A stretch of DNA of 64,000 nt, from the NCBI RefSeq assembly GCF_018128545.1, contig NZ_JAGSND010000011.1, forward strand, positions 1 to 64,000. The letters run 5' to 3'. The translations under genes were made by a program, and so were the position numbers. Below the pieces are notes generated by a model, which saw nothing but the letters and a program-made list of their open reading frames with translations, ran no database searches and was not told where the DNA came from. The first letter of the stretch is position 1. Every line of letters begins with the position of its first letter. Below, one piece after another: positions 1-64,000 of this stretch. Origin of the DNA: Sinanaerobacter chloroacetimidivorans. Its GTDB lineage: Bacteria; Bacillota; Clostridia; Peptostreptococcales; Anaerovoracaceae.

Positions 1-392
1 GTCAGGCCACCCGTTAGTTAAATAAGATTATGTATTAGTACACTATGAAACTGTCAGCTTTAGTTTTTGCGAGCTTTTTTACCAAGCCGCAATGGCTGAA
101 CTTTGGATTTAAGAAAATATCCGAACAGGTTTCGTCAATGATATAGGATGAAGATAATGTTATTTTTAATGATGGCATTCAAGTTTTGCTATAACCCAAA
201 AACACCGATTAGGGATACCGTTTGTTTTTGGGGTTAAAAATAACGAATCGAGACCATATCATTAGAAACCTGTGAGTATTTTCGTGATACAAAGTCAGAC
301 CTTTGGCTTGTCAAAACTCAACTACTTCGATCTGGCAGTTGAATGATTCGGTTTAAATACTAATAAATGAAATTTGACTAACTAACAAATAA
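1..392. other. Gene-poor stretch downstream of purH
   Basis: No convincing gene is seen. Positions 239-390 are a copy of a 152-bp repeat described separately. A small hairpin lies at about 191-237 (arms TAACCCAAAAACACCG and its approximate complement), without a following T-run. A 47-codon minus-strand reading frame (35-178, starting MPSLKITLSS) lacks a ribosome binding site and resembles nothing I recognise, so I do not call it a gene. purD, which often ends such operons, is not present up to the window edge. Confidence 0.6.
239..390. repeat. Dispersed 152-bp repeat, copy 1 (after purH)
   Basis: The stretch matches 6076-6237 with four substitutions (c/t, c/a, c/t, c/t in order) plus a 10-bp tandem duplication present only in the other copy. 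Read on the minus strand it begins 2 bases after the purH stop codon. The sequence outside the repeat differs between copies. It has no open reading frame. Its nature (mobile element end, structured RNA or 3'-UTR element) is unknown. Confidence 0.9.
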
Positions 393-1928
393 TTAGTGTT
401 TAAAATGTCTCACCCCGGTAAACACCATGGCAATCCCCAACTCATTTGCTTTCTTGATGGATTCTTCATCATGAATAGATCCTCCCGGTTGAATGATTGC
501 AGAAATACCTGCTTTTGCTGCTGCGGTAACACAGTCGTCAAAGGGGAAGAAGGCATCCGACGCCAGTACTGCCCCCTCCGTAGAGTCCGTAGCCTGACGT
601 ATGGAATTTTCAACAGCCCAGATTCTGCTCACCTGTCCAGGTCCTATACCGATGGTCTTTCCGTCTTTTGCAAGGACGATCCCATTGGATTTGATGTGTT
701 TCACCACCTTCATGGCAAAGGTGAGATCCTCCATCTCGCGCTCGGTAGGAATGCGGTCGGTAACGATTTTCAGCTCATCTTTCTCATAGAGGCCGGAATC
801 ACTTTCCTGAACCAAAAGCCCTCCGCTGACCTTTTTGATGTCCAGTTCATCGGCAGGAGCTTTTTCAAGAATACCGTCCAGCTTAAGCAGTCTGATATTC
901 TTTTTCTCCGTAAGAATTTTAATGGCTTCCTCAGTAAAATCAGGAGCAATGACGATTTCGATAAAGATTTTATTAATTTCAGCTGCAGTCATCTCGTCAA
1001 TAGGCCTGTTGGCGGCTACGATTCCGCCGTAGATGGAAACCGGATCTGCTTTATATGCCTTGCAATAAGCATCATAGATATCATAGCCGGTACCTACTCC
1101 GCAGGGATTGGCATGCTTGACTGCAACCACCGTAGGTTCCTGGAACTCCTTCAGCGCAGCAAGTGCACCGTTGGTATCATTGATATTGTTAAATGAGAGT
1201 TCTTTTCCGTGAAGCTGCGCCGCATGCACCAAAGATCCGGGATACGGTTTCACTTCTTTATAGTAATAGGCTTTCTGATGCGGATTTTCACCATATCGTA
1301 ATTCCTGTACCCTTTCAAAAGTTAAGGTGAGATTTTCAGGAAGCTCATCATTGATTTCCTTTCTCAGATAATCGGAAATCATAGCATCATAAGCAGCGGT
1401 GTGCTGGAAGACTTTTAAGGCCAGCTTATATTTTGTGGCATAGGATACACTGCCGGATTCTTTCAATTCGGCAATCACCTTTCCGTAATCTTTAGGATCA
1501 CAGATGACCACAACATCCTTATGATTTTTGGCTGCAGAGCGAAGCATGGTAGGTCCGCCGATGTCGATATTTTCAATGGCTTCCTCTAAAGTAACTCCGG
1601 GTTTTAGGATGGTTTCTTTAAAGGGATAAAGGTTGATGGCAACAATATCTATCGTGTCAATATTCAGATCGGATAACTGCTGCATATGCTCCGCTTTGTC
1701 CCTCATGGCAAGGATTCCCCCATGGACTGCAGGATGCAGGGTTTTTACTCTTCCGTCCAGGCACTCAGGAAAGCCTGTAACATCTGAAATACCAACCACA
1801 TCCACACCATTATCTCTCAATCTTGTGGCGGTTCCTCCTGTGGAAATAATGGTAATTCCAAGGCCGCTCAGCTCCTGAGCAAACTCTAAAATACCTGTTT
1901 TATCTGACACACTAATCAACGCTCTCAT
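393..1928 (-). CDS. purH: Bifunctional AICAR transformylase / IMP cyclohydrolase
   Basis: PurH performs the last two steps of de novo purine synthesis: formyl transfer from 10-formyl-THF to AICAR, then ring closure to IMP. The 511 residues are the normal length. The N-terminal MGS-like cyclohydrolase domain (about 1-195) starts [11 protein letters not shown] and contains STGGTA and GRVKTLHP. The C-terminal transformylase domain carries RYGENPHQ and the catalytic VKHANPCG segment. A GGAGGG site sits six bases before the ATG. It is the last gene of the purine operon, 72 bases after purN. A copy of a 152-bp repeat begins immediately after its stop. Confidence 0.98.
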
Positions 1929-2000
1929 GTTCTTCCCTCCATTATTTGCTATATAGGCTAACCCATTTCCCGCAGAAATTCAAGCTAGTCGTTTAATCAG

Positions 2001-2618
2001 TTATTTAAGTTTACCATCACACAACATCTTGATTGCCTCTGGTAAAATTCGATGTTCGATTTGCAAGACCCTGTTCGCCAAGGTTTCCGGAGTATCTCCG
2101 GGTTTTACCGGAACCTGCTCCTGCAATATAATCTTTCCGGTATCCACGCCCTCGTCTACAAAATGAACAGTAGCACCGGAAGCCAGCTCGTTTCCGGCGA
2201 GCACAGCTGCATGAACTTTTCTCCCATAAAAGCCCTTCCCGCAGTATTTGGGAATGAGTGAAGGATGAATATTGACGATCTTGTCCCGGTAACGATCAAT
2301 GAGCTCCGGTTCCAGAATGCTCATATATCCGGCCAGAATGATCAAATCTGTACCCGCTGCCTCTAATTCCTTCATGATCGCAGCACACCTTTCCTTCGGA
2401 TCCGGCAGCATTTCCTTACTGATGCAAACGCCCTTGATGTTATGATTTTCAGCCCTTTTTAATGCAAAGGCGTCACAGTTGCTGGATATGACTCTGACAA
2501 TTTTCGCTTTATCCAAATATCCGCTCTCGATATGATCGATCACCGACTGGAGATTGGTGCCGCCGCCGGAAACCAGAACGGAGATTTTCAATTTCTCATG
2601 ACTACGCAATGGCCACAC
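2001..2618 (-). CDS. purN: Phosphoribosylglycinamide formyltransferase
   Basis: PurN transfers a formyl group from 10-formyl-THF to GAR. The protein (205 residues, normal length) shows SGGGTNLQS near the N-terminus, the formyl-transferase signature [13 protein letters not shown], and VDEGVDTG containing the catalytic Asp; the Asn and His of the catalytic triad are in the NIHPSL segment. The chosen start is a GTG five bases after an AGGAG; a TTG at 2609 is an alternative. It overlaps the 3' end of purM by 17 bases, which suggests translational coupling. Confidence 0.97.
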
Positions 2619-3633
2619 CTTCTCCTTTTACGATCTCACCGATAATCTCAGCTTTTTCGCCAGCCTTAATCAGTTCGGCCTTAACCGCTTCGGCAGAATC
2701 AGCCGGTACCATCATCATCATACCGATTCCCATATTAAAGGTTGAAAACATTTCTTCCTGCTCGATATTTCCGGAATCTTGAATATAGTCAAAGATAGCA
2801 GGAATCTTCCAGCTTCCGTACCGGATGTTTACGCCAAGACCCTTGGGTATGATCCGCGGAATATTCTCATAAAATCCTCCGCCTGTGATGTGAACGATTC
2901 CGTTTATCTGGAAATGTGACAGTGCGGCAGTACAGGCTTTTGTATAGATTTTCGTAGGAGTGATTAACGCTTCGCCCAAAGTCATCCCTAATTCCTTAAT
3001 TTCATTATCCACAGAAAGGCCAAGCTTGTCAAAAAACAGCTTTCTGACAAGGGAATATCCGTTGCTGTGAATCCCGCTGGACCCAATTCCGATGACTTTG
3101 TCTCCTTCTTTGATCTTGCTGCCGTCAATCATCCTGCTCTTATCAACGACGCCTACGGCGAAACCGGCCATATCGTATTCGCCGTCGGAATAGAAGTCCG
3201 GCATTTCAGCCGTTTCACCGCCTACAAGAGCACAACCGGCTTCCACACAGCCATCTGCAATGCCTTTTACAATGTCCGAGACCTTTTCCGCCTTTACTTT
3301 TCCTGTTGCGATATAATCCAGAAAGAATAAAGGCTTTGCGCCCTGACATAAAATATCGTTTACACACATAGCCACGCAATCCTGGCCAACCGTATCATGC
3401 TTATCCATTAAAAAAGCAATCTTCAGCTTGGTTCCCACACCATCCGTGCCGGATACCAGTACCGGTTCCTTCATTTCCTTTATGTCTAATTGAAAGAGAC
3501 TTCCGAATCCGCCAAGACCTGTCAATACATTTTCATTAAAGGTCTTTTTTACATGGGTTTTCATCAGACGAACAGCCTTTTCCCCTTCCTTGGTATCTAC
3601 CCCGGCATCCTTATAGGTAAGTTTCTCATTCAT
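2602..3633 (-). CDS. purM: Phosphoribosylformylglycinamidine cyclo-ligase (AIR synthase)
   Basis: PurM closes the imidazole ring of FGAM to give AIR using ATP. At 343 residues it has the usual length and the family motifs: [13 protein letters not shown] near residue 60, the VGGETAEMP loop, and [13 protein letters not shown]. The stop of purF lies one base upstream of the purM ATG, and its ribosome binding site (GAGAGG) is inside the purF 3' end. The downstream overlap with purN continues the tight operon packing. Confidence 0.98.
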
Positions 3634-3634
3634 C

Positions 3635-5095
3635 TTAATAATCCTCTCTCTCCTCAGTCATACATTTATCCTTTGCTATTTCATCGGGAAGCGGCATAGG
3701 ATAATTTCCGTTGAAGCAGGCTACGCAGATTTTCTCTTTTCCGATACCGATGGCTTCCAAAAGTCCTTCAATGCTTAGATATCCCAGACTGTCTGCCCCG
3801 ATCATTTGCCTGATTTCCTCCACAGTATGTCTGGAGGCTACCAATTTATCCGAATTAGGTGTATCAATGCCAAAATGGCAGGAATGGGTAACCGGAGGAG
3901 AACTTACTCTTACATGAACCTCCTTAGCTCCTGCATCTTTTAACATGGTAACGATCTTTCCGCTGGTAGTGCCCCTTACGATAGAGTCATCTACCATGAT
4001 AATCCGTTTCCCTTTTACACTGTCCTTCAGTACATTCAGCTTTAATCTTACACTGAGTTCCCTCATCCTTTGATCCGGCTGAATAAAGGTTCTGCCTACA
4101 TATCTGTTTTTTATCAGCCCTTCCCCAAAAGGAATCCCGGATGCTTCCGCATACCCAATGGCTGCCACCGTGCCTGAATCCGGTACGGCAATCACCATGT
4201 CCGCTTCAACCGGATGTTCCTTGGCAAGAATTCTGCCTGCCTGGCTTCTGGCCATATATACGCTTTTTCCATCCATATCACTGTCGGGTCTTGCCAGATA
4301 CACATATTCAAAAGCACAGATTGCCTTTTTCTGACCTTTCTGAAAGCGTATGGACTTCAGCTCTCCGTCCTCAATAATGATCATTTCTCCCGGCTCTACA
4401 TCCCGGAGGAAGGTGGCTCCCAGCAGCGGAAAAATACAGCTTTCGGATGACAGAATGTATCCTTCCCGAGTCTTGCCGATGCACAAGGGCCTGATGCCGT
4501 TTGGATCCCTTACTCCGATCAATTTGTCTCCGCTTGTAATGACAAGAGCGTATGCGCCTTTTACCTGTTCCAGTGTTTTTACAATGGAATCTTCAATACT
4601 GTTGTCTCTGATGTATCTTGCAATGAGAGCTGCAATGATTTCGGAATCAATGGAGGTCTGAAAAATAACTCCCCGATCCTGCATCTCTTCCCTTAAAAGC
4701 ATAGCATTTACCAGATTCCCATTATGAGCAAGGGCTAAGCTGCCGCCTTTATGATAGACAACCAGGGGCATGGCATTTACCGCATGACTCTCTCCGCAGG
4801 TGGAATATCTTACATGTCCAATGGAAATATCTCCTTGCAGCCTTTCAATGATCTCGTCATTGAATACCTCCTGAACCAGACCCATCTCTTTATAATACTG
4901 AATCTTACCGCCCTTATTGGAAGCGATTCCTGCGCTTTCCTGGCCTCTGTGCTGCAGGGAATGAAGTCCGTAATACACCGACCGGGCAATGTCGGGTTTG
5001 CCGGGAGCGTATACACCTACGACACCGCACTCGTCAAATACTTTATCCTCTTCCAATTCCCGTAATTCTTTATTGAAATCATATTGCCTTTGCAT
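3635..5095 (-). CDS. purF: Amidophosphoribosyltransferase with propeptide and Fe-S cysteines
   Basis: PurF commits PRPP to purine synthesis by transferring the glutamine amide. The N-terminal Ntn glutaminase nucleophile is Cys23 in DECGVVGVY, so a 22-residue propeptide must be removed, as in the B. subtilis enzyme. Cysteines in [18 protein letters not shown] and [10 protein letters not shown] match the positions that bind a 4Fe-4S cluster in that subclass, which is consistent with an anaerobe. The PRPP loop [11 protein letters not shown] is intact. Length is 486 residues. An AGGAG precedes the ATG. It is 10 bases downstream of purC. Confidence 0.97.
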
Positions 5096-5105
5096 TTGTC
5101 TTCTC

Positions 5106-5810
5106 CTATTTCTTGATTCTAGCCAATACCTCTTGGTAGGTTTCTTCTACATGTCCAAGATCCCTTCTGAATCTGTCTTTGTCCATCTTTTCATTGGTGT
5201 TTACATCCCAAAGTCTGCAGGTATCCGGTGAAATTTCATCTGCAAGGAGGATTTCTCCGTCACAGAGTCCAAACTCGATTTTAAAGTCAATCAATTTTAA
5301 ACCTTTATCCAGGAAGAATTCTTTTAACGCTTCGTTGACTTTATATGCATATTTTTTTACAATGGCCAGCTGTTCTTCCGTAGCCAGTTCCAATGCCAGA
5401 ATATGATCGTCGTTGATCAGGGGATCCCCCAGGTCGTCATTTTTATAGGAAAATTCCAGGACCGTACGGGCAAGAGGCCGACCCTCTTCAACTCCATATC
5501 TTTTAGAGAAGGATCCTGCTGCCACGTTTCGGATGATTACTTCAAGAGGCAGGATCTTTACGGCCTTTACGAGGGTTTCCCGATCGCTTAAAAGCTTTAC
5601 AAGATGCGTTGGTATCCCCTTGGATTCCAGCATTTCAAAGATAATAGCCGACATGGTGTTGTTGACAACTCCTTTGTCCGCAATGGACCCCTTTTTTACT
5701 CCGTTAAATGCAGTGGCATCATCCTTGTAGTCCACGATATATAACTTCGGGTCATCCGTTCGATAGACCTTCTTTGCTTTTCCTTCATACAACATTTCCA
5801 ATTTTTCCAT
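5106..5810 (-). CDS. purC: SAICAR synthase
   Basis: PurC condenses CAIR with aspartate using ATP. The protein (234 residues) has the family start [10 protein letters not shown], the signature LIDFKIEFG and the [10 protein letters not shown] motif near the C-terminus. GGGGAGG precedes the ATG. Its 5' side is unusual for this operon: 428 bases separate it from purE, filled by a long imperfect palindrome and a 152-bp repeat. Expression of purC and downstream genes may therefore be separately affected. Confidence 0.97.
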
Positions 5811-5862
5811 TTTTTTATCCTCCCCTAAAAATATTTATTAGTTTCTGAAACTTACTTATTCT

Positions 5863-6065
5863 ATTGGTCTGATAGCAGATGGTCTATCCCAGTACGGTTA
5901 TGATTTTGAAGGTCTTTATCCTTCGTTTCGCAATTTTTAGAACATCAAACAACCGGTAATATAATCGGTGTTTGACGTTACCTAAAAATTCAGCTCATCC
6001 TCGGATAAGACCAAAGCAAAATCATTCCAACGTATTGTTCCAGCCCATCTGCTATTCAGACCAAT
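5863..6065. repeat. Imperfect palindrome of about 203 bp between purE and purC
   Basis: The ends are inverted copies (ATTGGTCTGATAGCAGATGG at 5863-5882; its complement with one extra base at 6045-6065). Pairing continues inward with interruptions: ATGATTTTG, GGTCTTTATCC, AATTTTTAG, CAAAC and a central ACCGGT-like turn all have partners in order in the other arm. The result is one long hairpin with few unpaired stretches. It has no coding capacity. MITE-like insertion or a structured intergenic RNA are both possible. Confidence 0.85.
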
Positions 6066-6075
6066 TATACGACAT

Positions 6076-6237
6076 AATAACGAATCGAGACCATATTATT
6101 AGAAACCTGTGAGTATTTTCGTGATACAAAGTCAGACATTTGGCTTGTCAAAACTCAATTACTTCGATCTAGTTCGATCTGGCAGTTGAATGATTCGGTT
6201 TAAATACTAATAAATGAAATTTGACTAACTAATAAAT
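6076..6237. repeat. Dispersed 152-bp repeat, copy 2 (after purE)
   Basis: This is the second copy of the repeat at 239-390, extended to 162 bp by a 10-bp tandem duplication (two TTCGATCT motifs at about 6163-6180). It begins 1 base after the purE stop when read on the minus strand and is followed by the palindromic element. Both copies have the same orientation relative to the operon. Confidence 0.9.
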
Positions 6238-6238
6238 G

Positions 6239-6718
6239 CTAATTTTGAAACTCCCGATCCATCCTCACAATATCCTCTTCCATCTTCTTTTTATAATCCT
6301 TCATCTTCTGTCTCAGCTCCGGATATTTCAGAGATAAAATCTGTATTGCCAGCAAAGCAGCATTTTCGGCCCCGTCTATGGCAACGGTGGCCACCGGAAT
6401 CCCCTTTGGCATCTGGACCATGGACAGCAGTGAATCCAGTCCGTCCAAAGTCGATGATTTGATGGGAAGGCCGATGACCGGAAGCGGCGTATATGCGGCG
6501 ATGACACCTCCCAGGTGTGCGGCCTTTCCTGCTGCTGCGATAATCACTTCGATTCCGGTTTCTTCTGCCTTGGAAGCGAAATCCTCTGCAACTCTCGGTG
6601 TCCTGTGGGCCGATATGATTCTTGTCTCAAAGCTGACACCGAATTCCTTGATAATGGCTTCTGCCTTTTCGATCACCGGATAATCTGATTTACTGCCCAT
6701 TACAATTGCAATTTTCAT
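6239..6718 (-). CDS. purE: N5-carboxyaminoimidazole ribonucleotide mutase
   Basis: PurE converts N5-CAIR to CAIR (class I) or uses CO2 directly (class II). The 159-residue protein has the GSKSDYPV start, the SAHRTP motif, and AAGKAAHLGGVIAAYTPLPVIG. The usual Gly-Met segment here reads AAGKAAHL, as in several Clostridia. No purK lies next to it, so either purK is elsewhere or the enzyme is a CO2-using type; the sequence alone does not settle this. GGGAGG precedes the ATG. It is 96 bases downstream of purL. Confidence 0.95.
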   Translation of the reverse strand: MKIAIVMGSKSDYPVIEKAEAIIKEFGVSFETRIISAHRTPRVAEDFASKAEETGIEVIIAAAGKAAHLGGVIAAYTPLPVIGLPIKSSTLDGLDSLLSMVQMPKGIPVATVAIDGAENAALLAIQILSLKYPELRQKMKDYKKKMEEDIVRMDREFQN

Positions 6719-6814
6719 ATAAAAACCTCCCTGCTTACCTTAGCAATACGTCAATTCTCACGTTCTAACTCTTTATTGGATACAATTAAGATCCATTTAC
6801 ATAGTAATCTATAT

Positions 6815-9800
6815 TTATTTAAAATAAGAAACTCCTGCTTCAAAGATCTTCTGGTCAAAGCTGCCCGGTACATTCTTGTACAAATTCTCTCCGATTCTCT
6901 CAGAATGGCCCATTTTGCCTAATATTCTACCATCGGGAGAAGTAATCCCTTCAACGGCAAGGGTGGAATCATTCGGATTATAGGCAATGTCAAGAGTCGG
7001 CTCACCGTCAAGATCCACATACTGTGTTGCAATCTGACCGTTTTTTATCATCATGTCCAGGACGTCATCCTTCGCAATAAATCTTCCTTCTCCGTGAGAC
7101 ACAGGTATTGTGTGAATATCTCCTACTTCCACATTCGCCATCCACGGTGATTTTACCGATGCTATCCTGGTTCTTACCAGACAGGATGCATGCCTGCCGA
7201 TTTGGTTGTAGGTCAGCGTAGGATGGTTTTCACTGGTGTCTGTTATCCTTCCGTATGGAACGAGGCCCAGTTTGATCAATGCCTGGAAACCATTGCAGAT
7301 ACCAAGCATCAAACCGTCTCTGTTTTCCAGCAAGTCTGTTACAGCTTCCTTGATTTGCGGGTTTCGGAATACTGCAGTAATAAATTTTGCGGAACCATCC
7401 GGTTCATCACCGCCGCTAAAGCCTCCCGGAATCATAATGATCTGGCTCTTTCGAATTCGTGCTGCCATTTCTTCAATCGATTCAGTCAGGCTTTTCGGAG
7501 TAAGATTGTGTAATATTTGAACATCGGTAACGGCTCCGGCCTTTTCAAAGGCCCTCCTGGAATCCATTTCACAGTTCGTTCCCGGGAATACCGGAATGTA
7601 TACAGTCGGCCTCACTATTTTGACCGCAGGTTTATGACTAGCTCTGATGCTGTAAGAAACAGAAGCGATTTTCTTTTCAGAATCTCCCGTTCTGCTCAAC
7701 GTTGGGAAAACTGCTTCCAATGGGGCGGTCCAGCTATCTAAAATATCTCTTAATGAAATTTTTATTTGCTCAGCCTGTTCTTCATCCTTTTCTTCCAGGA
7801 ATCGAATCACAAATTCCTGTTTTTCCTTAGTGGTGCCCAATACGGAATAATCCACACCGGCAAAAAGTTTTTCCGGTTTGTCTCTCTTATCAATTTCCAG
7901 AATCAATGAACCGTAATTTTCTTGAAACAGCTTTTCTTTTTGAATACGATCCACAGAAACTCCGATTTGATTTCCAACGGCCATTTTTACGAGAGAAAGA
8001 AATACGCCGCCTTTTCCGATAGTATTAGCCGAAAGGATCTTGCCTTCTACCGCCAAACTTCTCACCTTTTCCATATTTCTGCGGTATTGCTTAAAATCTA
8101 AAATACCATTTTCATCACGTTCTGTTTCGAGGTAGATGAGTGTGCTGTTAGTTTTCTTCAGGTCAGTGGATATAACGTGCTCCGCCTCTGTCACCCCTAC
8201 CGCAAATGAAACCAACGTAGGCGGTACCTCCAGATCCATAAAGGTACCCGACATACTGTCTTTCCCTCCAATGGCTGGGATGCCCAGCTCCTTTTGGGCT
8301 TTTAAGGCTCCCAGTAAAGCAGAAACAGGTTTGGCCCATTTTTCAGCATTCTGCCCCAATCGTTCGAAATATTCCTGGAAGGTCAATCTCACCTTGGAAG
8401 CATCTCCGCCCATCGCTGCGATTTTCGTGACAGAATCCACCACAGCATATAAAGCGCCGTGATACGGGCTGGCGGTAGAAAGATCCGGATCAAAGCCAAA
8501 AGTCATCAGGGTAGCAGTATTTGTATTTCCATCTGTTACCGGAAGCTTGGCAGCCATACCCGCAGCAGGCGACAGCTGATATTTTCCGCCTAAAGGCATC
8601 AGTACGGTAGCGGCTCCAATGGTGCTGTCGAACATTTCAACGAGACCTTTTTGGCTGCAGCAATTTAAACTTTTCACAAACTCCAAAGCTTGATCCGCCA
8701 TTGATCCTGCGGATTTGTCCATGCCTGAATGGTCTTTCATATCAATTGATTTTGTTTCCGATTTCATTCTTTCTCTAACGGACACCTGAGTTACCTGCTT
8801 GACTCCATTGGTGTCCAGAAACGCCCTGCTCAAATTCAGGATGCAGTTTCCTTGCCAGAACATGCGAAATCTTCCCGTATTGGTCACCCTTGCCACAGCA
8901 ACAGCTTCCAGGTTCTCTTCTTCCGCATAGGAAATAAATGTTTTGTAATCCTCCTCAGAAACCACCACAGCCATTCTTTCCTGTGATTCTGAGATCGCCA
9001 GTTCCGTTCCATCCAAACCATCGTACTTCTTTAAAACCAAATCAAGGTTGACATCGAGACTCTCTGCAAGCTCGCCAATGGCAACAGAAACGCCGCCGGC
9101 ACCGAAATCATTGCATTTTTTGATTAAATTCGCGGCTTCTTCCCTACGGAATAATCTTTGAATATTCCGTTCTACCGGAGGATTTCCTTTTTGAACTTCC
9201 GCACCACAGGTAAGAATCGAATCCTCCGTATGCTCTTTGGACGAACCGGTGGCTCCTCCGCATCCGTCTCTTCCGGTTCTGCCTCCTACCAGGATAATAT
9301 AATCTCCTTCTGCGGGTTTCTTACGAATCACATGTTTTGCAGGTGCTGCTCCGATCACGGCTCCCACTTCCATGCGCTTTGCCACATATCCTTCGTGATA
9401 AATCTCTGCCACCTGGCCGGTAGCAAGACCGATTTGATTTCCGTAGGAACTGTATCCCTTTGCAGCGCCTCTGGTAATCTTTCGCTGAGGGAGCTTACCG
9501 GGCAAGGTCTCTTCCACACTCTTTCTGGGATCACCGCTTCCGGTCACTCTCATCGCCTGATATACATACACCCTTCCGGAAAGAGGATCCCTGATGGCAC
9601 CGCCAAGACATGTTGCTGCGCCGCCAAAAGGTTCAATTTCAGTGGGGTGATTATGAGTTTCATTTTTAAACATGACAAGCCATTCTTCTTCCTGTCCGTC
9701 AATAAGAGCTTTGACTTTGATACTGCAGGCATTGATTTCATCCGACTCGTCCAGATCTTTTACCAGACCTTTTTTCTTCAGATATTTGGCCCCTATAACA

Positions 9801-10627
9801 GCCATATCCATAAGACAGACGTCTCTCTCCTGATTGCCGTAGACCTCCTGGCGCATTTGCAGATACTCTTCATAGGCCGTCTGTATCAAATGGGAATAAG
9901 GGCCTTCCTCAAAGGAAATAAAATCTATCTTTGTTAAAAAGGTGGTATGTCTGCAGTGGTCGGACCAGTAAGTGTCAATTACTTTTAATTCTGTAACCGT
10001 GGCATCTCTTTTTTCTTCCTTTGAAAAATACTCTCTTACAAATTTCAAGTCCTCCAGGCTCATGGCAAAGCCTTGTTTTTCTCTATAGTCAGCCAGCTCT
10101 TCTTCTGACATGGATAAGAAATTGCAAACGGTTTTTACATTCTCCGGCTCCAACTGATCCGTTGCCAGCTTAGCAGGCTTATTAAGGTCAGCTTCTCTGG
10201 AGTCTACAGGATTAATACAGTAATTTTTAATTGCTGCCAGTTCCGATTCCGATACTCCGCCTTCCAGTATATACAATCGCGCAAAACGTACAGTGGGAGT
10301 TGCCTCCGCATTCATAAGCCGAATACATTGCTCTGCGGAATCCGCCCTTTGATCATATTGTCCGGGAAGATATTCTACAGCAAAAAACTGAGAGCCCGTA
10401 ACAACAGGCACTATTTCATCATAGGCGCTATCGATGGCAGGCTCCGCAAAAACTGTATATTTAGCCGATTGATAAGTATCATCATCGATACCTTCCACAT
10501 CATAACGGTTTAACACTCTCACAAGATTCAATTGCTGAAGATGCAGGTTTTCTCTCAAGTCCTCACATAATCCCTGGGCCTCAGTATCAAAGCCCCTTCG
10601 CTTTTCCACATAGATACGGCGTACCAT
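6815..10627 (-). CDS. purL: Phosphoribosylformylglycinamidine synthase, single-chain form
   Basis: The enzyme converts FGAR to FGAM with glutamine and ATP. At 1270 residues it is the large fused form, holding both synthetase halves and a C-terminal class I glutamine amidotransferase (about 1000-1270) with the nucleophile in GICNGFQAL and a downstream SHGEGR. This replaces the separate PurS/PurQ/PurL of Bacillus. KNETHNHPTEIEPFGGAATCLGG and TGRDGCGGATGSS-like segments mark the synthetase core. AAGGAGGAG precedes the ATG. It is the first gene of the operon and sits directly behind the PurR-type boxes. Confidence 0.98.
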   Translation of the reverse strand: MVRRIYVEKRRGFDTEAQGLCEDLRENLHLQQLNLVRVLNRYDVEGIDDDTYQSAKYTVFAEPAIDSAYDEIVPVVTGSQFFAVEYLPGQYDQRADSAEQCIRLMNAEATPTVRFARLYILEGGVSESELAAIKNYCINPVDSREADLNKPAKLATDQLEPENVKTVCNFLSMSEEELADYREKQGFAMSLEDLKFVREYFSKEEKRDATVTELKVIDTYWSDHCRHTTFLTKIDFISFEEGPYSHLIQTAYEEYLQMRQEVYGNQERDVCLMDMAVIGAKYLKKKGLVKDLDESDEINACSIKVKALIDGQEEEWLVMFKNETHNHPTEIEPFGGAATCLGGAIRDPLSGRVYVYQAMRVTGSGDPRKSVEETLPGKLPQRKITRGAAKGYSSYGNQIGLATGQVAEIYHEGYVAKRMEVGAVIGAAPAKHVIRKKPAEGDYIILVGGRTGRDGCGGATGSSKEHTEDSILTCGAEVQKGNPPVERNIQRLFRREEAANLIKKCNDFGAGGVSVAIGELAESLDVNLDLVLKKYDGLDGTELAISESQERMAVVVSEEDYKTFISYAEEENLEAVAVARVTNTGRFRMFWQGNCILNLSRAFLDTNGVKQVTQVSVRERMKSETKSIDMKDHSGMDKSAGSMADQALEFVKSLNCCSQKGLVEMFDSTIGAATVLMPLGGKYQLSPAAGMAAKLPVTDGNTNTATLMTFGFDPDLSTASPYHGALYAVVDSVTKIAAMGGDASKVRLTFQEYFERLGQNAEKWAKPVSALLGALKAQKELGIPAIGGKDSMSGTFMDLEVPPTLVSFAVGVTEAEHVISTDLKKTNSTLIYLETERDENGILDFKQYRRNMEKVRSLAVEGKILSANTIGKGGVFLSLVKMAVGNQIGVSVDRIQKEKLFQENYGSLILEIDKRDKPEKLFAGVDYSVLGTTKEKQEFVIRFLEEKDEEQAEQIKISLRDILDSWTAPLEAVFPTLSRTGDSEKKIASVSYSIRASHKPAVKIVRPTVYIPVFPGTNCEMDSRRAFEKAGAVTDVQILHNLTPKSLTESIEEMAARIRKSQIIMIPGGFSGGDEPDGSAKFITAVFRNPQIKEAVTDLLENRDGLMLGICNGFQALIKLGLVPYGRITDTSENHPTLTYNQIGRHASCLVRTRIASVKSPWMANVEVGDIHTIPVSHGEGRFIAKDDVLDMMIKNGQIATQYVDLDGEPTLDIAYNPNDSTLAVEGITSPDGRILGKMGHSERIGENLYKNVPGSFDQKIFEAGVSYFK

Positions 10628-10645
10628 TAGTCTCCTCCTTCTTTA

Positions 10646-10680
10646 CGAACATTGTGCTTTAATATTTATGTTAATATTCG
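10646..10680 (-). promoter_or_regulatory. Paired PurR-type boxes upstream of purL
   Basis: CGAACATT on the plus strand (10646-10653) faces CGAATATT on the minus strand (10673-10680), 19 bases apart. This is the inverted, spaced arrangement of PurR boxes known from Bacillus purine operons. A third CGAATATT (10751-10758, within an exact 14-base inverted match to 10673-10686) lies upstream of the promoter. The inference is repression by a PurR homologue with PRPP as the signal. PurR itself is not in the window. Confidence 0.75.
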
Positions 10681-10711
10681 TATTTTTATTAAAATAACGC
10701 TTTATATTTTT

Positions 10712-10740
10712 ATAATAACAGCTTTTTATGTATATTTCAA
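10712..10740 (-). promoter_or_regulatory. Promoter of the purine operon
   Basis: On the minus strand TTGAAA (10735-10740), a 17-base spacer and TATTAT (10712-10717) form a good sigma-A match. The predicted start near 10705 gives an approximately 80-base leader, too short for a guanine riboswitch, and none is seen. Confidence 0.6.
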
Positions 10741-10784
10741 ACATAAAATACGAATATTTAAGTTTTTTCTTTTGTACAGGAATA

Positions 10785-10818
10785 AGAAAAAAGCCGAGGA
10801 AATGCCTCGGCTTTTTCT
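10785..10818. terminator. Bidirectional terminator between the transglycosylase gene and purL
   Basis: A nine-base-pair stem AAGCCGAGG/CCTCGGCTT (10791-10799, 10805-10813) is flanked by A-run on the left and T-run on the right. It can therefore end transcription on either strand; its likely job is ending the minus-strand transcript of the upstream transglycosylase. Confidence 0.85.
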
Positions 10819-10858
10819 TAATTTCTATATTTATATGCTTTATTTGTCATGTTTTTTA

Positions 10859-12010
10859 TTATTCGTTACCTAACCCGTAACCGTTCGTGGTCAGATAAGT
10901 GTTGATGCTATCTACAGCACCAATGATTCTTGATGCGTATCTAGTGGAATAGCTGCCTCTGTTAACGGCTACAGAACCCTGATTGTAGGCTGAAAATCCT
11001 TTTACCAGGTCCCCTCCGTAGGCATCGATCCTCTCACTTAAATACATCGCCCCGAAATTGATACTTATCTCAGCATCCAACAGCTGATCGGTACTCAATC
11101 CATATCTGGCACCGGTAGAAGGCATTACCTGCATCATACCAAGTGAACCACTGCTGCCTCTGGCAGTTGGATTGAAGGTACTTTCCTTGTGCGCTACAGC
11201 CATGAGTATCTTCTCATCAATATTGTAAGTTTTCGCAGCTTCTTCGAAGATTTGCACCAGTTCCTGTGCTTTTCCCGTAGAATAGCTGCCGTTATACTTC
11301 ATGATATAGCTTGCAAGACCTTTATTATATTTTGACTCCGATTCCTTCCAATAAGATTTGGCCGGAACCCCATCTTTTGTGCTAACATAAATGCCTGTAT
11401 AAGAATCGAAATAAGCATCCCAGCCCAGTCCGCCGTCTCCGGTCATGACTCTAATCGGCAGGTAGATCACTTTATCCTTTATCAGCACCGGCAGATCTTC
11501 CATATTGATCTCCCTGACTGATAATTCAGGCACCTCAATAACTTCGTCGTCGCTTACGGTCCCTTCTGTAACTTGGCTGGCGGTTACACCCCCATCAGAG
11601 GTTTGTGCATCCTTTTCTTCACCCAATTTTTTTGATTCCAGCTCATAGACCAATATGGTCGCATCATTTAATACCTGGGTGAGAACATCCTCCTTGTTAT
11701 TTTTCTTCCACTTATCGCTGATATTTGTCAGCGTGGGCTCTGTTTTCAAAAGTTTTAGTGTGCGGCTTTCAAAATCCATCTCGGCTTTAAATCCAAATAT
11801 TTCCCCTATTTCGGGTGTTAGCGGAAAATAAGTGGTATTTTTGTAAATGAAAAATGGAAACTGTAAATGGTTATTATCAATTTCCTCTCCGTTAATTACA
11901 ACATCTTTAATAAAAAAATCTCCTCGTACGTTTTCTTCAGCATATATAGAAATTGATGAGAAAAGTAAGATTGTCAACGAAAGCCACACAGATATAAGCT
12001 TTTTCGTCAT
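10859..12010 (-). CDS. Secreted lytic transglycosylase with an N-terminal stalk domain
   Basis: The 383-residue protein has a signal peptide (MTKKLISVWLSLTILLFSS). Two segments resembling the copper-amine-oxidase N-terminal-like stalk repeat follow, each with an FFIYKNTTYFPL or VIYLPIRVM type strand, separated by an acidic Ser/Thr linker. The C-terminal SLT domain (about 255-370) has the catalytic Glu in AHKESTFNP, then GSLGMMQVMP and AYNQG. The family cleaves peptidoglycan between MurNAc and GlcNAc. I chose the ATG at 12010 because GAGAGGG precedes it and it opens the signal peptide; an in-frame start at 12070 would add 20 hydrophilic residues. Confidence 0.9.
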   Translation of the reverse strand: MTKKLISVWLSLTILLFSSISIYAEENVRGDFFIKDVVINGEEIDNNHLQFPFFIYKNTTYFPLTPEIGEIFGFKAEMDFESRTLKLLKTEPTLTNISDKWKKNNKEDVLTQVLNDATILVYELESKKLGEEKDAQTSDGGVTASQVTEGTVSDDEVIEVPELSVREINMEDLPVLIKDKVIYLPIRVMTGDGGLGWDAYFDSYTGIYVSTKDGVPAKSYWKESESKYNKGLASYIMKYNGSYSTGKAQELVQIFEEAAKTYNIDEKILMAVAHKESTFNPTARGSSGSLGMMQVMPSTGARYGLSTDQLLDAEISINFGAMYLSERIDAYGGDLVKGFSAYNQGSVAVNRGSYSTRYASRIIGAVDSINTYLTTNGYGLGNE

Positions 12011-12172
12011 ATCTTTTTTCCCTCTCTTTCTTTTGTCTTTTTTTAAGAAGACATATTGATTATACCACATTTGCCCAAAAAGTATACCTTTTTTTCCGCA
12101 TTTGCCCTTACCCCTTTATCAAAACGTTGGAATTCGTGGGTTTTTCAGAAGTGCCGTTCAGCCTGCAAGAAA

Positions 12173-12205
12173 GCAAAAACGGAAGATTTTTCACTTCCGC
12201 TTTGC
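12173..12205. terminator. Hairpin downstream of patA
   Basis: Arms GCAAAAACGGAAG and CTTCCGCTTTGC pair with one bulge around an 8-base loop. T-rich sequence follows on the plus strand and, more weakly, on the minus strand. It lies about 120 bases after the patA stop and probably ends that transcript. Confidence 0.5.
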
Positions 12206-12325
12206 CTTTTTGTTTTCTGTCATTAGATATTAATTTAATTTTTTGTGATGATTTTATAAGAGTTTTACTTTTTATTACTTGTTTATTGAATGATTTTGAT
12301 TCTATTCTGTTATGAACTTATATTA

Positions 12326-13687
12326 CTACAGTTTAAATTGTTTTTTTGCATCAGCAATGGATTCATCCAGCTTAGCAATAACAGTATCGATCTTTTCATA
12401 GGACAACACTGCAGGTGGTTCTATTCTTACTGTCTTTGCATTTACAAGAGTACCGGCAGTCATAACATGTCTGTCGAAAAGTCCTTTTGTTACTGCATAA
12501 CCAACTTCTGCTTCTGGGAATTCCATACAGATCAGCAGTCCGGCTCCTCTGACTTCCTTCAAAACGGTAGGATATTTTTCTTTCAAAGCAGCTAATTTTT
12601 CCATGAAGTAGTCGCCTTTTTCTTTTGCCATCTTAGGAATATCGTTTTCAAGCATGTATTTGATTGTTGAAATAGCAGCAGCGCAAGCAAGAGGATTTCC
12701 TCCGAAGGTTGGAGATCCAAGAATCCAAGGATTATCAATGAGCTTATCAACCCACATATTTGGTCTTGCAATGATACCTGTGATCGGCATAATTCCGCCG
12801 CCGAATGCTTTTCCGTATGTCATAATGTCAGGAGTTACATTTTCCACTTCACATCTAAACATGGTTCCGCATCTTCCCATACCAGTCTGAATTTCATCTA
12901 CAATCATAGCCACGCCATATTTATCGCAGATTTCTCTGACTGCCTTCAGATATCCCATTGGAGGGATCTGAACGCCTGCTTCACCCTGAATCGGTTCTAT
13001 AATAACCCCGGCAACCTTTTCACCTACGGTCTGCAGGTTTTTAATGGCAACTTCCATAGCATCAGCATCGCCGTATTTCACATGCTGAACCTGCTGGATC
13101 ATTGGAGTGTAGTCTTCTCTATAAGCACCTTTTCCGCCCATTGAGATGGCACCCATGGATTTTCCATGGAATGCTCCAACTGTTGAGATGTACCATCTTC
13201 CGCCTGTTGCCAGTCTAGCAAGTTTAAGTGCCATTTCAACAGCTTCAGCACCACCGTTGGTAAAGAAACAATACTGAAGATCTCCAGGAGTAATCATAGC
13301 AACTAATTTTGCAAGATAACCTCTAAGCGGGTCAACCAATTCCTGGCTATGTAATGCATATCTGTCAAGCTGAGCCTTTACTGTCTTTAAAATTTCAGGA
13401 TTTCTATGTCCGCAGGTATAGATACCGAAACCGCCGAGACAGTCAATAAATTCTGTTCCGTAAAGGTCTTCAAAGTGGTCAACGGAATCTGTCCACTCTA
13501 CAAAAGCGGCGTCAGTCGATACTGATTTTCTGTATTCCAGCCAACCAGGATTTACATTCTCATTAAAGTTTGCGATTGAATCTTTCACAATCGTATCTTT
13601 TTCTTCTTTTGTTAGTTCGGCACCTTCAATGTAGCCGACGATTCTTTTTGCTTCTTGTAGAGCTAATTCTTTGTTACATACAGTCAT
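12326..13687 (-). CDS. patA: Putrescine aminotransferase-like class III aminotransferase
   Basis: A PLP enzyme predicted to transfer the amino group of putrescine to 2-oxoglutarate, giving 4-aminobutanal. The 453 residues align throughout with E. coli PatA as I remember it: NVNPGWLEYRKSV, EFIDCLGGFGI, GHRNP, LHSQELVDPLR, GAFHGKSMGA, EPIQGEAGV and FGGNPLACAAA. The PLP lysine is Lys293 in YGKAFGGG, and Asp264 is in VDEIQTG. Substrate preference within this family is an inference; cadaverine or another diamine is possible. It stands alone, with a terminator hairpin on each side. AT-rich upstream DNA holds a sigma-54-like element. Confidence 0.88.
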   Translation of the reverse strand: MTVCNKELALQEAKRIVGYIEGAELTKEEKDTIVKDSIANFNENVNPGWLEYRKSVSTDAAFVEWTDSVDHFEDLYGTEFIDCLGGFGIYTCGHRNPEILKTVKAQLDRYALHSQELVDPLRGYLAKLVAMITPGDLQYCFFTNGGAEAVEMALKLARLATGGRWYISTVGAFHGKSMGAISMGGKGAYREDYTPMIQQVQHVKYGDADAMEVAIKNLQTVGEKVAGVIIEPIQGEAGVQIPPMGYLKAVREICDKYGVAMIVDEIQTGMGRCGTMFRCEVENVTPDIMTYGKAFGGGIMPITGIIARPNMWVDKLIDNPWILGSPTFGGNPLACAAAISTIKYMLENDIPKMAKEKGDYFMEKLAALKEKYPTVLKEVRGAGLLICMEFPEAEVGYAVTKGLFDRHVMTAGTLVNAKTVRIEPPAVLSYEKIDTVIAKLDESIADAKKQFKL

Positions 13688-13755
13688 GATATGACCTCCT
13701 CATTGTTTTTTGTTCTAACTCTTTTTGAGCAGCTAACTAACTTGCCTATATACAT

Positions 13756-13772
13756 TTCAAAATTCATGCCAA
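13756..13772 (-). promoter_or_regulatory. Possible sigma-54 promoter of patA
   Basis: On the minus strand TTGGCATGAATTTTGAA matches the -24/-12 consensus YTGGCACGNNNNTTGCW at all constrained positions except two (C to T after the GGCA, and the C of the -12 GC to A). It lies 69 bases before the patA start. The lost -12 C weakens the call. Confidence 0.3.
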
Positions 13773-13830
13773 CACAAAAATTTTTTATAACTAAATTTAA
13801 AATTTTCTGAATTTGTGTGCAATTTCAACA

Positions 13831-13890
13831 AAAAATGAGATTCATTTTTCTGCCGTTCCTTGTTATTGTCAGAAAATTAATCTCATTTTT
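13831..13890 (-). terminator. Terminator after the radical SAM gene
   Basis: Two arms of about 21 bases (13831-13852 and 13870-13890; AAAAATGAGATT... and its complement) pair almost perfectly around a 17-base loop. The hairpin starts 36 bases after the radical SAM stop codon and ends in a T-run on the minus strand. It separates that gene from patA. Confidence 0.75.
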
Positions 13891-13925
13891 CAAATTTTTT
13901 GTTCTGTTTTTTCTTACAATTGAGA

Positions 13926-15077
13926 CTATATATAACTCATCATCATCTCATTTATCTTCTCATCCCATTCGCTGTCATCGGTAATACGGCTGCAAACCTG
14001 CTCCATCTGCAGAAGTCTGTTTTTGGGAATTTTGCTCATATCCTCCAGGCTTGATACCATTCCCGATCGTCTGGCCAGCTGGAACAACCGTTGTTCATCC
14101 GGGGGCAATGCAAAATATCGATCTATCATCGAAAGCATTTTCTCCCTGTCCTGGTCCAGCCGACCGAATACCTCCTGCATCAGATTAATGATATGATCAC
14201 TTACCAGGATTCCGGTGCATCCTTGAGAATATTCGATCAATTTCCTGATTTCCAAAAGCTTGTCATTGTCGCTGCAAAGTTTGTAAGCTCCCTTTTGATA
14301 CTCACGCCACAGCTCCGTGCCCTCTTTTATGACAGCCGTTCGTATTCTTACAAAGTCGGGATTGATTTCTCTGACCACGCGAGCAGTTTCAAGGGCATTT
14401 TCCTCCGAAAGATCCTTTCCGCCTACACCTGCCATAAAGTAAACGGACAATTCGATCCCCGCTGCCTTTATATTTTTCCCCGCTGTAATTTCCTGTTCTG
14501 CGGTTACACCCTTGCTGATAAGTTCCAAAACCTTATCGGAGCCGGACTCAAATCCGGAATGTATTCTGTCAAGTCCTGCGGCCTTCAATTCTTTATATTC
14601 TTCTACACTGATCTTTGAGAGGGTTTCCGCTCTTCCATAAGTCGTTACTCTTTTAATAAGAGGAAATCTTTTCCGCAAATAGGTTAGCACCTCTACAACT
14701 CGCTGGGATCTTAGAGCCAGGCTGTTTCCATCCTGTAAAAAGACATTTTCTCCGCCGTTAATCAACCATTGATAGATCATATAAAAGCAATTCTGCTCCG
14801 CATAAGTCATGGATTCCATTTCCTCTGCAAATGCCTTGTGATTCCAGGAGCCGTCGTCTCTTTGATATTTTCTTGCAATCTCAGCGTATTCCGCCATCAT
14901 ATCAATATCATTTTTGATGCTGTCAACACTAAATGCTTTAAAACTACTATGTTTATAGAGCTGGCAAAACTTGCAGCGATTCCATGTACAGCCCTCTGTT
15001 ATCTGCAGCAGCAGACTGTTCGCCTCACTGGGAGGTCTGATTGGTCCAATTCTAAAAACCTTTTGTTTTTCTTCCAT
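13926..15077 (-). CDS. Radical SAM protein, function unknown
   Basis: The 383-residue protein has the cluster motif CTWNRCKFC (C-x4-C-x2-C, residues about 30-38), the spacing found in one COG1032-like subgroup rather than the common C-x3-C-x2-C. GLDRIHSGFESGSDKVLELI and VYFMAGVGGKD follow, typical of the SAM barrel. There is no B12-binding domain at the N-terminus and no extra cysteine cluster at the C-terminus. Substrate cannot be deduced. It is a single-gene transcript, divergent from the ThrE-type exporter genes. Confidence 0.85.
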   Translation of the reverse strand: MEEKQKVFRIGPIRPPSEANSLLLQITEGCTWNRCKFCQLYKHSSFKAFSVDSIKNDIDMMAEYAEIARKYQRDDGSWNHKAFAEEMESMTYAEQNCFYMIYQWLINGGENVFLQDGNSLALRSQRVVEVLTYLRKRFPLIKRVTTYGRAETLSKISVEEYKELKAAGLDRIHSGFESGSDKVLELISKGVTAEQEITAGKNIKAAGIELSVYFMAGVGGKDLSEENALETARVVREINPDFVRIRTAVIKEGTELWREYQKGAYKLCSDNDKLLEIRKLIEYSQGCTGILVSDHIINLMQEVFGRLDQDREKMLSMIDRYFALPPDEQRLFQLARRSGMVSSLEDMSKIPKNRLLQMEQVCSRITDDSEWDEKINEMMMSYI

Positions 15078-15177
15078 CTATCTCATCCTTTCTTTCATTC
15101 CGGGACGTCCTGCCTTTCAGACATCACTTTCAAAGATTGTGATTGAATATATTATACCCCAAGCTTCGATCCTAAAC

Positions 15178-15270
15178 AATTCAGCTGTTTCCCCAGACCA
15201 CATGCAAAATAATTCAGCTGTTTCCCCAGACCGCATACAAAATAATTCGGCTGTTTACCGGGTCTGTACA
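15178..15270. repeat. 33-bp tandem repeats (2.8 copies) upstream of the ThrE-type genes
   Basis: Units begin at 15178, 15211 and 15244 with AATTCAGCTGTTTCCCC; the third is diverged and incomplete. The array ends directly on the predicted -35 element of the exporter promoter. It may be a set of regulator sites, each containing CAGCTG. Coding is unlikely because the plus-strand frame through it has no start signal and overlaps the exporter start. Confidence 0.85.
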
Positions 15271-15293
15271 GGCAAGAGTGCAAATGTTATAAT
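15265..15293 (+). promoter_or_regulatory. Candidate promoter of the ThrE-type exporter
   Basis: TGTACA (15265-15270), a 17-base spacer and a perfect TATAAT (15288-15293) stand 34 bases before the start codon. The -35 matches only four of six, overlapping the last tandem repeat. Confidence 0.45.
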
Positions 15294-15326
15294 AGTCCCA
15301 ACTAACAAAGGGAATGGGAACACAGA

Positions 15327-16112
15327 ATGATTAATCAGGTACAAAAAAAAGTATTAATATTGGCTCTCCATGCCGGAGAGCTCATGATGAAAAGCGGTGC
15401 TGAGATTTACAGAGTCGAGGACACCATCACCAGAATTTGCAAGGCTTGCAAAATCCCCTATGTAGAGGTGTTTGCAACGCCTACAGGGATTTTTTTGTCT
15501 CTTGACGAAGGGTCACCTGACAGCGACATGCATACCTTCATCAAAAGAATCCGGGGGAGCAGCATAGATTTGGAAAAAATATCCCGAATCAACCACTTTT
15601 CAAGGGTATTTACTACTACTGACCTTACCATTGATGAAGGCCTCCAAATTTTAAAAGGGATTTCAGGCATCAAGCCCTATCCGTTTTTGTTTCGAATTTT
15701 CGGCGCTGCGCTGGTAGCATCTTTTTTCGCGCTGATTTTCGAAGGAAATGCCTTTGATTTTCTCAGTGCATTTCTCATCGGTGCCTTCAGCTATACCTTG
15801 TCAATCTTACTGGATAGAATAGAAATCAATCTCTTTATCAAGGGCTTTTCCTGCTGTGCAATCGCAACCTTCCTTGCACTTCTCCTTTACTCTGTAGGAC
15901 TGGGCTCCAATTTAGGCGCTCTGATCATTGGCTCTATCATGATCTTTCTGCCTGGAGTAGCCATTACCAATGCGGTAAGGGATACGCTGGCTGGCGATAT
16001 GCTTGCAGGCGTTTCAAAGGGCATGGAAGCTGTAATGGTGGCGGTATCATTGGCAGCAGGCGTCGGAGTGGCCCTTAAAATATGGGATTTCTTCGGAGGT
16101 ACCTTTTTATGA
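15327..16112 (+). CDS. Threonine/serine exporter family, N-terminal half (DUF1212)
   Basis: A 261-residue protein corresponding to the first half of ThrE-type exporters. The soluble part (about 1-120) has LALHAGELMMKSGAEIYRVEDTI and ATPTGIFLSL, and the rest is five or so hydrophobic segments with GVAITNAVRDTLAGDMLAG. In ThrE of Corynebacterium both halves form one chain; here the second half is the next gene, overlapping by four bases (ATGA). A role in exporting threonine or serine is inferred from the family only. AAGGGAATGGG precedes the ATG. Confidence 0.88.
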   Translation: MINQVQKKVLILALHAGELMMKSGAEIYRVEDTITRICKACKIPYVEVFATPTGIFLSLDEGSPDSDMHTFIKRIRGSSIDLEKISRINHFSRVFTTTDLTIDEGLQILKGISGIKPYPFLFRIFGAALVASFFALIFEGNAFDFLSAFLIGAFSYTLSILLDRIEINLFIKGFSCCAIATFLALLLYSVGLGSNLGALIIGSIMIFLPGVAITNAVRDTLAGDMLAGVSKGMEAVMVAVSLAAGVGVALKIWDFFGGTFL

Positions 16113-16573
16113 TATTGTCTTTTATTTTTGCTTTTTGTTCTACTATGGGGTTCTGCATCCTGTTTCATGTGCCAAAGAAGCATCTTGTCAGCGCATCCTT
16201 TGTAGGAGGCTGCGGATGGATTACGTATACTTTTCTCACCTCTGAAGGAGGCAGCAAGGTTCTTGCCTGCTTTGTGGGCTCCTGTATCGTTGCATTGCTC
16301 AGCGACATTTTCTCCAGGGGCTTCAAGGAGGCGGCTACCATATTTATTATACCCGGCATCCTTCCCCTTGTTCCCGGAGCAGGAATGTATTACACCATGC
16401 TGGCTATTCTTGAAGGCAATTTTACAGAAACAGCTTCTGTGGGAACCGAGACGATCCTGATGGCGGGAGCTATTTCCGTGGCGCTGCTTATGATAGCCTC
16501 TCTGGTAAAAATTTTCGCTTTGGCTGGAAATAAAATCCTCTCCCTGAAGCGGTCAATTTCAAGGAAAACCTGA
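16109..16573 (+). CDS. Threonine/serine exporter family, C-terminal half (ThrE_2)
   Basis: A 154-residue membrane protein with four to five hydrophobic segments and the family segments FVGGCGWITYTFL, IPGILPLVPGAGMYYTML and EGNFTETA. The start at 16109 is chosen because GGAGGT lies eight bases upstream and the ATG overlaps the upstream stop as ATGA; the upstream in-frame ATG at 16082 has no such site. The two proteins presumably assemble as one transporter. Confidence 0.88.
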   Translation: MILSFIFAFCSTMGFCILFHVPKKHLVSASFVGGCGWITYTFLTSEGGSKVLACFVGSCIVALLSDIFSRGFKEAATIFIIPGILPLVPGAGMYYTMLAILEGNFTETASVGTETILMAGAISVALLMIASLVKIFALAGNKILSLKRSISRKT

Positions 16574-16644
16574 AAGGAAAAGCCGAATTATTTTATGCGA
16601 CGAATATTGACATCTTTCGTCAGAAACAATAAAATTATTATGAG

Positions 16645-16672
16645 ATGGCTGCATCAGCAGCCATTTATTTTT
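16645..16672 (+). terminator. Terminator after the exporter genes
   Basis: ATGGCTGC-ATCA-GCAGCCAT (16645-16664) forms an eight-pair stem followed by TTATTTTTA. It closes the exporter transcript ahead of feoA. Confidence 0.7.
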
Positions 16673-16718
16673 AGGAAACATCTGCTAATTACCATGCAAT
16701 ACGAAAGAGGTTTATATA

Positions 16719-16949
16719 ATGACTTTAGATCAATTAAGAACAGGCTGTTCCGGTATCATTCAATCAGTCGGCGGTACCGGTGCCTTGAGAAGGCGCCTGC
16801 TTGATATGGGACTGACTCCCAATACGAAAGTAATGGTTCGGAAGGTAGCTCCTCTTGGAGATCCTATCGAGTTATTTTTAAGAAGTTACGAATTAACCAT
16901 CCGTCTTGAGGACGCTCAAAAAATCGAGGTATTGGAGGTGGCGGAGTGA
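16719..16949 (+). CDS. feoA: FeoA, ferrous iron transport accessory protein
   Basis: A 76-residue SH3-like small protein with the FeoA pattern GGTGALRRRLLDMGLTPNTKV and APLGDPIELFLRSYELTIRLEDA. It is expected to act in the cytoplasm with FeoB. AGAGG precedes the ATG. The stop overlaps the feoB start by four bases. I looked for a Fur box upstream and found none convincing. Confidence 0.95.
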   Translation: MTLDQLRTGCSGIIQSVGGTGALRRRLLDMGLTPNTKVMVRKVAPLGDPIELFLRSYELTIRLEDAQKIEVLEVAE

Positions 16950-18958
16950 ATATTACCTTTGCACTGATCGGGAATCCAAACAGTGGTAAAACCACCCTTT
17001 TTAATCAGATGACAGGCAGTAACCAGAGAGTCGGAAATTTCCCCGGCGTAACGGTGGAAAAAAAGGAAGGTTCGGTTCGCGGCCATAAAGGCGTAACCGT
17101 CGTTGACCTCCCCGGAATCTACTCCTTATCTCCTTATACTGCGGAAGAAGTGGTTACCAGGGACTTTCTGATTCAGGAAAAGCCGGATGCCATTATTAAT
17201 ATAATAGATGCCACCAATATAGAACGAAATCTTTACCTGACCCTTCAGTTAATGGAGTTGGATATCCCCATGATCCTTGCTTTAAACATGATGGATGAAA
17301 TACGGGGAAACGGCAGTTCCATAGACATACAAAAACTCCAGGCGGAACTTGGCATCCCCGTCGTTCCCATCTCCGCCGTTAAGAACGACGGGGTTGATGA
17401 ATTGACCCACAGGGCTATTAAATGTGCAGAAGATAAAGCAAGACCGAAAAACCTTGATTTTTGTTCCGGTTATGTTCATGCTGCCATTCATTCCATTGCC
17501 CATCTTATTTCTGAGGAAGCAAAGGCTGCCGGTTTGCCTTTGCGTTTTGCTGCCACAAAGATTGTGGAAGGTGACGAACCGGTTATAAAGCAGCTGAAAT
17601 TACTGGAGCCGGAGTTGGATATCATCGATCATATCGTTACAGATATGGAAGGACACCTTCATACGGATCGTGAGGCGGCCATGGCCGATATGCGCTATGC
17701 CTATATCGAAACCCTTTGCAGCCATGCCGTAGTTAGAGCGGGTCAGACAAAAGAGCATCTGCGATCCGTTCAAATCGACAATGTACTCACTCATAAATAT
17801 CTGGCACTGCCGATTTTCCTCTGCGCCATGCTGTTAGTTTTCTGGCTTACCTTCGGGGTTTTCGGTTCTATTCTGAGCGATCTCCTGTCCCTCGGCATCG
17901 ACAAGATCACCCAGATTACGGATGCCGGCCTAACGGCGGCCGATGTGAGCCCTGCCCTTCATTCTCTGATTATCAACGGCGTCTTTGCAGGAGTAGGCAG
18001 TGTGCTTTCTTTCCTGCCGATTATTGTAATTCTGTTTTTCTTCCTGTCTTTTCTGGAAGATAGCGGATATATGGCCAGAGTTGCCTTTGTTATGGATAAA
18101 TTGCTTCGTAAGATCGGGCTTTCCGGCAGGTCCTTCGTGCCCATGTTGATTGGATTCGGCTGCTCCGTTCCTGCCATCATGGCAACGAGAACACTGCCAA
18201 GCGAAAGGGATAGGAAAATGACCATCATGCTGACGCCCTTTATGTCTTGCAGTGCAAAGCTGCCAATTTATGCCGTATTTACCGCCGCTTTTTTTGCCAA
18301 ATATCAAGCTTTGGTGATGATCAGCCTTTACATTTTTGGAATGCTGGTCGCTGTAGCCGCAGGTCTTCTTTTAAAGAAGACCCTCTTTGAGGGGAGTCCG
18401 GTTCCCTTTGTTATGGAACTGCCCTCCTACCGCCTTCCCTCAGTTAAAAGTGTACTCATGAAAATGTGGGAACGGGCTGTGGACTTCCTGAAGCGTGCAT
18501 TTACTTTGATCTTTATCGCTACCATTGTCATCTGGATGCTGCAGAGCTTTGATTATGGTTTCCATATGGTTGAAAATACCGGCGACAGTATGCTTGCCTC
18601 TCTGGGCAAAATCATCGCTCCGATTTTTTCGCCTCTCGGTTTCGCAGATTGGAGAGCTGCAACAGCGCTGGTAACGGGACTGACGGCCAAAGAGGCAGTG
18701 GTAAGCACCTTTGCCGTTCTACTGGGTGCCAGCGATCCAAGCTCTGTGGTTCCCCTATTATCACAGTTCTTTACCCCGTTATCGGCATATTCCTTTTTGG
18801 TCTTCTCCCTGCTTTATATGCCTTGCATAGCCGCCATGGCTGCTGTAAAACGTGAAATGGGAGGCTGGAGAAGCGCTTTACTGGTTATGGTATTCCAAAC
18901 CTCAGTAGCATGGGTATTCGCCTTTCTTGTATATCAGATCGGCTCCCTGTTCCTCTAG
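16946..18958 (+). CDS. feoB: FeoB, ferrous iron transporter
   Basis: A 670-residue Fe(II) uptake permease. The N-terminal G domain has GNPNSGKTTLFN (9-20), the switch region GNFPGVTVEKKEG, DLPGIYSLSPY and NMMDE. The membrane part has about eight or nine helices with the two Gate motifs, including GFGCSVPAIMATRTL and CSAKLPIYAVF. Length is close to typical minimal FeoB. The start is GTG, overlapping the feoA stop (GTGA), with GGAGG upstream. No feoC follows. FeoAB fits an anaerobic habitat where iron is ferrous. Confidence 0.97.
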   Translation: MNITFALIGNPNSGKTTLFNQMTGSNQRVGNFPGVTVEKKEGSVRGHKGVTVVDLPGIYSLSPYTAEEVVTRDFLIQEKPDAIINIIDATNIERNLYLTLQLMELDIPMILALNMMDEIRGNGSSIDIQKLQAELGIPVVPISAVKNDGVDELTHRAIKCAEDKARPKNLDFCSGYVHAAIHSIAHLISEEAKAAGLPLRFAATKIVEGDEPVIKQLKLLEPELDIIDHIVTDMEGHLHTDREAAMADMRYAYIETLCSHAVVRAGQTKEHLRSVQIDNVLTHKYLALPIFLCAMLLVFWLTFGVFGSILSDLLSLGIDKITQITDAGLTAADVSPALHSLIINGVFAGVGSVLSFLPIIVILFFFLSFLEDSGYMARVAFVMDKLLRKIGLSGRSFVPMLIGFGCSVPAIMATRTLPSERDRKMTIMLTPFMSCSAKLPIYAVFTAAFFAKYQALVMISLYIFGMLVAVAAGLLLKKTLFEGSPVPFVMELPSYRLPSVKSVLMKMWERAVDFLKRAFTLIFIATIVIWMLQSFDYGFHMVENTGDSMLASLGKIIAPIFSPLGFADWRAATALVTGLTAKEAVVSTFAVLLGASDPSSVVPLLSQFFTPLSAYSFLVFSLLYMPCIAAMAAVKREMGGWRSALLVMVFQTSVAWVFAFLVYQIGSLFL

Positions 18959-19012
18959 GTTTTCAATTCCAGACGGATTAAAAATAAATTTAAAGTTTTT
19001 ATCAGAAAATTC

Positions 19013-19040
19013 TTGCAATTTCGATTTTCTCTGCTATACT
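19013..19040 (+). promoter_or_regulatory. Promoter of the phzF-family gene leader
   Basis: TTGCAA (19013-19018), 16 bases, TATACT (19035-19040). The predicted start near 19047 leaves a 224-base leader before the coding region, containing the terminator at 19160-19207. Confidence 0.5.
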
Positions 19041-19046
19041 ATAGAT

Positions 19047-19210
19047 AAGGGTGATCATTGGGAATAGAAAATGGGAACCTGAACACCAGATATAGAAATG
19101 CTATATCAATGAGCCGAGAAAGAAGGTGGTTCCACCAGAAATGTTAAATGCAGAGTTTCAGTAACGCCAATCATCGGAAGTAGTGATGATTGGCGTTACT
19201 GTTTTTTGAT
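19047..19210 (+). promoter_or_regulatory. Attenuator-type leader RNA, class not assigned
   Basis: The leader contains a hairpin GATATAG-AAATG-CTATATC (19089-19107). It also has a possible long-range pair GGAACC (19074-19079) with GGTTCC (19128-19133), and a conserved-looking block AAGGTGGTTCCACC (19123-19136) that resembles but does not match the T-box core. Its 5' segment GTGATCATTGG (19051-19061) nearly repeats the right arm of the downstream terminator. It could therefore pair with the left arm (CCAATCATC, 19167-19175) as an antiterminator. I infer ligand- or tRNA-controlled termination. No known riboswitch class was recognised. Confidence 0.5.
19160..19207 (+). terminator. Strong intrinsic terminator inside the phzF leader
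   Basis: A perfect 16-base-pair stem (19160-19175 with 19185-19200) and a nine-base loop are followed by GTTTTTT. It lies 64 bases before the downstream start codon and after the candidate promoter, the layout of a transcription attenuator. Confidence 0.9.
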
Positions 19211-19270
19211 AGTTTTCACCATTGCAGCTTTTCTTCGGACGATGTAAAATAATGGCAAGGTGGTGATATT

Positions 19271-20203
19271 ATGAAATTCTATATTGTGGATGCCTTTACC
19301 GATGTTTTATTCGGCGGCAATCCTGCAGGCATTGTCATTTTGGAAGAGAGTGCGAAATTCCCCGAAGATGAATTGATGAGAAAAACAGCAGAAGAGCTGC
19401 GTTATTCGGAAACTGCTTTTATCCTCAGAATCTCAGAAAAGGAATTTCAAGTCAGATATTTTACTCCTGCGGCGGAAGTAGACTTATGCGGCCATGCTAC
19501 CATCGGGGCCTTTACTGCCTTGCTGGCCGACGGTCAAATAAAGGATCGGGATTCTTATTTCTGCCATACCAAAGCGGGAGTTCTCAATATTGATATTAAA
19601 GATCGGTTTGTGATGATGGATATGGGGGCCCCCGTATCTTTGGGTAAAATAGAGTCGGAAGAGGAACTGAATGAATTGTATTCCATTATGGGAATTCCCT
19701 ATGCCGACGCTGCCAAAATAACTTACAGCGGTGAGCTCCATTCGTCTTCTCGTTTATTCCCTGAACTGATCTCCACAGGTTTGCCGGACATCATGATGCC
19801 CCTTTCGTCGCAAGAGATGCTTTCACGGCTGTCTCCCGATTTTGACGCTTTGTCAAAGCTGTCGGAAAAATATCAAGTAGTCGGCGTGCACGCTTTTGCC
19901 ATGGGCGAGGAGGAAATCACAGCACATTGCAGAAATTTTGCACCTCTTTACGGCATCAATGAGGAAGCGGCTACAGGAACTTCCAACGGAGCACTTACAT
20001 ATTACCTTTATAAAAATGGAATGATAAAAGAGAATGCCTTCAACACGTTTATCCAAGGCGAAGCGATGAATCGTCCTTCCCAAATCTTGAGCAGGCTTGC
20101 CGTTCAAAAGGATTCTTCTTTTGAAGAGAAGGAAAGCACAGTGAAAATTCAGGTTGGCGGGACCGGTACGGTGCTGGCCGGTGGTACGATCTATATCGGA
20201 TAG
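19271..20203 (+). CDS. PhzF-family isomerase/epimerase-like protein
   Basis: A 310-residue protein of the diaminopimelate-epimerase fold family named after PhzF of phenazine synthesis. It starts YIVDAFTDVLFGGNPAGIV and has the catalytic Glu in RYSETAFI, FTPAAEVDLCGHATIGA, and GTGTVLAGGTIYI at the C-terminus. There are no other phenazine genes nearby, so phenazine synthesis is not implied; most family members in Firmicutes have unknown substrates. Control by the preceding attenuator leader suggests a link to a metabolite or amino acid. A GGTGG site precedes the ATG. Confidence 0.9.
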   Translation: MKFYIVDAFTDVLFGGNPAGIVILEESAKFPEDELMRKTAEELRYSETAFILRISEKEFQVRYFTPAAEVDLCGHATIGAFTALLADGQIKDRDSYFCHTKAGVLNIDIKDRFVMMDMGAPVSLGKIESEEELNELYSIMGIPYADAAKITYSGELHSSSRLFPELISTGLPDIMMPLSSQEMLSRLSPDFDALSKLSEKYQVVGVHAFAMGEEEITAHCRNFAPLYGINEEAATGTSNGALTYYLYKNGMIKENAFNTFIQGEAMNRPSQILSRLAVQKDSSFEEKESTVKIQVGGTGTVLAGGTIYIG

Positions 20204-20289
20204 ATCCCTTTGAACGAACAGGTTCCCTATTGGATAAGGTGTTCTGTTGTAAATAAAATATTCTATTTTCTTTTAGAAAGTGAGTTTCT

Positions 20290-21219
20290 ATGATATATTA
20301 TCTGGACGGTACAGCAGTAGATAAAAATACATTAAAAGAGGAAGAAATGCTCGGCAAGTATCCGTGTATCGGTGTCCTGAACAGGAATGAAGTTGAGGCC
20401 TGGAATCCCCATCTCGGCATCAGCGACAGGGTTTTGGCCGAATGCCTTACAGGTCAGGCTTCCAAATTTGAAAGCCATGATGGTTTTGACTATATTTGCC
20501 TTCTCATCCCTGATAAAACAAATCTGATGAAGCAGGAAAGCAAGCTATCCATTTACGTCAGGGAGAATATTTTGATTTTTATCTGCGAAGAAGAGCAAGA
20601 ATATACCATTCTCGCAGGCATTATTGCAAAGATTGAATTAAAAGAGATCAAAAGTCTCACTCTTGAGAGAGTGCTTTACGAATTTTTCGACCAGCTGACA
20701 GCCGGGGACTCTCTCTATCTTGAATCGCTGGAGCAGGAAATCTCCGATCTGGAAGAGTATTTGATCACCTCTGTGAAAAAGGACTACACCAGGGAGATTA
20801 TAAAGCTCAGGAAGAAGCTTCTGGCCTTAAAACGGTATTATGAACAATTGCTGGATATTGCAGAAGCAATCGAAGAAAATGAAAACGAACTGTTGACAAA
20901 AAAAATGGTCCGATATTTCCACATCCTGACCACAAGGATCAACAGGCTGTCTGACAGCGTATCCAATTTACGGGATTATGTATCTCAGGTGAGAGAAGCT
21001 TATCAGGCTCAGGTGGATATCAGCCAAAATAGCATCATGAAGCTGTTTACCGTTATCACTTCGATTTTTCTCCCGCTGACTTTGATTGTAGGCTGGTACG
21101 GTATGAATTTTCCCCTGCCGGAATATAAATGGGCCTACGGTTATCCTGCGGTAATTATCCTCAGTGTCACCGTGGCCCTGTTTAGCACTATATATTTTAA
21201 AAAGAATAAATGGTTTTAA
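20290..21219 (+). CDS. CorA-family divalent cation transporter
   Basis: A 309-residue protein with a large acidic cytoplasmic N-terminal domain and long helices (about 120-240). At the C-terminus two membrane segments are joined by the diagnostic YGMNFPLPE motif. The protein ends with the usual basic tail (FKKNKWF). The family moves Mg2+, Co2+ or Ni2+ as a pentamer; which ion cannot be told. It is 86 bases after the phzF-family gene on the same strand and convergent with atpC. Confidence 0.93.
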   Translation: MIYYLDGTAVDKNTLKEEEMLGKYPCIGVLNRNEVEAWNPHLGISDRVLAECLTGQASKFESHDGFDYICLLIPDKTNLMKQESKLSIYVRENILIFICEEEQEYTILAGIIAKIELKEIKSLTLERVLYEFFDQLTAGDSLYLESLEQEISDLEEYLITSVKKDYTREIIKLRKKLLALKRYYEQLLDIAEAIEENENELLTKKMVRYFHILTTRINRLSDSVSNLRDYVSQVREAYQAQVDISQNSIMKLFTVITSIFLPLTLIVGWYGMNFPLPEYKWAYGYPAVIILSVTVALFSTIYFKKNKWF

Positions 21220-21223
21220 CTTT

Positions 21224-21240
21224 AAGCAGACTGCTTTTTT
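21224..21240 (+). terminator. Short terminator after the CorA gene
   Basis: AAGCA-GAC-TGCTT followed by a T-run sits right after the stop codon, in the 33-base gap to the convergent atpC. The stem is only five to six pairs. Confidence 0.45.
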
Positions 21241-21252
21241 TAATGAAAACCC

Positions 21253-23948
<2,696 letters not shown>

Positions 23949-23973
23949 ATCTTCACCTCCTCCTTACTGTTTG

Positions 23974-26028
<2,055 letters not shown>

Positions 26029-26041
<13 letters not shown>

Positions 26042-26541
26042 TCCGACCTACCTGCCTGTTCAATAATTCTTTGAATGATCTCTTCCTGACCTGATTGTTC
26101 CAGCTGTTTTTCGATAATCTTTTCAGCTGCATAGATGGCCAGACCTGCAATCTGCTCTTTCATCTCAGCTACGGCTTTGATTCTTTCTCTTTCGATCTCT
26201 CTTTGCGCCTGTAAGATCATTTCGTTTGCTTTTCTGTTTGCTTCATCTGTGATATCCTTTGCCAGAGCTTCCGCTTTCAATTTCGCATTTTTTATGATCT
26301 CTCTGCCTTCAGTTTCGATATTTGAAAGTTGTTTTTGATAAGCAGACAGTTTTTCACCGGCTTGAAGGTTGACACGATCAGCATTCTCGAAAGCATCTCT
26401 AACGGATGCTTCCCTTTCCTGCATGAAATTGTGCACCTTCTCAAAGAAGAAACGTTTGAGTATAAGGTATAAAACCAGAACAGTCACCCACTGCATGACA
26501 AGGGTCCAATTAAATTCGATTAATCCTGTATAGAATTCCAA
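26029..26541 (-). CDS. atpF: ATP synthase Fo b subunit
   Basis: A 170-residue peripheral stalk subunit: one N-terminal membrane helix (WTLVMQWVTVLVLYLILKRFFF) and a long charged coiled coil rich in Ala, Glu, Lys and Arg to the end. It forms a dimer that holds F1 static. Gene order and length are standard. Confidence 0.95.
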
Positions 26542-26586
26542 GGTTTTATCCTCCTCTCGTTTATGATTTATTTTCTTGCATTCCTT

Positions 26587-27623
<1,037 letters not shown>

Positions 27624-27682
27624 TCTGCTTTTACCTCCTTTATTCGCTTAGCCTGCACAACTGGCAAAGCAAATTGCCGTTG

Positions 27683-28240
27683 CTATTTATTGCTTAATTT
27701 CTTTCGCTTGTATGTTCTATAGGTTTTCTTAGGTGATTTTTCATAGAAAACCTCATCTTCCTGATAACTGAGTTCATTTCTTATTTTGTCCCGAAGCCGG
27801 TCACTTTTATGTTCTTCTTTTAACAAATCCATTTTTTCATATTCCGCCTGAACCTCGGGTCTGACTTTCCTGTCTTTTGAGAATTTCGCTTTAAAACCAT
27901 GCAGATAGTAAATGGCAGCTTTTAATGTCAGAAAGCCGAGTAAAGTACCCAAACCGCTGATGGTTCCCACTCTCATGGACATATAAAAAGCACCGCCATA
28001 AATGAGCAATCGTAGAATATACCCAATGAATGCCATGGAACCTCCGCGTCCGGCAAGAGCTTTCTTTAGCGTAAATTCCATAATGTTGAAGTTTACAATT
28101 GCGATTGCTGTACCTAAGGCGAGGCCATAAGAGAACATTCTATTCAGCCCCAAAAATGGCAGAGAAGCCAATTCACATAATGCAGCAACAATAATTCCGT
28201 AAAAAAATATTTGGTTTTTAAAGGCTGTCAATTCGCTCAT
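27683..28240 (-). CDS. atpI: AtpI-like protein, first gene of the ATP synthase operon
   Basis: A 185-residue protein with four hydrophobic segments in the first 105 residues (FFYGIIVAALCELASLPFL; FSYGLALGTAIAIVNFNIMEF; MAFIGYILRLLIYGGAFYM; GLGTLLGFLTLKAAIYYL). A long, highly basic and acidic tail of about 80 residues follows (ends YRTYKRKKLSNK). Position ahead of atpB and the hydrophobic pattern support an AtpI/subunit I role in c-ring assembly or ion supply; the charged tail is unusually long for AtpI. Confidence 0.7.
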   Translation of the reverse strand: MSELTAFKNQIFFYGIIVAALCELASLPFLGLNRMFSYGLALGTAIAIVNFNIMEFTLKKALAGRGGSMAFIGYILRLLIYGGAFYMSMRVGTISGLGTLLGFLTLKAAIYYLHGFKAKFSKDRKVRPEVQAEYEKMDLLKEEHKSDRLRDKIRNELSYQEDEVFYEKSPKKTYRTYKRKKLSNK

Positions 28241-28280
28241 TTAAATATTTGCCCCATCGTATCATTTAACTGTTAAACCT

Positions 28281-28308
28281 ATTATAAACTTAAATTCCGA
28301 AATGTAAA
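28281..28308 (-). promoter_or_regulatory. Promoter of the ATP synthase operon
   Basis: On the minus strand TTTACA (28303-28308), a 16-base spacer and a perfect TATAAT (28281-28286) lie 41 bases before the atpI start. Confidence 0.55.
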
Positions 28309-28660
28309 GTATCGTTAAAAAATAAACATTCAGAAAATTGTGTATAATCCTATGCAAATAAATTTTTAAAAACCGAATAATTAAAATAATCTTTTTTGCC
28401 AAATGCACCTTTGACAGATAATTATACATTGTGCAATTCACGTGCCAACTATTTTTGTCGCAAATTGTCAGATTATAATACAGGAATTTTGCGAAAAATA
28501 CTAACCATAATCCAATGTCAGATCCCTAAAATACAATCATAAGCGAAATAAAATTCTCTTTTTCCTATAAAAATAATGTCATATTGTCATAATTTATTTT
28601 GCCATATGTCATTTTGACACATGTCCGTATTTTCTTACGTACACACTTTCATACAAAAAG
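28309..28660. other. Long AT-rich intergenic region upstream of the atp operon
   Basis: No gene is seen. The stretch contains several TGTCA/TGACA half-sites, including a perfect inverted pair TGTCATTTTGACA (28607-28619) and two direct copies at 28577-28581 and 28585-28589. They lie about 270-335 bases upstream of the promoter, so a regulatory role is uncertain. Confidence 0.4.
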
Positions 28661-28699
28661 ACAGCTTTATTGGGAAATTTTTTTCCATCATAAAGCTGT
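28651..28699 (-). terminator. Terminator after the TolC-like gene
   Basis: ACAGCTTTAT (28661-28670) pairs with ATAAAGCTGT on the other arm (ending 28699) around a large A/T-rich loop. On the minus strand CTTTTTGT follows. It closes the surface-protein transcript ahead of the atp operon. Confidence 0.7.
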
Positions 28700-28789
28700 T
28701 CTTTAAAGCCGCATCCTGTTGTCTTTTTTTGACGAAAGAAAAGAGATTGTCAAACTTATAGCAGGCAAAGAGATCCAACGTGCCGATCA

Positions 28790-29956
28790 CTATAAAGGCA
28801 GCCTGTTTACCCCTACATCCTGGGCATATTTAAAAGCATATACCGCTAAATCATAATCGGAAATCGCCTGAGAGACACCCAAGCCTGCTTTATACACATT
28901 TACCTGGGCCTCCTGTACTTCCGCCAGTGTTGCCAATCCTGCATCATAGGACAGGCTGATCAGCCGATATCCCTCCTGAGCATATTCCCGGGTTGATTTC
29001 GCCGCGTCCAGTGCCGCCTTCTTATCCCCCAGCTCTGCTGCCTTGTTTCGGATTTCTATTTCGATCTGGCTCGGGGCATCCTTGACAGATTTCTGGGCTT
29101 CCAGGGTAGTAGCCTGCTGCTTTAAATAGGTTGACGAGTTTTTAGGATATCGTACCTGCAGGCTTGAAAGCAGTATTCCATGAACCTCTGCAGCAAATTT
29201 TACGCCCTGAATTTCATTTCTGTTGGCAACTGCGCTTTTCACAGATCCCTCAATATCGATTGCCGGTGCGGTTACTTCTTTCAGGGTATCCGATAGAATC
29301 GTATCCTGGGTCACAGGATACCCCAGTAAGAAATTAAATCCCATTTTTGCGTAGTCCAGTTTTGTTTGAGCGTTTCGGATATCACTCATTGCAGAGGTTA
29401 CTGCAGATTCTGCAGACAACACATCTTTTTTGGCCAGCATTCCGACCTTGAATTTCGCATTTGTGTTCTTTAAGATATCAAGCTGCGCCTTTAAATTATC
29501 CTGGCACGTTATCAAATTATCCTGAGCCAGTAATACACCATAGTAAGCTTGTACGGTATCGTATTCAATCTGATTCATTTCGGCCTTATAATTTTTATCG
29601 ATTTGCTCCTTCGCAAAATCCCTTCTAAGTTTTGAAACCTTTTCATTTACAGCTGTTGCTCCCGCACTTTCCGCTGCAGCACTATAGCTGATGGATGAGG
29701 AAGGCTGGTACAGCCTGATAAGCGCTAGGTCATTCAGCGTCTCACTAATGGTCTTTACGGCCTCGGAATAGCCTGCGGCAATTGCCTGATCCGATTTTTT
29801 ATTCAGTTCTGCCGTCTCCGCTCTGGTGCCTGTCGTCTGCATGATTCGAATTGCATCGTTTAAAGAGAGCTTATTATTGTCAGCGGCAAATCCGGTGCCC
29901 GTAAAGCAAGTCGCTGCAATAGCTGCAGTTACTATGCAGATTACCAATTTTTTCAT
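28790..29956 (-). CDS. Exported TolC-like alpha-helical protein
   Basis: A 388-residue secreted protein (signal peptide ending near TGFAAD). It has the two-fold repeat of long helices typical of the outer-membrane efflux family: KFKVGMLAKKDVLSAESAV in the first half and LSYDAGLATLAEVQEAQVNVYKA in the second. The stretches where TolC has its beta-barrel strands are short and do not look like membrane strands. No adaptor or ABC/RND pump genes are adjacent; the upstream neighbour is an SLH protein 94 bases away on the same strand. I chose the ATG at 29956, which opens the signal peptide; the TTG at 29992 adds 12 basic residues. Confidence 0.75.
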   Translation of the reverse strand: MKKLVICIVTAAIAATCFTGTGFAADNNKLSLNDAIRIMQTTGTRAETAELNKKSDQAIAAGYSEAVKTISETLNDLALIRLYQPSSSISYSAAAESAGATAVNEKVSKLRRDFAKEQIDKNYKAEMNQIEYDTVQAYYGVLLAQDNLITCQDNLKAQLDILKNTNAKFKVGMLAKKDVLSAESAVTSAMSDIRNAQTKLDYAKMGFNFLLGYPVTQDTILSDTLKEVTAPAIDIEGSVKSAVANRNEIQGVKFAAEVHGILLSSLQVRYPKNSSTYLKQQATTLEAQKSVKDAPSQIEIEIRNKAAELGDKKAALDAAKSTREYAQEGYRLISLSYDAGLATLAEVQEAQVNVYKAGLGVSQAISDYDLAVYAFKYAQDVGVNRLPL

Positions 29957-30050
29957 TCTATATCCCAACTTTCTCAGTTTTATTCGTAACAAAGGTAGAA
30001 CGTGTAGTTTGTTTCAGACGTATCGTTTACTTCCATTTTTTCACAGGTAC

Positions 30051-31289
30051 TTACATAAGTTTGGATTTATCTTTTGACTTCACAATGACAACAATATCAG
30101 CATTGTCGGCGGAGTCATCGGTAATGTCATAAGCCCGGATCAGGCTTCCCCCTGTAATGTCAGCCAACACTCCGGATTTATATTCCTCTATGTTATTCCC
30201 ATCAAAAACAGCGATATAAAAGATTGCATCTTTCATCACTGTGATCTTATCCCCTGAGCCGGCCACCGTTATGATTTTATTCTCTCTGCCTTCCACTTCC
30301 TTCCATCCCCCGGTCAGTTCAGCATATCGTTTTGCCTTTAATTTTCTGCCATCCGTATCGGCGTCATTCACGATTCCATTTGACATTTTCAGGCAGTAGA
30401 TGCTGCCGTCAAAGCTTATGGGATTTGAGATAGTGTTCTTACCATCGGTATTTAAATGAAAAGTATCCTTGCCCATTAAAAACTCAATCTGCTGTACCTG
30501 ATCCCCATCTGTATTCAGAACCTTGGAAATGCCTAAAATCATTCCAAAGGCACGGCCGCTGAAATCTGAAAGTTTTCCCGCGCTTTGAGATTCTTTCGGT
30601 AAGTTGGACGGGGATTCTGAGTCTGATGGTGCCTCTGCACCTGATGAAGACTTTGAATCGTGTTCCTTGGCAGCTTCTGTTCCTTCTAAAGAACGAACGG
30701 CTGCTTCAGCCATCAAAGCCGCATTGCCCCTGGTTACCGCCTGACCGCTGTCAAACCCACTCAAATCTTCCGCTATGCCTTGAAAAGCACCCAATTCAAA
30801 GGCCTTATCCAAATAGTTCCGCGGCCAGCTTCCCTGAAGCTCGGATTCCTGATATCCCAATGCATTGACAAGCATTGCCGACAGTTCATAATAGGTCACA
30901 GGGCTTCCCGGCCGAAAGCTTCCGTTGCCATAGCCCTTTACGATCCCCTTTTCCAATGCGTGATCAATGTATTCTTCCGCCCAGCCGTATCCATTCAAAT
31001 CATTGAAATAATCGTTTTTTTCAGCCCGAATTGCTGATTCTGACGGATTTATACATTTCACGATCAGAAGGCAGGCCTCCGCCCGATTCAACGTCTTCTC
31101 CGGTCTGAAGGTGCCGTCTTCATAGCAGCTGACCACCCCTTTACCTATGAGAGTTTTCACCGCTTCCTCATAGAGACTGCCTGCTGTATCAGCAGGCAGC
31201 CTTTGGTTCTCTTCAAAATCAGCAAAAGTAGGAAAAGTAACCGCCAAGCCAAAAATAATAATTAAAAGTAAAACTAAAATTTTCTTCAT
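30051..31289 (-). CDS. SLH-domain protein with C-terminal module shared with another SLH protein here
   Basis: A 412-residue secreted protein. After a signal peptide (MKKILVLLLIIIFGLAVTF) three SLH units follow: GKGVVSCYEDGTFRPEKTLNRAEA, EKGIVKGYGNGSFRPGSPVTYYEL and a degenerate third with AVTRGNAALMAE. A Ser/Glu-rich linker (about 205-230) leads to a C-terminal domain that begins FSGRAFGMI and ends IRAYDITDDSADNADIVVI. The same landmarks occur in the SLH protein at 38232-39647. SLH units bind pyruvylated wall polymer. Start at 31289 has GGGGG upstream. It probably shares a transcript with the TolC-like gene. Confidence 0.85.
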   Translation of the reverse strand: MKKILVLLLIIIFGLAVTFPTFADFEENQRLPADTAGSLYEEAVKTLIGKGVVSCYEDGTFRPEKTLNRAEACLLIVKCINPSESAIRAEKNDYFNDLNGYGWAEEYIDHALEKGIVKGYGNGSFRPGSPVTYYELSAMLVNALGYQESELQGSWPRNYLDKAFELGAFQGIAEDLSGFDSGQAVTRGNAALMAEAAVRSLEGTEAAKEHDSKSSSGAEAPSDSESPSNLPKESQSAGKLSDFSGRAFGMILGISKVLNTDGDQVQQIEFLMGKDTFHLNTDGKNTISNPISFDGSIYCLKMSNGIVNDADTDGRKLKAKRYAELTGGWKEVEGRENKIITVAGSGDKITVMKDAIFYIAVFDGNNIEEYKSGVLADITGGSLIRAYDITDDSADNADIVVIVKSKDKSKLM

Positions 31290-31340
31290 AACTGCCCCCT
31301 TTTGTTTATTTGCCAAGGGTAAAACCATTTCTTTATAAAG

Positions 31341-31372
31341 GCATCTCCCCCGGAATCGCCGGGGGAGATTGC
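31341..31372 (-). terminator. Second hairpin downstream of the S-layer gene
   Basis: A perfect 11-base-pair GC-rich stem (31343-31353 with 31359-31369; ATCTCCCCCGG) around AATCG. It lies 51 bases before the next start codon, without a T-run, so it may stabilise the mRNA end or attenuate rather than fully terminate. Confidence 0.65.
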
Positions 31373-31375
31373 TGA

Positions 31376-31409
31376 GATAAAAGATCTCTGGTTTACAGAG
31401 ACCTTTTAC
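31376..31409 (-). terminator. First terminator downstream of the S-layer gene
   Basis: On the minus strand AAAGGTCTCTG-TAAA-CCAGAGATCTTTT forms a stem of about ten pairs ending in T-run, 46 bases after the stop codon. Together with the adjacent GC-rich hairpin it forms a double structure. Confidence 0.75.
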
Positions 31410-31454
31410 GTATCAAACGAACCGGTTAAGAACAGCCCGTTTATGCTGAAGGGA

Positions 31455-34283
31455 TTACTCGGCTTGCTTCATTGAAGTGACAACACCGTTGCTCACTTTA
31501 ATGCTGGAAAGCTTATCTCCTGCTGTCAGCTTTGCTTTCATATCTTCACTACCTATTCCGATAGTATTTCCATCTTTATCAAGAAGTTTGGTATCGTCAT
31601 TGATAGTATAAGTGGTTCCTCCTGCTGTAAACTTGGTAGCACTGGAGTTTACATAAGTTACCGTTACCACGTCGGAGCCCGTGCTGGTGTCAGAGTCGGT
31701 TCCCGGATTATCGATCACTATGATATTCATCAAGCCGTCATTGTTATCGTCATTGGTATCATAGAACCATACCGTAGCACCATTCTTTAAATTCTTCAGG
31801 TCACTTGTGCTTGCAGTTTTGAAATCTCCGCTGTCATTCTTATAAACAACCGCATCTTTTTCCAATTTAACACTCAATGTGTCATATTTATAAGTGTTGT
31901 TGGAGAAGGAAGACTTGGAAGCATCCGCAACGATTGCCTTTTCAGTAGCATAAGTGTCAGCTGAATCTGTCCAGGCCGGTACTAATCCCTTGATTTCTCC
32001 GCTGGCATTGAATTCAAGCTTAAAGAGCTTATCACCTGTGTTATTGGAGGCATTCGCACCATCCCTTGCTTTGGAGTAAACGCTCTCACTGGATAATCCG
32101 TAAGTCTTTTTCGCTCCGTCAATTAATAAGGTTGCCTGATAGTCTGAATCTCCGGAAGTCTTCTTCGCTTCTGTTACAACACCGTAAACTTCGTCTGATC
32201 CGCTGTAATCATAGAGCAGCATAGCCGCGATCTTATCGCTGTCGGTAACATATAAAGCACGAACATCGGAAGTATCCAGTACTTTTTCCAGAGTCGTTAC
32301 GCCATAGTTATCTTCGTCACTCATATCAGTGCCGTCGCCGGGAACTCCATCGAAGGAGAAGATCACTGCGCCGGTTCGGATCTGAGTATTGTCATAGTAT
32401 CCCTTGGCTGTGATATCGATTTGCTTTCCGGATCTGTCTACTGTTGTATAATCCTTGCCGTCTTTCAAGTTTTCGAAAGAGTCGATTACGCCGTCTTTAT
32501 CAACACCGTACTTGACAATGGATCCGCCTGTTACTTCCCACTTGATTGCATCAGTGGTCGTTACGCCAGGTACATAATCGGAGGCCTTGAACAGATCATT
32601 ATCTACGTCAAATACCTTGTCGGATCCGTCTGCCAGGAACAGCTTGATCTGGTTCTTATCGCCGATCTTTGTTCCGGCTGTACCTACTTCCAATACGACT
32701 GCATAATTGTCAGCCTTACCGGAAACTGCATCGTAATCATACATATATCCGTAAGCATCCAGATACGCTTTTATTTCGTCGCCGGTGTCAACATCATTTT
32801 TGTCAAAGTCAGTTGTTACGCCATTGTATTTAGAAAGCTTTTCATCTGCAAACAGGTACGTTTTGCCGCCGATGGTTACTTTTGTTTCGCTGCCTTCTTT
32901 GATTGCAGTGATTTCGCCCTCTGCCACTGTAGTACCTACAGCAATTCTTGTGATTTCGTCATCTTTGTTTGCATATACATAGACAACGTTATCAGCCTTA
33001 ATGTCGCTCAGTGATTTTACGCCAAATAATTCAAAAGAAGTCACATCAATTTCATCATCATCATTTTCAGCAAAATCTTTACCGAGCAGCGTATGATTTG
33101 AAGTAATATCTTTCAGATCATCTGCCTCAACCTTTTCGTCTGCATCCGCTTTCCAGAGTAATACGGAGAAAATTCCTTTGATCGTCTTTCCGCTTACATC
33201 TGCTGAAACGGTTACGATAGCTCCTGTTTTATCAGTGTCTAATGTCTGCTGATCGGAATCCAGGATCGTGCTTCCGGAGGATCCGGTTTCACCGTTCACA
33301 AATTCTATAGCAGTATCTTTGGAATCCAGTTCCTTGGAGGTTCCGCAGATTCCTTTGCTGGAAATATCATCCAGCTTGTATTCGGTGCCATCGGCAGTTT
33401 TGATTAGTTTATCTGCTGCTTTGTATTCACCGGTAACAAAAGTGGATTTCACATCTCCTACCGCAATGATTGCGTCTTCATCTGAGCCTTTGGTTAAGGT
33501 AAAGACTTTTGCGTATGCTCCTACATAAGGTCTGATATTGACAACCGCATCGTCAGCATCAGACTTTGTGATTACGGCATAATCTTCGGATTCTTCCGCA
33601 TCCAGATTGCTGATCAGTTTGATTATGTGTCCGTCTTTATCTTTCTTCTCGATAAATACTCCGTCAGCATCTGCATATCCCATATTACAGGTTAAGGCAT
33701 TGTAAAGCATGATAGCAACGTCGCCTCTGGTAGCGCCTACGCTTCCGCCGGCATTGACATCATCGGTGACGCCAAGAACTCTGGCTTTCTGAGTGAATAC
33801 TGCAGGCCAGGTACCGTTCATTTCTTTTACAGCCTCTGTATATCCCAGTGCTCTGACGATCATGGTGATGGCTTCGTCATAGGAAACTGTCTTTCCAGGT
33901 CTGAAAGTTCCGTCGCCATAGCCCTTAATGATACCCAGGCTCTGAGAATAGCCTACATAACCGCTAGCCCAGCCATATCCGGACATATCGGTGAAATTTG
34001 TGCTGGCTCCGGAAGCAGAGCTTTCCAAACCCAGAGTGGTAATGATAAATTTCGCCATTTCTGCTCTGTTAACTGTCTGCTGCGGCTTATAGGATCCGTC
34101 AGGATAACCTGCAACCACATTTAAAGCCGAGAGAACCGTTACGGCATCTTGATAAGCAGTTCCTTCTACATCCGAGAACTCTTTTACTGTTCTTGAGCTG
34201 GATGAAGAGGCAAAGGCCATGGAAAAGCTGCCCAGTACCAGTGCCAGCACCAGTACAAATGAGATTGTTTTTCTCATCCTCAT
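31455..34283 (-). CDS. Probable main S-layer protein with three SLH domains
   Basis: A 942-residue exported protein. The signal peptide (MRMRKTISFVLVLALVLGSFSMAFA) is followed by three SLH units (about 35-75, 95-140, 155-200) with VVAGYPDGSYKPQQTVNRAEM, IIKGYGDGTFRPGKTVSYDEA and GATRGDVAIMLYNAL. The remaining 740 residues are acidic, rich in Asp, Thr, Ser, Gly and Lys, with few aromatic residues and no cysteine cluster, typical of S-layer assembly domains. Evidence for high expression is the near-consensus promoter, strong AGGAGG and double 3' hairpin. That it is the major layer protein is an inference. Confidence 0.88.
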   Translation of the reverse strand: MRMRKTISFVLVLALVLGSFSMAFASSSSSRTVKEFSDVEGTAYQDAVTVLSALNVVAGYPDGSYKPQQTVNRAEMAKFIITTLGLESSASGASTNFTDMSGYGWASGYVGYSQSLGIIKGYGDGTFRPGKTVSYDEAITMIVRALGYTEAVKEMNGTWPAVFTQKARVLGVTDDVNAGGSVGATRGDVAIMLYNALTCNMGYADADGVFIEKKDKDGHIIKLISNLDAEESEDYAVITKSDADDAVVNIRPYVGAYAKVFTLTKGSDEDAIIAVGDVKSTFVTGEYKAADKLIKTADGTEYKLDDISSKGICGTSKELDSKDTAIEFVNGETGSSGSTILDSDQQTLDTDKTGAIVTVSADVSGKTIKGIFSVLLWKADADEKVEADDLKDITSNHTLLGKDFAENDDDEIDVTSFELFGVKSLSDIKADNVVYVYANKDDEITRIAVGTTVAEGEITAIKEGSETKVTIGGKTYLFADEKLSKYNGVTTDFDKNDVDTGDEIKAYLDAYGYMYDYDAVSGKADNYAVVLEVGTAGTKIGDKNQIKLFLADGSDKVFDVDNDLFKASDYVPGVTTTDAIKWEVTGGSIVKYGVDKDGVIDSFENLKDGKDYTTVDRSGKQIDITAKGYYDNTQIRTGAVIFSFDGVPGDGTDMSDEDNYGVTTLEKVLDTSDVRALYVTDSDKIAAMLLYDYSGSDEVYGVVTEAKKTSGDSDYQATLLIDGAKKTYGLSSESVYSKARDGANASNNTGDKLFKLEFNASGEIKGLVPAWTDSADTYATEKAIVADASKSSFSNNTYKYDTLSVKLEKDAVVYKNDSGDFKTASTSDLKNLKNGATVWFYDTNDDNNDGLMNIIVIDNPGTDSDTSTGSDVVTVTYVNSSATKFTAGGTTYTINDDTKLLDKDGNTIGIGSEDMKAKLTAGDKLSSIKVSNGVVTSMKQAE

Positions 34284-34310
34284 TTAAAATTCCTCCTTTA
34301 AAGTATTGTT

Positions 34311-34361
34311 TTTCGAAGGGGAACATTGTTACAATATACTTTCAAATAACCTCTCCCCTTC
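34311..34361 (-). promoter_or_regulatory. Hairpin in the 5' leader of the S-layer gene
   Basis: GAAGGGGA and TCCCCTTC pair at the ends of this segment, closing a loop of about 35 bases that itself contains AACATTGTT. It ends about 27 bases before the start codon and could stabilise the mRNA or modulate translation. Confidence 0.45.
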
Positions 34362-34428
34362 TTGAAGTAATTTGACATTATCTATAGAAATGCAGTTCGT
34401 TGAATCCCCGCATATTCTATCACATTGA

Positions 34429-34457
34429 ATTATACCTTTTGCCACTAAAGCAGTCAA
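34429..34457 (-). promoter_or_regulatory. Near-consensus promoter of the S-layer gene
   Basis: On the minus strand TTGACT (34452-34457), exactly 17 bases and TATAAT (34429-34434). The predicted start near 34422 gives a leader of about 139 bases. A 13-base direct repeat TATACTTTCAAAT occurs just upstream of the -35 (34460-34472) and again in the leader (34335-34347). Confidence 0.75.
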
Positions 34458-34499
34458 CCTATACTTTCAAATGTAACGAAATTGTAATACATCGGAAAG

Positions 34500-35123
34500 A
34501 AGTAATTTCCTAGGGTTTCGCTGGTTTTTCACCTGTTGGAGAAGCTTGTTTACCAGCCATTCCATCTCGCCTGTTTTCCTATGCTAGACAGGAACTTTAT
34601 AGGCGTATCCCCTTATCGGTTGATTATTATCAGGTATATATCCATTATAGCAGACAGAACCGATAAGTCCATTACAGACATATTACAGCTATGTTAACGT
34701 TCATCGCATTTTTAGTACAAAAAGTGGCAATGACCTTTATTTCAAGATAAAGGTCGTAATAAAATTACAATATGACTTATACGTCACACGCCAACATTCA
34801 ATATTGTCTTTAATTTTGCGATTTCCTGTGAATTGCGTTTTGTAGAAACTTCTAAAACATCAACTTTTTCTCGATGAAGATCTAGCGCAGTGGCGCGCTC
34901 ATATTTAGGCAAATGACTTGTCTGAATTTCCATCTGCTGTGTTGTCGTCACTCACCATAGCTACGGCTATGCCTCGTTCCTCCGCCTTGCAGGCCGAAAA
35001 TTCATCCTGCGTCATTTATCCAAAAGTGAACGTGTCACAACACTAGCGTAACACCCTGTTGAAGAACTTTTTCGTACAATGGTACATATCCTTCAGCGAG
35101 CTTCTGGATATTTGGAATTATGA
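34500..35123. other. Gene-poor stretch with mobile-element debris
   Basis: I see no intact gene. There is a ten-base inverted pair CTTATCGGTT/AACCGATAAG (34612-34621, 34658-34667), a perfect hairpin GACCTTTAT-TTCAAG-ATAAAGGTC (34732-34755) and a tetraloop hairpin CATAGC-TACG-GCTATG (34956-34971). A 49-codon minus-strand frame (34784-34933, beginning MEIQTSHLPKYERAT) has no ribosome binding site; it could be a fragment of a larger lost gene. The recombinase remnant follows directly. Confidence 0.5.
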
Positions 35124-35354
35124 TATTCTCATTGTCAAATTCCATTTTCCTTTGCATCTCTGTTATTGCAAGAAGGCGTAGATATTAAATTTATCCAAGA
35201 CTTTCTTGGACACAGCTCCATTGCCACTACTCAAATCTATCTTCATACCTCCGAGGGTAAGAAAAGAGAAATCATGTCAAAATTCCACCCCAGAGAAAAA
35301 ATCTTCTCTGCGGATAGTCGGGCCCATCATGATAGTAATATCCATCAAAAATAA
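35124..35354 (+). pseudogene. C-terminal remnant of a tyrosine recombinase
   Basis: The frame reads FASLLLQEGVDIKFIQDFLGH then SSIATTQIYLHTSEGKK, the final part of the XerC/XerD/phage integrase catalytic domain with the LGH histidine and the catalytic tyrosine in QIYLH. The N-terminal domain, the first arginine and the H-x-x-R segment (here the expected LRH before SFA reads IPF) are missing, and a stop codon lies at 35121-35123. No complementary fragment is seen nearby. It marks a former integration event beside the S-layer gene. Confidence 0.8.
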
Positions 35355-35552
35355 ACTGAATGAATCAAAATGATACAAACATAACACAAGATAGAATCAG
35401 AACAGTCTCTATAGTATTAAAATAAAGGGATCAAGGGATATACGAGCAACGGCACTTATTCACAATTTGAGGTCACCTAGAATAAAATACATTGCACAGA
35501 GTTTTACTCTCATAAAACCTATGCATTAATACAAGAAAGGAAATTGGTTATT

Positions 35553-36707
35553 ATGTATCAAGATGATAATCGTTCCTGGTGCTATGATCGACCATACTAT
35601 AGAGAACAATATAATGGAGATTGGGAAGAAGCCCCATGGGACAGAGGCGGATATTACGAAGAAAATCGAAACGATAGATATAGAATGTCTGATCAGTACG
35701 ACTATCAAAACCAACGAGAAAATTATGAAAATTACAAAAGGAACGATGACTACAGAAGAGATGATTCCTCTTACTGGTGCTATGACCGACCTTTAAAAAA
35801 ACACTGTCATAAAGAATGTGAGAAGCCATGGGAACACTGGAAAAAACCAGACCCCTGCGACTGCCACGAACCTTGCAAGCATGATCCTTGCGATAAATGG
35901 GATCCTTGCAAGCACGATCATCATGACAAGTGGGATCCTTGCAAGCACGACCACCATGATAAATGGGATCCTTGCAAACACGACCACCACGACAAATGTG
36001 ATCCTTGCAAGCACGACCATCACGACAAATGGGACCCTTGCAAACACGACCACCACGACAAATGGGATCCTTGCAAACACGACCACCACGACAAATGGGA
36101 TCCTTGTAAAAAATGTGATCCTTGCTGCGAGCCATGTGAGTGTTGTGAACCTTGCTTCTGCTGCGAAGATTGTGATCATGATTTTAAAAAGGATAAGAAA
36201 AATGGGGGTATTAATATCAATACCTCAGTGAATGTATGCCAAAACGGCGAAGCAAACGGCGGAGATGCTAACGGCGGTGCCGGAGGAAAAGCTGTCGGTG
36301 GTTCAGCTGCTGCAGCTGCAGCGGTAGCCGATCTGGTAGAAAACGGAACCGTGGATCAAAATGCACTTCTCCAAGCCCTTCTCGAGTTAGAAGGCGCTGC
36401 GGGGCTGGGAGGCCTTGCGGTAGGCGGAACCGGAGGTAACGGAGGAACTGCCGGAGCCGGTGGTTCAGTAAGCAACTCCGCAGTAGTGACCGTAGTTGAT
36501 GTTATTGTTTTTGTAGATAGTGCAAACAATATTCTTGACGGTATAGAGCCCGTTTCCCTTGATTTAAACGGCAGAAAAGTTGATATCAGATTGACTGACA
36601 ACGGCGAAACCTTTGTGAATGGTGAAAAATTAGCTGAACAACAATTAGAAAATGGAACTAAAGTTTATATCTTTAAAAACACAGAAACACAGGAATCCCA
36701 GGAATAA
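35553..36707 (+). CDS. Cys/His-rich repeat protein with Gly/Ala-rich C-terminal region, unknown
   Basis: A 384-residue protein without a signal peptide. Residues 1-80 are Tyr/Asp/Arg-rich and carry SWCYDRP and YWCYDRP near each end. Residues 108-184 are seven 11-residue units, CKHDPCDKWDP once and CKHDHHDKWDP six times (one with Cys for Trp). A cysteine run follows (185-207: CKKCDPCCEPCECC...). Residues 225-305 are Gly/Ala/Asn-rich, and 305-384 look like a small beta domain with VVTVVDVIVFVDSANN. Dense Cys/His suggests metal binding. A spore-coat, exosporium or surface role is a guess. GAAAGG precedes the ATG; a TTG nine bases earlier is too near that site. Confidence 0.85.
   Translation: MYQDDNRSWCYDRPYYREQYNGDWEEAPWDRGGYYEENRNDRYRMSDQYDYQNQRENYENYKRNDDYRRDDSSYWCYDRPLKKHCHKECEKPWEHWKKPDPCDCHEPCKHDPCDKWDPCKHDHHDKWDPCKHDHHDKWDPCKHDHHDKCDPCKHDHHDKWDPCKHDHHDKWDPCKHDHHDKWDPCKKCDPCCEPCECCEPCFCCEDCDHDFKKDKKNGGININTSVNVCQNGEANGGDANGGAGGKAVGGSAAAAAAVADLVENGTVDQNALLQALLELEGAAGLGGLAVGGTGGNGGTAGAGGSVSNSAVVTVVDVIVFVDSANNILDGIEPVSLDLNGRKVDIRLTDNGETFVNGEKLAEQQLENGTKVYIFKNTETQESQE
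35874..36104 (+). repeat. 33-bp coding tandem repeat, seven units
   Basis: The seven units encode the CKHDHHDKWDP array. Units differ mainly at third codon positions (AAG/AAA, GAT/GAC, CAT/CAC), so the protein repeat is better conserved than the DNA. This suggests selection on the peptide rather than a recent DNA expansion. Confidence 0.95.
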
Positions 36708-36724
36708 AAGAAACGTCATTTCCG

Positions 36725-36761
36725 GGGTCGGAGCCAGATGAATGGCTCTGACCCTTTTTTC
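36725..36761 (+). terminator. Terminator after the Cys/His-rich gene
   Basis: GGGTCGGAGCCA-GATGAA-TGGCTCTGACCC forms a 12-pair stem with one G-T pair and is followed by six T. It lies 17 bases after the stop codon. Confidence 0.9.
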
Positions 36762-36839
36762 TTTAAAGTCAGCCCTTTCTCATTAAAAATTTGAGGGAAA
36801 ATAGGCAAGCAGGTGTTAATTTTTAGGTATTACAGAGTA

Positions 36840-38024
36840 CTAAGTGTCTAGTTTGGATGCAATCATGAAGTTAACAAAAGAAATAACTAAAGCCCCTAAA
36901 AACACATACCGATAACCATTGGGCCCGTTGGAATACCATACATATCCGGCAAAGACCGGGACAAACATCGAAACGAGATGATCCATACTGACGCCCATAG
37001 AAATGGTTCTGGCCACTTCAGCGGGATCATGAGAATGCTTTCTGACGTAAGTGGCTCTTGCCATAGAGGCAGACTCCATGAGCTTATCCGCCACATAACT
37101 GATTCCCACAACAATCAGCGCTATGGTAAAAGACCCGAGAGACTTGGCAAAAACAAAGCCAATACACGCAACAAACATAATCACTGCTTCAAATTGGAGC
37201 GCGTAGCGCTCACCCTTCTTATCAATCAAATCCCCGAACCAGGGTTTAAAGAAAATGCTGATCACACAAACAATAAAGAAAAGCATTGTAATGGTAGTTA
37301 CAGGCTGGTGATACACGTCGATGATAAGCCAGGGGACGAAAGTCAGGGTGATCTGCTTTCTGGCACCATTAATGGTGGATAAAATATAATAAAGTTTAAA
37401 TTCCTTATGAAAAACAAACCGCTTTTCACAAATGATCTTCTTTCCTCCATTCTTAATGAAGAAAAAGAGCACACCGGCTAAAGCCATTGCGAAAGCAGCG
37501 ATAACAAACACCACTTGGTAAGTAACATGAAAAAAACGATACAAAATATAAAGCAATCCGCTGGTAATGATGATGGACAAGCTTCCAAGGCCCTGAACCT
37601 GACCCATTCTTTTGCCGAAATTCTCTCCTTCTGCAAAGCCCATAGCAATAGTACTTGATAACGGCAGATACAGATGCTGTCCAACACTGTAAATAACTAA
37701 GAAAAACAAAACCAAATAAAAGTGATTGGGTACTAACCCGAAGAAAAGCAGCCCGATACCGCCAATGATATTTGCCACCGCAGCGATTCGCATATCCCCA
37801 AGACCATTGAGCATGCCGAAGAAAACTACTGCCAAAAGTCCGGGTAATTCCCGCGGCGTTTCCAAAAGGGAACGCTGCATGACTGTAAAGTCCAGGTCTT
37901 CATATAATCGGTTGGCTAAAGAGGTGCTTTCTACAGCAGCGACGACTCCCAGAAGAACACTGATCACTAAAAAAATAAATAAATCCGCTGATATTTCATA
38001 TTTTCCTATTTTCACTTTATTCAA
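36840..38024 (-). CDS. MFS transporter
   Basis: A protein of about 394 residues with 12 predicted membrane helices in two halves. The inter-helix 2-3 loop reads NGLGDMRIAAVAN and the second-half equivalent FGDLIDKKGERYALQ, the positions of the MFS A-motif. Substrate unknown. The start is chosen at TTG 38024 because AAGGAG lies nine bases upstream; the ATG at 38045 lacks a site and would place that AAGGAG inside the coding region. It is a single gene, convergent with the Cys/His-rich gene. Confidence 0.88.
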   Translation of the reverse strand: MNKVKIGKYEISADLFIFLVISVLLGVVAAVESTSLANRLYEDLDFTVMQRSLLETPRELPGLLAVVFFGMLNGLGDMRIAAVANIIGGIGLLFFGLVPNHFYLVLFFLVIYSVGQHLYLPLSSTIAMGFAEGENFGKRMGQVQGLGSLSIIITSGLLYILYRFFHVTYQVVFVIAAFAMALAGVLFFFIKNGGKKIICEKRFVFHKEFKLYYILSTINGARKQITLTFVPWLIIDVYHQPVTTITMLFFIVCVISIFFKPWFGDLIDKKGERYALQFEAVIMFVACIGFVFAKSLGSFTIALIVVGISYVADKLMESASMARATYVRKHSHDPAEVARTISMGVSMDHLVSMFVPVFAGYVWYSNGPNGYRYVFLGALVISFVNFMIASKLDT

Positions 38025-38151
38025 TTGTCGATACTCCTTTTGCATGAACTTGCTGGATGGCGTGTCTATAGCAACCTTACCGCTTTACCGTCTCGTTAAC
38101 TGCTCTTTCACTTTGCAGCAGACCAACATCATTATATTACTGTATCACAAA

Positions 38152-38183
38152 AATAGGGCAACTGCCAATACAGTCACCCTATT
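38152..38183 (-). terminator. Terminator after the three-gene SLH cluster
   Basis: AATAGGGTGACTG and CAGTTGCCCTATT pair with two mismatches around TATTGG on the minus strand, followed by TTTTTG. It lies 49 bases after the stop of the SLH gene. Confidence 0.7.
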
Positions 38184-38231
38184 ACTATTTTTAATAGTTA
38201 TAAAATATTCTTGAAATTTGTCAAGTTATCT

Positions 38232-39647
38232 TTAATTCTTTTTAATTACTACAATATCGGCAGAAGCATCGTCATCGTCTGTTACATCATAAGCTCTGAT
38301 TTCCACTCCGGCTCTGATGTTGGATACCCTCCCCGCCGTATATTCGGTACCGTCAAGGACATACACCGAAGCATTGGATTTCACGGCAAAGAGCTCTCCG
38401 CCGTCACCGGCAATTATTTTTACCGCACTGTCGCTGTAGCTTTCCACTTCTACAAAATCTGCTCCCGAACCGGAGATCTCTTCAAATACATCTCCCCTAT
38501 AGCTCTCATTTGCCTTATAGATGCTCTGTACTTCTCCGTCGGAAAGATTTATTTCATAGACAGTTCCGTTCAGATACTCAGCGCTGGATGGTACCGGAGA
38601 AAGTCCTTTCTTGCCAAGCCAGGTTATTTCTCTGGTAGCAGTAAGGGTTTCCAAGCCGATTACCGATTCATTCTCACCGTTCAAAGTGGTCACGGTACCA
38701 TTAATAACACCGTAAGCTCTGCCGCTGAAGCCGACATTCATCGGTACCACCATGGCAACAATCTTATTGTTTTCCAGCTGATAAAAAGCCGGTGTTTTTA
38801 CATTTTTATATTTATATACTGTATCAACCCGGTAATCAGCAATTTTCTTTGAGAAGGTCATGGTGCTGCTGTAATCCTTTTTCAGACCGTAAGTATACAC
38901 TGTTACATCTCCGGCAATGGTTTTGCCGTTGTAAGTGGACATGGTATCGTTAAAGCTGCCGCTGGCAACATAGGTCATATTCGAAGCGGCAGGGATTTCC
39001 GATGGTTTATCCTGATCCGTACCCTGTCCCGGAGTCTCTGCCGGCGGATTTGCTGCTTCTATTTTGCTTAATGCGTTATAATCAACCTGTGCAGCCATCC
39101 ATTTTGTAGCGTATGAAGGAAGTGTCGCAGGAAGACCCGCCAGCAATTCTAATTCTACAGCTTTATTCACGTAATTTGACGGCCAGGTACCCCCCAGCGT
39201 TTCATCGGAATAGTCCGCAGCTCTGAGAACCATGGTAATGAACTCATTCATGGAAACCGGATTTCCGGGCTTAAATGTTCCATCCGGATACCCTTTCGTT
39301 ACGCCCTGTTTTACCGCATAGCTGATATATCCTTCTGCCCATCCGTAGCCGGACATATCGGAGAAACTGCTTTTCTGTACTGCCTGGGTGGCTGTGCCTG
39401 TCACCTCGGCAGCAGGCGGATTCATCGATTTCACTACAATAATGCAGGCCTGAGCTCTGGTCAGCTGAGAATCAGGATGAAAACTGCCGTCCGTATCTCC
39501 GGTAATGATCCCCTTTTCTACAAGAGCCGCAACGGCTTCTTCATAGGTCTGACCTTTAACGTCCTCCGGTACCGCCGCAAAGGCAGTGGCGCCCGAAAGA
39601 GCCAGGATCAGAACAATTGCAACAACTTTCAAAAATTGTTTTTTCAT
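38232..39647 (-). CDS. SLH-domain protein with FSGRA/IRAYD module
   Basis: A 471-residue secreted protein: signal peptide (MKKQFLKVVAIVLILALSGATAFA), SLH units at about 30-70 (GIITGDTDGSFHPDSQLTRAQA) and 95-135 (GVTKGYPDGTFKPGNPVSMNE), and a degenerate third (about 155-195). A Pro-rich linker follows, then a beta-rich region of 270 residues. Its middle has FSGRAYGVING and its end IRAYDVTDDDDASADIVVI, matching the SLH protein at 30051-31289. GGGGG precedes the ATG. It is 31 bases downstream of the next SLH gene. Confidence 0.87.
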   Translation of the reverse strand: MKKQFLKVVAIVLILALSGATAFAAVPEDVKGQTYEEAVAALVEKGIITGDTDGSFHPDSQLTRAQACIIVVKSMNPPAAEVTGTATQAVQKSSFSDMSGYGWAEGYISYAVKQGVTKGYPDGTFKPGNPVSMNEFITMVLRAADYSDETLGGTWPSNYVNKAVELELLAGLPATLPSYATKWMAAQVDYNALSKIEAANPPAETPGQGTDQDKPSEIPAASNMTYVASGSFNDTMSTYNGKTIAGDVTVYTYGLKKDYSSTMTFSKKIADYRVDTVYKYKNVKTPAFYQLENNKIVAMVVPMNVGFSGRAYGVINGTVTTLNGENESVIGLETLTATREITWLGKKGLSPVPSSAEYLNGTVYEINLSDGEVQSIYKANESYRGDVFEEISGSGADFVEVESYSDSAVKIIAGDGGELFAVKSNASVYVLDGTEYTAGRVSNIRAGVEIRAYDVTDDDDASADIVVIKKN

Positions 39648-39678
39648 GTTTCTACCCCCTTGTGTTCCTATCTATTCT

Positions 39679-40305
39679 TTAATTTTTTGGCATCATTCGG
39701 TACATCAGTTTTGCCGTATCCCCTCTGGTAGCTGCCGCATTCCAATCTGTTATCACTACATCACCAAGAAGATTATAGGTTTGCGCATACTGAATGTAAT
39801 TGTTTGGCCAAGTGCCGTAGCCTTCAATTTCCGATGCCGCTCCTCCTTTTGTTCTGATAAGCATGGTGATTAATTCCGCATAGCTGATATTTTTGGCCGG
39901 TGCAAAGGAGGTACCGGACATTCCTTTAACAATTCCCGCATCTGCCATGGTATTAATGTAACCCTTTGCCCAGCCATAACCTGCCAGATCATTGAATTTG
40001 TCTACAGTTTCCATGGCTGCAAGACTGCTTGTTCTGTTGGTCATCTTGGTAAGGGCAACGGCAACTTCTGCTCTTGTAATCTGGTTCTCCGGTTTAAAAG
40101 TGCCGTCGGAGTAACCGGTGAACACTTTTTGATCAATTAAAAATTTAACCGGTGTAAACAGCGGCGTATTGATAACATCGGACGGGTAAGCCGCCTGGGA
40201 ATTCCACTGACTATAGTCTACATCGGCAAATGCCACAGCCGTTGCAGAAGTCAGTGTCAATGCCAACGTTACCATCAGGACAAGGACCTTTTTGGTGATT
40301 TTCAT
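39679..40305 (-). CDS. Minimal exported protein made only of SLH domains
   Basis: The 208-residue product has a signal peptide (MKITKKVLVLMVTLALTLTS). It then consists of three SLH-type units only (KVFTGYSDGTFKPENQITRAEV; AGIVKGMSGTSFAPAKNISYAE; a third with AAATRGDTAKLMYRMM) and no effector domain. It could bind wall polymer as a spacer or compete for sites with the larger SLH proteins. I chose ATG 40305 with AAAGGGGAG upstream over the ATG at 40350. Confidence 0.85.
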   Translation of the reverse strand: MKITKKVLVLMVTLALTLTSATAVAFADVDYSQWNSQAAYPSDVINTPLFTPVKFLIDQKVFTGYSDGTFKPENQITRAEVAVALTKMTNRTSSLAAMETVDKFNDLAGYGWAKGYINTMADAGIVKGMSGTSFAPAKNISYAELITMLIRTKGGAASEIEGYGTWPNNYIQYAQTYNLLGDVVITDWNAAATRGDTAKLMYRMMPKN

Positions 40306-40358
40306 GGTTTTCTCCCCTTTCGGTATTTCAATTACATCATTTCGAAGCATATACTTTT

Positions 40359-40387
40359 ATTATAACAAAGCAAAAATTTTAAGTCCA
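40359..40387 (-). promoter_or_regulatory. Candidate promoter of the minimal SLH gene
   Basis: TGGACT (40382-40387), 17 bases, TATAAT (40359-40364) on the minus strand, 54 bases before the start codon. It implies that this gene can be expressed separately from the upstream SLH/GLUG gene. Confidence 0.45.
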
Positions 40388-40405
40388 TTACATCCGTATT
40401 ACAAA

Positions 40406-42820
40406 TTAAAGAATGATTGCCGGATATAAATATTTTGTTTCCAAATCTTCCGACGCTATGGTGTTTCCGGTGCTGTCGTCGCTGGGAACCTCAATTGGCG
40501 CTACGATTCCGCCGCCGTCGGAAATCACCGTATTTCCACCTGTACTGCCCGATGTGACAGAGTAGAGATATTTCCAAACCGCTGCTGGTTCTGTTTTGTT
40601 GATAACATCTGCGCTTGTTTTATTGTTTGCATTCATAACATCTACCACAAGTTCATAGCCATTGCTTGTTTTGATCCTGGTCTGCCCTGAAAGTTCTTCG
40701 TGGGTTACTTTTTTTACCAGCTGTTGACTGGCCGTTCCGTCAGAAAGCCCCACACCGGCAGTTCCGGTCGTATCTAACCAAAAGCTGTTGCTCAGAGCAG
40801 CCGCATTTCTCCCTACCAAACTGCCAGCGCCATTTTCTCCCGTAACCTTACCGGCTCCGTAAACATTGGTAATGGTTCCTAAGTTTTTACCGGCGATACC
40901 TCCGATATAATTGGTTCCGTTTATCTTTCCCGAATTATAACTGTTGTCGATTTTCGATTCGTTTTCTCCGGTAATGCCTCCGGCAAAGCTTTTTGCCGTA
41001 ACTTTTCCTTCATTATAGCATTTGGAAATTTTACCCATTCCATTCTGCTGGTAGGCCGCGATTCCGCCGCCGTCCAGATTGGCTTCCACCGTGCCGGAGT
41101 TATAGCAGTAGCTGATGATACCCTGGTTGTTGCCTACGATACCCCCTGCACCATTCCCTGCAACTGTCCCTGAATTTTGACTTTGGGTTACGGTTGCTTT
41201 TGAGGTTTCCAGCAGACCTGCAATCCCTCCATTGACACCGGAGCCCGTTACGGTACCGGAGTTTCCGCAGGATTCTATTTGTATGCTATAGTTGCTGCCG
41301 CTGGCAGCTCCGGCAATTCCGCCCGCATTATAGGGTCCGGCATTTACCGTGCCTTTATTGTAGCATTCTTTTATTACAGAAGACTCACCGGCAGCGGAAG
41401 CAAAGCTCCCTACGATACCTCCTGTTCTTTCGTTTCCATTTACGGTACCCTCATTCTGGCAAGAAATTAATGCGGTCCCCGGTGCATTGACTGCTCCTGC
41501 AATTCCACCGGTGTTTGCGGATTTGCCCGTTACCGTTCCCTGATTTTTCAAGGAGGTAAGCGTTGCAGTACTGAAGCCGACGATACCTCCCGTATTGGTT
41601 GATCCGTTTACCGTACCTTTACTGCCGAGCCGGCAATTCTTTATGGTTCCCTCAGTATATCCTGCAATGGACCCGGTATATTGATTCCCTGTGATGGAAG
41701 ATGAATTTATCGTTAAATCCTCGACGCTTCCTCCTTGTCCAACATAGCCAAAAAGGCCGGCATAACTTGCTGCTGGTTTGCCTGAGCCTCCGGATCCTTT
41801 GCTGCCCCCTACCGTGCCGGTAATGTTCAAACCGCTGATGGTATGGCCGTCACCATCCAGGCACCCTTTAAAGGGTATGGCCTTGCTGCCGATTGGCTGG
41901 AAATTTCCGGCACTCCAGTCATCCTCACCGGAGGCGATTGCAGGAGCTGCCGTAACAAAATCTTTCGTAATGGCAATATCTTTCGTCAGAATATAAAAAG
42001 CACCTTCTGTCACATGCATTCTGATATGGTTAAGCTGCTCTTCCGTTGCAATTTGATAAGGGTCATTCCTTGTGCCCTCTCCTTTGGTGAAGGCCCCCTG
42101 GGTTACGCTGTGGACCTGGGAACATCCAGTCAGAGTCAATTCTTCCGCATTGGCAGCGATTACAGATTCGTTCTTTTTTACATTTAATAATATCGCAGCG
42201 GCTTCCGCTCTGGTAAGCGCCATGGTAGGCCGGAAGTTCCCTTCCGTATCCCCCTTCATATAGCCTTTTTTAAACATGAGATCCACATAGGGATACGCCC
42301 AAGCTGCTATATTTCCTTTATCTAACGCCGTTTCAACACCTTTTGCACTGTCGTCGTCACTTCCGGGTATTACGGAACCGGCAACCTTTGCCGCTTCCTG
42401 TCTGCTGATCATCAGTCCGATACCGAAGGTTCCGTCTTCATAGCCGGAGGTGATCCCTGCTGCCACTGCGATTTTAATCGTAGGCACATACCATTCATAG
42501 TCCAGCACATCGGTAAAATTTACCTTGGTATTGGCGATATCCGGCGTCACCGTCAGAATATTGGTGAGCAGTTTATAGAATTCTTCTCTTTTTATGAGGT
42601 TATCCGGCAAATACGTACCGTCCATATATCCCCCTACTATTTTTAGACTCGCTGCTTCTTTTATAATATTCTCAGCCCAGTGACCGCTTATATCCGAAAA
42701 CGTCGCTGTTTGAGCAGCACTTTGCTGCTCTGAAGAGGTCTCCCCATAGGCGCTCCCCGTTCCTGCGGAAAGAATCAGCATAAAAGATACTACAAACGAT
42801 ATCAATTTCTTCTTTTTCAT
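40406..42820 (-). CDS. SLH protein with about twelve GLUG-like repeats
   Basis: An 804-residue exported protein. The signal peptide is followed by three SLH units (about 35-75, 100-145, 180-215: IVGGYMDGTYLPDNLIKREEF, ITSGYEDGTFGIGLMISRQEA, YMKGDTEGNFRPTMALTRAEA). A short segment TRNDPYQIATEEQLNHIR, typical of proteins bearing GLUG repeats, leads into about twelve GGI[AV]G-type units (residues about 350-690; for example NTGGIVG, NAGGIAG, YIGGIAGKN), which likely fold as a right-handed beta-helix. The role is probably adhesion or wall surface display. ATG 42820 follows GGAGG by eight bases. Confidence 0.88.
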   Translation of the reverse strand: MKKKKLISFVVSFMLILSAGTGSAYGETSSEQQSAAQTATFSDISGHWAENIIKEAASLKIVGGYMDGTYLPDNLIKREEFYKLLTNILTVTPDIANTKVNFTDVLDYEWYVPTIKIAVAAGITSGYEDGTFGIGLMISRQEAAKVAGSVIPGSDDDSAKGVETALDKGNIAAWAYPYVDLMFKKGYMKGDTEGNFRPTMALTRAEAAAILLNVKKNESVIAANAEELTLTGCSQVHSVTQGAFTKGEGTRNDPYQIATEEQLNHIRMHVTEGAFYILTKDIAITKDFVTAAPAIASGEDDWSAGNFQPIGSKAIPFKGCLDGDGHTISGLNITGTVGGSKGSGGSGKPAASYAGLFGYVGQGGSVEDLTINSSSITGNQYTGSIAGYTEGTIKNCRLGSKGTVNGSTNTGGIVGFSTATLTSLKNQGTVTGKSANTGGIAGAVNAPGTALISCQNEGTVNGNERTGGIVGSFASAAGESSVIKECYNKGTVNAGPYNAGGIAGAASGSNYSIQIESCGNSGTVTGSGVNGGIAGLLETSKATVTQSQNSGTVAGNGAGGIVGNNQGIISYCYNSGTVEANLDGGGIAAYQQNGMGKISKCYNEGKVTAKSFAGGITGENESKIDNSYNSGKINGTNYIGGIAGKNLGTITNVYGAGKVTGENGAGSLVGRNAAALSNSFWLDTTGTAGVGLSDGTASQQLVKKVTHEELSGQTRIKTSNGYELVVDVMNANNKTSADVINKTEPAAVWKYLYSVTSGSTGGNTVISDGGGIVAPIEVPSDDSTGNTIASEDLETKYLYPAIIL

Positions 42821-43081
42821 CTCAATTTCCTCCAAAATTTCCCCATCATGACCGGAACAATTTACCTGATTATATCGTCAAAGAATTATGTAGAATCAGC
42901 CGTATAATCACATTCTGATGTTTTCATTATATTCCCTGGTTTTGGGGGTGTCCAGCAAAAAACGGACCAGATTCGACAGGATTTCATGTTGGAATTGTAT
43001 TTCTGATTCTGATGTGGTAAAATTTAGGAACAATGTGTGTATCAATTACTGTATAACAGTAAAAAGGGAGGGACTTAATAA

Positions 43082-45976
43082 ATGAGATTGAAAAAAATCG
43101 GGAGCGGTTTGCTGGCGATTATGCTTGCTGTAACGATAGCGGCGCCATCCCAAAGTTTTGGGGCCGGCAAACTTACCGATACTGCCGGACATTGGGCCGA
43201 ATCCTATATAAATACGGCTGTAAACAAGGGAATCATAACCGGATATCAGGACAAAACTTTTTTACCGGATAAAGCTGTAACAAGGGCAGAATTTGCTACC
43301 ATGATCAATAAAGCCCTGGGCAACGGAAGTTCCGCGTCCATAGGCTTTGCAGACGTACCGTACTACGAATGGTATTATGATGCCGTTTCCAAAGCGGTTT
43401 CGGCCTCTTACGCAGGCGGTTACGATGACAATACCTTTAAGCCGAACAATCCGATCACCAGGCAGGAAGCCGCCGTTATGATTTCCAGGATCGTTCCTGC
43501 TTACAAGGTCAGCGGAAACCTAAAATCCTATTCCGACTATAAGACCATTGCCGACTGGGCTTATGACGCCATGGCCAGAATGAACGGCAAAGGTTATATA
43601 GGAGCTTACAGCGACGGTAAAATTCATCCGACGGATCCTTTAACCAGGGCACAGACTGCAAAAATCATCTGTGATATTCTGGATAACGAAACCATCGTTA
43701 CCAGCAGTCCTGTCATAGACGACGACGGAACGAAGCTTTCCAATAAAATTTATGTAAACAATGTTACCATTGACGAAGACCTTGGTGACGACAGCGCTAC
43801 CATAGACAATTGTGTTATCCTGGGAAATTTAAATGTAAAAGGCGGTGGTGAGGATACCATTACCATCAATAATTCCAGAGTCTCCAATGTTACCGTTGAT
43901 AAGGACGACAGCGCCGTACGGATTCTTGCGAAGGGGGAAACTTCCATTGCCAAGTTAAGCGCATCGGAATCATCAATCCTGCAGACAGCCAGCCTGTCCG
44001 GCGGATTTTTCGGCCCCGGATTCAGCAACATTACAATAAACAGTTCAGCGGAAGTCACGCTGAAGGGCAGTTTTCCGCTGGTAAATATCAACGGTTCAAA
44101 AGCCAATGTCATTCTCGACTCCGGTACGATTACAACGCTTAACGTAACCGGCAGCGGCAAGTATTCCAATATTACTGCCTCAGGAAGTACTACAATCAGT
44201 CAGGCAACCGTTAACAGCGAATCCTATTTCCACGGAACAGGCACTATTACAAAGATGAATGTAAATGCTGACGGAATCACTTACGAAACGAAACCGAAAA
44301 GCTGGACCATCGCCTCAAGAGTTGATACCCCCAAGGAAGCGGATGCCGTGCTTTCCGTAACCTTCAGTCCTAAGAATAAAGCGACGGATGTGAAATTAGA
44401 TACGAAAATTACAATTACCTTCGGGTCTGCCATGAAGCTCCGTAACGGCAGCAGTATCAGCAACTCTGATATCAGTGATTTTATTACCATCAGAAAAAGC
44501 TCCACTTCAGGCAGCAAGGTGAGCTTTTCTGCCACCATCAACAGTGCAAAAAAAGAAATCACTATAACTCCAAGTTCAAATTTAAGCGAAAACACCCGAT
44601 ACTATGTGATTATAGAAGATAATACCCTGAAGGACTCCGACGGCAACACCAATGACGAACAGTCCATCTATTTCAACACCGGCACTGCTACTTCTGCTTT
44701 TACTACCACCTATAGTCCTGCAAATGGAGCAACTGGAATATCCATTAATCCTTCTATCAACATCACATTTTCAGAAAGTGTGGTACGGTACAGTAATGGT
44801 AACACGATTAGTACCAACGACTCCTATTTGAAGGAGTGTATCGTATTCAGAAAAGACAGTGCCAGCGGCACGGAGGTGCCCTATTCCGTAAGCATCAGTT
44901 CTGCGAAAAAGATAACAATTACACCGAATTCCAGCTTGGAAGCAAACAAAAAGTATTACGTGGCGGTTTTAGGAAGCAGGTTTAAAACGAGCAGCAACGG
45001 TACAGCAGTAGCTGCTTCATCTGCTACATGGACCGTAGGGGTCTCGGCTCCTTCGTTAAGCAACTTTAGCCTTTCCGCTTTAGATACCAGTATCACAGCG
45101 TCCTTTAACCCAAATGTGGCCGGAAAAGTCTATTTGGTTGCGATTCCGGTTCCCGCAAGCGGTTCTGTAGGCACTCCTTCCGTTACTCAAATTAAGAACG
45201 GAAAGACCAGTACCGACCAGACAGCTGCCGCTTCCCAGAATACAACTGTAACTGCAAGTACTTCAAAATCTGTAACCTTTAGTAATTTGGATACCGAAAC
45301 GTCCTATAAGTTTTTTGCAGTTTTAGAGGATTCTCAAGGGAATCCGTCCTCCATACAGTCTGATACTGCTAAAACAACTTCACTAAACCTTAAGACCCTG
45401 TCCATCAGGCCAAACGGCGGATCGAATATCTTAAGCAGCAGCTTTTCATCAACCAATTATTCCTATACGGACATCAGCGTACCTAACGGAACTTCCTATG
45501 TTGATGTAAATGCTGTGGCAAACAGAGAAGCTTTTGTAGGGGAAGTCACCATCAACAATACGGTTGGCAATTCACTGCAAGTTGATTTGCAGGGCAGCCC
45601 GGGGTCAAGAACTGCCAGGATAGAAGTTAAAATCCAGGAAATCGGCAAAAGTCCTCGCCTTTATACGGTAACAGTAAAAGAATTAGGCAGTACAAAACTG
45701 CAGTCGGTGACAATAAACGGCAATCCCTATACCATCGGAAGTAACTACGAAATCGCTGCTGATACATCCGACGTCAGCCTGATGTTAACACCGGAAGACA
45801 GCAGTGCCATCCTGACCATGAGCGGCCAGCAATTGCAGTGGAATCAACCAATTCCGTTAAGTCTCAGCGATACAACCAATATGAATCCATCGGTTACCTT
45901 TACGGTACGGACCGCGGACGGAAGATCCACACAGGACCACGTGATTAGATTTAAAAGAACCACCCCAACCCCATAA
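43082..45976 (+). CDS. SLH protein with Ig-like and cadherin-like domains
   Basis: A 964-residue exported protein, divergent from the SLH/GLUG gene. Order: signal peptide (to about 28), three SLH units (about 30-70, 92-135, 150-195: IITGYQDKTFLPDKAVTRAEF, YAGGYDDNTFKPNNPITRQEA, YIGAYSDGKIHPTDPLTRAQT), and a beta-strand-rich Asn/Ser/Thr region with TITINNSRVSNVT. Two SbsA-type Ig-like domains follow (SPKNKATDVKLDTKITITF and SPANGATGISINPSINITF), then a fibronectin-like domain and a cadherin-like beta-sandwich with SSTNYSYTDISVPNGTS. GGGAGGG precedes the ATG. It lacks the C-terminal module of the other SLH proteins. Confidence 0.88.
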   Translation: MRLKKIGSGLLAIMLAVTIAAPSQSFGAGKLTDTAGHWAESYINTAVNKGIITGYQDKTFLPDKAVTRAEFATMINKALGNGSSASIGFADVPYYEWYYDAVSKAVSASYAGGYDDNTFKPNNPITRQEAAVMISRIVPAYKVSGNLKSYSDYKTIADWAYDAMARMNGKGYIGAYSDGKIHPTDPLTRAQTAKIICDILDNETIVTSSPVIDDDGTKLSNKIYVNNVTIDEDLGDDSATIDNCVILGNLNVKGGGEDTITINNSRVSNVTVDKDDSAVRILAKGETSIAKLSASESSILQTASLSGGFFGPGFSNITINSSAEVTLKGSFPLVNINGSKANVILDSGTITTLNVTGSGKYSNITASGSTTISQATVNSESYFHGTGTITKMNVNADGITYETKPKSWTIASRVDTPKEADAVLSVTFSPKNKATDVKLDTKITITFGSAMKLRNGSSISNSDISDFITIRKSSTSGSKVSFSATINSAKKEITITPSSNLSENTRYYVIIEDNTLKDSDGNTNDEQSIYFNTGTATSAFTTTYSPANGATGISINPSINITFSESVVRYSNGNTISTNDSYLKECIVFRKDSASGTEVPYSVSISSAKKITITPNSSLEANKKYYVAVLGSRFKTSSNGTAVAASSATWTVGVSAPSLSNFSLSALDTSITASFNPNVAGKVYLVAIPVPASGSVGTPSVTQIKNGKTSTDQTAAASQNTTVTASTSKSVTFSNLDTETSYKFFAVLEDSQGNPSSIQSDTAKTTSLNLKTLSIRPNGGSNILSSSFSSTNYSYTDISVPNGTSYVDVNAVANREAFVGEVTINNTVGNSLQVDLQGSPGSRTARIEVKIQEIGKSPRLYTVTVKELGSTKLQSVTINGNPYTIGSNYEIAADTSDVSLMLTPEDSSAILTMSGQQLQWNQPIPLSLSDTTNMNPSVTFTVRTADGRSTQDHVIRFKRTTPTP

Positions 45977-45982
45977 ATGGTT

Positions 45983-46007
45983 AAGGCTGCCCTAGGGCAG
46001 CCTTTTT
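45983..46007. terminator. Terminator between convergent genes
   Basis: AAGGCTGCCC-TA-GGGCAGCCTT followed by TTT. It is nearly a perfect palindrome with A before and T after, so it can serve both the plus-strand SLH gene and, more weakly, the minus-strand CDGSH gene. Confidence 0.85.
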
Positions 46008-46011
46008 ACAA

Positions 46012-46506
46012 CTATTTCATATGGGATCCATCGCAAAAGGGAGCGTTCTTGCTTAGTCCGCACCGGCACAGTACCATCTGGCTCGATTCCTTGATGAGCT
46101 CTCCATCTGCATCGATAAGACGAATGGGACCTCGTACCAAAAATGGGCCGTTCTTTACTGCTTTAATCTGCACCGCTGTCGTCGCATCCGGTTTATAGTC
46201 CACTGAACCTGGCCCTTTGGCTTTGTTCGGATCTATTTTGGAGCCCTCCGGCAGCTTGTATCGTAATGCACCTGTGGGACAGCTGTCTATGGCTTTTATA
46301 ATATTCTCAAGATCAGCGGACGCCAGTGTGATCCATGGTCTTTTTTCGGGATTGAAAACCTCCGGCATAGCTTTCATGCATTTCCCCGAATGGGAACACT
46401 CTGCGGGGTACCAGAAAACAATAAGATCCTCCGTTTTATATTCTTTCGTTATATTTTTCTTTTGCACATCAACAGATTTTTGATCTTCTGTTTTATCCTG
46501 CTTCAT
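46012..46506 (-). CDS. Two-domain iron-sulphur protein (Fer4-like plus CDGSH)
   Basis: A 164-residue cytoplasmic protein. The first domain (about 25-90) has CSHSGKCMKAMPEVF and SCPTGALRY, a divergent single-cluster ferredoxin domain. The second (about 110-162) has LCRCGLSKNAPFCDGSH, the three-Cys one-His 2Fe-2S binding motif of the CDGSH family. Such fusions are known but their reaction is not; redox or cluster transfer is likely. It stands alone between surface-protein genes. Confidence 0.9.
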   Translation of the reverse strand: MKQDKTEDQKSVDVQKKNITKEYKTEDLIVFWYPAECSHSGKCMKAMPEVFNPEKRPWITLASADLENIIKAIDSCPTGALRYKLPEGSKIDPNKAKGPGSVDYKPDATTAVQIKAVKNGPFLVRGPIRLIDADGELIKESSQMVLCRCGLSKNAPFCDGSHMK

Positions 46507-46648
46507 TACGCCTCTCCTTCTTTTTATTCCCTTTACTTTTTATTCACTTTATTTGTATTTTCTTTTAGCCTACATCCCTTAATTATCTTTGTCAACATTT
46601 TCCTTAATTTATCGGCATTTACCTGCTTTCGCCATGGACAATATCAGA

Positions 46649-49600
46649 TTACCAAAGTCTGTGAAGCTGCCAGAAATCATTCATACTGTCTATGATGACC
46701 TTGACTTCATGGGTCTTTGTTTTTCCGTCGCCATACGTAGCCGTAAACTGGAAAGTCAGCTCTTCAGGTGCTTTTCTTCCCCATTTATTGATCATGGTAT
46801 CCTGCCACAAACTTCCTTTCCAAATTATTTCTCCTTTTTCATTTTCTATGCCGGAATTTGACAAGTACGTCGAATAATTCGTATTCTGCTTCTGGCCCTG
46901 AGCATTGGTTTCGTAAATACGAACCTGAACATTTCGGGGGTCACCTTCCAGACCTGCTTCCAGTTGAAACTTCTCACCAGACCAGAATACATTAGTGCCA
47001 CGCGGCCTGGGTGTTGGCATTGCTAAATATTCGTCAATCGTCATTATACGATTAATCTCATCCGAAAAACGCTTCAGGTTATACTTTTTTCGATTTAATT
47101 CCCACTGTTCCGTGTGATTCACATAACCTGTTATCTTGCCCTCGGAGACCACAATGAACTGATAGGTTCCGATTCCTGCTCCGGTTTGATCCCTGACAGT
47201 ACAAACCACTTCGTACTTTCCTGCCGCTGCTAAAGGCGCTGTCCCGGTTGTTATATAGGGGTAATTTCCGGATGCATCAGCAATAATACCGGTAGCCTTG
47301 TGGGTATAGATCAGCTTCTTATCAAGGTACAGTTCCGTCGTGAGTCTGAGTTCCTCCTTTTCCAGATCATCTACTCCAATTTGAAGTTTGTAGCTGCTTC
47401 CTTCTTTTACAGTGCCTGGAATTGTTTTGATAGATGTGATCCATGGAGCCGTTGCTCCCCCCTCAATGTAGAAGGTGATACTTTCTACATTGGATACCTT
47501 ATCGTACCTGGTATAGTCCGTATTGCCGGAAGTATCCCCGGTTCTGTTTGTGTTGTCAACCTCCCAATGCTCAACCGTATACTTGCCGTCGATATAGAAT
47601 CTTGGTATAGAGCTTGTTAATATGGCTCCTGTGGTGCTGACTACATTCCCGTCTTCATCCAGGATCACGGCCGCATCCGGATGGGGGCCTTCATTATAAG
47701 GGGTATGGGTGTATCTCCAATATCCTGCTTTGCTTGGGTCATTTTCATAGTCATCATAGAAGATGCTATAGGAAATGAGCTCACCTTTCTTGTAGACCAG
47801 CGGCGAATCTTTTTCCTTTTCCGGTTTTGTCTCGGTATACAGATCGGCAGTCGTGTCCTCCGAAATCGTCCATCCAGTAAGTTCTGCTGTATCCTGTAAA
47901 GGCTTGTTGTACAGATACACCTTATTGCCGTTGTTGATGTAATAGATTTTCAGGTTTTGCAATAACAGTTCATTGGCAGCCCCTCCTGGGTTCAGCTTAA
48001 TGGTTACATTGGAGCTGCCTTTAAATAAGTCGCTGGCAGAATAAACCTGGTCACCTTCAAAGAAAAAGGAATTTTTACCTTTCAGATTTTCAGGATAAAC
48101 GTAAGTTTCCAGCTTTGAAAATCCGACATATCGCTGATATCCTGCAGTTGCTGTAAATCGATTGGTTCCCTGAAAATCTCCAACAAACCACGTTTCACCG
48201 CTATGTACGTACTGCAGCGAAGATCGATTGCCGGCATGGGTAAAGGAATTGTTCCCCACCTGAAAGGTTCCAGCAGTGGAGTCCCTGGAGGTGTATCCCT
48301 CAAAGGTTGCATGAACTCGTCCTATCATTCCTGCTGGAATGGCAAAATTGTAAAACCCCTTATTATCACCGTCACTGGAGAACTCATATGCCGGGGGCCA
48401 GGTTAAATAGCGGGTCATTGACTGCGACTGAAATTCGGTGATCTGCTGTGGTGTCCGGAAACTGCCCGTCACCTTTGTCCATCCGTCCCCGGTAAGACTT
48501 GATGAGAACGTGTTAGCAGAAGAATCAGCCGAATCTTCCAAGAACATGATTCTCAGGTTGTCAATAGAAATGTAATATCCATCATCTCCTCTGCCATACC
48601 AATAGCAGCGTGCCTGAATGGTATTTTCGCCTTCCTTCAGGAAATATGGGTGGACATAGTCTGTCATATTAAAACCAATCTTTGGCTCTTTATCATACCG
48701 CTTGCCGTTGATATACACTCCGCTTTTCCAGCCATTTGTATCCTGCTGGCCATATTGGGAAGAAGGGCCTCCCAGGTTTCCGGCCACATCCATTACGGCA
48801 ATAGCTTTCTTCCCTGCCGGTATATTCACCTTCACCGTAGCAGTGGTGGATATGTCTCGGTTTGAGCTTCCCTTTGTAGTACCTGGTGTAGTGAGTTTTC
48901 CATTCAGATTCCCATTAACGTAAGTGAAAAAAGGATCTAACTCAGCATCATTAAAGTTTTCACTGTAGGTTTGGGTAACATAATAGGACCCTCTGTTTTC
49001 CGAACCTGCATAAATGTTTTCTGTATCAAATGAAATCTCTGGTGCTGTAACGCTGACCTTTGAAGGTTCTTCCCCTTCTCCGTTCTCCGATGCAGGTTTC
49101 TTTACCTCATATTCGTAATAGTAAGTCTGTCCCGGGTTTAAATTAAAGGATTTCGACAGACTAAGCTGCCCGCCTGAACCGGTTTGAAGTTTCAAAGAGG
49201 TCTTTTCTTTTACTGCCGCTTTTACCTTATCAATTAACTCCTGGATCTGCCCATTAAAATTCTTCTCAATATATCTGGTTGCATCCTGCGCATAATCAGC
49301 AAGGCGTGCCACAGCAGATTCTTCCGCCTGCTCCTTTGTGATAGAGTTTGTGAACAATTTTAACCTTTTGTTACTTTCCATCCAATTCTCATAATGATAA
49401 TAGGTCATCATCAGGGAATCATTCCAACGTCCTTCTTCGTCTGCTATGTCCCATCCCCAGTTGTATTGATTGAAGTCTGCTTTCCATTCTGGAAGCTGGA
49501 TTCTGCATTGCACCCCCTGTACATTTCCTCCCCAATTGTAGGACTGCCATGCAGCTCCCTGCATCAGATAGATCGCGTTTTCCTGGCTGTGGTATTTTGC

Positions 49601-52600
49601 GTACGAGATCCCTGTCCAATTTAAGCGATTGTTCTTCTCACTGTAGATCGTTCTTTTTGCCGGAAGCGTATTCCTGTCTCCCAGTGTGTAGATATAGGAA
49701 TGGAAATAGCGTCTCGTTGTAGAAGAGGTTGAGTCATCATCACTGTAAGCGTGGTACATATATACGGCTTTACCAGTTTCATCCTTTACAAATCCTACAG
49801 AATTATTTCTCATGTCCCAGGGTGATGCCACCCGGCCCAGGTTATAGATCCTTTGTGTCTCTGAATCGGCAAGCCAGAGAATAATGCCCCTGATATCGGC
49901 ATCATTATCAATGATGGTCTGTGTAAAGGTGACCTTTCCCGTGGTATCCAGATCTGTAGGAGTAACGGAAGACAGATACCAGCCGAGCTGCTCGAATTGA
50001 AACTCCTCAAGCTCCGGAATTGCCTTTCTTGTGACGGTTTCCGTGTCCATGTCGAACTGTCCGATATAGAATCGGTACCCGTCTTCCTTTCCCACGAAAG
50101 TGATCTTTCCGTTCTGCATCCGTCCAAGGGTTCCGCCTTTGTTGATAACGGTTTTCAGCGTTCCGGTATCCGGATCATATTTCTGGATCTTTTCACCGGA
50201 TAAAAAGTATAAGTTGTTATTTTTTGCCGTAGTGTAGGGGTTGTCCGGAATTACAACCGGCAGCGTTGTCAAATAGGCACCGTTTTTACTGTTTAAAATA
50301 ATGGTTTTTCCAAGATCAACACAGGCCAGATAAACATATTTTTCATTGCTGTCTAGTTTCAATCTGAAATTGGTGGAATCCGTTACCGTATAGCTCCACG
50401 CAGCGGACATACCAGGTTCTTCAATGGTTCCCGGCTTCAGGGCTTTCACGGTATACGGCGGAATGCATACTTCCTGGTATCCGCTCACTTGAAACCCTGC
50501 GGCTTCCACCACATAAGCATATTCGGAGTCAAAGACCATACCCGTAGATTGCTGACTTGGATCGTTGATTGCAACCTTCCATTCATGAGATCCTAACCTT
50601 TTGTACCCGTAACTGTTTGGTGCTGCCGTTGGGATTACCTGTACATTGGCATCAATTCCTGCTTCGATTAAGGCTGCCTTTATACTGTTCATTCCTGCTT
50701 TGATTCCGCTTTCGGAAGCTTTATCTGTCACAATTATAACGTCTGCCTTCTCTGAATCCACAGGTTCCAGTCTGACCGTGGGGGCGATATTAATAACGTC
50801 GGTGGTTGCTGTTGCAGATGCAGAAAGGTAATCTGCATCTGTAATATATTCCTCTAGGGTAGGCTCCGTCCAGACCTCTTTTACATCCAGCTTCACGGTG
50901 GAATGACCGACTCCTGTTTTATTGTATTGAACCTTTTGTCCTGAACCAAAAGCAAGATCTTTATATCCCGGAAGGTCTCTTAAGTTTGTTCCTTCTGTAC
51001 TCCAGGTTCTTTGAAGCTGATCTCCGTCAGTGATGCTGCTGTCTTCTGCAATAATTTCTGCAATGTTGGTTCCTTTATTTCGGATAAAGGAGTCCTGGAT
51101 TGTAATCACCGGATTTGGAGGCAGATCAGGCTTTACTGTGAATGTCTTCTGTACGGAGTCCGTATCTCCCTTGCTGTCTTTCATGTAAATAGAGTATCGG
51201 AATTCCTGTGTATATTCGGGATTGTAAGGGTTATATACCGGTGTTTTAGTAAGAAATTCGAGAGTAAATTCAGTCCAGTATTGATCTCCGCTTGTGGTGT
51301 GCGCTCTCGTTTTTATGGTTGCGTTGTTCTCCTGAGGCTGATCCTTGGTTAAGGTAATTTCTTCACCGGTTTTCATATCTCTCAATTTTATATAGTAATC
51401 TACGATAGGTTTTCCCGGATAGGTGGCCACGGAAATATTTAATATCTGCTTCCTATTCTGTTTTTGAAAGCCCCCAAGCCGGTCTATGATATAGGGGGTT
51501 TTTCTCACTTCGATAGGTTTTGTATCCGAAAGGCTCTTTCCGTCTGCCGTATTCACATCAAGCCTGACATGATAGCTTCCTTTTTTCGGGAACGTTACAT
51601 AAGCTGTTGTCTTTGATTCTCTTGAAACACTTCCCGATCCGCTTGGAACCGGCACGAACTTATTGGTCGCAACCCCTTCTTCATAGGCCCTTCGGGCTGA
51701 ATAATATACCCCGTCTACTTTAAATTCGGATATGTCCGTTGCAAGAGCAGGATGTCCTTCATAGGTGTATTCCGGAAGTTCTAAGATAGCCGCTGCATCT
51801 ACTTCTCTGCCATCGGTTATTTGTATGGTTTTAATATCTGTGTCTGTCTGGCCATTGGTAGCTTTCACTGTGAGTCTGTAGGTAATGGTACATATCTCAT
51901 CTTCTTTCTCTGTGATACTTCCCCCGGAATTCTTCCCTGGTACGCCGGTACCATCCCAGGTGACAACCCGTTGCCAATTACCATCTCCATAGTGTTTTTC
52001 CAATACCGCTTCATCAACATTTAAGCTGCTGTCTATTGAGGATGCATCCGCAGCTATGTAGTTAGCTCCCTGCTTGGCCGATGTCGGAAGCGATAGCTGC
52101 GCTTCCAGATCACCAACGGTAATATATTTCTTATATACAATGACTGTGGGACAGAAAATAAGGTAGAGCTTATTGCTGCCTGCTGTGCCTTCCCTTCCTG
52201 CTTTTAATGCGTATGCTATGGCGTCGGCAATAAGCGGTTGATAATTTTGGAGATTTGTTTTTCCGCCAAAGAGTCTCCAAATATCTTCATCCCATTGCTC
52301 CACTCCATATGCCACCACTTCTAAAGAAGTTTGTGTACTTAGCTTTGCATTATAGCTAAAGGTGACTTCTCTACCGCTGCCGCTGCAATCTCCCTCCATC
52401 ATGAAGGAAGATACATGGCGTTGGTAGTAAGCAATATAGGCAGAATCTCCCCTTCCTAATGTAGAAGGAATATTATGGCTGCTTGTACTGCCATTAAAAT
52501 CAAAACTGCTTCCCTTGCTGCTTTCCAAGGGGTACGCATCAATGACCTCCACATCACTGTTAAACCGGATGGTTGCTGTGAGATTATTTAATGTAGTTCC

Positions 52601-52801
52601 GTAATAATTTGTTCCCCAGGAGGAACCCGGGTTATATGCCAGCTGTACCCCCATGTCAAGGTGATAATACGTCTGTTCTGATAAAACGACTCTATCGGCA
52701 TAGGCTGTATTTGGATAAGAAAAAAGCCCTGATAAAATCAAGGCTGTGATCAGCATCACGATAATGCTGTTTTTCTGTATTCGGTTGTAAGTGGTGAGCA
52801 T
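46649..52801 (-). CDS. Giant exported protein (2050 residues), unknown
   Basis: It begins with a signal-type segment (IIVMLITALILSGLFSYPNTAYA). I recognise no SLH unit, sortase motif or C-terminal membrane anchor; the chain ends DFWQLHRLW. Middle sections look like Ig/PKD-type sandwiches (DTDIKTIQITDG; GTNIAEIIAEDSSITDGDQLQRTW). A section of about 300 residues contains repeated strand-turn units (KYVYLACVDLGKTIILNS, YFLSGEKIQKYDPDTGTLK) resembling a beta-propeller, and later sections resemble carbohydrate-binding modules (YFLKEGENTIQARCYWYGRGDDGYYISIDNL is split by few charged turns). GGAGGG precedes the ATG. It is 30 bases downstream of an SLH gene, which may provide the wall anchor. Confidence 0.85.
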   Translation of the reverse strand: MLTTYNRIQKNSIIVMLITALILSGLFSYPNTAYADRVVLSEQTYYHLDMGVQLAYNPGSSWGTNYYGTTLNNLTATIRFNSDVEVIDAYPLESSKGSSFDFNGSTSSHNIPSTLGRGDSAYIAYYQRHVSSFMMEGDCSGSGREVTFSYNAKLSTQTSLEVVAYGVEQWDEDIWRLFGGKTNLQNYQPLIADAIAYALKAGREGTAGSNKLYLIFCPTVIVYKKYITVGDLEAQLSLPTSAKQGANYIAADASSIDSSLNVDEAVLEKHYGDGNWQRVVTWDGTGVPGKNSGGSITEKEDEICTITYRLTVKATNGQTDTDIKTIQITDGREVDAAAILELPEYTYEGHPALATDISEFKVDGVYYSARRAYEEGVATNKFVPVPSGSGSVSRESKTTAYVTFPKKGSYHVRLDVNTADGKSLSDTKPIEVRKTPYIIDRLGGFQKQNRKQILNISVATYPGKPIVDYYIKLRDMKTGEEITLTKDQPQENNATIKTRAHTTSGDQYWTEFTLEFLTKTPVYNPYNPEYTQEFRYSIYMKDSKGDTDSVQKTFTVKPDLPPNPVITIQDSFIRNKGTNIAEIIAEDSSITDGDQLQRTWSTEGTNLRDLPGYKDLAFGSGQKVQYNKTGVGHSTVKLDVKEVWTEPTLEEYITDADYLSASATATTDVINIAPTVRLEPVDSEKADVIIVTDKASESGIKAGMNSIKAALIEAGIDANVQVIPTAAPNSYGYKRLGSHEWKVAINDPSQQSTGMVFDSEYAYVVEAAGFQVSGYQEVCIPPYTVKALKPGTIEEPGMSAAWSYTVTDSTNFRLKLDSNEKYVYLACVDLGKTIILNSKNGAYLTTLPVVIPDNPYTTAKNNNLYFLSGEKIQKYDPDTGTLKTVINKGGTLGRMQNGKITFVGKEDGYRFYIGQFDMDTETVTRKAIPELEEFQFEQLGWYLSSVTPTDLDTTGKVTFTQTIIDNDADIRGIILWLADSETQRIYNLGRVASPWDMRNNSVGFVKDETGKAVYMYHAYSDDDSTSSTTRRYFHSYIYTLGDRNTLPAKRTIYSEKNNRLNWTGISYAKYHSQENAIYLMQGAAWQSYNWGGNVQGVQCRIQLPEWKADFNQYNWGWDIADEEGRWNDSLMMTYYHYENWMESNKRLKLFTNSITKEQAEESAVARLADYAQDATRYIEKNFNGQIQELIDKVKAAVKEKTSLKLQTGSGGQLSLSKSFNLNPGQTYYYEYEVKKPASENGEGEEPSKVSVTAPEISFDTENIYAGSENRGSYYVTQTYSENFNDAELDPFFTYVNGNLNGKLTTPGTTKGSSNRDISTTATVKVNIPAGKKAIAVMDVAGNLGGPSSQYGQQDTNGWKSGVYINGKRYDKEPKIGFNMTDYVHPYFLKEGENTIQARCYWYGRGDDGYYISIDNLRIMFLEDSADSSANTFSSSLTGDGWTKVTGSFRTPQQITEFQSQSMTRYLTWPPAYEFSSDGDNKGFYNFAIPAGMIGRVHATFEGYTSRDSTAGTFQVGNNSFTHAGNRSSLQYVHSGETWFVGDFQGTNRFTATAGYQRYVGFSKLETYVYPENLKGKNSFFFEGDQVYSASDLFKGSSNVTIKLNPGGAANELLLQNLKIYYINNGNKVYLYNKPLQDTAELTGWTISEDTTADLYTETKPEKEKDSPLVYKKGELISYSIFYDDYENDPSKAGYWRYTHTPYNEGPHPDAAVILDEDGNVVSTTGAILTSSIPRFYIDGKYTVEHWEVDNTNRTGDTSGNTDYTRYDKVSNVESITFYIEGGATAPWITSIKTIPGTVKEGSSYKLQIGVDDLEKEELRLTTELYLDKKLIYTHKATGIIADASGNYPYITTGTAPLAAAGKYEVVCTVRDQTGAGIGTYQFIVVSEGKITGYVNHTEQWELNRKKYNLKRFSDEINRIMTIDEYLAMPTPRPRGTNVFWSGEKFQLEAGLEGDPRNVQVRIYETNAQGQKQNTNYSTYLSNSGIENEKGEIIWKGSLWQDTMINKWGRKAPEELTFQFTATYGDGKTKTHEVKVIIDSMNDFWQLHRLW

Positions 52802-52831
52802 AAAAGCCCTCCTTTCCTATTAGGACGATTG

Positions 52832-53902
52832 TTACTTCTTAAATGGATTGGCAACTACTTTTATAATTTCATCTTTATCCGATTTAGCGCTAGTAGGTAC
52901 TGCAATAATATAGTCAACTTTACTGATATCATATTCAGCTCTTGAGCCTTGGTAATTCAGATAATTTCCATCCCCATCAAACCGGGGAGAAGTATTGCAA
53001 GAGTTCACGATAAGGCCATCTTTTACAAGATAGATATGTCCCCTTAATGTATGAACAAAGCTGCAACTTTCGCCATTAAATAATCTGTTCATTTTTATGT
53101 CCCATACACTTGCATCGGTATATAATTCATATTCCTCAGTAAATCTTACTCCATCACTCGGTAAATAATCCCACCCCTCAGCAATAGCCTTAGCATCTGC
53201 TTCCGCATAGAAGGTTTTATAGTTTTTAATCAAATCCGCAGTTTTCCCGATAGTTACCACAGCAGTTGTAGTAACTTCCTCTTTTTCCCCTCCAGGCAAT
53301 ACTCTTTTGCTTTCATCTACAAGCCGATAGATTACTGTGGCAGATTCTGCCCTTGTTAGGGTCTTTTCCGGTCTAAAAGTTTTATCTGTATAACCTGTCA
53401 AAATTCCTGTTGCATAGGCTTTGGTTATGTCATATTCATGCTTTGTCTGGTATGTTATATCTTTAATTCCCTTTTGGATCTCGTCGTAATTCTCGATTTT
53501 TACGTCCCCCAGGATGGAGCTGATAATCAAAGCCATATCGCCCCTGGTGATTTCATATTTTAATTGAGATTTGTCTATGTCATGAGATGTAAAGTATTTC
53601 AATTCCAGGGCTTTGTTATAATAGTTCATTGCCCAATGCTCAGATCCTGGAGCGGCATTCCCTACATCCTGGCCAGTGCCAGCAATAAGAGCCATTTTGA
53701 TAAATTCTCCGTAGGTAACAGTTTTACCAGGCTGGAAGCTTCCGTTGAGATACCCTTGGATGATTGCTTTTTCCGACATTGCAGAAACAGCCTCATAGGC
53801 CCAGTTGCTGCTTTTTACGTCCGGGTAATCCGCGCCGGAAGCGGCAATGGATGTGAATAGCATAAAGATCAAGACGAATGTCAGTACACGTGATTTTCTC
53901 AT
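52832..53902 (-). CDS. SLH protein paired with the giant exported protein
   Basis: A 356-residue exported protein: signal peptide (MRKSRVLTFVLIFMLFTSIAASG), and SLH units at about 25-65 (IIQGYLNGSFQPGKTVTYGEF), 85-130 (degenerate) and 155-195 (ILTGYTDKTFRPEKTLTRAES). A C-terminal domain of about 150 residues has YKTFYAEADAKAIAEGWDYLPS, a Cys pair and VDYIIAVPTSAK. That C-terminal domain is unlike the other SLH proteins here. AAGGAG lies eight bases upstream of the ATG. The 30-base gap to the giant gene suggests one transcript and a shared function. Confidence 0.87.
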   Translation of the reverse strand: MRKSRVLTFVLIFMLFTSIAASGADYPDVKSSNWAYEAVSAMSEKAIIQGYLNGSFQPGKTVTYGEFIKMALIAGTGQDVGNAAPGSEHWAMNYYNKALELKYFTSHDIDKSQLKYEITRGDMALIISSILGDVKIENYDEIQKGIKDITYQTKHEYDITKAYATGILTGYTDKTFRPEKTLTRAESATVIYRLVDESKRVLPGGEKEEVTTTAVVTIGKTADLIKNYKTFYAEADAKAIAEGWDYLPSDGVRFTEEYELYTDASVWDIKMNRLFNGESCSFVHTLRGHIYLVKDGLIVNSCNTSPRFDGDGNYLNYQGSRAEYDISKVDYIIAVPTSAKSDKDEIIKVVANPFKK

Positions 53903-54111
53903 AATCCATACTCCTTTTAATTTTTTAGTGGTAATCGAAAATTCGATGTAATTAGGACTTACATTTTATATATCGTCAACAAAATCCAGTTTCTTAGTGA
54001 TTTTCCATTTTTTATTGTCTCTTCATAACCATAACAGTATTTATCAGCCCTGTCTATGGTTTCTATTCAATTGCCAAGGTACGATTCACCTCTTGTTTGT
54101 AATTATTTAAC

Positions 54112-54140
54112 ATTTTATACATATTTTATAATTTTGTCAA
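54112..54140 (-). promoter_or_regulatory. Promoter of the SLH/giant protein operon
   Basis: A perfect TTGACA (54135-54140), 17 bases and TAAAAT (54112-54117) on the minus strand, with a predicted leader of about 200 bases before the SLH gene. The 376-base divergent intergenic region (53903-54278) holds no gene. Confidence 0.6.
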
Positions 54141-54174
54141 TGTTCAATATAATTTTTTCCTCGGCCTTTTCTAG

Positions 54175-54203
54175 TTGTTCCCCTCTCAATTATCTGTTAT
54201 AAT
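54175..54203 (+). promoter_or_regulatory. Candidate promoter of the UPF0371 gene
   Basis: TTGTTC (54175-54180), 17 bases, TATAAT (54198-54203). The -35 is weak. A second TATAAT-containing stretch near 54240 has no good -35. Confidence 0.35.
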
Positions 54204-54278
54204 TCCTAATGTTGTTTTCATAAACATACTGCAAAATAGGCTATAATTTTTGAAACACTATAAAAGAGGAGAAGAAAC

Positions 54279-55790
54279 ATGAAAATAGGGTTTGATGCAA
54301 GCAAGTATATCGAAGAACAGTCCAAGTACATCCTGGAAAGAATCGATGCCGGCAACAGCGAAAGGCTTTACCTGGAATTCGGAGGTAAGTTGGTTCATGA
54401 CAAGCATGCCATGAGAGTCCTTCCCGGATTTGACGAAAATGCAAAGATTAAGCTTTTACAGAAATTAAAAGAGCAGACTGAAATTATCATCTGTATATTT
54501 GCCGGAGATATTACAACGAGTAAAACCCGACAGGATTTCGGAATCACATATGATCTGGAAGTGCTGAGATTGATTGATACCTTCCGAAAATACGATCTTT
54601 CCATCAATAGTGTTGTGATTACCAGATACGAGGATCAGCCTGCAGTCAATATGTTTATCAACAAGTTGAACCGCCGCGGAATAAAAACCTATAAGCATTT
54701 TTATACCAAGGGGTATCCAACGGATGTGGATACCATCGTCAGTGACGAAGGCTACGGTGCCAATCCCTATGTAGAAGTGACCAAGCCATTGGTAGTCGTA
54801 ACGGGACCCGGCGGCGGAAGCGGCAAGCTGGCCACTTGTTTGAACCAGCTTTATCATGACTATAAGCGAGGAAAGAAGGTTCGTTACGCAAAATTTGAAA
54901 CCTTCCCCATCTGGAATCTGCCGCTGAAGCACCCGGTGAATGTTGCCTATGAAGCTGCCACTGCAGACCTTAAGGATGTCAACATGATTGATTCCTTCCA
55001 TTTGGAAGCCTACGGCGAAATGGCGGTAAATTATAACAGAGACCTGGAGGTCTTTCCAGTTGTAAAAAGAATTATTGAGAAAATCACAAGGGAAGAGGCG
55101 GAGTATAAATCCCCGACCGATATGGGTGTCAATAGAGTAGGTTTTTCCATCATCGACGATCAGGCAATCCGATATGCCTCAGAGCAGGAAGTGATCCGCA
55201 GGTACCTGATAGCCAAATGTGACTATAAAAAGGGGAAGATCGACGAGGATTCCCTGCTGCGATCCAAGCTATTGATGGATGATCTGAACTTGAAGGTGGA
55301 AGACCGGGCAGTGGTAAAACCAGCATGGGATTATGCGGAATATAAACGCAGCCTTCATCCGAAATATGAAAATGCGGTGGTCATGGCCATCGAAATGCCG
55401 GACGGTTCCTTCGTTACAGGCAGAAGCTCCAGAAGAATGGTTGCAGCTGCGGCGGCAATATTAAATGCCATCAAGCAGCTTTGTGGTCTTGCCGATGATA
55501 TTTACTTGCTGTCACCCCTGGTTTTAGAGACCATACAGCACCTGAAAACCGACATTCTTCAGAACGAGAAATCCAGCCTGAACTGTGAAGAAATTCTCAC
55601 TGCTCTTACGATTTCCGCTACCACAAACCCATCGGCCCAGGTCGCCGTAGAGAAGCTGCTGCTATTAAAAGGCTGTAAAGCCCACTGTACGGCCATTCTA
55701 AGTGATAGGGACGAACAGACACTGAGAGATCTGGGAATTGATGTAACCTGTGATCCCGAATATATGACAACAAATGTTTATTTTAATTAG
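54279..55790 (+). CDS. UPF0371/DUF1846 family protein
   Basis: A 503-residue cytoplasmic protein of a conserved family with full-length match: [21 protein letters not shown] at the start, [36 protein letters not shown] (a phosphate-loop-like Gly-rich segment near residue 175), and STAT-like repeats of [18 protein letters not shown]. No biochemical function is established to my knowledge; the Gly-rich loop hints at nucleotide binding. GAGGAG precedes the ATG. It is monocistronic with its own terminator. Confidence 0.92.
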
Positions 55791-55810
55791 AATTAATTAG
55801 AAAATTTATA

Positions 55811-55852
55811 GAAAAATCCAGGAGCCGGATGATCCGACCCTGGATTTTTTTG
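55811..55852 (+). terminator. Terminator after the UPF0371 gene
   Basis: AAAAATCCAGG (55812-55822) pairs with CCTGGATTTTT (55839-55849), with a short inner CGGA-TGAT-CCG stem. T-run follows; A-run precedes, so it may also work for the convergent SDR gene. Confidence 0.85.
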
Positions 55853-55927
55853 TTCTACTGCCGATTCGTATCTTGATTTTTATCAGCCTGCATCCTCGGT
55901 AGATCTCTCTCATAAAACCTTTAGATT

Positions 55928-56686
55928 CTAATATGCCGTCCATCCCGCATCTGCAGTAATAACAGTGCCGTTCACAAAGCTGGAATCGTCGGAGGCCAGG
56001 AACAGGGCAACTTTGGCGATTTCTTCAGGCTCTCCGGTTCTTGGGTTCAAGTTCATACCGGCCATTGCTCTTTCCATCCCAAAGGTATGGGGCGCAAAAA
56101 TCGTCGTCCCGATGTTGGTGTTCACCGCACCCGGTGCAATGGCGTTGCAGCGGACGCCTACTTCTGCATATTGAAATCCTACGTTCTTTGTCAGTCCCAC
56201 CACTGCATGTTTCGATGCCGTATATGCGGCGCCTGCCCGGGATCCCAGCAAGCCCCCTGCCGAAGCAACATTGACGATAACACCTGCACCCTTTTCCGTA
56301 AAAATCGGCAAAGACTTCCTTATGGTGCGCATGGCGCCGGTGATGTTCACATTGAATACTTTCTCCCATAGTTCATCGGTTACTGCACCTGCAGGCACAA
56401 AATTATCCATAATCCCCGCATTATTTACCAGAATATCCAGCGTTCCGTATTTGTGAACGGCAGTATCGATGAGATTTTGGACGTCCTCTTCTTTGGCAAC
56501 ATTGGCCGCCACGGAGATTGCCTTTCCTCCGGTAAAGATGATTTCCTCAACCACCTCTTCGGCGCCTTCTATGTTGATATCCGAGACTACGACGTTCGCA
56601 CCTTCTCTGGCAAAAAGCACCGCGATAGCTTTTCCTACACCGGAGCCGGCTCCGGTAACAACTGCTGTCTTATTTTGAAGTTTCAT
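55928..56686 (-). CDS. Short-chain dehydrogenase/reductase (FabG-like)
   Basis: A 252-residue classical SDR. Cofactor motif TGAGSGVGKAI (about 11-21), DILVNNAGI, catalytic Ser in NVASAGG, Tyr and Lys in YTASKHAVVG. Asp in SDINIEG after strand 2 points to NAD rather than NADP. Substrate unknown; annotation as a 3-oxoacyl-ACP reductase or glucose dehydrogenase would be over-specific. No fatty-acid genes are adjacent. An AAAGGAGG site precedes the ATG. Confidence 0.9.
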   Translation of the reverse strand: MKLQNKTAVVTGAGSGVGKAIAVLFAREGANVVVSDINIEGAEEVVEEIIFTGGKAISVAANVAKEEDVQNLIDTAVHKYGTLDILVNNAGIMDNFVPAGAVTDELWEKVFNVNITGAMRTIRKSLPIFTEKGAGVIVNVASAGGLLGSRAGAAYTASKHAVVGLTKNVGFQYAEVGVRCNAIAPGAVNTNIGTTIFAPHTFGMERAMAGMNLNPRTGEPEEIAKVALFLASDDSSFVNGTVITADAGWTAY

Positions 56687-56871
56687 TTCACAATCCTCCT
56701 TTACAAATTCTCAAAATGCACGGAAAAAAATTTTTACAATAATATCACAGGTTTTTTTCCGGCGCAATCATAGTTTTTTATTTATCATGAGTTGTTTTAA
56801 GGAAATAAAAAAGTGAAAATGACGGAATCAACGTTTCCTAAACGGAATTCCTTGAGAAAGCAGCAAAATAA

Positions 56872-56911
56872 AAAAACTCCTCTGCAAAAAAATTTCTTCA
56901 AAGGAGTTTTT
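56872..56911 (-). terminator. Terminator after the S41 peptidase gene
   Basis: AAAAACTCCT and AGGAGTTTTT close a hairpin with an A/T-rich interior; on the minus strand a T-run follows. It lies 22 bases after the peptidase stop codon. Confidence 0.75.
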
Positions 56912-56932
56912 ATGATCGATTTAGATTATTTT

Positions 56933-58405
56933 TTAATTAACGAGTTCCAAAGCTTTTTCAAGCTGCAGATCTTTGCCGTCCGTAGTTCCTGTGATGTACT
57001 CGGTTACAGCCTTGTCCAGCAAATTCATGGTTGTATAATCCAGAATCCCATAAGGATACAGCTTTTTCTCTTTCTGGAACTGCTTTACAGCTGCAACGGT
57101 TTGCACATCCATGGTCCCCGAGGTTTTTACACTGTAGCCCATAAGGTTCAGCCTTTGTTGTGCACCATAAACGTTCAGTCCGGTGTCTCCAGCTTTTGGT
57201 TTCACCTTTTCGCTCATTGGGGCAAAGGAAAGATATTTTTCAGTAAGAGCTTCGATATCGATATCCTTGCTGTTCTGCACCGTATATTCCGGCACAATAC
57301 CTACATGATCTATTTTTCTTTTATTCGGTGTAAGGAAGTAGTACATGGACAGCTTCATGCTTGTCCCGTTGGAAAAGTTCACAACTTGCTGGCTGACACC
57401 CTTTCCGAAGGTGGTAGTCCCTACAAGCGTAGCCGCTTTGCTGTCCTGCAAAGCACCTGCAAGAATTTCTGATGAGCTGGCACTTCCCTGATTTACCAGT
57501 AAAACAACGGGGAGATCCAGCGTCGCCGTTCCATCGGTTGAAATCGTTTCCAAAATTTTTCCCTTCTGTTCAAAATGAACGATAGGGCCCTTTTTTATCA
57601 GCTGATTGGCGATTTCCGCTGCAGTACTGATCAGTCCTCCGGGATTGTTTCGAATGTCAATGATCAGACTTTCGGCACCTTTATTAACCAGGGCAATGCA
57701 GGCTTTTCTGAACTCCACATCCGAATCATTGTCAAAGCTTGCTATTTTAATATATCCAACCTTATCTTCCTTCATCTCGTACTGTACGGATGCTGTTTTA
57801 ATCTTCTCTCTTGTCATGGTAAAAGAAAGAGTCTGGCCTGCCCTTTTGACGGTGACCGTTACCTTTGTGCCCTCTTCACCACGCATCAAAGCCACTGCTT
57901 CATCAACGGTCTTTTTTGAAACATCCACCTGATTGATTTTGACAATGATATCGCCGCTTTTTATTCCGGCTTTATCCGCAGGAGTATCGGCTATAGGCGA
58001 TATGACTCTGCACTGGCCATTATAATCTTCCACGCTGAGCCCTACTCCGGAAAACTCTCCGGAAACTGCTTCTATAAAATCGTTGCCTTCCTCTGTGGTT
58101 TCATAATATACGCTGTAAGGATCATTCAGAGAATTGACCACTCCTTCAAAAGCCCCGTTGGCAAGCTCTTTCAACGTAACATCGTCTTTATAATTCCGCT
58201 GAATAAACTCTATGTACTGTTTTAAATTTTTCAGCTGCTGGTCCAGATCTTCTTCGTCTTCGTTCCCCGCCGCATAGACTACCGATCCCTCAAGCCCTAT
58301 CACGGAAGGCAGGAATAGAATAAACGAAAAGGATGTGACGATCATTGCTACCGCAATAATAATCGCAATAATTTTAGCTAATTTTCTGGTCTTGTATGGG
58401 TCCAA
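56933..58405 (-). CDS. Carboxy-terminal processing protease (S41) with peptidoglycan-binding domain
   Basis: A 490-residue membrane-anchored CtpA-type protease. Order: N-terminal membrane segment (IIAIIIAVAMIVTSFSFILF), PDZ domain (about 100-185; GIKSGDIIVKINQVDVS), S41 core with catalytic Ser in NQGSASSSEILAGAL and Lys in GTTTFGKGVSQ, and a C-terminal PG-binding-like domain (GLNVYGAQQRLNLMGY...QFQKEKKLYPYG). Substrates are likely envelope proteins. The start is TTG with AAAGGGGGAG upstream. Confidence 0.92.
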   Translation of the reverse strand: MDPYKTRKLAKIIAIIIAVAMIVTSFSFILFLPSVIGLEGSVVYAAGNEDEEDLDQQLKNLKQYIEFIQRNYKDDVTLKELANGAFEGVVNSLNDPYSVYYETTEEGNDFIEAVSGEFSGVGLSVEDYNGQCRVISPIADTPADKAGIKSGDIIVKINQVDVSKKTVDEAVALMRGEEGTKVTVTVKRAGQTLSFTMTREKIKTASVQYEMKEDKVGYIKIASFDNDSDVEFRKACIALVNKGAESLIIDIRNNPGGLISTAAEIANQLIKKGPIVHFEQKGKILETISTDGTATLDLPVVLLVNQGSASSSEILAGALQDSKAATLVGTTTFGKGVSQQVVNFSNGTSMKLSMYYFLTPNKRKIDHVGIVPEYTVQNSKDIDIEALTEKYLSFAPMSEKVKPKAGDTGLNVYGAQQRLNLMGYSVKTSGTMDVQTVAAVKQFQKEKKLYPYGILDYTTMNLLDKAVTEYITGTTDGKDLQLEKALELVN

Positions 58406-58478
58406 ACCGGCTCCCCCTTTCTCATTCCAATAAAAAATCCAGTTCCCCTATATTCTGTCAGAAAGAATCAAAAGAACC

Positions 58479-58907
58479 TTATATAATTTGTATATCCAGG
58501 ATGCTTCGCCCTTCGGAGAGGCCTTTCAGACTGATATGATAATCAATATTTAAAGAGCCTTTTCCTTCATTCTTTATAATATTATTCACCACATCATTCG
58601 TAAGAACTTCCATTTCTACCGAACCGAAAGGTGTATCATAATATCCTTTAAATCGTTTGCCTTTTTCAAATTCAATTTCAGTATCGATTCCGATAACATC
58701 CCCATAACGTTTCATCTTTATCGTATCACCGGTGATCTTCAAGCTGGTGGTGCAGCCCTCCATTCCCGAGAATTGACTTTCGTCATATAACAGATATACC
58801 GAGTCGTCTTTTTCATAAAATTTACCCTCGGTTACAAATTCCAGCTGTTCTTCTTCGGAATCAATAGTTACCTGTTTTCCTACAATTTTCAGCATTATAT
58901 CTTTCAT
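58479..58907 (-). CDS. DUF1934 (YwiB-like) protein
   Basis: A 142-residue predicted beta-barrel protein matching the DUF1934 pattern: VTEGKFYEKDDSVYLLYDESQ, GCTTSLKITGDTIKMKRYGD and the end LNIDYHISLKG. The family is lipocalin-like with unknown function. GGGGTG precedes the ATG. It is 73 bases upstream of the protease gene on the same strand. Confidence 0.85.
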   Translation of the reverse strand: MKDIMLKIVGKQVTIDSEEEQLEFVTEGKFYEKDDSVYLLYDESQFSGMEGCTTSLKITGDTIKMKRYGDVIGIDTEIEFEKGKRFKGYYDTPFGSVEMEVLTNDVVNNIIKNEGKGSLNIDYHISLKGLSEGRSILDIQII

Positions 58908-59047
58908 GTTTCACCCCCTGTTGGTTAGTATAACATAGATCAACTAAATCTTCAATTTACCCCGAAATAATTTGATTTCAAGTAAGTAAAAATTATTATC
59001 ATTATTGGAAAAATTATTTTAAAGAGGGAAAATTTCTTTTTGTGGAA

Positions 59048-59074
59048 AGAAAAAAGCGCATAAAAAATGCGCTT
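59048..59074 (-). terminator. Terminator after the 45-residue gene
   Basis: AAGCGCAT-TTTTT-ATGCGCTT followed by TTTTTTC on the minus strand. It supports the small upstream reading frame being a transcribed gene. Confidence 0.88.
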
Positions 59075-59101
59075 CAAGTCTTTTTCGGAACCGGGCCGGC
59101 A

Positions 59102-59239
59102 CTAATCCTCAACTTGTCTGCCCAGTTTCTTCAATTCCTCAGAGTTTTTATTGTACATTTCCTCAAAATCAATCTGGGATTCATCAGGAATATCTTCCAT
59201 GTTCTTTCTGTTTGCAGTCTGAACTCTGCTTGTATCCAT
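59102..59239 (-). CDS. Small acidic protein, 45 residues, unknown
   Basis: The frame reads MDTSRVQTANRKNMEDIPD then ESQIDFEEMYNKNSEELKKL, ending GRQVED. It has an AGGAGGTG ribosome binding site eight bases before the ATG and a terminator 27 bases after the stop, so it is very likely a real gene. It is hydrophilic, acidic and probably helical, with no signal peptide and no cysteine. I do not recognise a family. The neighbouring ferritin-like gene is upstream on the same strand. Confidence 0.75.
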   Translation of the reverse strand: MDTSRVQTANRKNMEDIPDESQIDFEEMYNKNSEELKKLGRQVED

Positions 59240-59313
59240 AGTCGTTCACCTCCTGAGGTTAATTTCTCCTCAGAAAGTTTTTTTATGCATAGATACCTGT
59301 TGGATTATGTTTC

Positions 59314-59709
59314 TTATTTATGAATCATATATAGCAACCGCACGGTATGAAAGTTTTCTTTCGTGGCAGCCTCATGAAACATGTGCTTCAGCACTTCATT
59401 GTTTGCAGTAATATAAGCTTCTTTCCCATAATTGGCGGCATCGTTGCTTTCCTCCAATACTCTGTCAAGCAATGCATCTTTTAATGAGCCCGATATGTTT
59501 GGATGTGTTTCCGTAGGAAAATGCATTTTTCCTGTCAGCATACGATACATTTCCATGAAACGATCCGCATGATTCATCTCATCTTCTGCAAATTCATTTA
59601 GGAGCTCTTTTACCGTCTGATCTTCTGCTATGTTTGCCAATCTTCTATATAATGCAGCTGCAGAAATTTCATTGTCTATATATAATTGTAACCTTTCCGG
59701 AGTATCCAT
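59314..59709 (-). CDS. Ferritin-like diiron protein
   Basis: A 131-residue four-helix protein. Carboxylate/histidine pairs are at the expected places: DNEISAAALYRRLA, EDEMNHADRF (E-x-x-H), EESNDAANYGKEAY and HEAATKENFHT. It resembles the rubrerythrin-like or ferritin-like superfamily but lacks a rubredoxin domain. A role in oxygen or peroxide protection or iron handling is inferred from the fold only. AGGAGGGG precedes the ATG. Confidence 0.82.
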   Translation of the reverse strand: MDTPERLQLYIDNEISAAALYRRLANIAEDQTVKELLNEFAEDEMNHADRFMEMYRMLTGKMHFPTETHPNISGSLKDALLDRVLEESNDAANYGKEAYITANNEVLKHMFHEAATKENFHTVRLLYMIHK

Positions 59710-59781
59710 TAAAAGTCCCCTCCTTAAGTGATCCTCATCATTTCATGATATGACAAGAAATCCAAAAGGTGAGACCTAAAG

Positions 59782-60855
59782 TTAGCGATGTCTGACTTTA
59801 TATCGTTCCAAACCCAAATCAATAATTTTTTCGATCAGGTTTGGATAAGCGAAACCCGCTTCAGCCCAAAGAAGAGGGAACATACTGTATTTGGTGAACC
59901 CGGGTATCGTATTGATTTCATTTAAATACACTTTATTTGTTCCCTTTTCCAGGAAGAAATCAACCCGGGCAAAGCCTGAACAATCCAGCAGACAATAGGC
60001 TTCTGCGGCAATTACACGGATTTCCTGCGCAATTTCATCCGGAATATCTGCAGGAATACACATTTTTGACTGTCCGCCGTCGAAGTACTTCGCTTTATAA
60101 TCATAGAATTCAGCGGAGGGCAAGATCTCACCTACAGCCGCAACTTCCGGATTATAATTGCCCAAAACACCGGTTTCCAGTTCCCTGCAATCCAGCCCTT
60201 CTTCCAGAACCAAACGCCTGTCATACGCTGCTGCCAGCTGAAGGGCGGAAATCAGCTCTTCCTGATTATGTACCTTGCTGATCCCAACACTGGATCCCAT
60301 GTTGGAAGGTTTTACAAAAATTGGATAAGGCAGGAATTTTTCGGTCCGTTGAATCACACCTTGAAGATTCTCTTCGATTTCCTCCTTTTGAAGCATTAAA
60401 TGCCTGCATACCGGCAAGTTACGCTTTGCAAAGATTTCTTTGGCCAGCGCTTTATCCATGGCTGCCGCAGAACCCAACACACCACAGCCACCATAAGGAA
60501 TGTCTGCCATCTCAAAGAGCCCCTGAATGGTTCCATCCTCACCAAATGGGCCATGCAAAACAGGCAGGGCAAAATCGATGATGCTTTTTAAGGATTTCCC
60601 ACCGGCGCCCAGGACTGTAATCCCATATTTATCCGGGTCATTGGCAAGTGCAGCTTCCGCTTCCTGCTGCCAGCTTCCGTCCTCTATTTTTTCAACAGGG
60701 CCGTCATAGAGCAGCCAGTTCCCTTCCTTTGTAATCCCGATCAACACAAGCTGAAACTTTTCTTTATCTATGGCCTTGATCACAGAGGTCGCCGACATTA
60801 ACGAAATTTCATGCTCCCCTGAACGGCCTCCAAATATTACGCCTAATTTTATCAT
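59782..60855 (-). CDS. ddl: D-alanine--D-alanine ligase
   Basis: A 357-residue ATP-grasp enzyme making the D-Ala-D-Ala dipeptide for peptidoglycan. Motifs: GVIFGGRSGEHEISLMSA, VLHGPFGEDGTIQGLFE, GCGVLGSAAAMDK, FVKPSNMGSSVGISK, and the Mg-binding VYLNEINTIPGFT. The tail TKYSMFPLLW is D-Ala type by my reading; D-Lac specificity would need an F-loop check. ATG 60855 follows GGAGGG; the frame opens further to 60876 without a better site. Confidence 0.96.
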   Translation of the reverse strand: MIKLGVIFGGRSGEHEISLMSATSVIKAIDKEKFQLVLIGITKEGNWLLYDGPVEKIEDGSWQQEAEAALANDPDKYGITVLGAGGKSLKSIIDFALPVLHGPFGEDGTIQGLFEMADIPYGGCGVLGSAAAMDKALAKEIFAKRNLPVCRHLMLQKEEIEENLQGVIQRTEKFLPYPIFVKPSNMGSSVGISKVHNQEELISALQLAAAYDRRLVLEEGLDCRELETGVLGNYNPEVAAVGEILPSAEFYDYKAKYFDGGQSKMCIPADIPDEIAQEIRVIAAEAYCLLDCSGFARVDFFLEKGTNKVYLNEINTIPGFTKYSMFPLLWAEAGFAYPNLIEKIIDLGLERYKVRHR

Positions 60856-60883
60856 AGGAATACCCTCCAATCGCATAGAGTCA

Positions 60884-60909
60884 GGGCTGGTTAGATGTCT
60901 AACCAGCCC
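60884..60909 (-). promoter_or_regulatory. Perfect hairpin in the leader of ddl
   Basis: GGGCTGGTTAGA (60884-60895) and TCTAACCAGCCC (60898-60909) form a 12-base perfect inverted repeat, starting 29 bases upstream of the ddl start. There is no T-run. It could be an operator palindrome or an mRNA stabiliser. A TATAAT lies about 25-30 bases further upstream. Confidence 0.6.
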
Positions 60910-60963
60910 CGCAAGTGTTCTAACAGTTTATTATATCATAAATTTTAAATAATCATGCGACTT

Positions 60964-61578
60964 TTATGATTCCTCTTGTAATTTTGCTTTTAGCAAATCC
61001 CTGATTTCTGTCAATAATTGGGTTTCCTTGGAGCCGGCGGACTGAGACTGCTGTGAAGGCGGTATTCCGGTTGACTCCGTAGACTGCGGCCCGGTGGAGG
61101 CTGCCATTGTCTGTGCCCCAGAGTTGGCGGTTGCCGGTGCGCCGGAGTTGGCTGCCATTGTCTGAATTCCGGCGGCTGCCGGCGGCTGAGTCCCTGTGCT
61201 TACGGGCGGTTTGGAACTTATGTCCGGTGGTTTCGTTCCCGGAGGAGGCGGTGGTGCTTCCGCAGCCGACATATTCAGCTGCTCTCCTTTTCTCCGGGTT
61301 TTATTGATCATTTTAATAACCAGAAAGATCGAAAATGCTATAATTAAAAAGTCCACCACATTCTGTATAAAATTGCCGTACAGAATTTCCGCATCGGGCC
61401 CCAGTTCATACTTTAAATGCCTGAAGTCGATACCGGCCATGTAATATCCAAAGATCGGCATGACGATATCATTGACAATAGACGTGACAATTTTTCCGAA
61501 GGCGCCGCCGATAATGATCCCAACGGCCATATCGACCATATTGCCTTTCAGTGCGAACTCTTTAAATTCCTTAAGCAT
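60964..61578 (-). CDS. mscL: Large-conductance mechanosensitive channel with long linker
   Basis: A 204-residue MscL, about 65 longer than usual. The channel part is normal: [38 protein letters not shown], and the second helix [17 protein letters not shown]. Between it and the C-terminal bundle helix ([17 protein letters not shown]) is an insert of about 80 residues (104-184) of Pro, Ala, Ser, Thr, Gly and Gln, including [21 protein letters not shown]. It opens under hypo-osmotic stress. The stop of hslO lies one base upstream. Confidence 0.95.
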
Positions 61579-61579
61579 T

Positions 61580-62509
61580 TTAACCTCCGATTCCCAAGCT
61601 CTCCTTTAATAACTGCTCCAGGTGTTCTTTATCAAAATGATATTTCTTCTCGCAAAATTGGCAAACCAGCTCTGCTTGTCCGTCTTCTTCGATGATTTCC
61701 TTCAGATCTCCTGGTCCGATGCTGATCAGGACCTTTTCCAACCGCTCTGCTGAGCAGTCACAATCCCATTTCAGCTCTCTGAATTCCAGGGTTTCCACTG
61801 CAAATTTCTCCGGAAGGTCAGCAAAAATAGTCTGAAGTAAGCCTGTCATGATGGCCTCTTCCGTTTTGCCATTTGATCTTTTCACTTCTTCTTCAACCAA
61901 ACTGCTGATTGGAGTCATTTTGTCAAGCAGCAGCTCCAAAGCATCCACAGCCTCCTGATCCCCGTCGGGAAGCATCTGTATCATCATTCCCCCTGCCGAG
62001 AGAGTGCTGCCATCGGTATTGATTCTGACGCCCAGAGCCACCGAGGTGGACTGCTGTTCAGAAAGGAAGAAATAGGCAGTCAAATCATCTGCAATTTCCC
62101 CGGTTACAAGATCAATTTTCCCCACATAAGGCTCTCTCATTCCTAAATCTTTAATTACGGTCAAGGTGCCCACGCCAATGGCTCCGCCTACGTTAAGCTT
62201 GCCATCCTCGCGAAGCGGAAGTTCCACGTCAGGATTTGAGATATATCCTTTCACGCTGCCGGCACCGTTGGCCGTGACGAGAATCTCACCTGCCGGGCCC
62301 TCGCCTTTAAATTGAATCGTCAGCTTATCCTCTTTATTTTTTAGCTGCAAACCCATGATCCCGGCTCCGGTCAGCACTCTCCCAAGAGCTGCGGCAGCCA
62401 AAGGGCTGGCCTGGTGGATTTGCCTTGCATCTTCCACCATGGTGGTGGTTATGGCCAGGTAAACACGAAAGGAACGGCTTTTATCAATTGCGATTAATGC
62501 TTTGTTCAT
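61580..62509 (-). CDS. hslO: Redox-regulated chaperonin Hsp33
   Basis: A 309-residue chaperone. The N-terminal substrate-binding domain ([41 protein letters not shown]) is followed by the zinc switch: CDC (about 245-247) and CQFC (about 280-283). Disulphide formation in the switch activates it under oxidative stress. Its ATG overlaps the stop of the phosphoglucomutase gene (ATGA). Confidence 0.95.
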
Positions 62510-64000
62510 TTAATTTCTCCTATGACTTCTCGTAATGCTTCTTTCAGTAACTGTATAATCTGCTCAGATTCCTTTTTATCCGATCCCTTAGAGGAAAGAT
62601 AAATTTTCAATTTTGGTTCCGTTCCGGAGGGACGTACGATAAAACTGCTTCCGTCCTCCAGAATATATTCCAATACGTCAGATTTGGGCAGATGAATCGG
62701 CCTTGATCCTACTGCAAGATCACAGCTGCCTCCTCCGAGGATTCTCCTTTGAGAAGACTGATAGTCGGCAATCTGAACAACTTTTTTCCCGATGAAGTTC
62801 GCGGGTGCTTTTTTCTTTAAGTTTTCCATGATTGCGGCCATTTTATCCATTCCGGCAGCACCTTCAAAGGCAAATTCCATCAAATCATTTTTATAATATC
62901 CATATTTATCATAAAGGGCCTCCAAACGATCTACCAAAGTGATTCCCTGCTGCTTGTAGTATGCCGCCATTTCACAAATCAGCATGGATGCGTTCACTCC
63001 GTCCTTGTCTCTCACATAGGCTCCTGCAAGATAGCCATAGCTTTCTTCAAAACCGAACAGGAACCTCTTCTCTTCTCCTTTTTGCTCCAGCAAACCAACC
63101 TGTTCTCCAATGAATTTAAATCCGGTCAGGACATCGATCATTTGAACGCCGTAATTTTTAGCCACACTGTCGGCCATTTTACTGGAAACGATCGTTTTGA
63201 CAGCTATGGGTTTTTCAGGCATGATTTTCTTTTGGCAGATAAAGTCAAGGAGCAAGACGCCCACCTCGTTACCGGTGAGCAGGAGATATTCCTCTGTCTC
63301 TGCGCTCAGATCCTTATGCCTTACCGCAATGCCCACTCTGTCACAGTCCGGATCTGTTGCCAATAAAAGATCCGGCCCCTTTCCTTCTTCAGAGAGTTTT
63401 TTACACAGCGCTAAACCGAAAGCTAAGGCCTCCTTCTTCTCCGGATTGGGATAGGGGCAGGTTGGAAAGTTCCCGTCGGGAAGTTCCTGCTCCGGAACCA
63501 CCTGTACGTTTTTTACTCCGACGCGTTCTAAGATCTTCCTCACCGGTTTGTTTCCCGTTCCGTTTAAAGGTGTATACACCACCGCCAAGGCATCACAGCC
63601 TATTCCCATGCTTTCCTTCTGTACCGCATCCAGATAGGCTTCCGTCACCTCGTCTGACAGGAAGGTAATCCAAGGCAGGCCTTCTTCTGAAAGCAGAGAT
63701 TTGGCAAAGTCCCGATTCTCCTTCAAACTTCCCTTCCTTGACGGTGCCAGAGTCTTCACATCTGTAAAAATATCCACTTTTTCGATAAGGCTGAGAACTT
63801 CCCCTGCTGCGTCGAGAGTCAGCTGGCAGCCTTCCTCGTTATATACTTTATATCCGTTATATTGGGATGGATTGTGACTGGCGGTTACCATAATCCCGGC
63901 AGCACAGCTGTAGTACCGTACTGCAAAGGACAAAGCGGGAGTAGGCATGAGTTCCTCATACAGATAGACCCGAATTCCGTTTGCCGCCAAGACATAAGCT
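62506..64000 (-). CDS. Phosphoglucomutase/phosphomannomutase, 5' end outside the window
   Basis: The visible part is about 498 residues and runs off the right edge; the frame stays open to the end (AYVLAANGIRVYLYEE). About 80 N-terminal residues are missing. Catalytic Ser in TASHNPSQYNG, Mg loop DPDCDRVG, sugar loop FEESYGYL and phosphate loop RPSGTEPKLKIY are all present. It most resembles the PgcA type. It interconverts hexose 1- and 6-phosphates. It heads or belongs to an operon with hslO and mscL. Confidence 0.95.
   Translation of the reverse strand, partial: AYVLAANGIRVYLYEELMPTPALSFAVRYYSCAAGIMVTASHNPSQYNGYKVYNEEGCQLTLDAAGEVLSLIEKVDIFTDVKTLAPSRKGSLKENRDFAKSLLSEEGLPWITFLSDEVTEAYLDAVQKESMGIGCDALAVVYTPLNGTGNKPVRKILERVGVKNVQVVPEQELPDGNFPTCPYPNPEKKEALAFGLALCKKLSEEGKGPDLLLATDPDCDRVGIAVRHKDLSAETEEYLLLTGNEVGVLLLDFICQKKIMPEKPIAVKTIVSSKMADSVAKNYGVQMIDVLTGFKFIGEQVGLLEQKGEEKRFLFGFEESYGYLAGAYVRDKDGVNASMLICEMAAYYKQQGITLVDRLEALYDKYGYYKNDLMEFAFEGAAGMDKMAAIMENLKKKAPANFIGKKVVQIADYQSSQRRILGGGSCDLAVGSRPIHLPKSDVLEYILEDGSSFIVRPSGTEPKLKIYLSSKGSDKKESEQIIQLLKEALREVIGEIK

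Follow-up and report, generated by a model that had tools for sequence, protein, structure and literature searches.

The window, i.e. the whole stretch of 64,000 nucleotides from Sinanaerobacter chloroacetimidivorans that was analysed here, carries an open reading frame (ORF) for a Cys- and His-rich repeat protein, which a sequence-only reading had described as a combination of seven 11-residue units, a dense cysteine run, paired WCYDRP motifs and a Gly/Ala-rich tail with a beta domain. This description could be confirmed: the frame and the array of units were located exactly (35553-36707 on the + strand, with the units at residues 108-184), the cysteine run contains 11 Cys in 23 residues (185-207), and WCYDRP is present at residues 9 and 75. 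The tail is indeed rich in Gly and Ala. AlphaFold2 placed strands at its end with low confidence (mean pLDDT 45.3), and the model of the tail relative G055 reached a mean pLDDT of 36.2; we regard both models as below usable confidence. The features of the locus are compiled in Table 1.

Table 1 Features of the gene at 35553-36707 and of its flanks; positions refer to the window, residues to the 384-aa protein.
Feature	Position	Strand	Remarks
Tyrosine recombinase C-terminal fragment	35166-35354		just upstream of the gene; Pfam Phage_integrase
Possible sigma-K-like promoter (AC, spacer, AATAAAATA)	35460..35489	+	one mismatch to consensus; weak
Ribosome-binding-site-like AAAGGA	35536..35541	+	11 nt before ATG, seen in sequence
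Cys/His-repeat protein gene with family tail	35553..36707	+	384 aa, ATG start, TAA stop
Tyr/Arg/Asp-rich N-terminal segment	35553..35798	+	residues 1-82: 15 Tyr, 12 Arg, 13 Asp
WCYDRP motif no. 1	35577..35594	+	residues 9-14
WCYDRP motif no. 2	35775..35792	+	residues 75-80
Cys/His/Trp linker KHCHKECEKPWEHWKKPDPCDCHEP	35799..35873	+	residues 83-107
Seven 33-bp units, CKHD(HH/PC)DK(W/C)DP	35874..36104	+	residues 108-184
Cys run	36105..36173	+	residues 185-207
Gly/Ala-rich region, GGxGG runs	36222..36464	+	aligns with like stretches of relatives G055 and G044, also G066
Conserved C-terminal domain	36465..36704	+	ends FVNGEKL...LENGTKVYIFK; strands predicted, low confidence
Intrinsic terminator	36724..36755	+	13-pair stem, then T run; fold z -4.79

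By residue count, the protein contains 27 Cys, 24 His, 12 Trp and 16 Tyr; 36 of the Cys and His residues are located within residues 83-184, followed by the 11 Cys of the run. Cys and His account for 7.0% and 6.2% of the residues, compared with means of 0.96% and 1.32% (maxima 3.7% and 5.3%) in 42 other ORFs picked from the ORF list of the window as a reference. There are eight CxxC positions, and in all but one of the seven units three His are accompanied by one or two Cys as potential metal ligands. The highest mean hydropathy among 15-residue windows starting in the first 60 residues was -1.8, and a signal-peptide-like hydrophobic segment was found neither in this protein nor in the five tail relatives described below. 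The adjoining gene for a major facilitator superfamily (MFS) permease lies in the opposite orientation. With regard to transcription, the promoter-like stretch in Table 1 scores sigma-E-like and sigma-A-like as well as sigma-K-like. In a scan of the six family genes, with one mismatch to the sigma-K consensus tolerated, sigma-K-like sites occurred upstream of three genes vs 0.76 expected, a weak excess, and sigma-E-like sites upstream of three genes vs 1.62 expected.

The whole protein had no match in Pfam or NCBIfam (E up to 10) or in PHROGs (E up to 1), and searching with the last 95 residues alone gave only sub-threshold matches to Ubiquitin_5 and FHA. Phages and plasmids yielded no match to the protein, and none of the 204 and 1 pattern matches from two scans of viral contigs was confirmed. 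The PDB gave 4 and 40 sequence matches with E no higher than 10 (lowest 0.19 and 0.015), which were read as low-complexity. The earlier statement that the architecture is not recognisable holds for the repeat, which is without a library match, but not for the tail, which has relatives: the sensitive profile search proposed in the sequence-only reading gave no described family in Pfam, NCBIfam or PHROGs, and the tail profile led to an unnamed one.

A first search of 61 genomes identified two relatives by their tail, besides the own genome, and a profile built from three tails detected the tail in 6 of the 393 genomes of an order sample, the own genome included (E <= 1e-3). The five relatives are proteins of 213 aa (G044), 209 aa (G055), 221 aa (G066), 139 aa (G138, where a partial copy of 96 aa stands in tandem) and 62 aa (G157, nearly tail-only), and residues 305-384 aligned to each of them with a score above all 2000 shuffles. 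Within the genome families sampled, the tail gene was present in 3/3 genomes of f9 and in 1/16 of f11, the family of G138, while a scan of the own family (197 genomes) gave clear matches in G000 and G157 and weak ones in 40 others. At wider range, the class scan (391 genomes) added weak matches only, in 20 genomes besides the own, and the phylum scan (388 genomes) returned the own genome alone at E <= 1e-4. A profile of four relatives run against species genomes recovered four loci (L046-L049), which correspond to the same four relatives and are recorded as Clostridia bacterium, Anaerovorax odorimutans, Clostridiales bacterium and Bacillota bacterium. The 384-aa protein is not an orphan: judged by sequence similarity, its tail marks it as a member of a rare family that has no name.

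The CKHDHHDKWDP units are absent from all five relatives, and richness in Cys is not a family trait because G044, G055, G066 and G138 contain only 3-4 Cys each. By eye, the start of G138 (YYTWCKPRPL) resembles WCYDRPL at the second WCYDRP motif. The f9 relatives (L007:403-1068, L003:1354-1995, L002:540-1169) share the start Y(V/R/Q)YVGDP and GGDGG runs, which we presume might pack as polyglycine helices. The weak tail matches from the class and family scans were re-read in the matching frames for loci L011-L045, and most of them are, by eye, other proteins (GlmS-like with 'MCGIVGY', signal peptidase, ABC ATPase, and further MurB-like and SLH or other surface proteins). Unannotated proteins with a tail-like ending in G677, G408, G438 and G482, some of them in tandem, may represent remote tail relatives; they were left out of the family count. 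The unannotated proteins seen in other Clostridia at L011:1504-3098 (-), L015, L017, L031 and L026, some in tandem and some with Cys-containing or N/Q-rich bodies, have endings such as DKDGNVFVNGEKV and are possibly remote relatives of the tail. Several sub-threshold matches were not used, namely those of G055 to DUF2020 and DUF6426 and to three PHROGs of unknown function (E 0.01-0.12), an Obg match to the f9 relative G066 (E 0.81), and a Coat_F match of a protein located 8 kb from the G055 gene.

The distribution of the tail was compared with that of sporulation genes. SpoIVA and Spo0A are both present in five of the six tail carriers, the own genome among them; neither was found in the sixth, G138, which is a 76%-complete assembly. 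SpoIVA exceeded the cut-off in 157/393 genomes of the order sample, and five of six carriers against this rate of 40% corresponds to about 0.04 in a hand-calculated binomial that ignores kinship. Among the SpoIVA-positive genomes of the order sample, 152 of 157 are without a tail match (E <= 1e-3). All three f9 genomes, each of which carries the tail gene, are positive for SpoIVA; in f11, SpoIVA was detected in each of the 15 genomes that lack the tail and not in the single carrier. The association of the tail family with sporulation is modest, and the link to sporulation genes supports a role in the spore rather than proving it. As to neighbourhood, GerB-, GerC- and GerA-type germination genes are located upstream of the family gene in G044, the last of them ending about 3.2 kb before it, and a GT4 glycosyltransferase gene follows just downstream. 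The upstream side of L046 and L048 cannot be judged because these loci begin within about 0.6 kb upstream. In L049, the genes upstream of the G138 gene are dehydrogenase-complex-like (by eye) and a GDSL lipase, and no germination gene was seen there.

Cys-rich proteins that build spore shells have, according to the source cited, little sequence in common between lineages (PMC7333573), and they are easily missed by homology. In Clostridioides difficile, CdeC (405 aa, 9% Cys) is described as an exosporium morphogenetic protein (PMC6101409, PMC7677010) and CdeM (161 aa, 8.7% Cys) as an exosporium protein in which CHK and CNCCNCCRK recur and an Asn/Gly stretch is present; both are reported as single genes under sigma-K that encode short Cys repeats and no conserved domain (PMC6101409). 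The protein studied here is similar to CdeC as described in size and, at a somewhat lower level, in Cys content, in the lack of a conserved domain, in being encoded by a single gene and in its Pro-Cys repeats (10 DPC compared with 6 NPC in CdeC). However, in a comparison by motif, it contains 0/5 of the CdeC motifs given in these sources (NPC, KKNKRR, HHH, CCRQGKGK, CNECC; PMC6101409, PMC7677010). Two of the patterns listed as redox-sensitive in CdeC, CX2CX(6-7)CX4CX(3-4)C and CX8CX(6-7)C, match once each at residue 188, within the Cys run, where a chance match is easy, and the third, VDXFX3CXF (PMC7677010), is absent. With CdeM the protein shares, by eye, CHK, CKH, CECC and CFCC as well as a Gly-rich stretch, but the description of the shorter CdeM includes neither a conserved tail nor an 11-residue His unit. 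CsxA, ExsY and CotY are characterised as mutually unrelated, Cys-rich and self-assembling proteins of exosporium lattices, held by disulfides, and glycosyltransferase genes are reported to be frequent near csxA homologues (PMC7333573). Richness in Cys is common to these proteins and the one studied here, whose formation of a lattice is hypothetical; compared by description, it differs from them, with no match in Pfam or NCBIfam. CC motifs have been described for endospore appendages as well (PMC11952670). By analogy, the protein resembles CdeC and CdeM in kind and plausibly works in a manner like CdeC, CdeM, CsxA, ExsY and CotY, but we do not file it as CdeC because none of the five CdeC motifs is present.

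Three roles had been offered for the protein, i.e. metal storage, a cross-linked spore or surface coat and a metal-dependent scaffold; on balance, the evidence points to the spore coat. We favour this option because SpoIVA and Spo0A accompany the tail in most carriers, a hydrophobic leader is lacking, the gene has its own terminator, and the protein is similar to CdeC and CdeM; against it stand the absence of the tail from most SpoIVA-positive genomes of the order sample and the neighbours in the window, which are SLH-type (S-layer homology) genes and not spore genes. Our best reading, held with moderate confidence, is that of a structural component of the coat or the exosporium of the spore, cross-linked by disulfides and possibly by metal, in which a lineage-specific Cys/His cross-linking cassette is joined to a rare conserved tail. 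Literature searches found nothing on a spore coat protein with Cys-rich, His-rich tandem repeats, and only unrelated work on a His-rich spore coat protein in combination with zinc and on Anaerovorax in combination with spore and S-layer.

We infer expression during sporulation, location, cross-linking, the involvement of metal and the roles of the parts as follows. The mother cell would synthesise the protein, which would carry no signal peptide. The tail, which is conserved between species, would direct how the protein assembles or docks on the spore as it forms, and the Gly-rich stretch would provide spacing or packing. The N-terminal half, i.e. the Tyr-rich arm, the seven Cys/His/Trp units and the Cys run, would represent the lineage-specific cassette that sets through disulfide bonds at mother-cell lysis, perhaps with the help of a soft metal such as Zn that is held by Cys and His from adjacent units; the spacing of these residues makes metal binding plausible. 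A further-reaching version, which we consider rather unlikely, is a modular family of spore-surface proteins with one docking tail and exchangeable N-terminal cassettes, represented here by a metal-templated Cys/His/Trp polymer. Metal would then align neighbouring CKHDHHDKWDP units, before disulfide and tyrosine cross-links fix the shell at mother-cell lysis. If confirmed, the unnamed family would be one in which a conserved tail can be separated from a cross-linking part that changes fast, and the 11-residue Cys/His unit might be of use as a material that sets by itself and possibly responds to metal.

The same density of Cys and His, the CxxC positions and the ligand residues of the units would also suit a metal buffer in the cytosol or the spore lumen, in which the units, together with the CxxC/CC run, would provide the ligands for Zn, Ni, Cu or Fe and the tail would merely stabilise or localise the metal store or sink. 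This is unlikely: the neighbours of the gene are the MFS permease and SLH-type genes, none of them recognised as a metal transporter or metal regulator, and the relatives G044, G055 and G066 lack the repeat and most of the Cys. Metallothioneins are small, Cys-dominated proteins with few aromatic residues. Dense Cys/His is common to the protein studied here and to metallothioneins and His-rich metal-binding proteins, but the former is larger than metallothioneins, rich in Trp, Tyr and Asp, and differs from both groups in its Gly-rich conserved tail and in having no match in Pfam or NCBIfam.

The genomic setting bears on another alternative. The gene lies in a cluster of SLH-type genes (30051-45976), for which Pfam SLH was shown for 43082-45976 and the assignment of the others is based on mutual similarity; the gene order is largely kept in G157 and partly elsewhere in the family. 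A very large ORF near these genes (46649-52801, 2050 aa) has an apparent N-terminal signal peptide by eye. In G157, the 62-aa ORF has two Cys near the start, with the tail behind them, and shares 40% identity with residues 341-380 (E 4.8e-6). It adjoins homologues of 38232-39647, 39679-40350, 40406-42835 and 43082-45976 (50%, 61%, 55% and 44% identity, respectively), whose order and strands agree with those of the window; next comes a gene with 88% identity to window 54279-55790. The match of the slot is inexact: the window has the MFS gene between the Cys/His-repeat gene and 38232-39647 and additional genes at 46012-53902, and the SLH-type gene that borders the slot on its opposite side in G157 shows 32% identity to 31455-34283 and slightly more (34%) to another window gene. 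The tail ORF was not found in seven other f1 genomes (5-12 kb from the SLH471 gene onward; the best seven of nine genomes matching this neighbour), which keep the neighbouring SLH genes. Because G157 is nearly tail-only and the slot is empty in these seven genomes, the tail gene comes and goes, and the N-terminal half is dispensable for inheritance of the tail. By eye, recombinase-like ORFs are present near the slot in G292 and G157 as well; the idea of a mobile-element cargo was set aside because the recombinase-like fragment in G292 occurs without the tail gene.

This setting could be taken to indicate a vegetative partner of the S-layer cluster, e.g. a scaffold in the cytoplasm or the cell wall that is inherited together with the SLH proteins, as the gene sits among SLH-type genes and its nearly tail-only version occupies the corresponding slot in G157. 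Such a role is quite improbable, since the protein contains neither a signal-peptide-like segment nor an SLH domain (Pfam), the slot is empty in genomes that retain the SLH genes, and no SLH-like gene was recognised by eye in the loci read for the four relatives outside the own family.

The array itself consists of five CKHDHHDKWDP units, one CKHDHHDKCDP (unit 4) and one degenerate first unit, CKHDPCDKWDP; Tandem Repeats Finder reported it as a 33-bp array of 6.5 copies with 90% matches and a score of 341. The six full units differ in eight columns, all of which are third codon positions (8/8) and seven of which are silent, the sole non-silent one being the change from W to C in unit 4, and a simple pairwise count gave a pN of 0.012 and a pS of 0.74. 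Therefore, selection on the peptide in this frame is supported, as had been suggested earlier from synonymous differences, and the codon pattern shows that the repeat peptide is conserved. It is very improbable that the repeat is a recent low-complexity expansion, largely or wholly functionless, within a small tail protein that serves another purpose: its absence from the five relatives would fit, and peptide patterns including KHDHHDKW matched 12 stretches in 84,980 species genomes with no relative confirmed (a bare repeat may escape confirmation by tblastn, and records close to the own genome were possibly excluded), but a neutral expansion does not predict the observed restriction of the variable columns to third codon positions, mostly silent. 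Another short 33-bp tandem repeat (2.5 copies) is located in an intergenic region of the window at 15174-15256.
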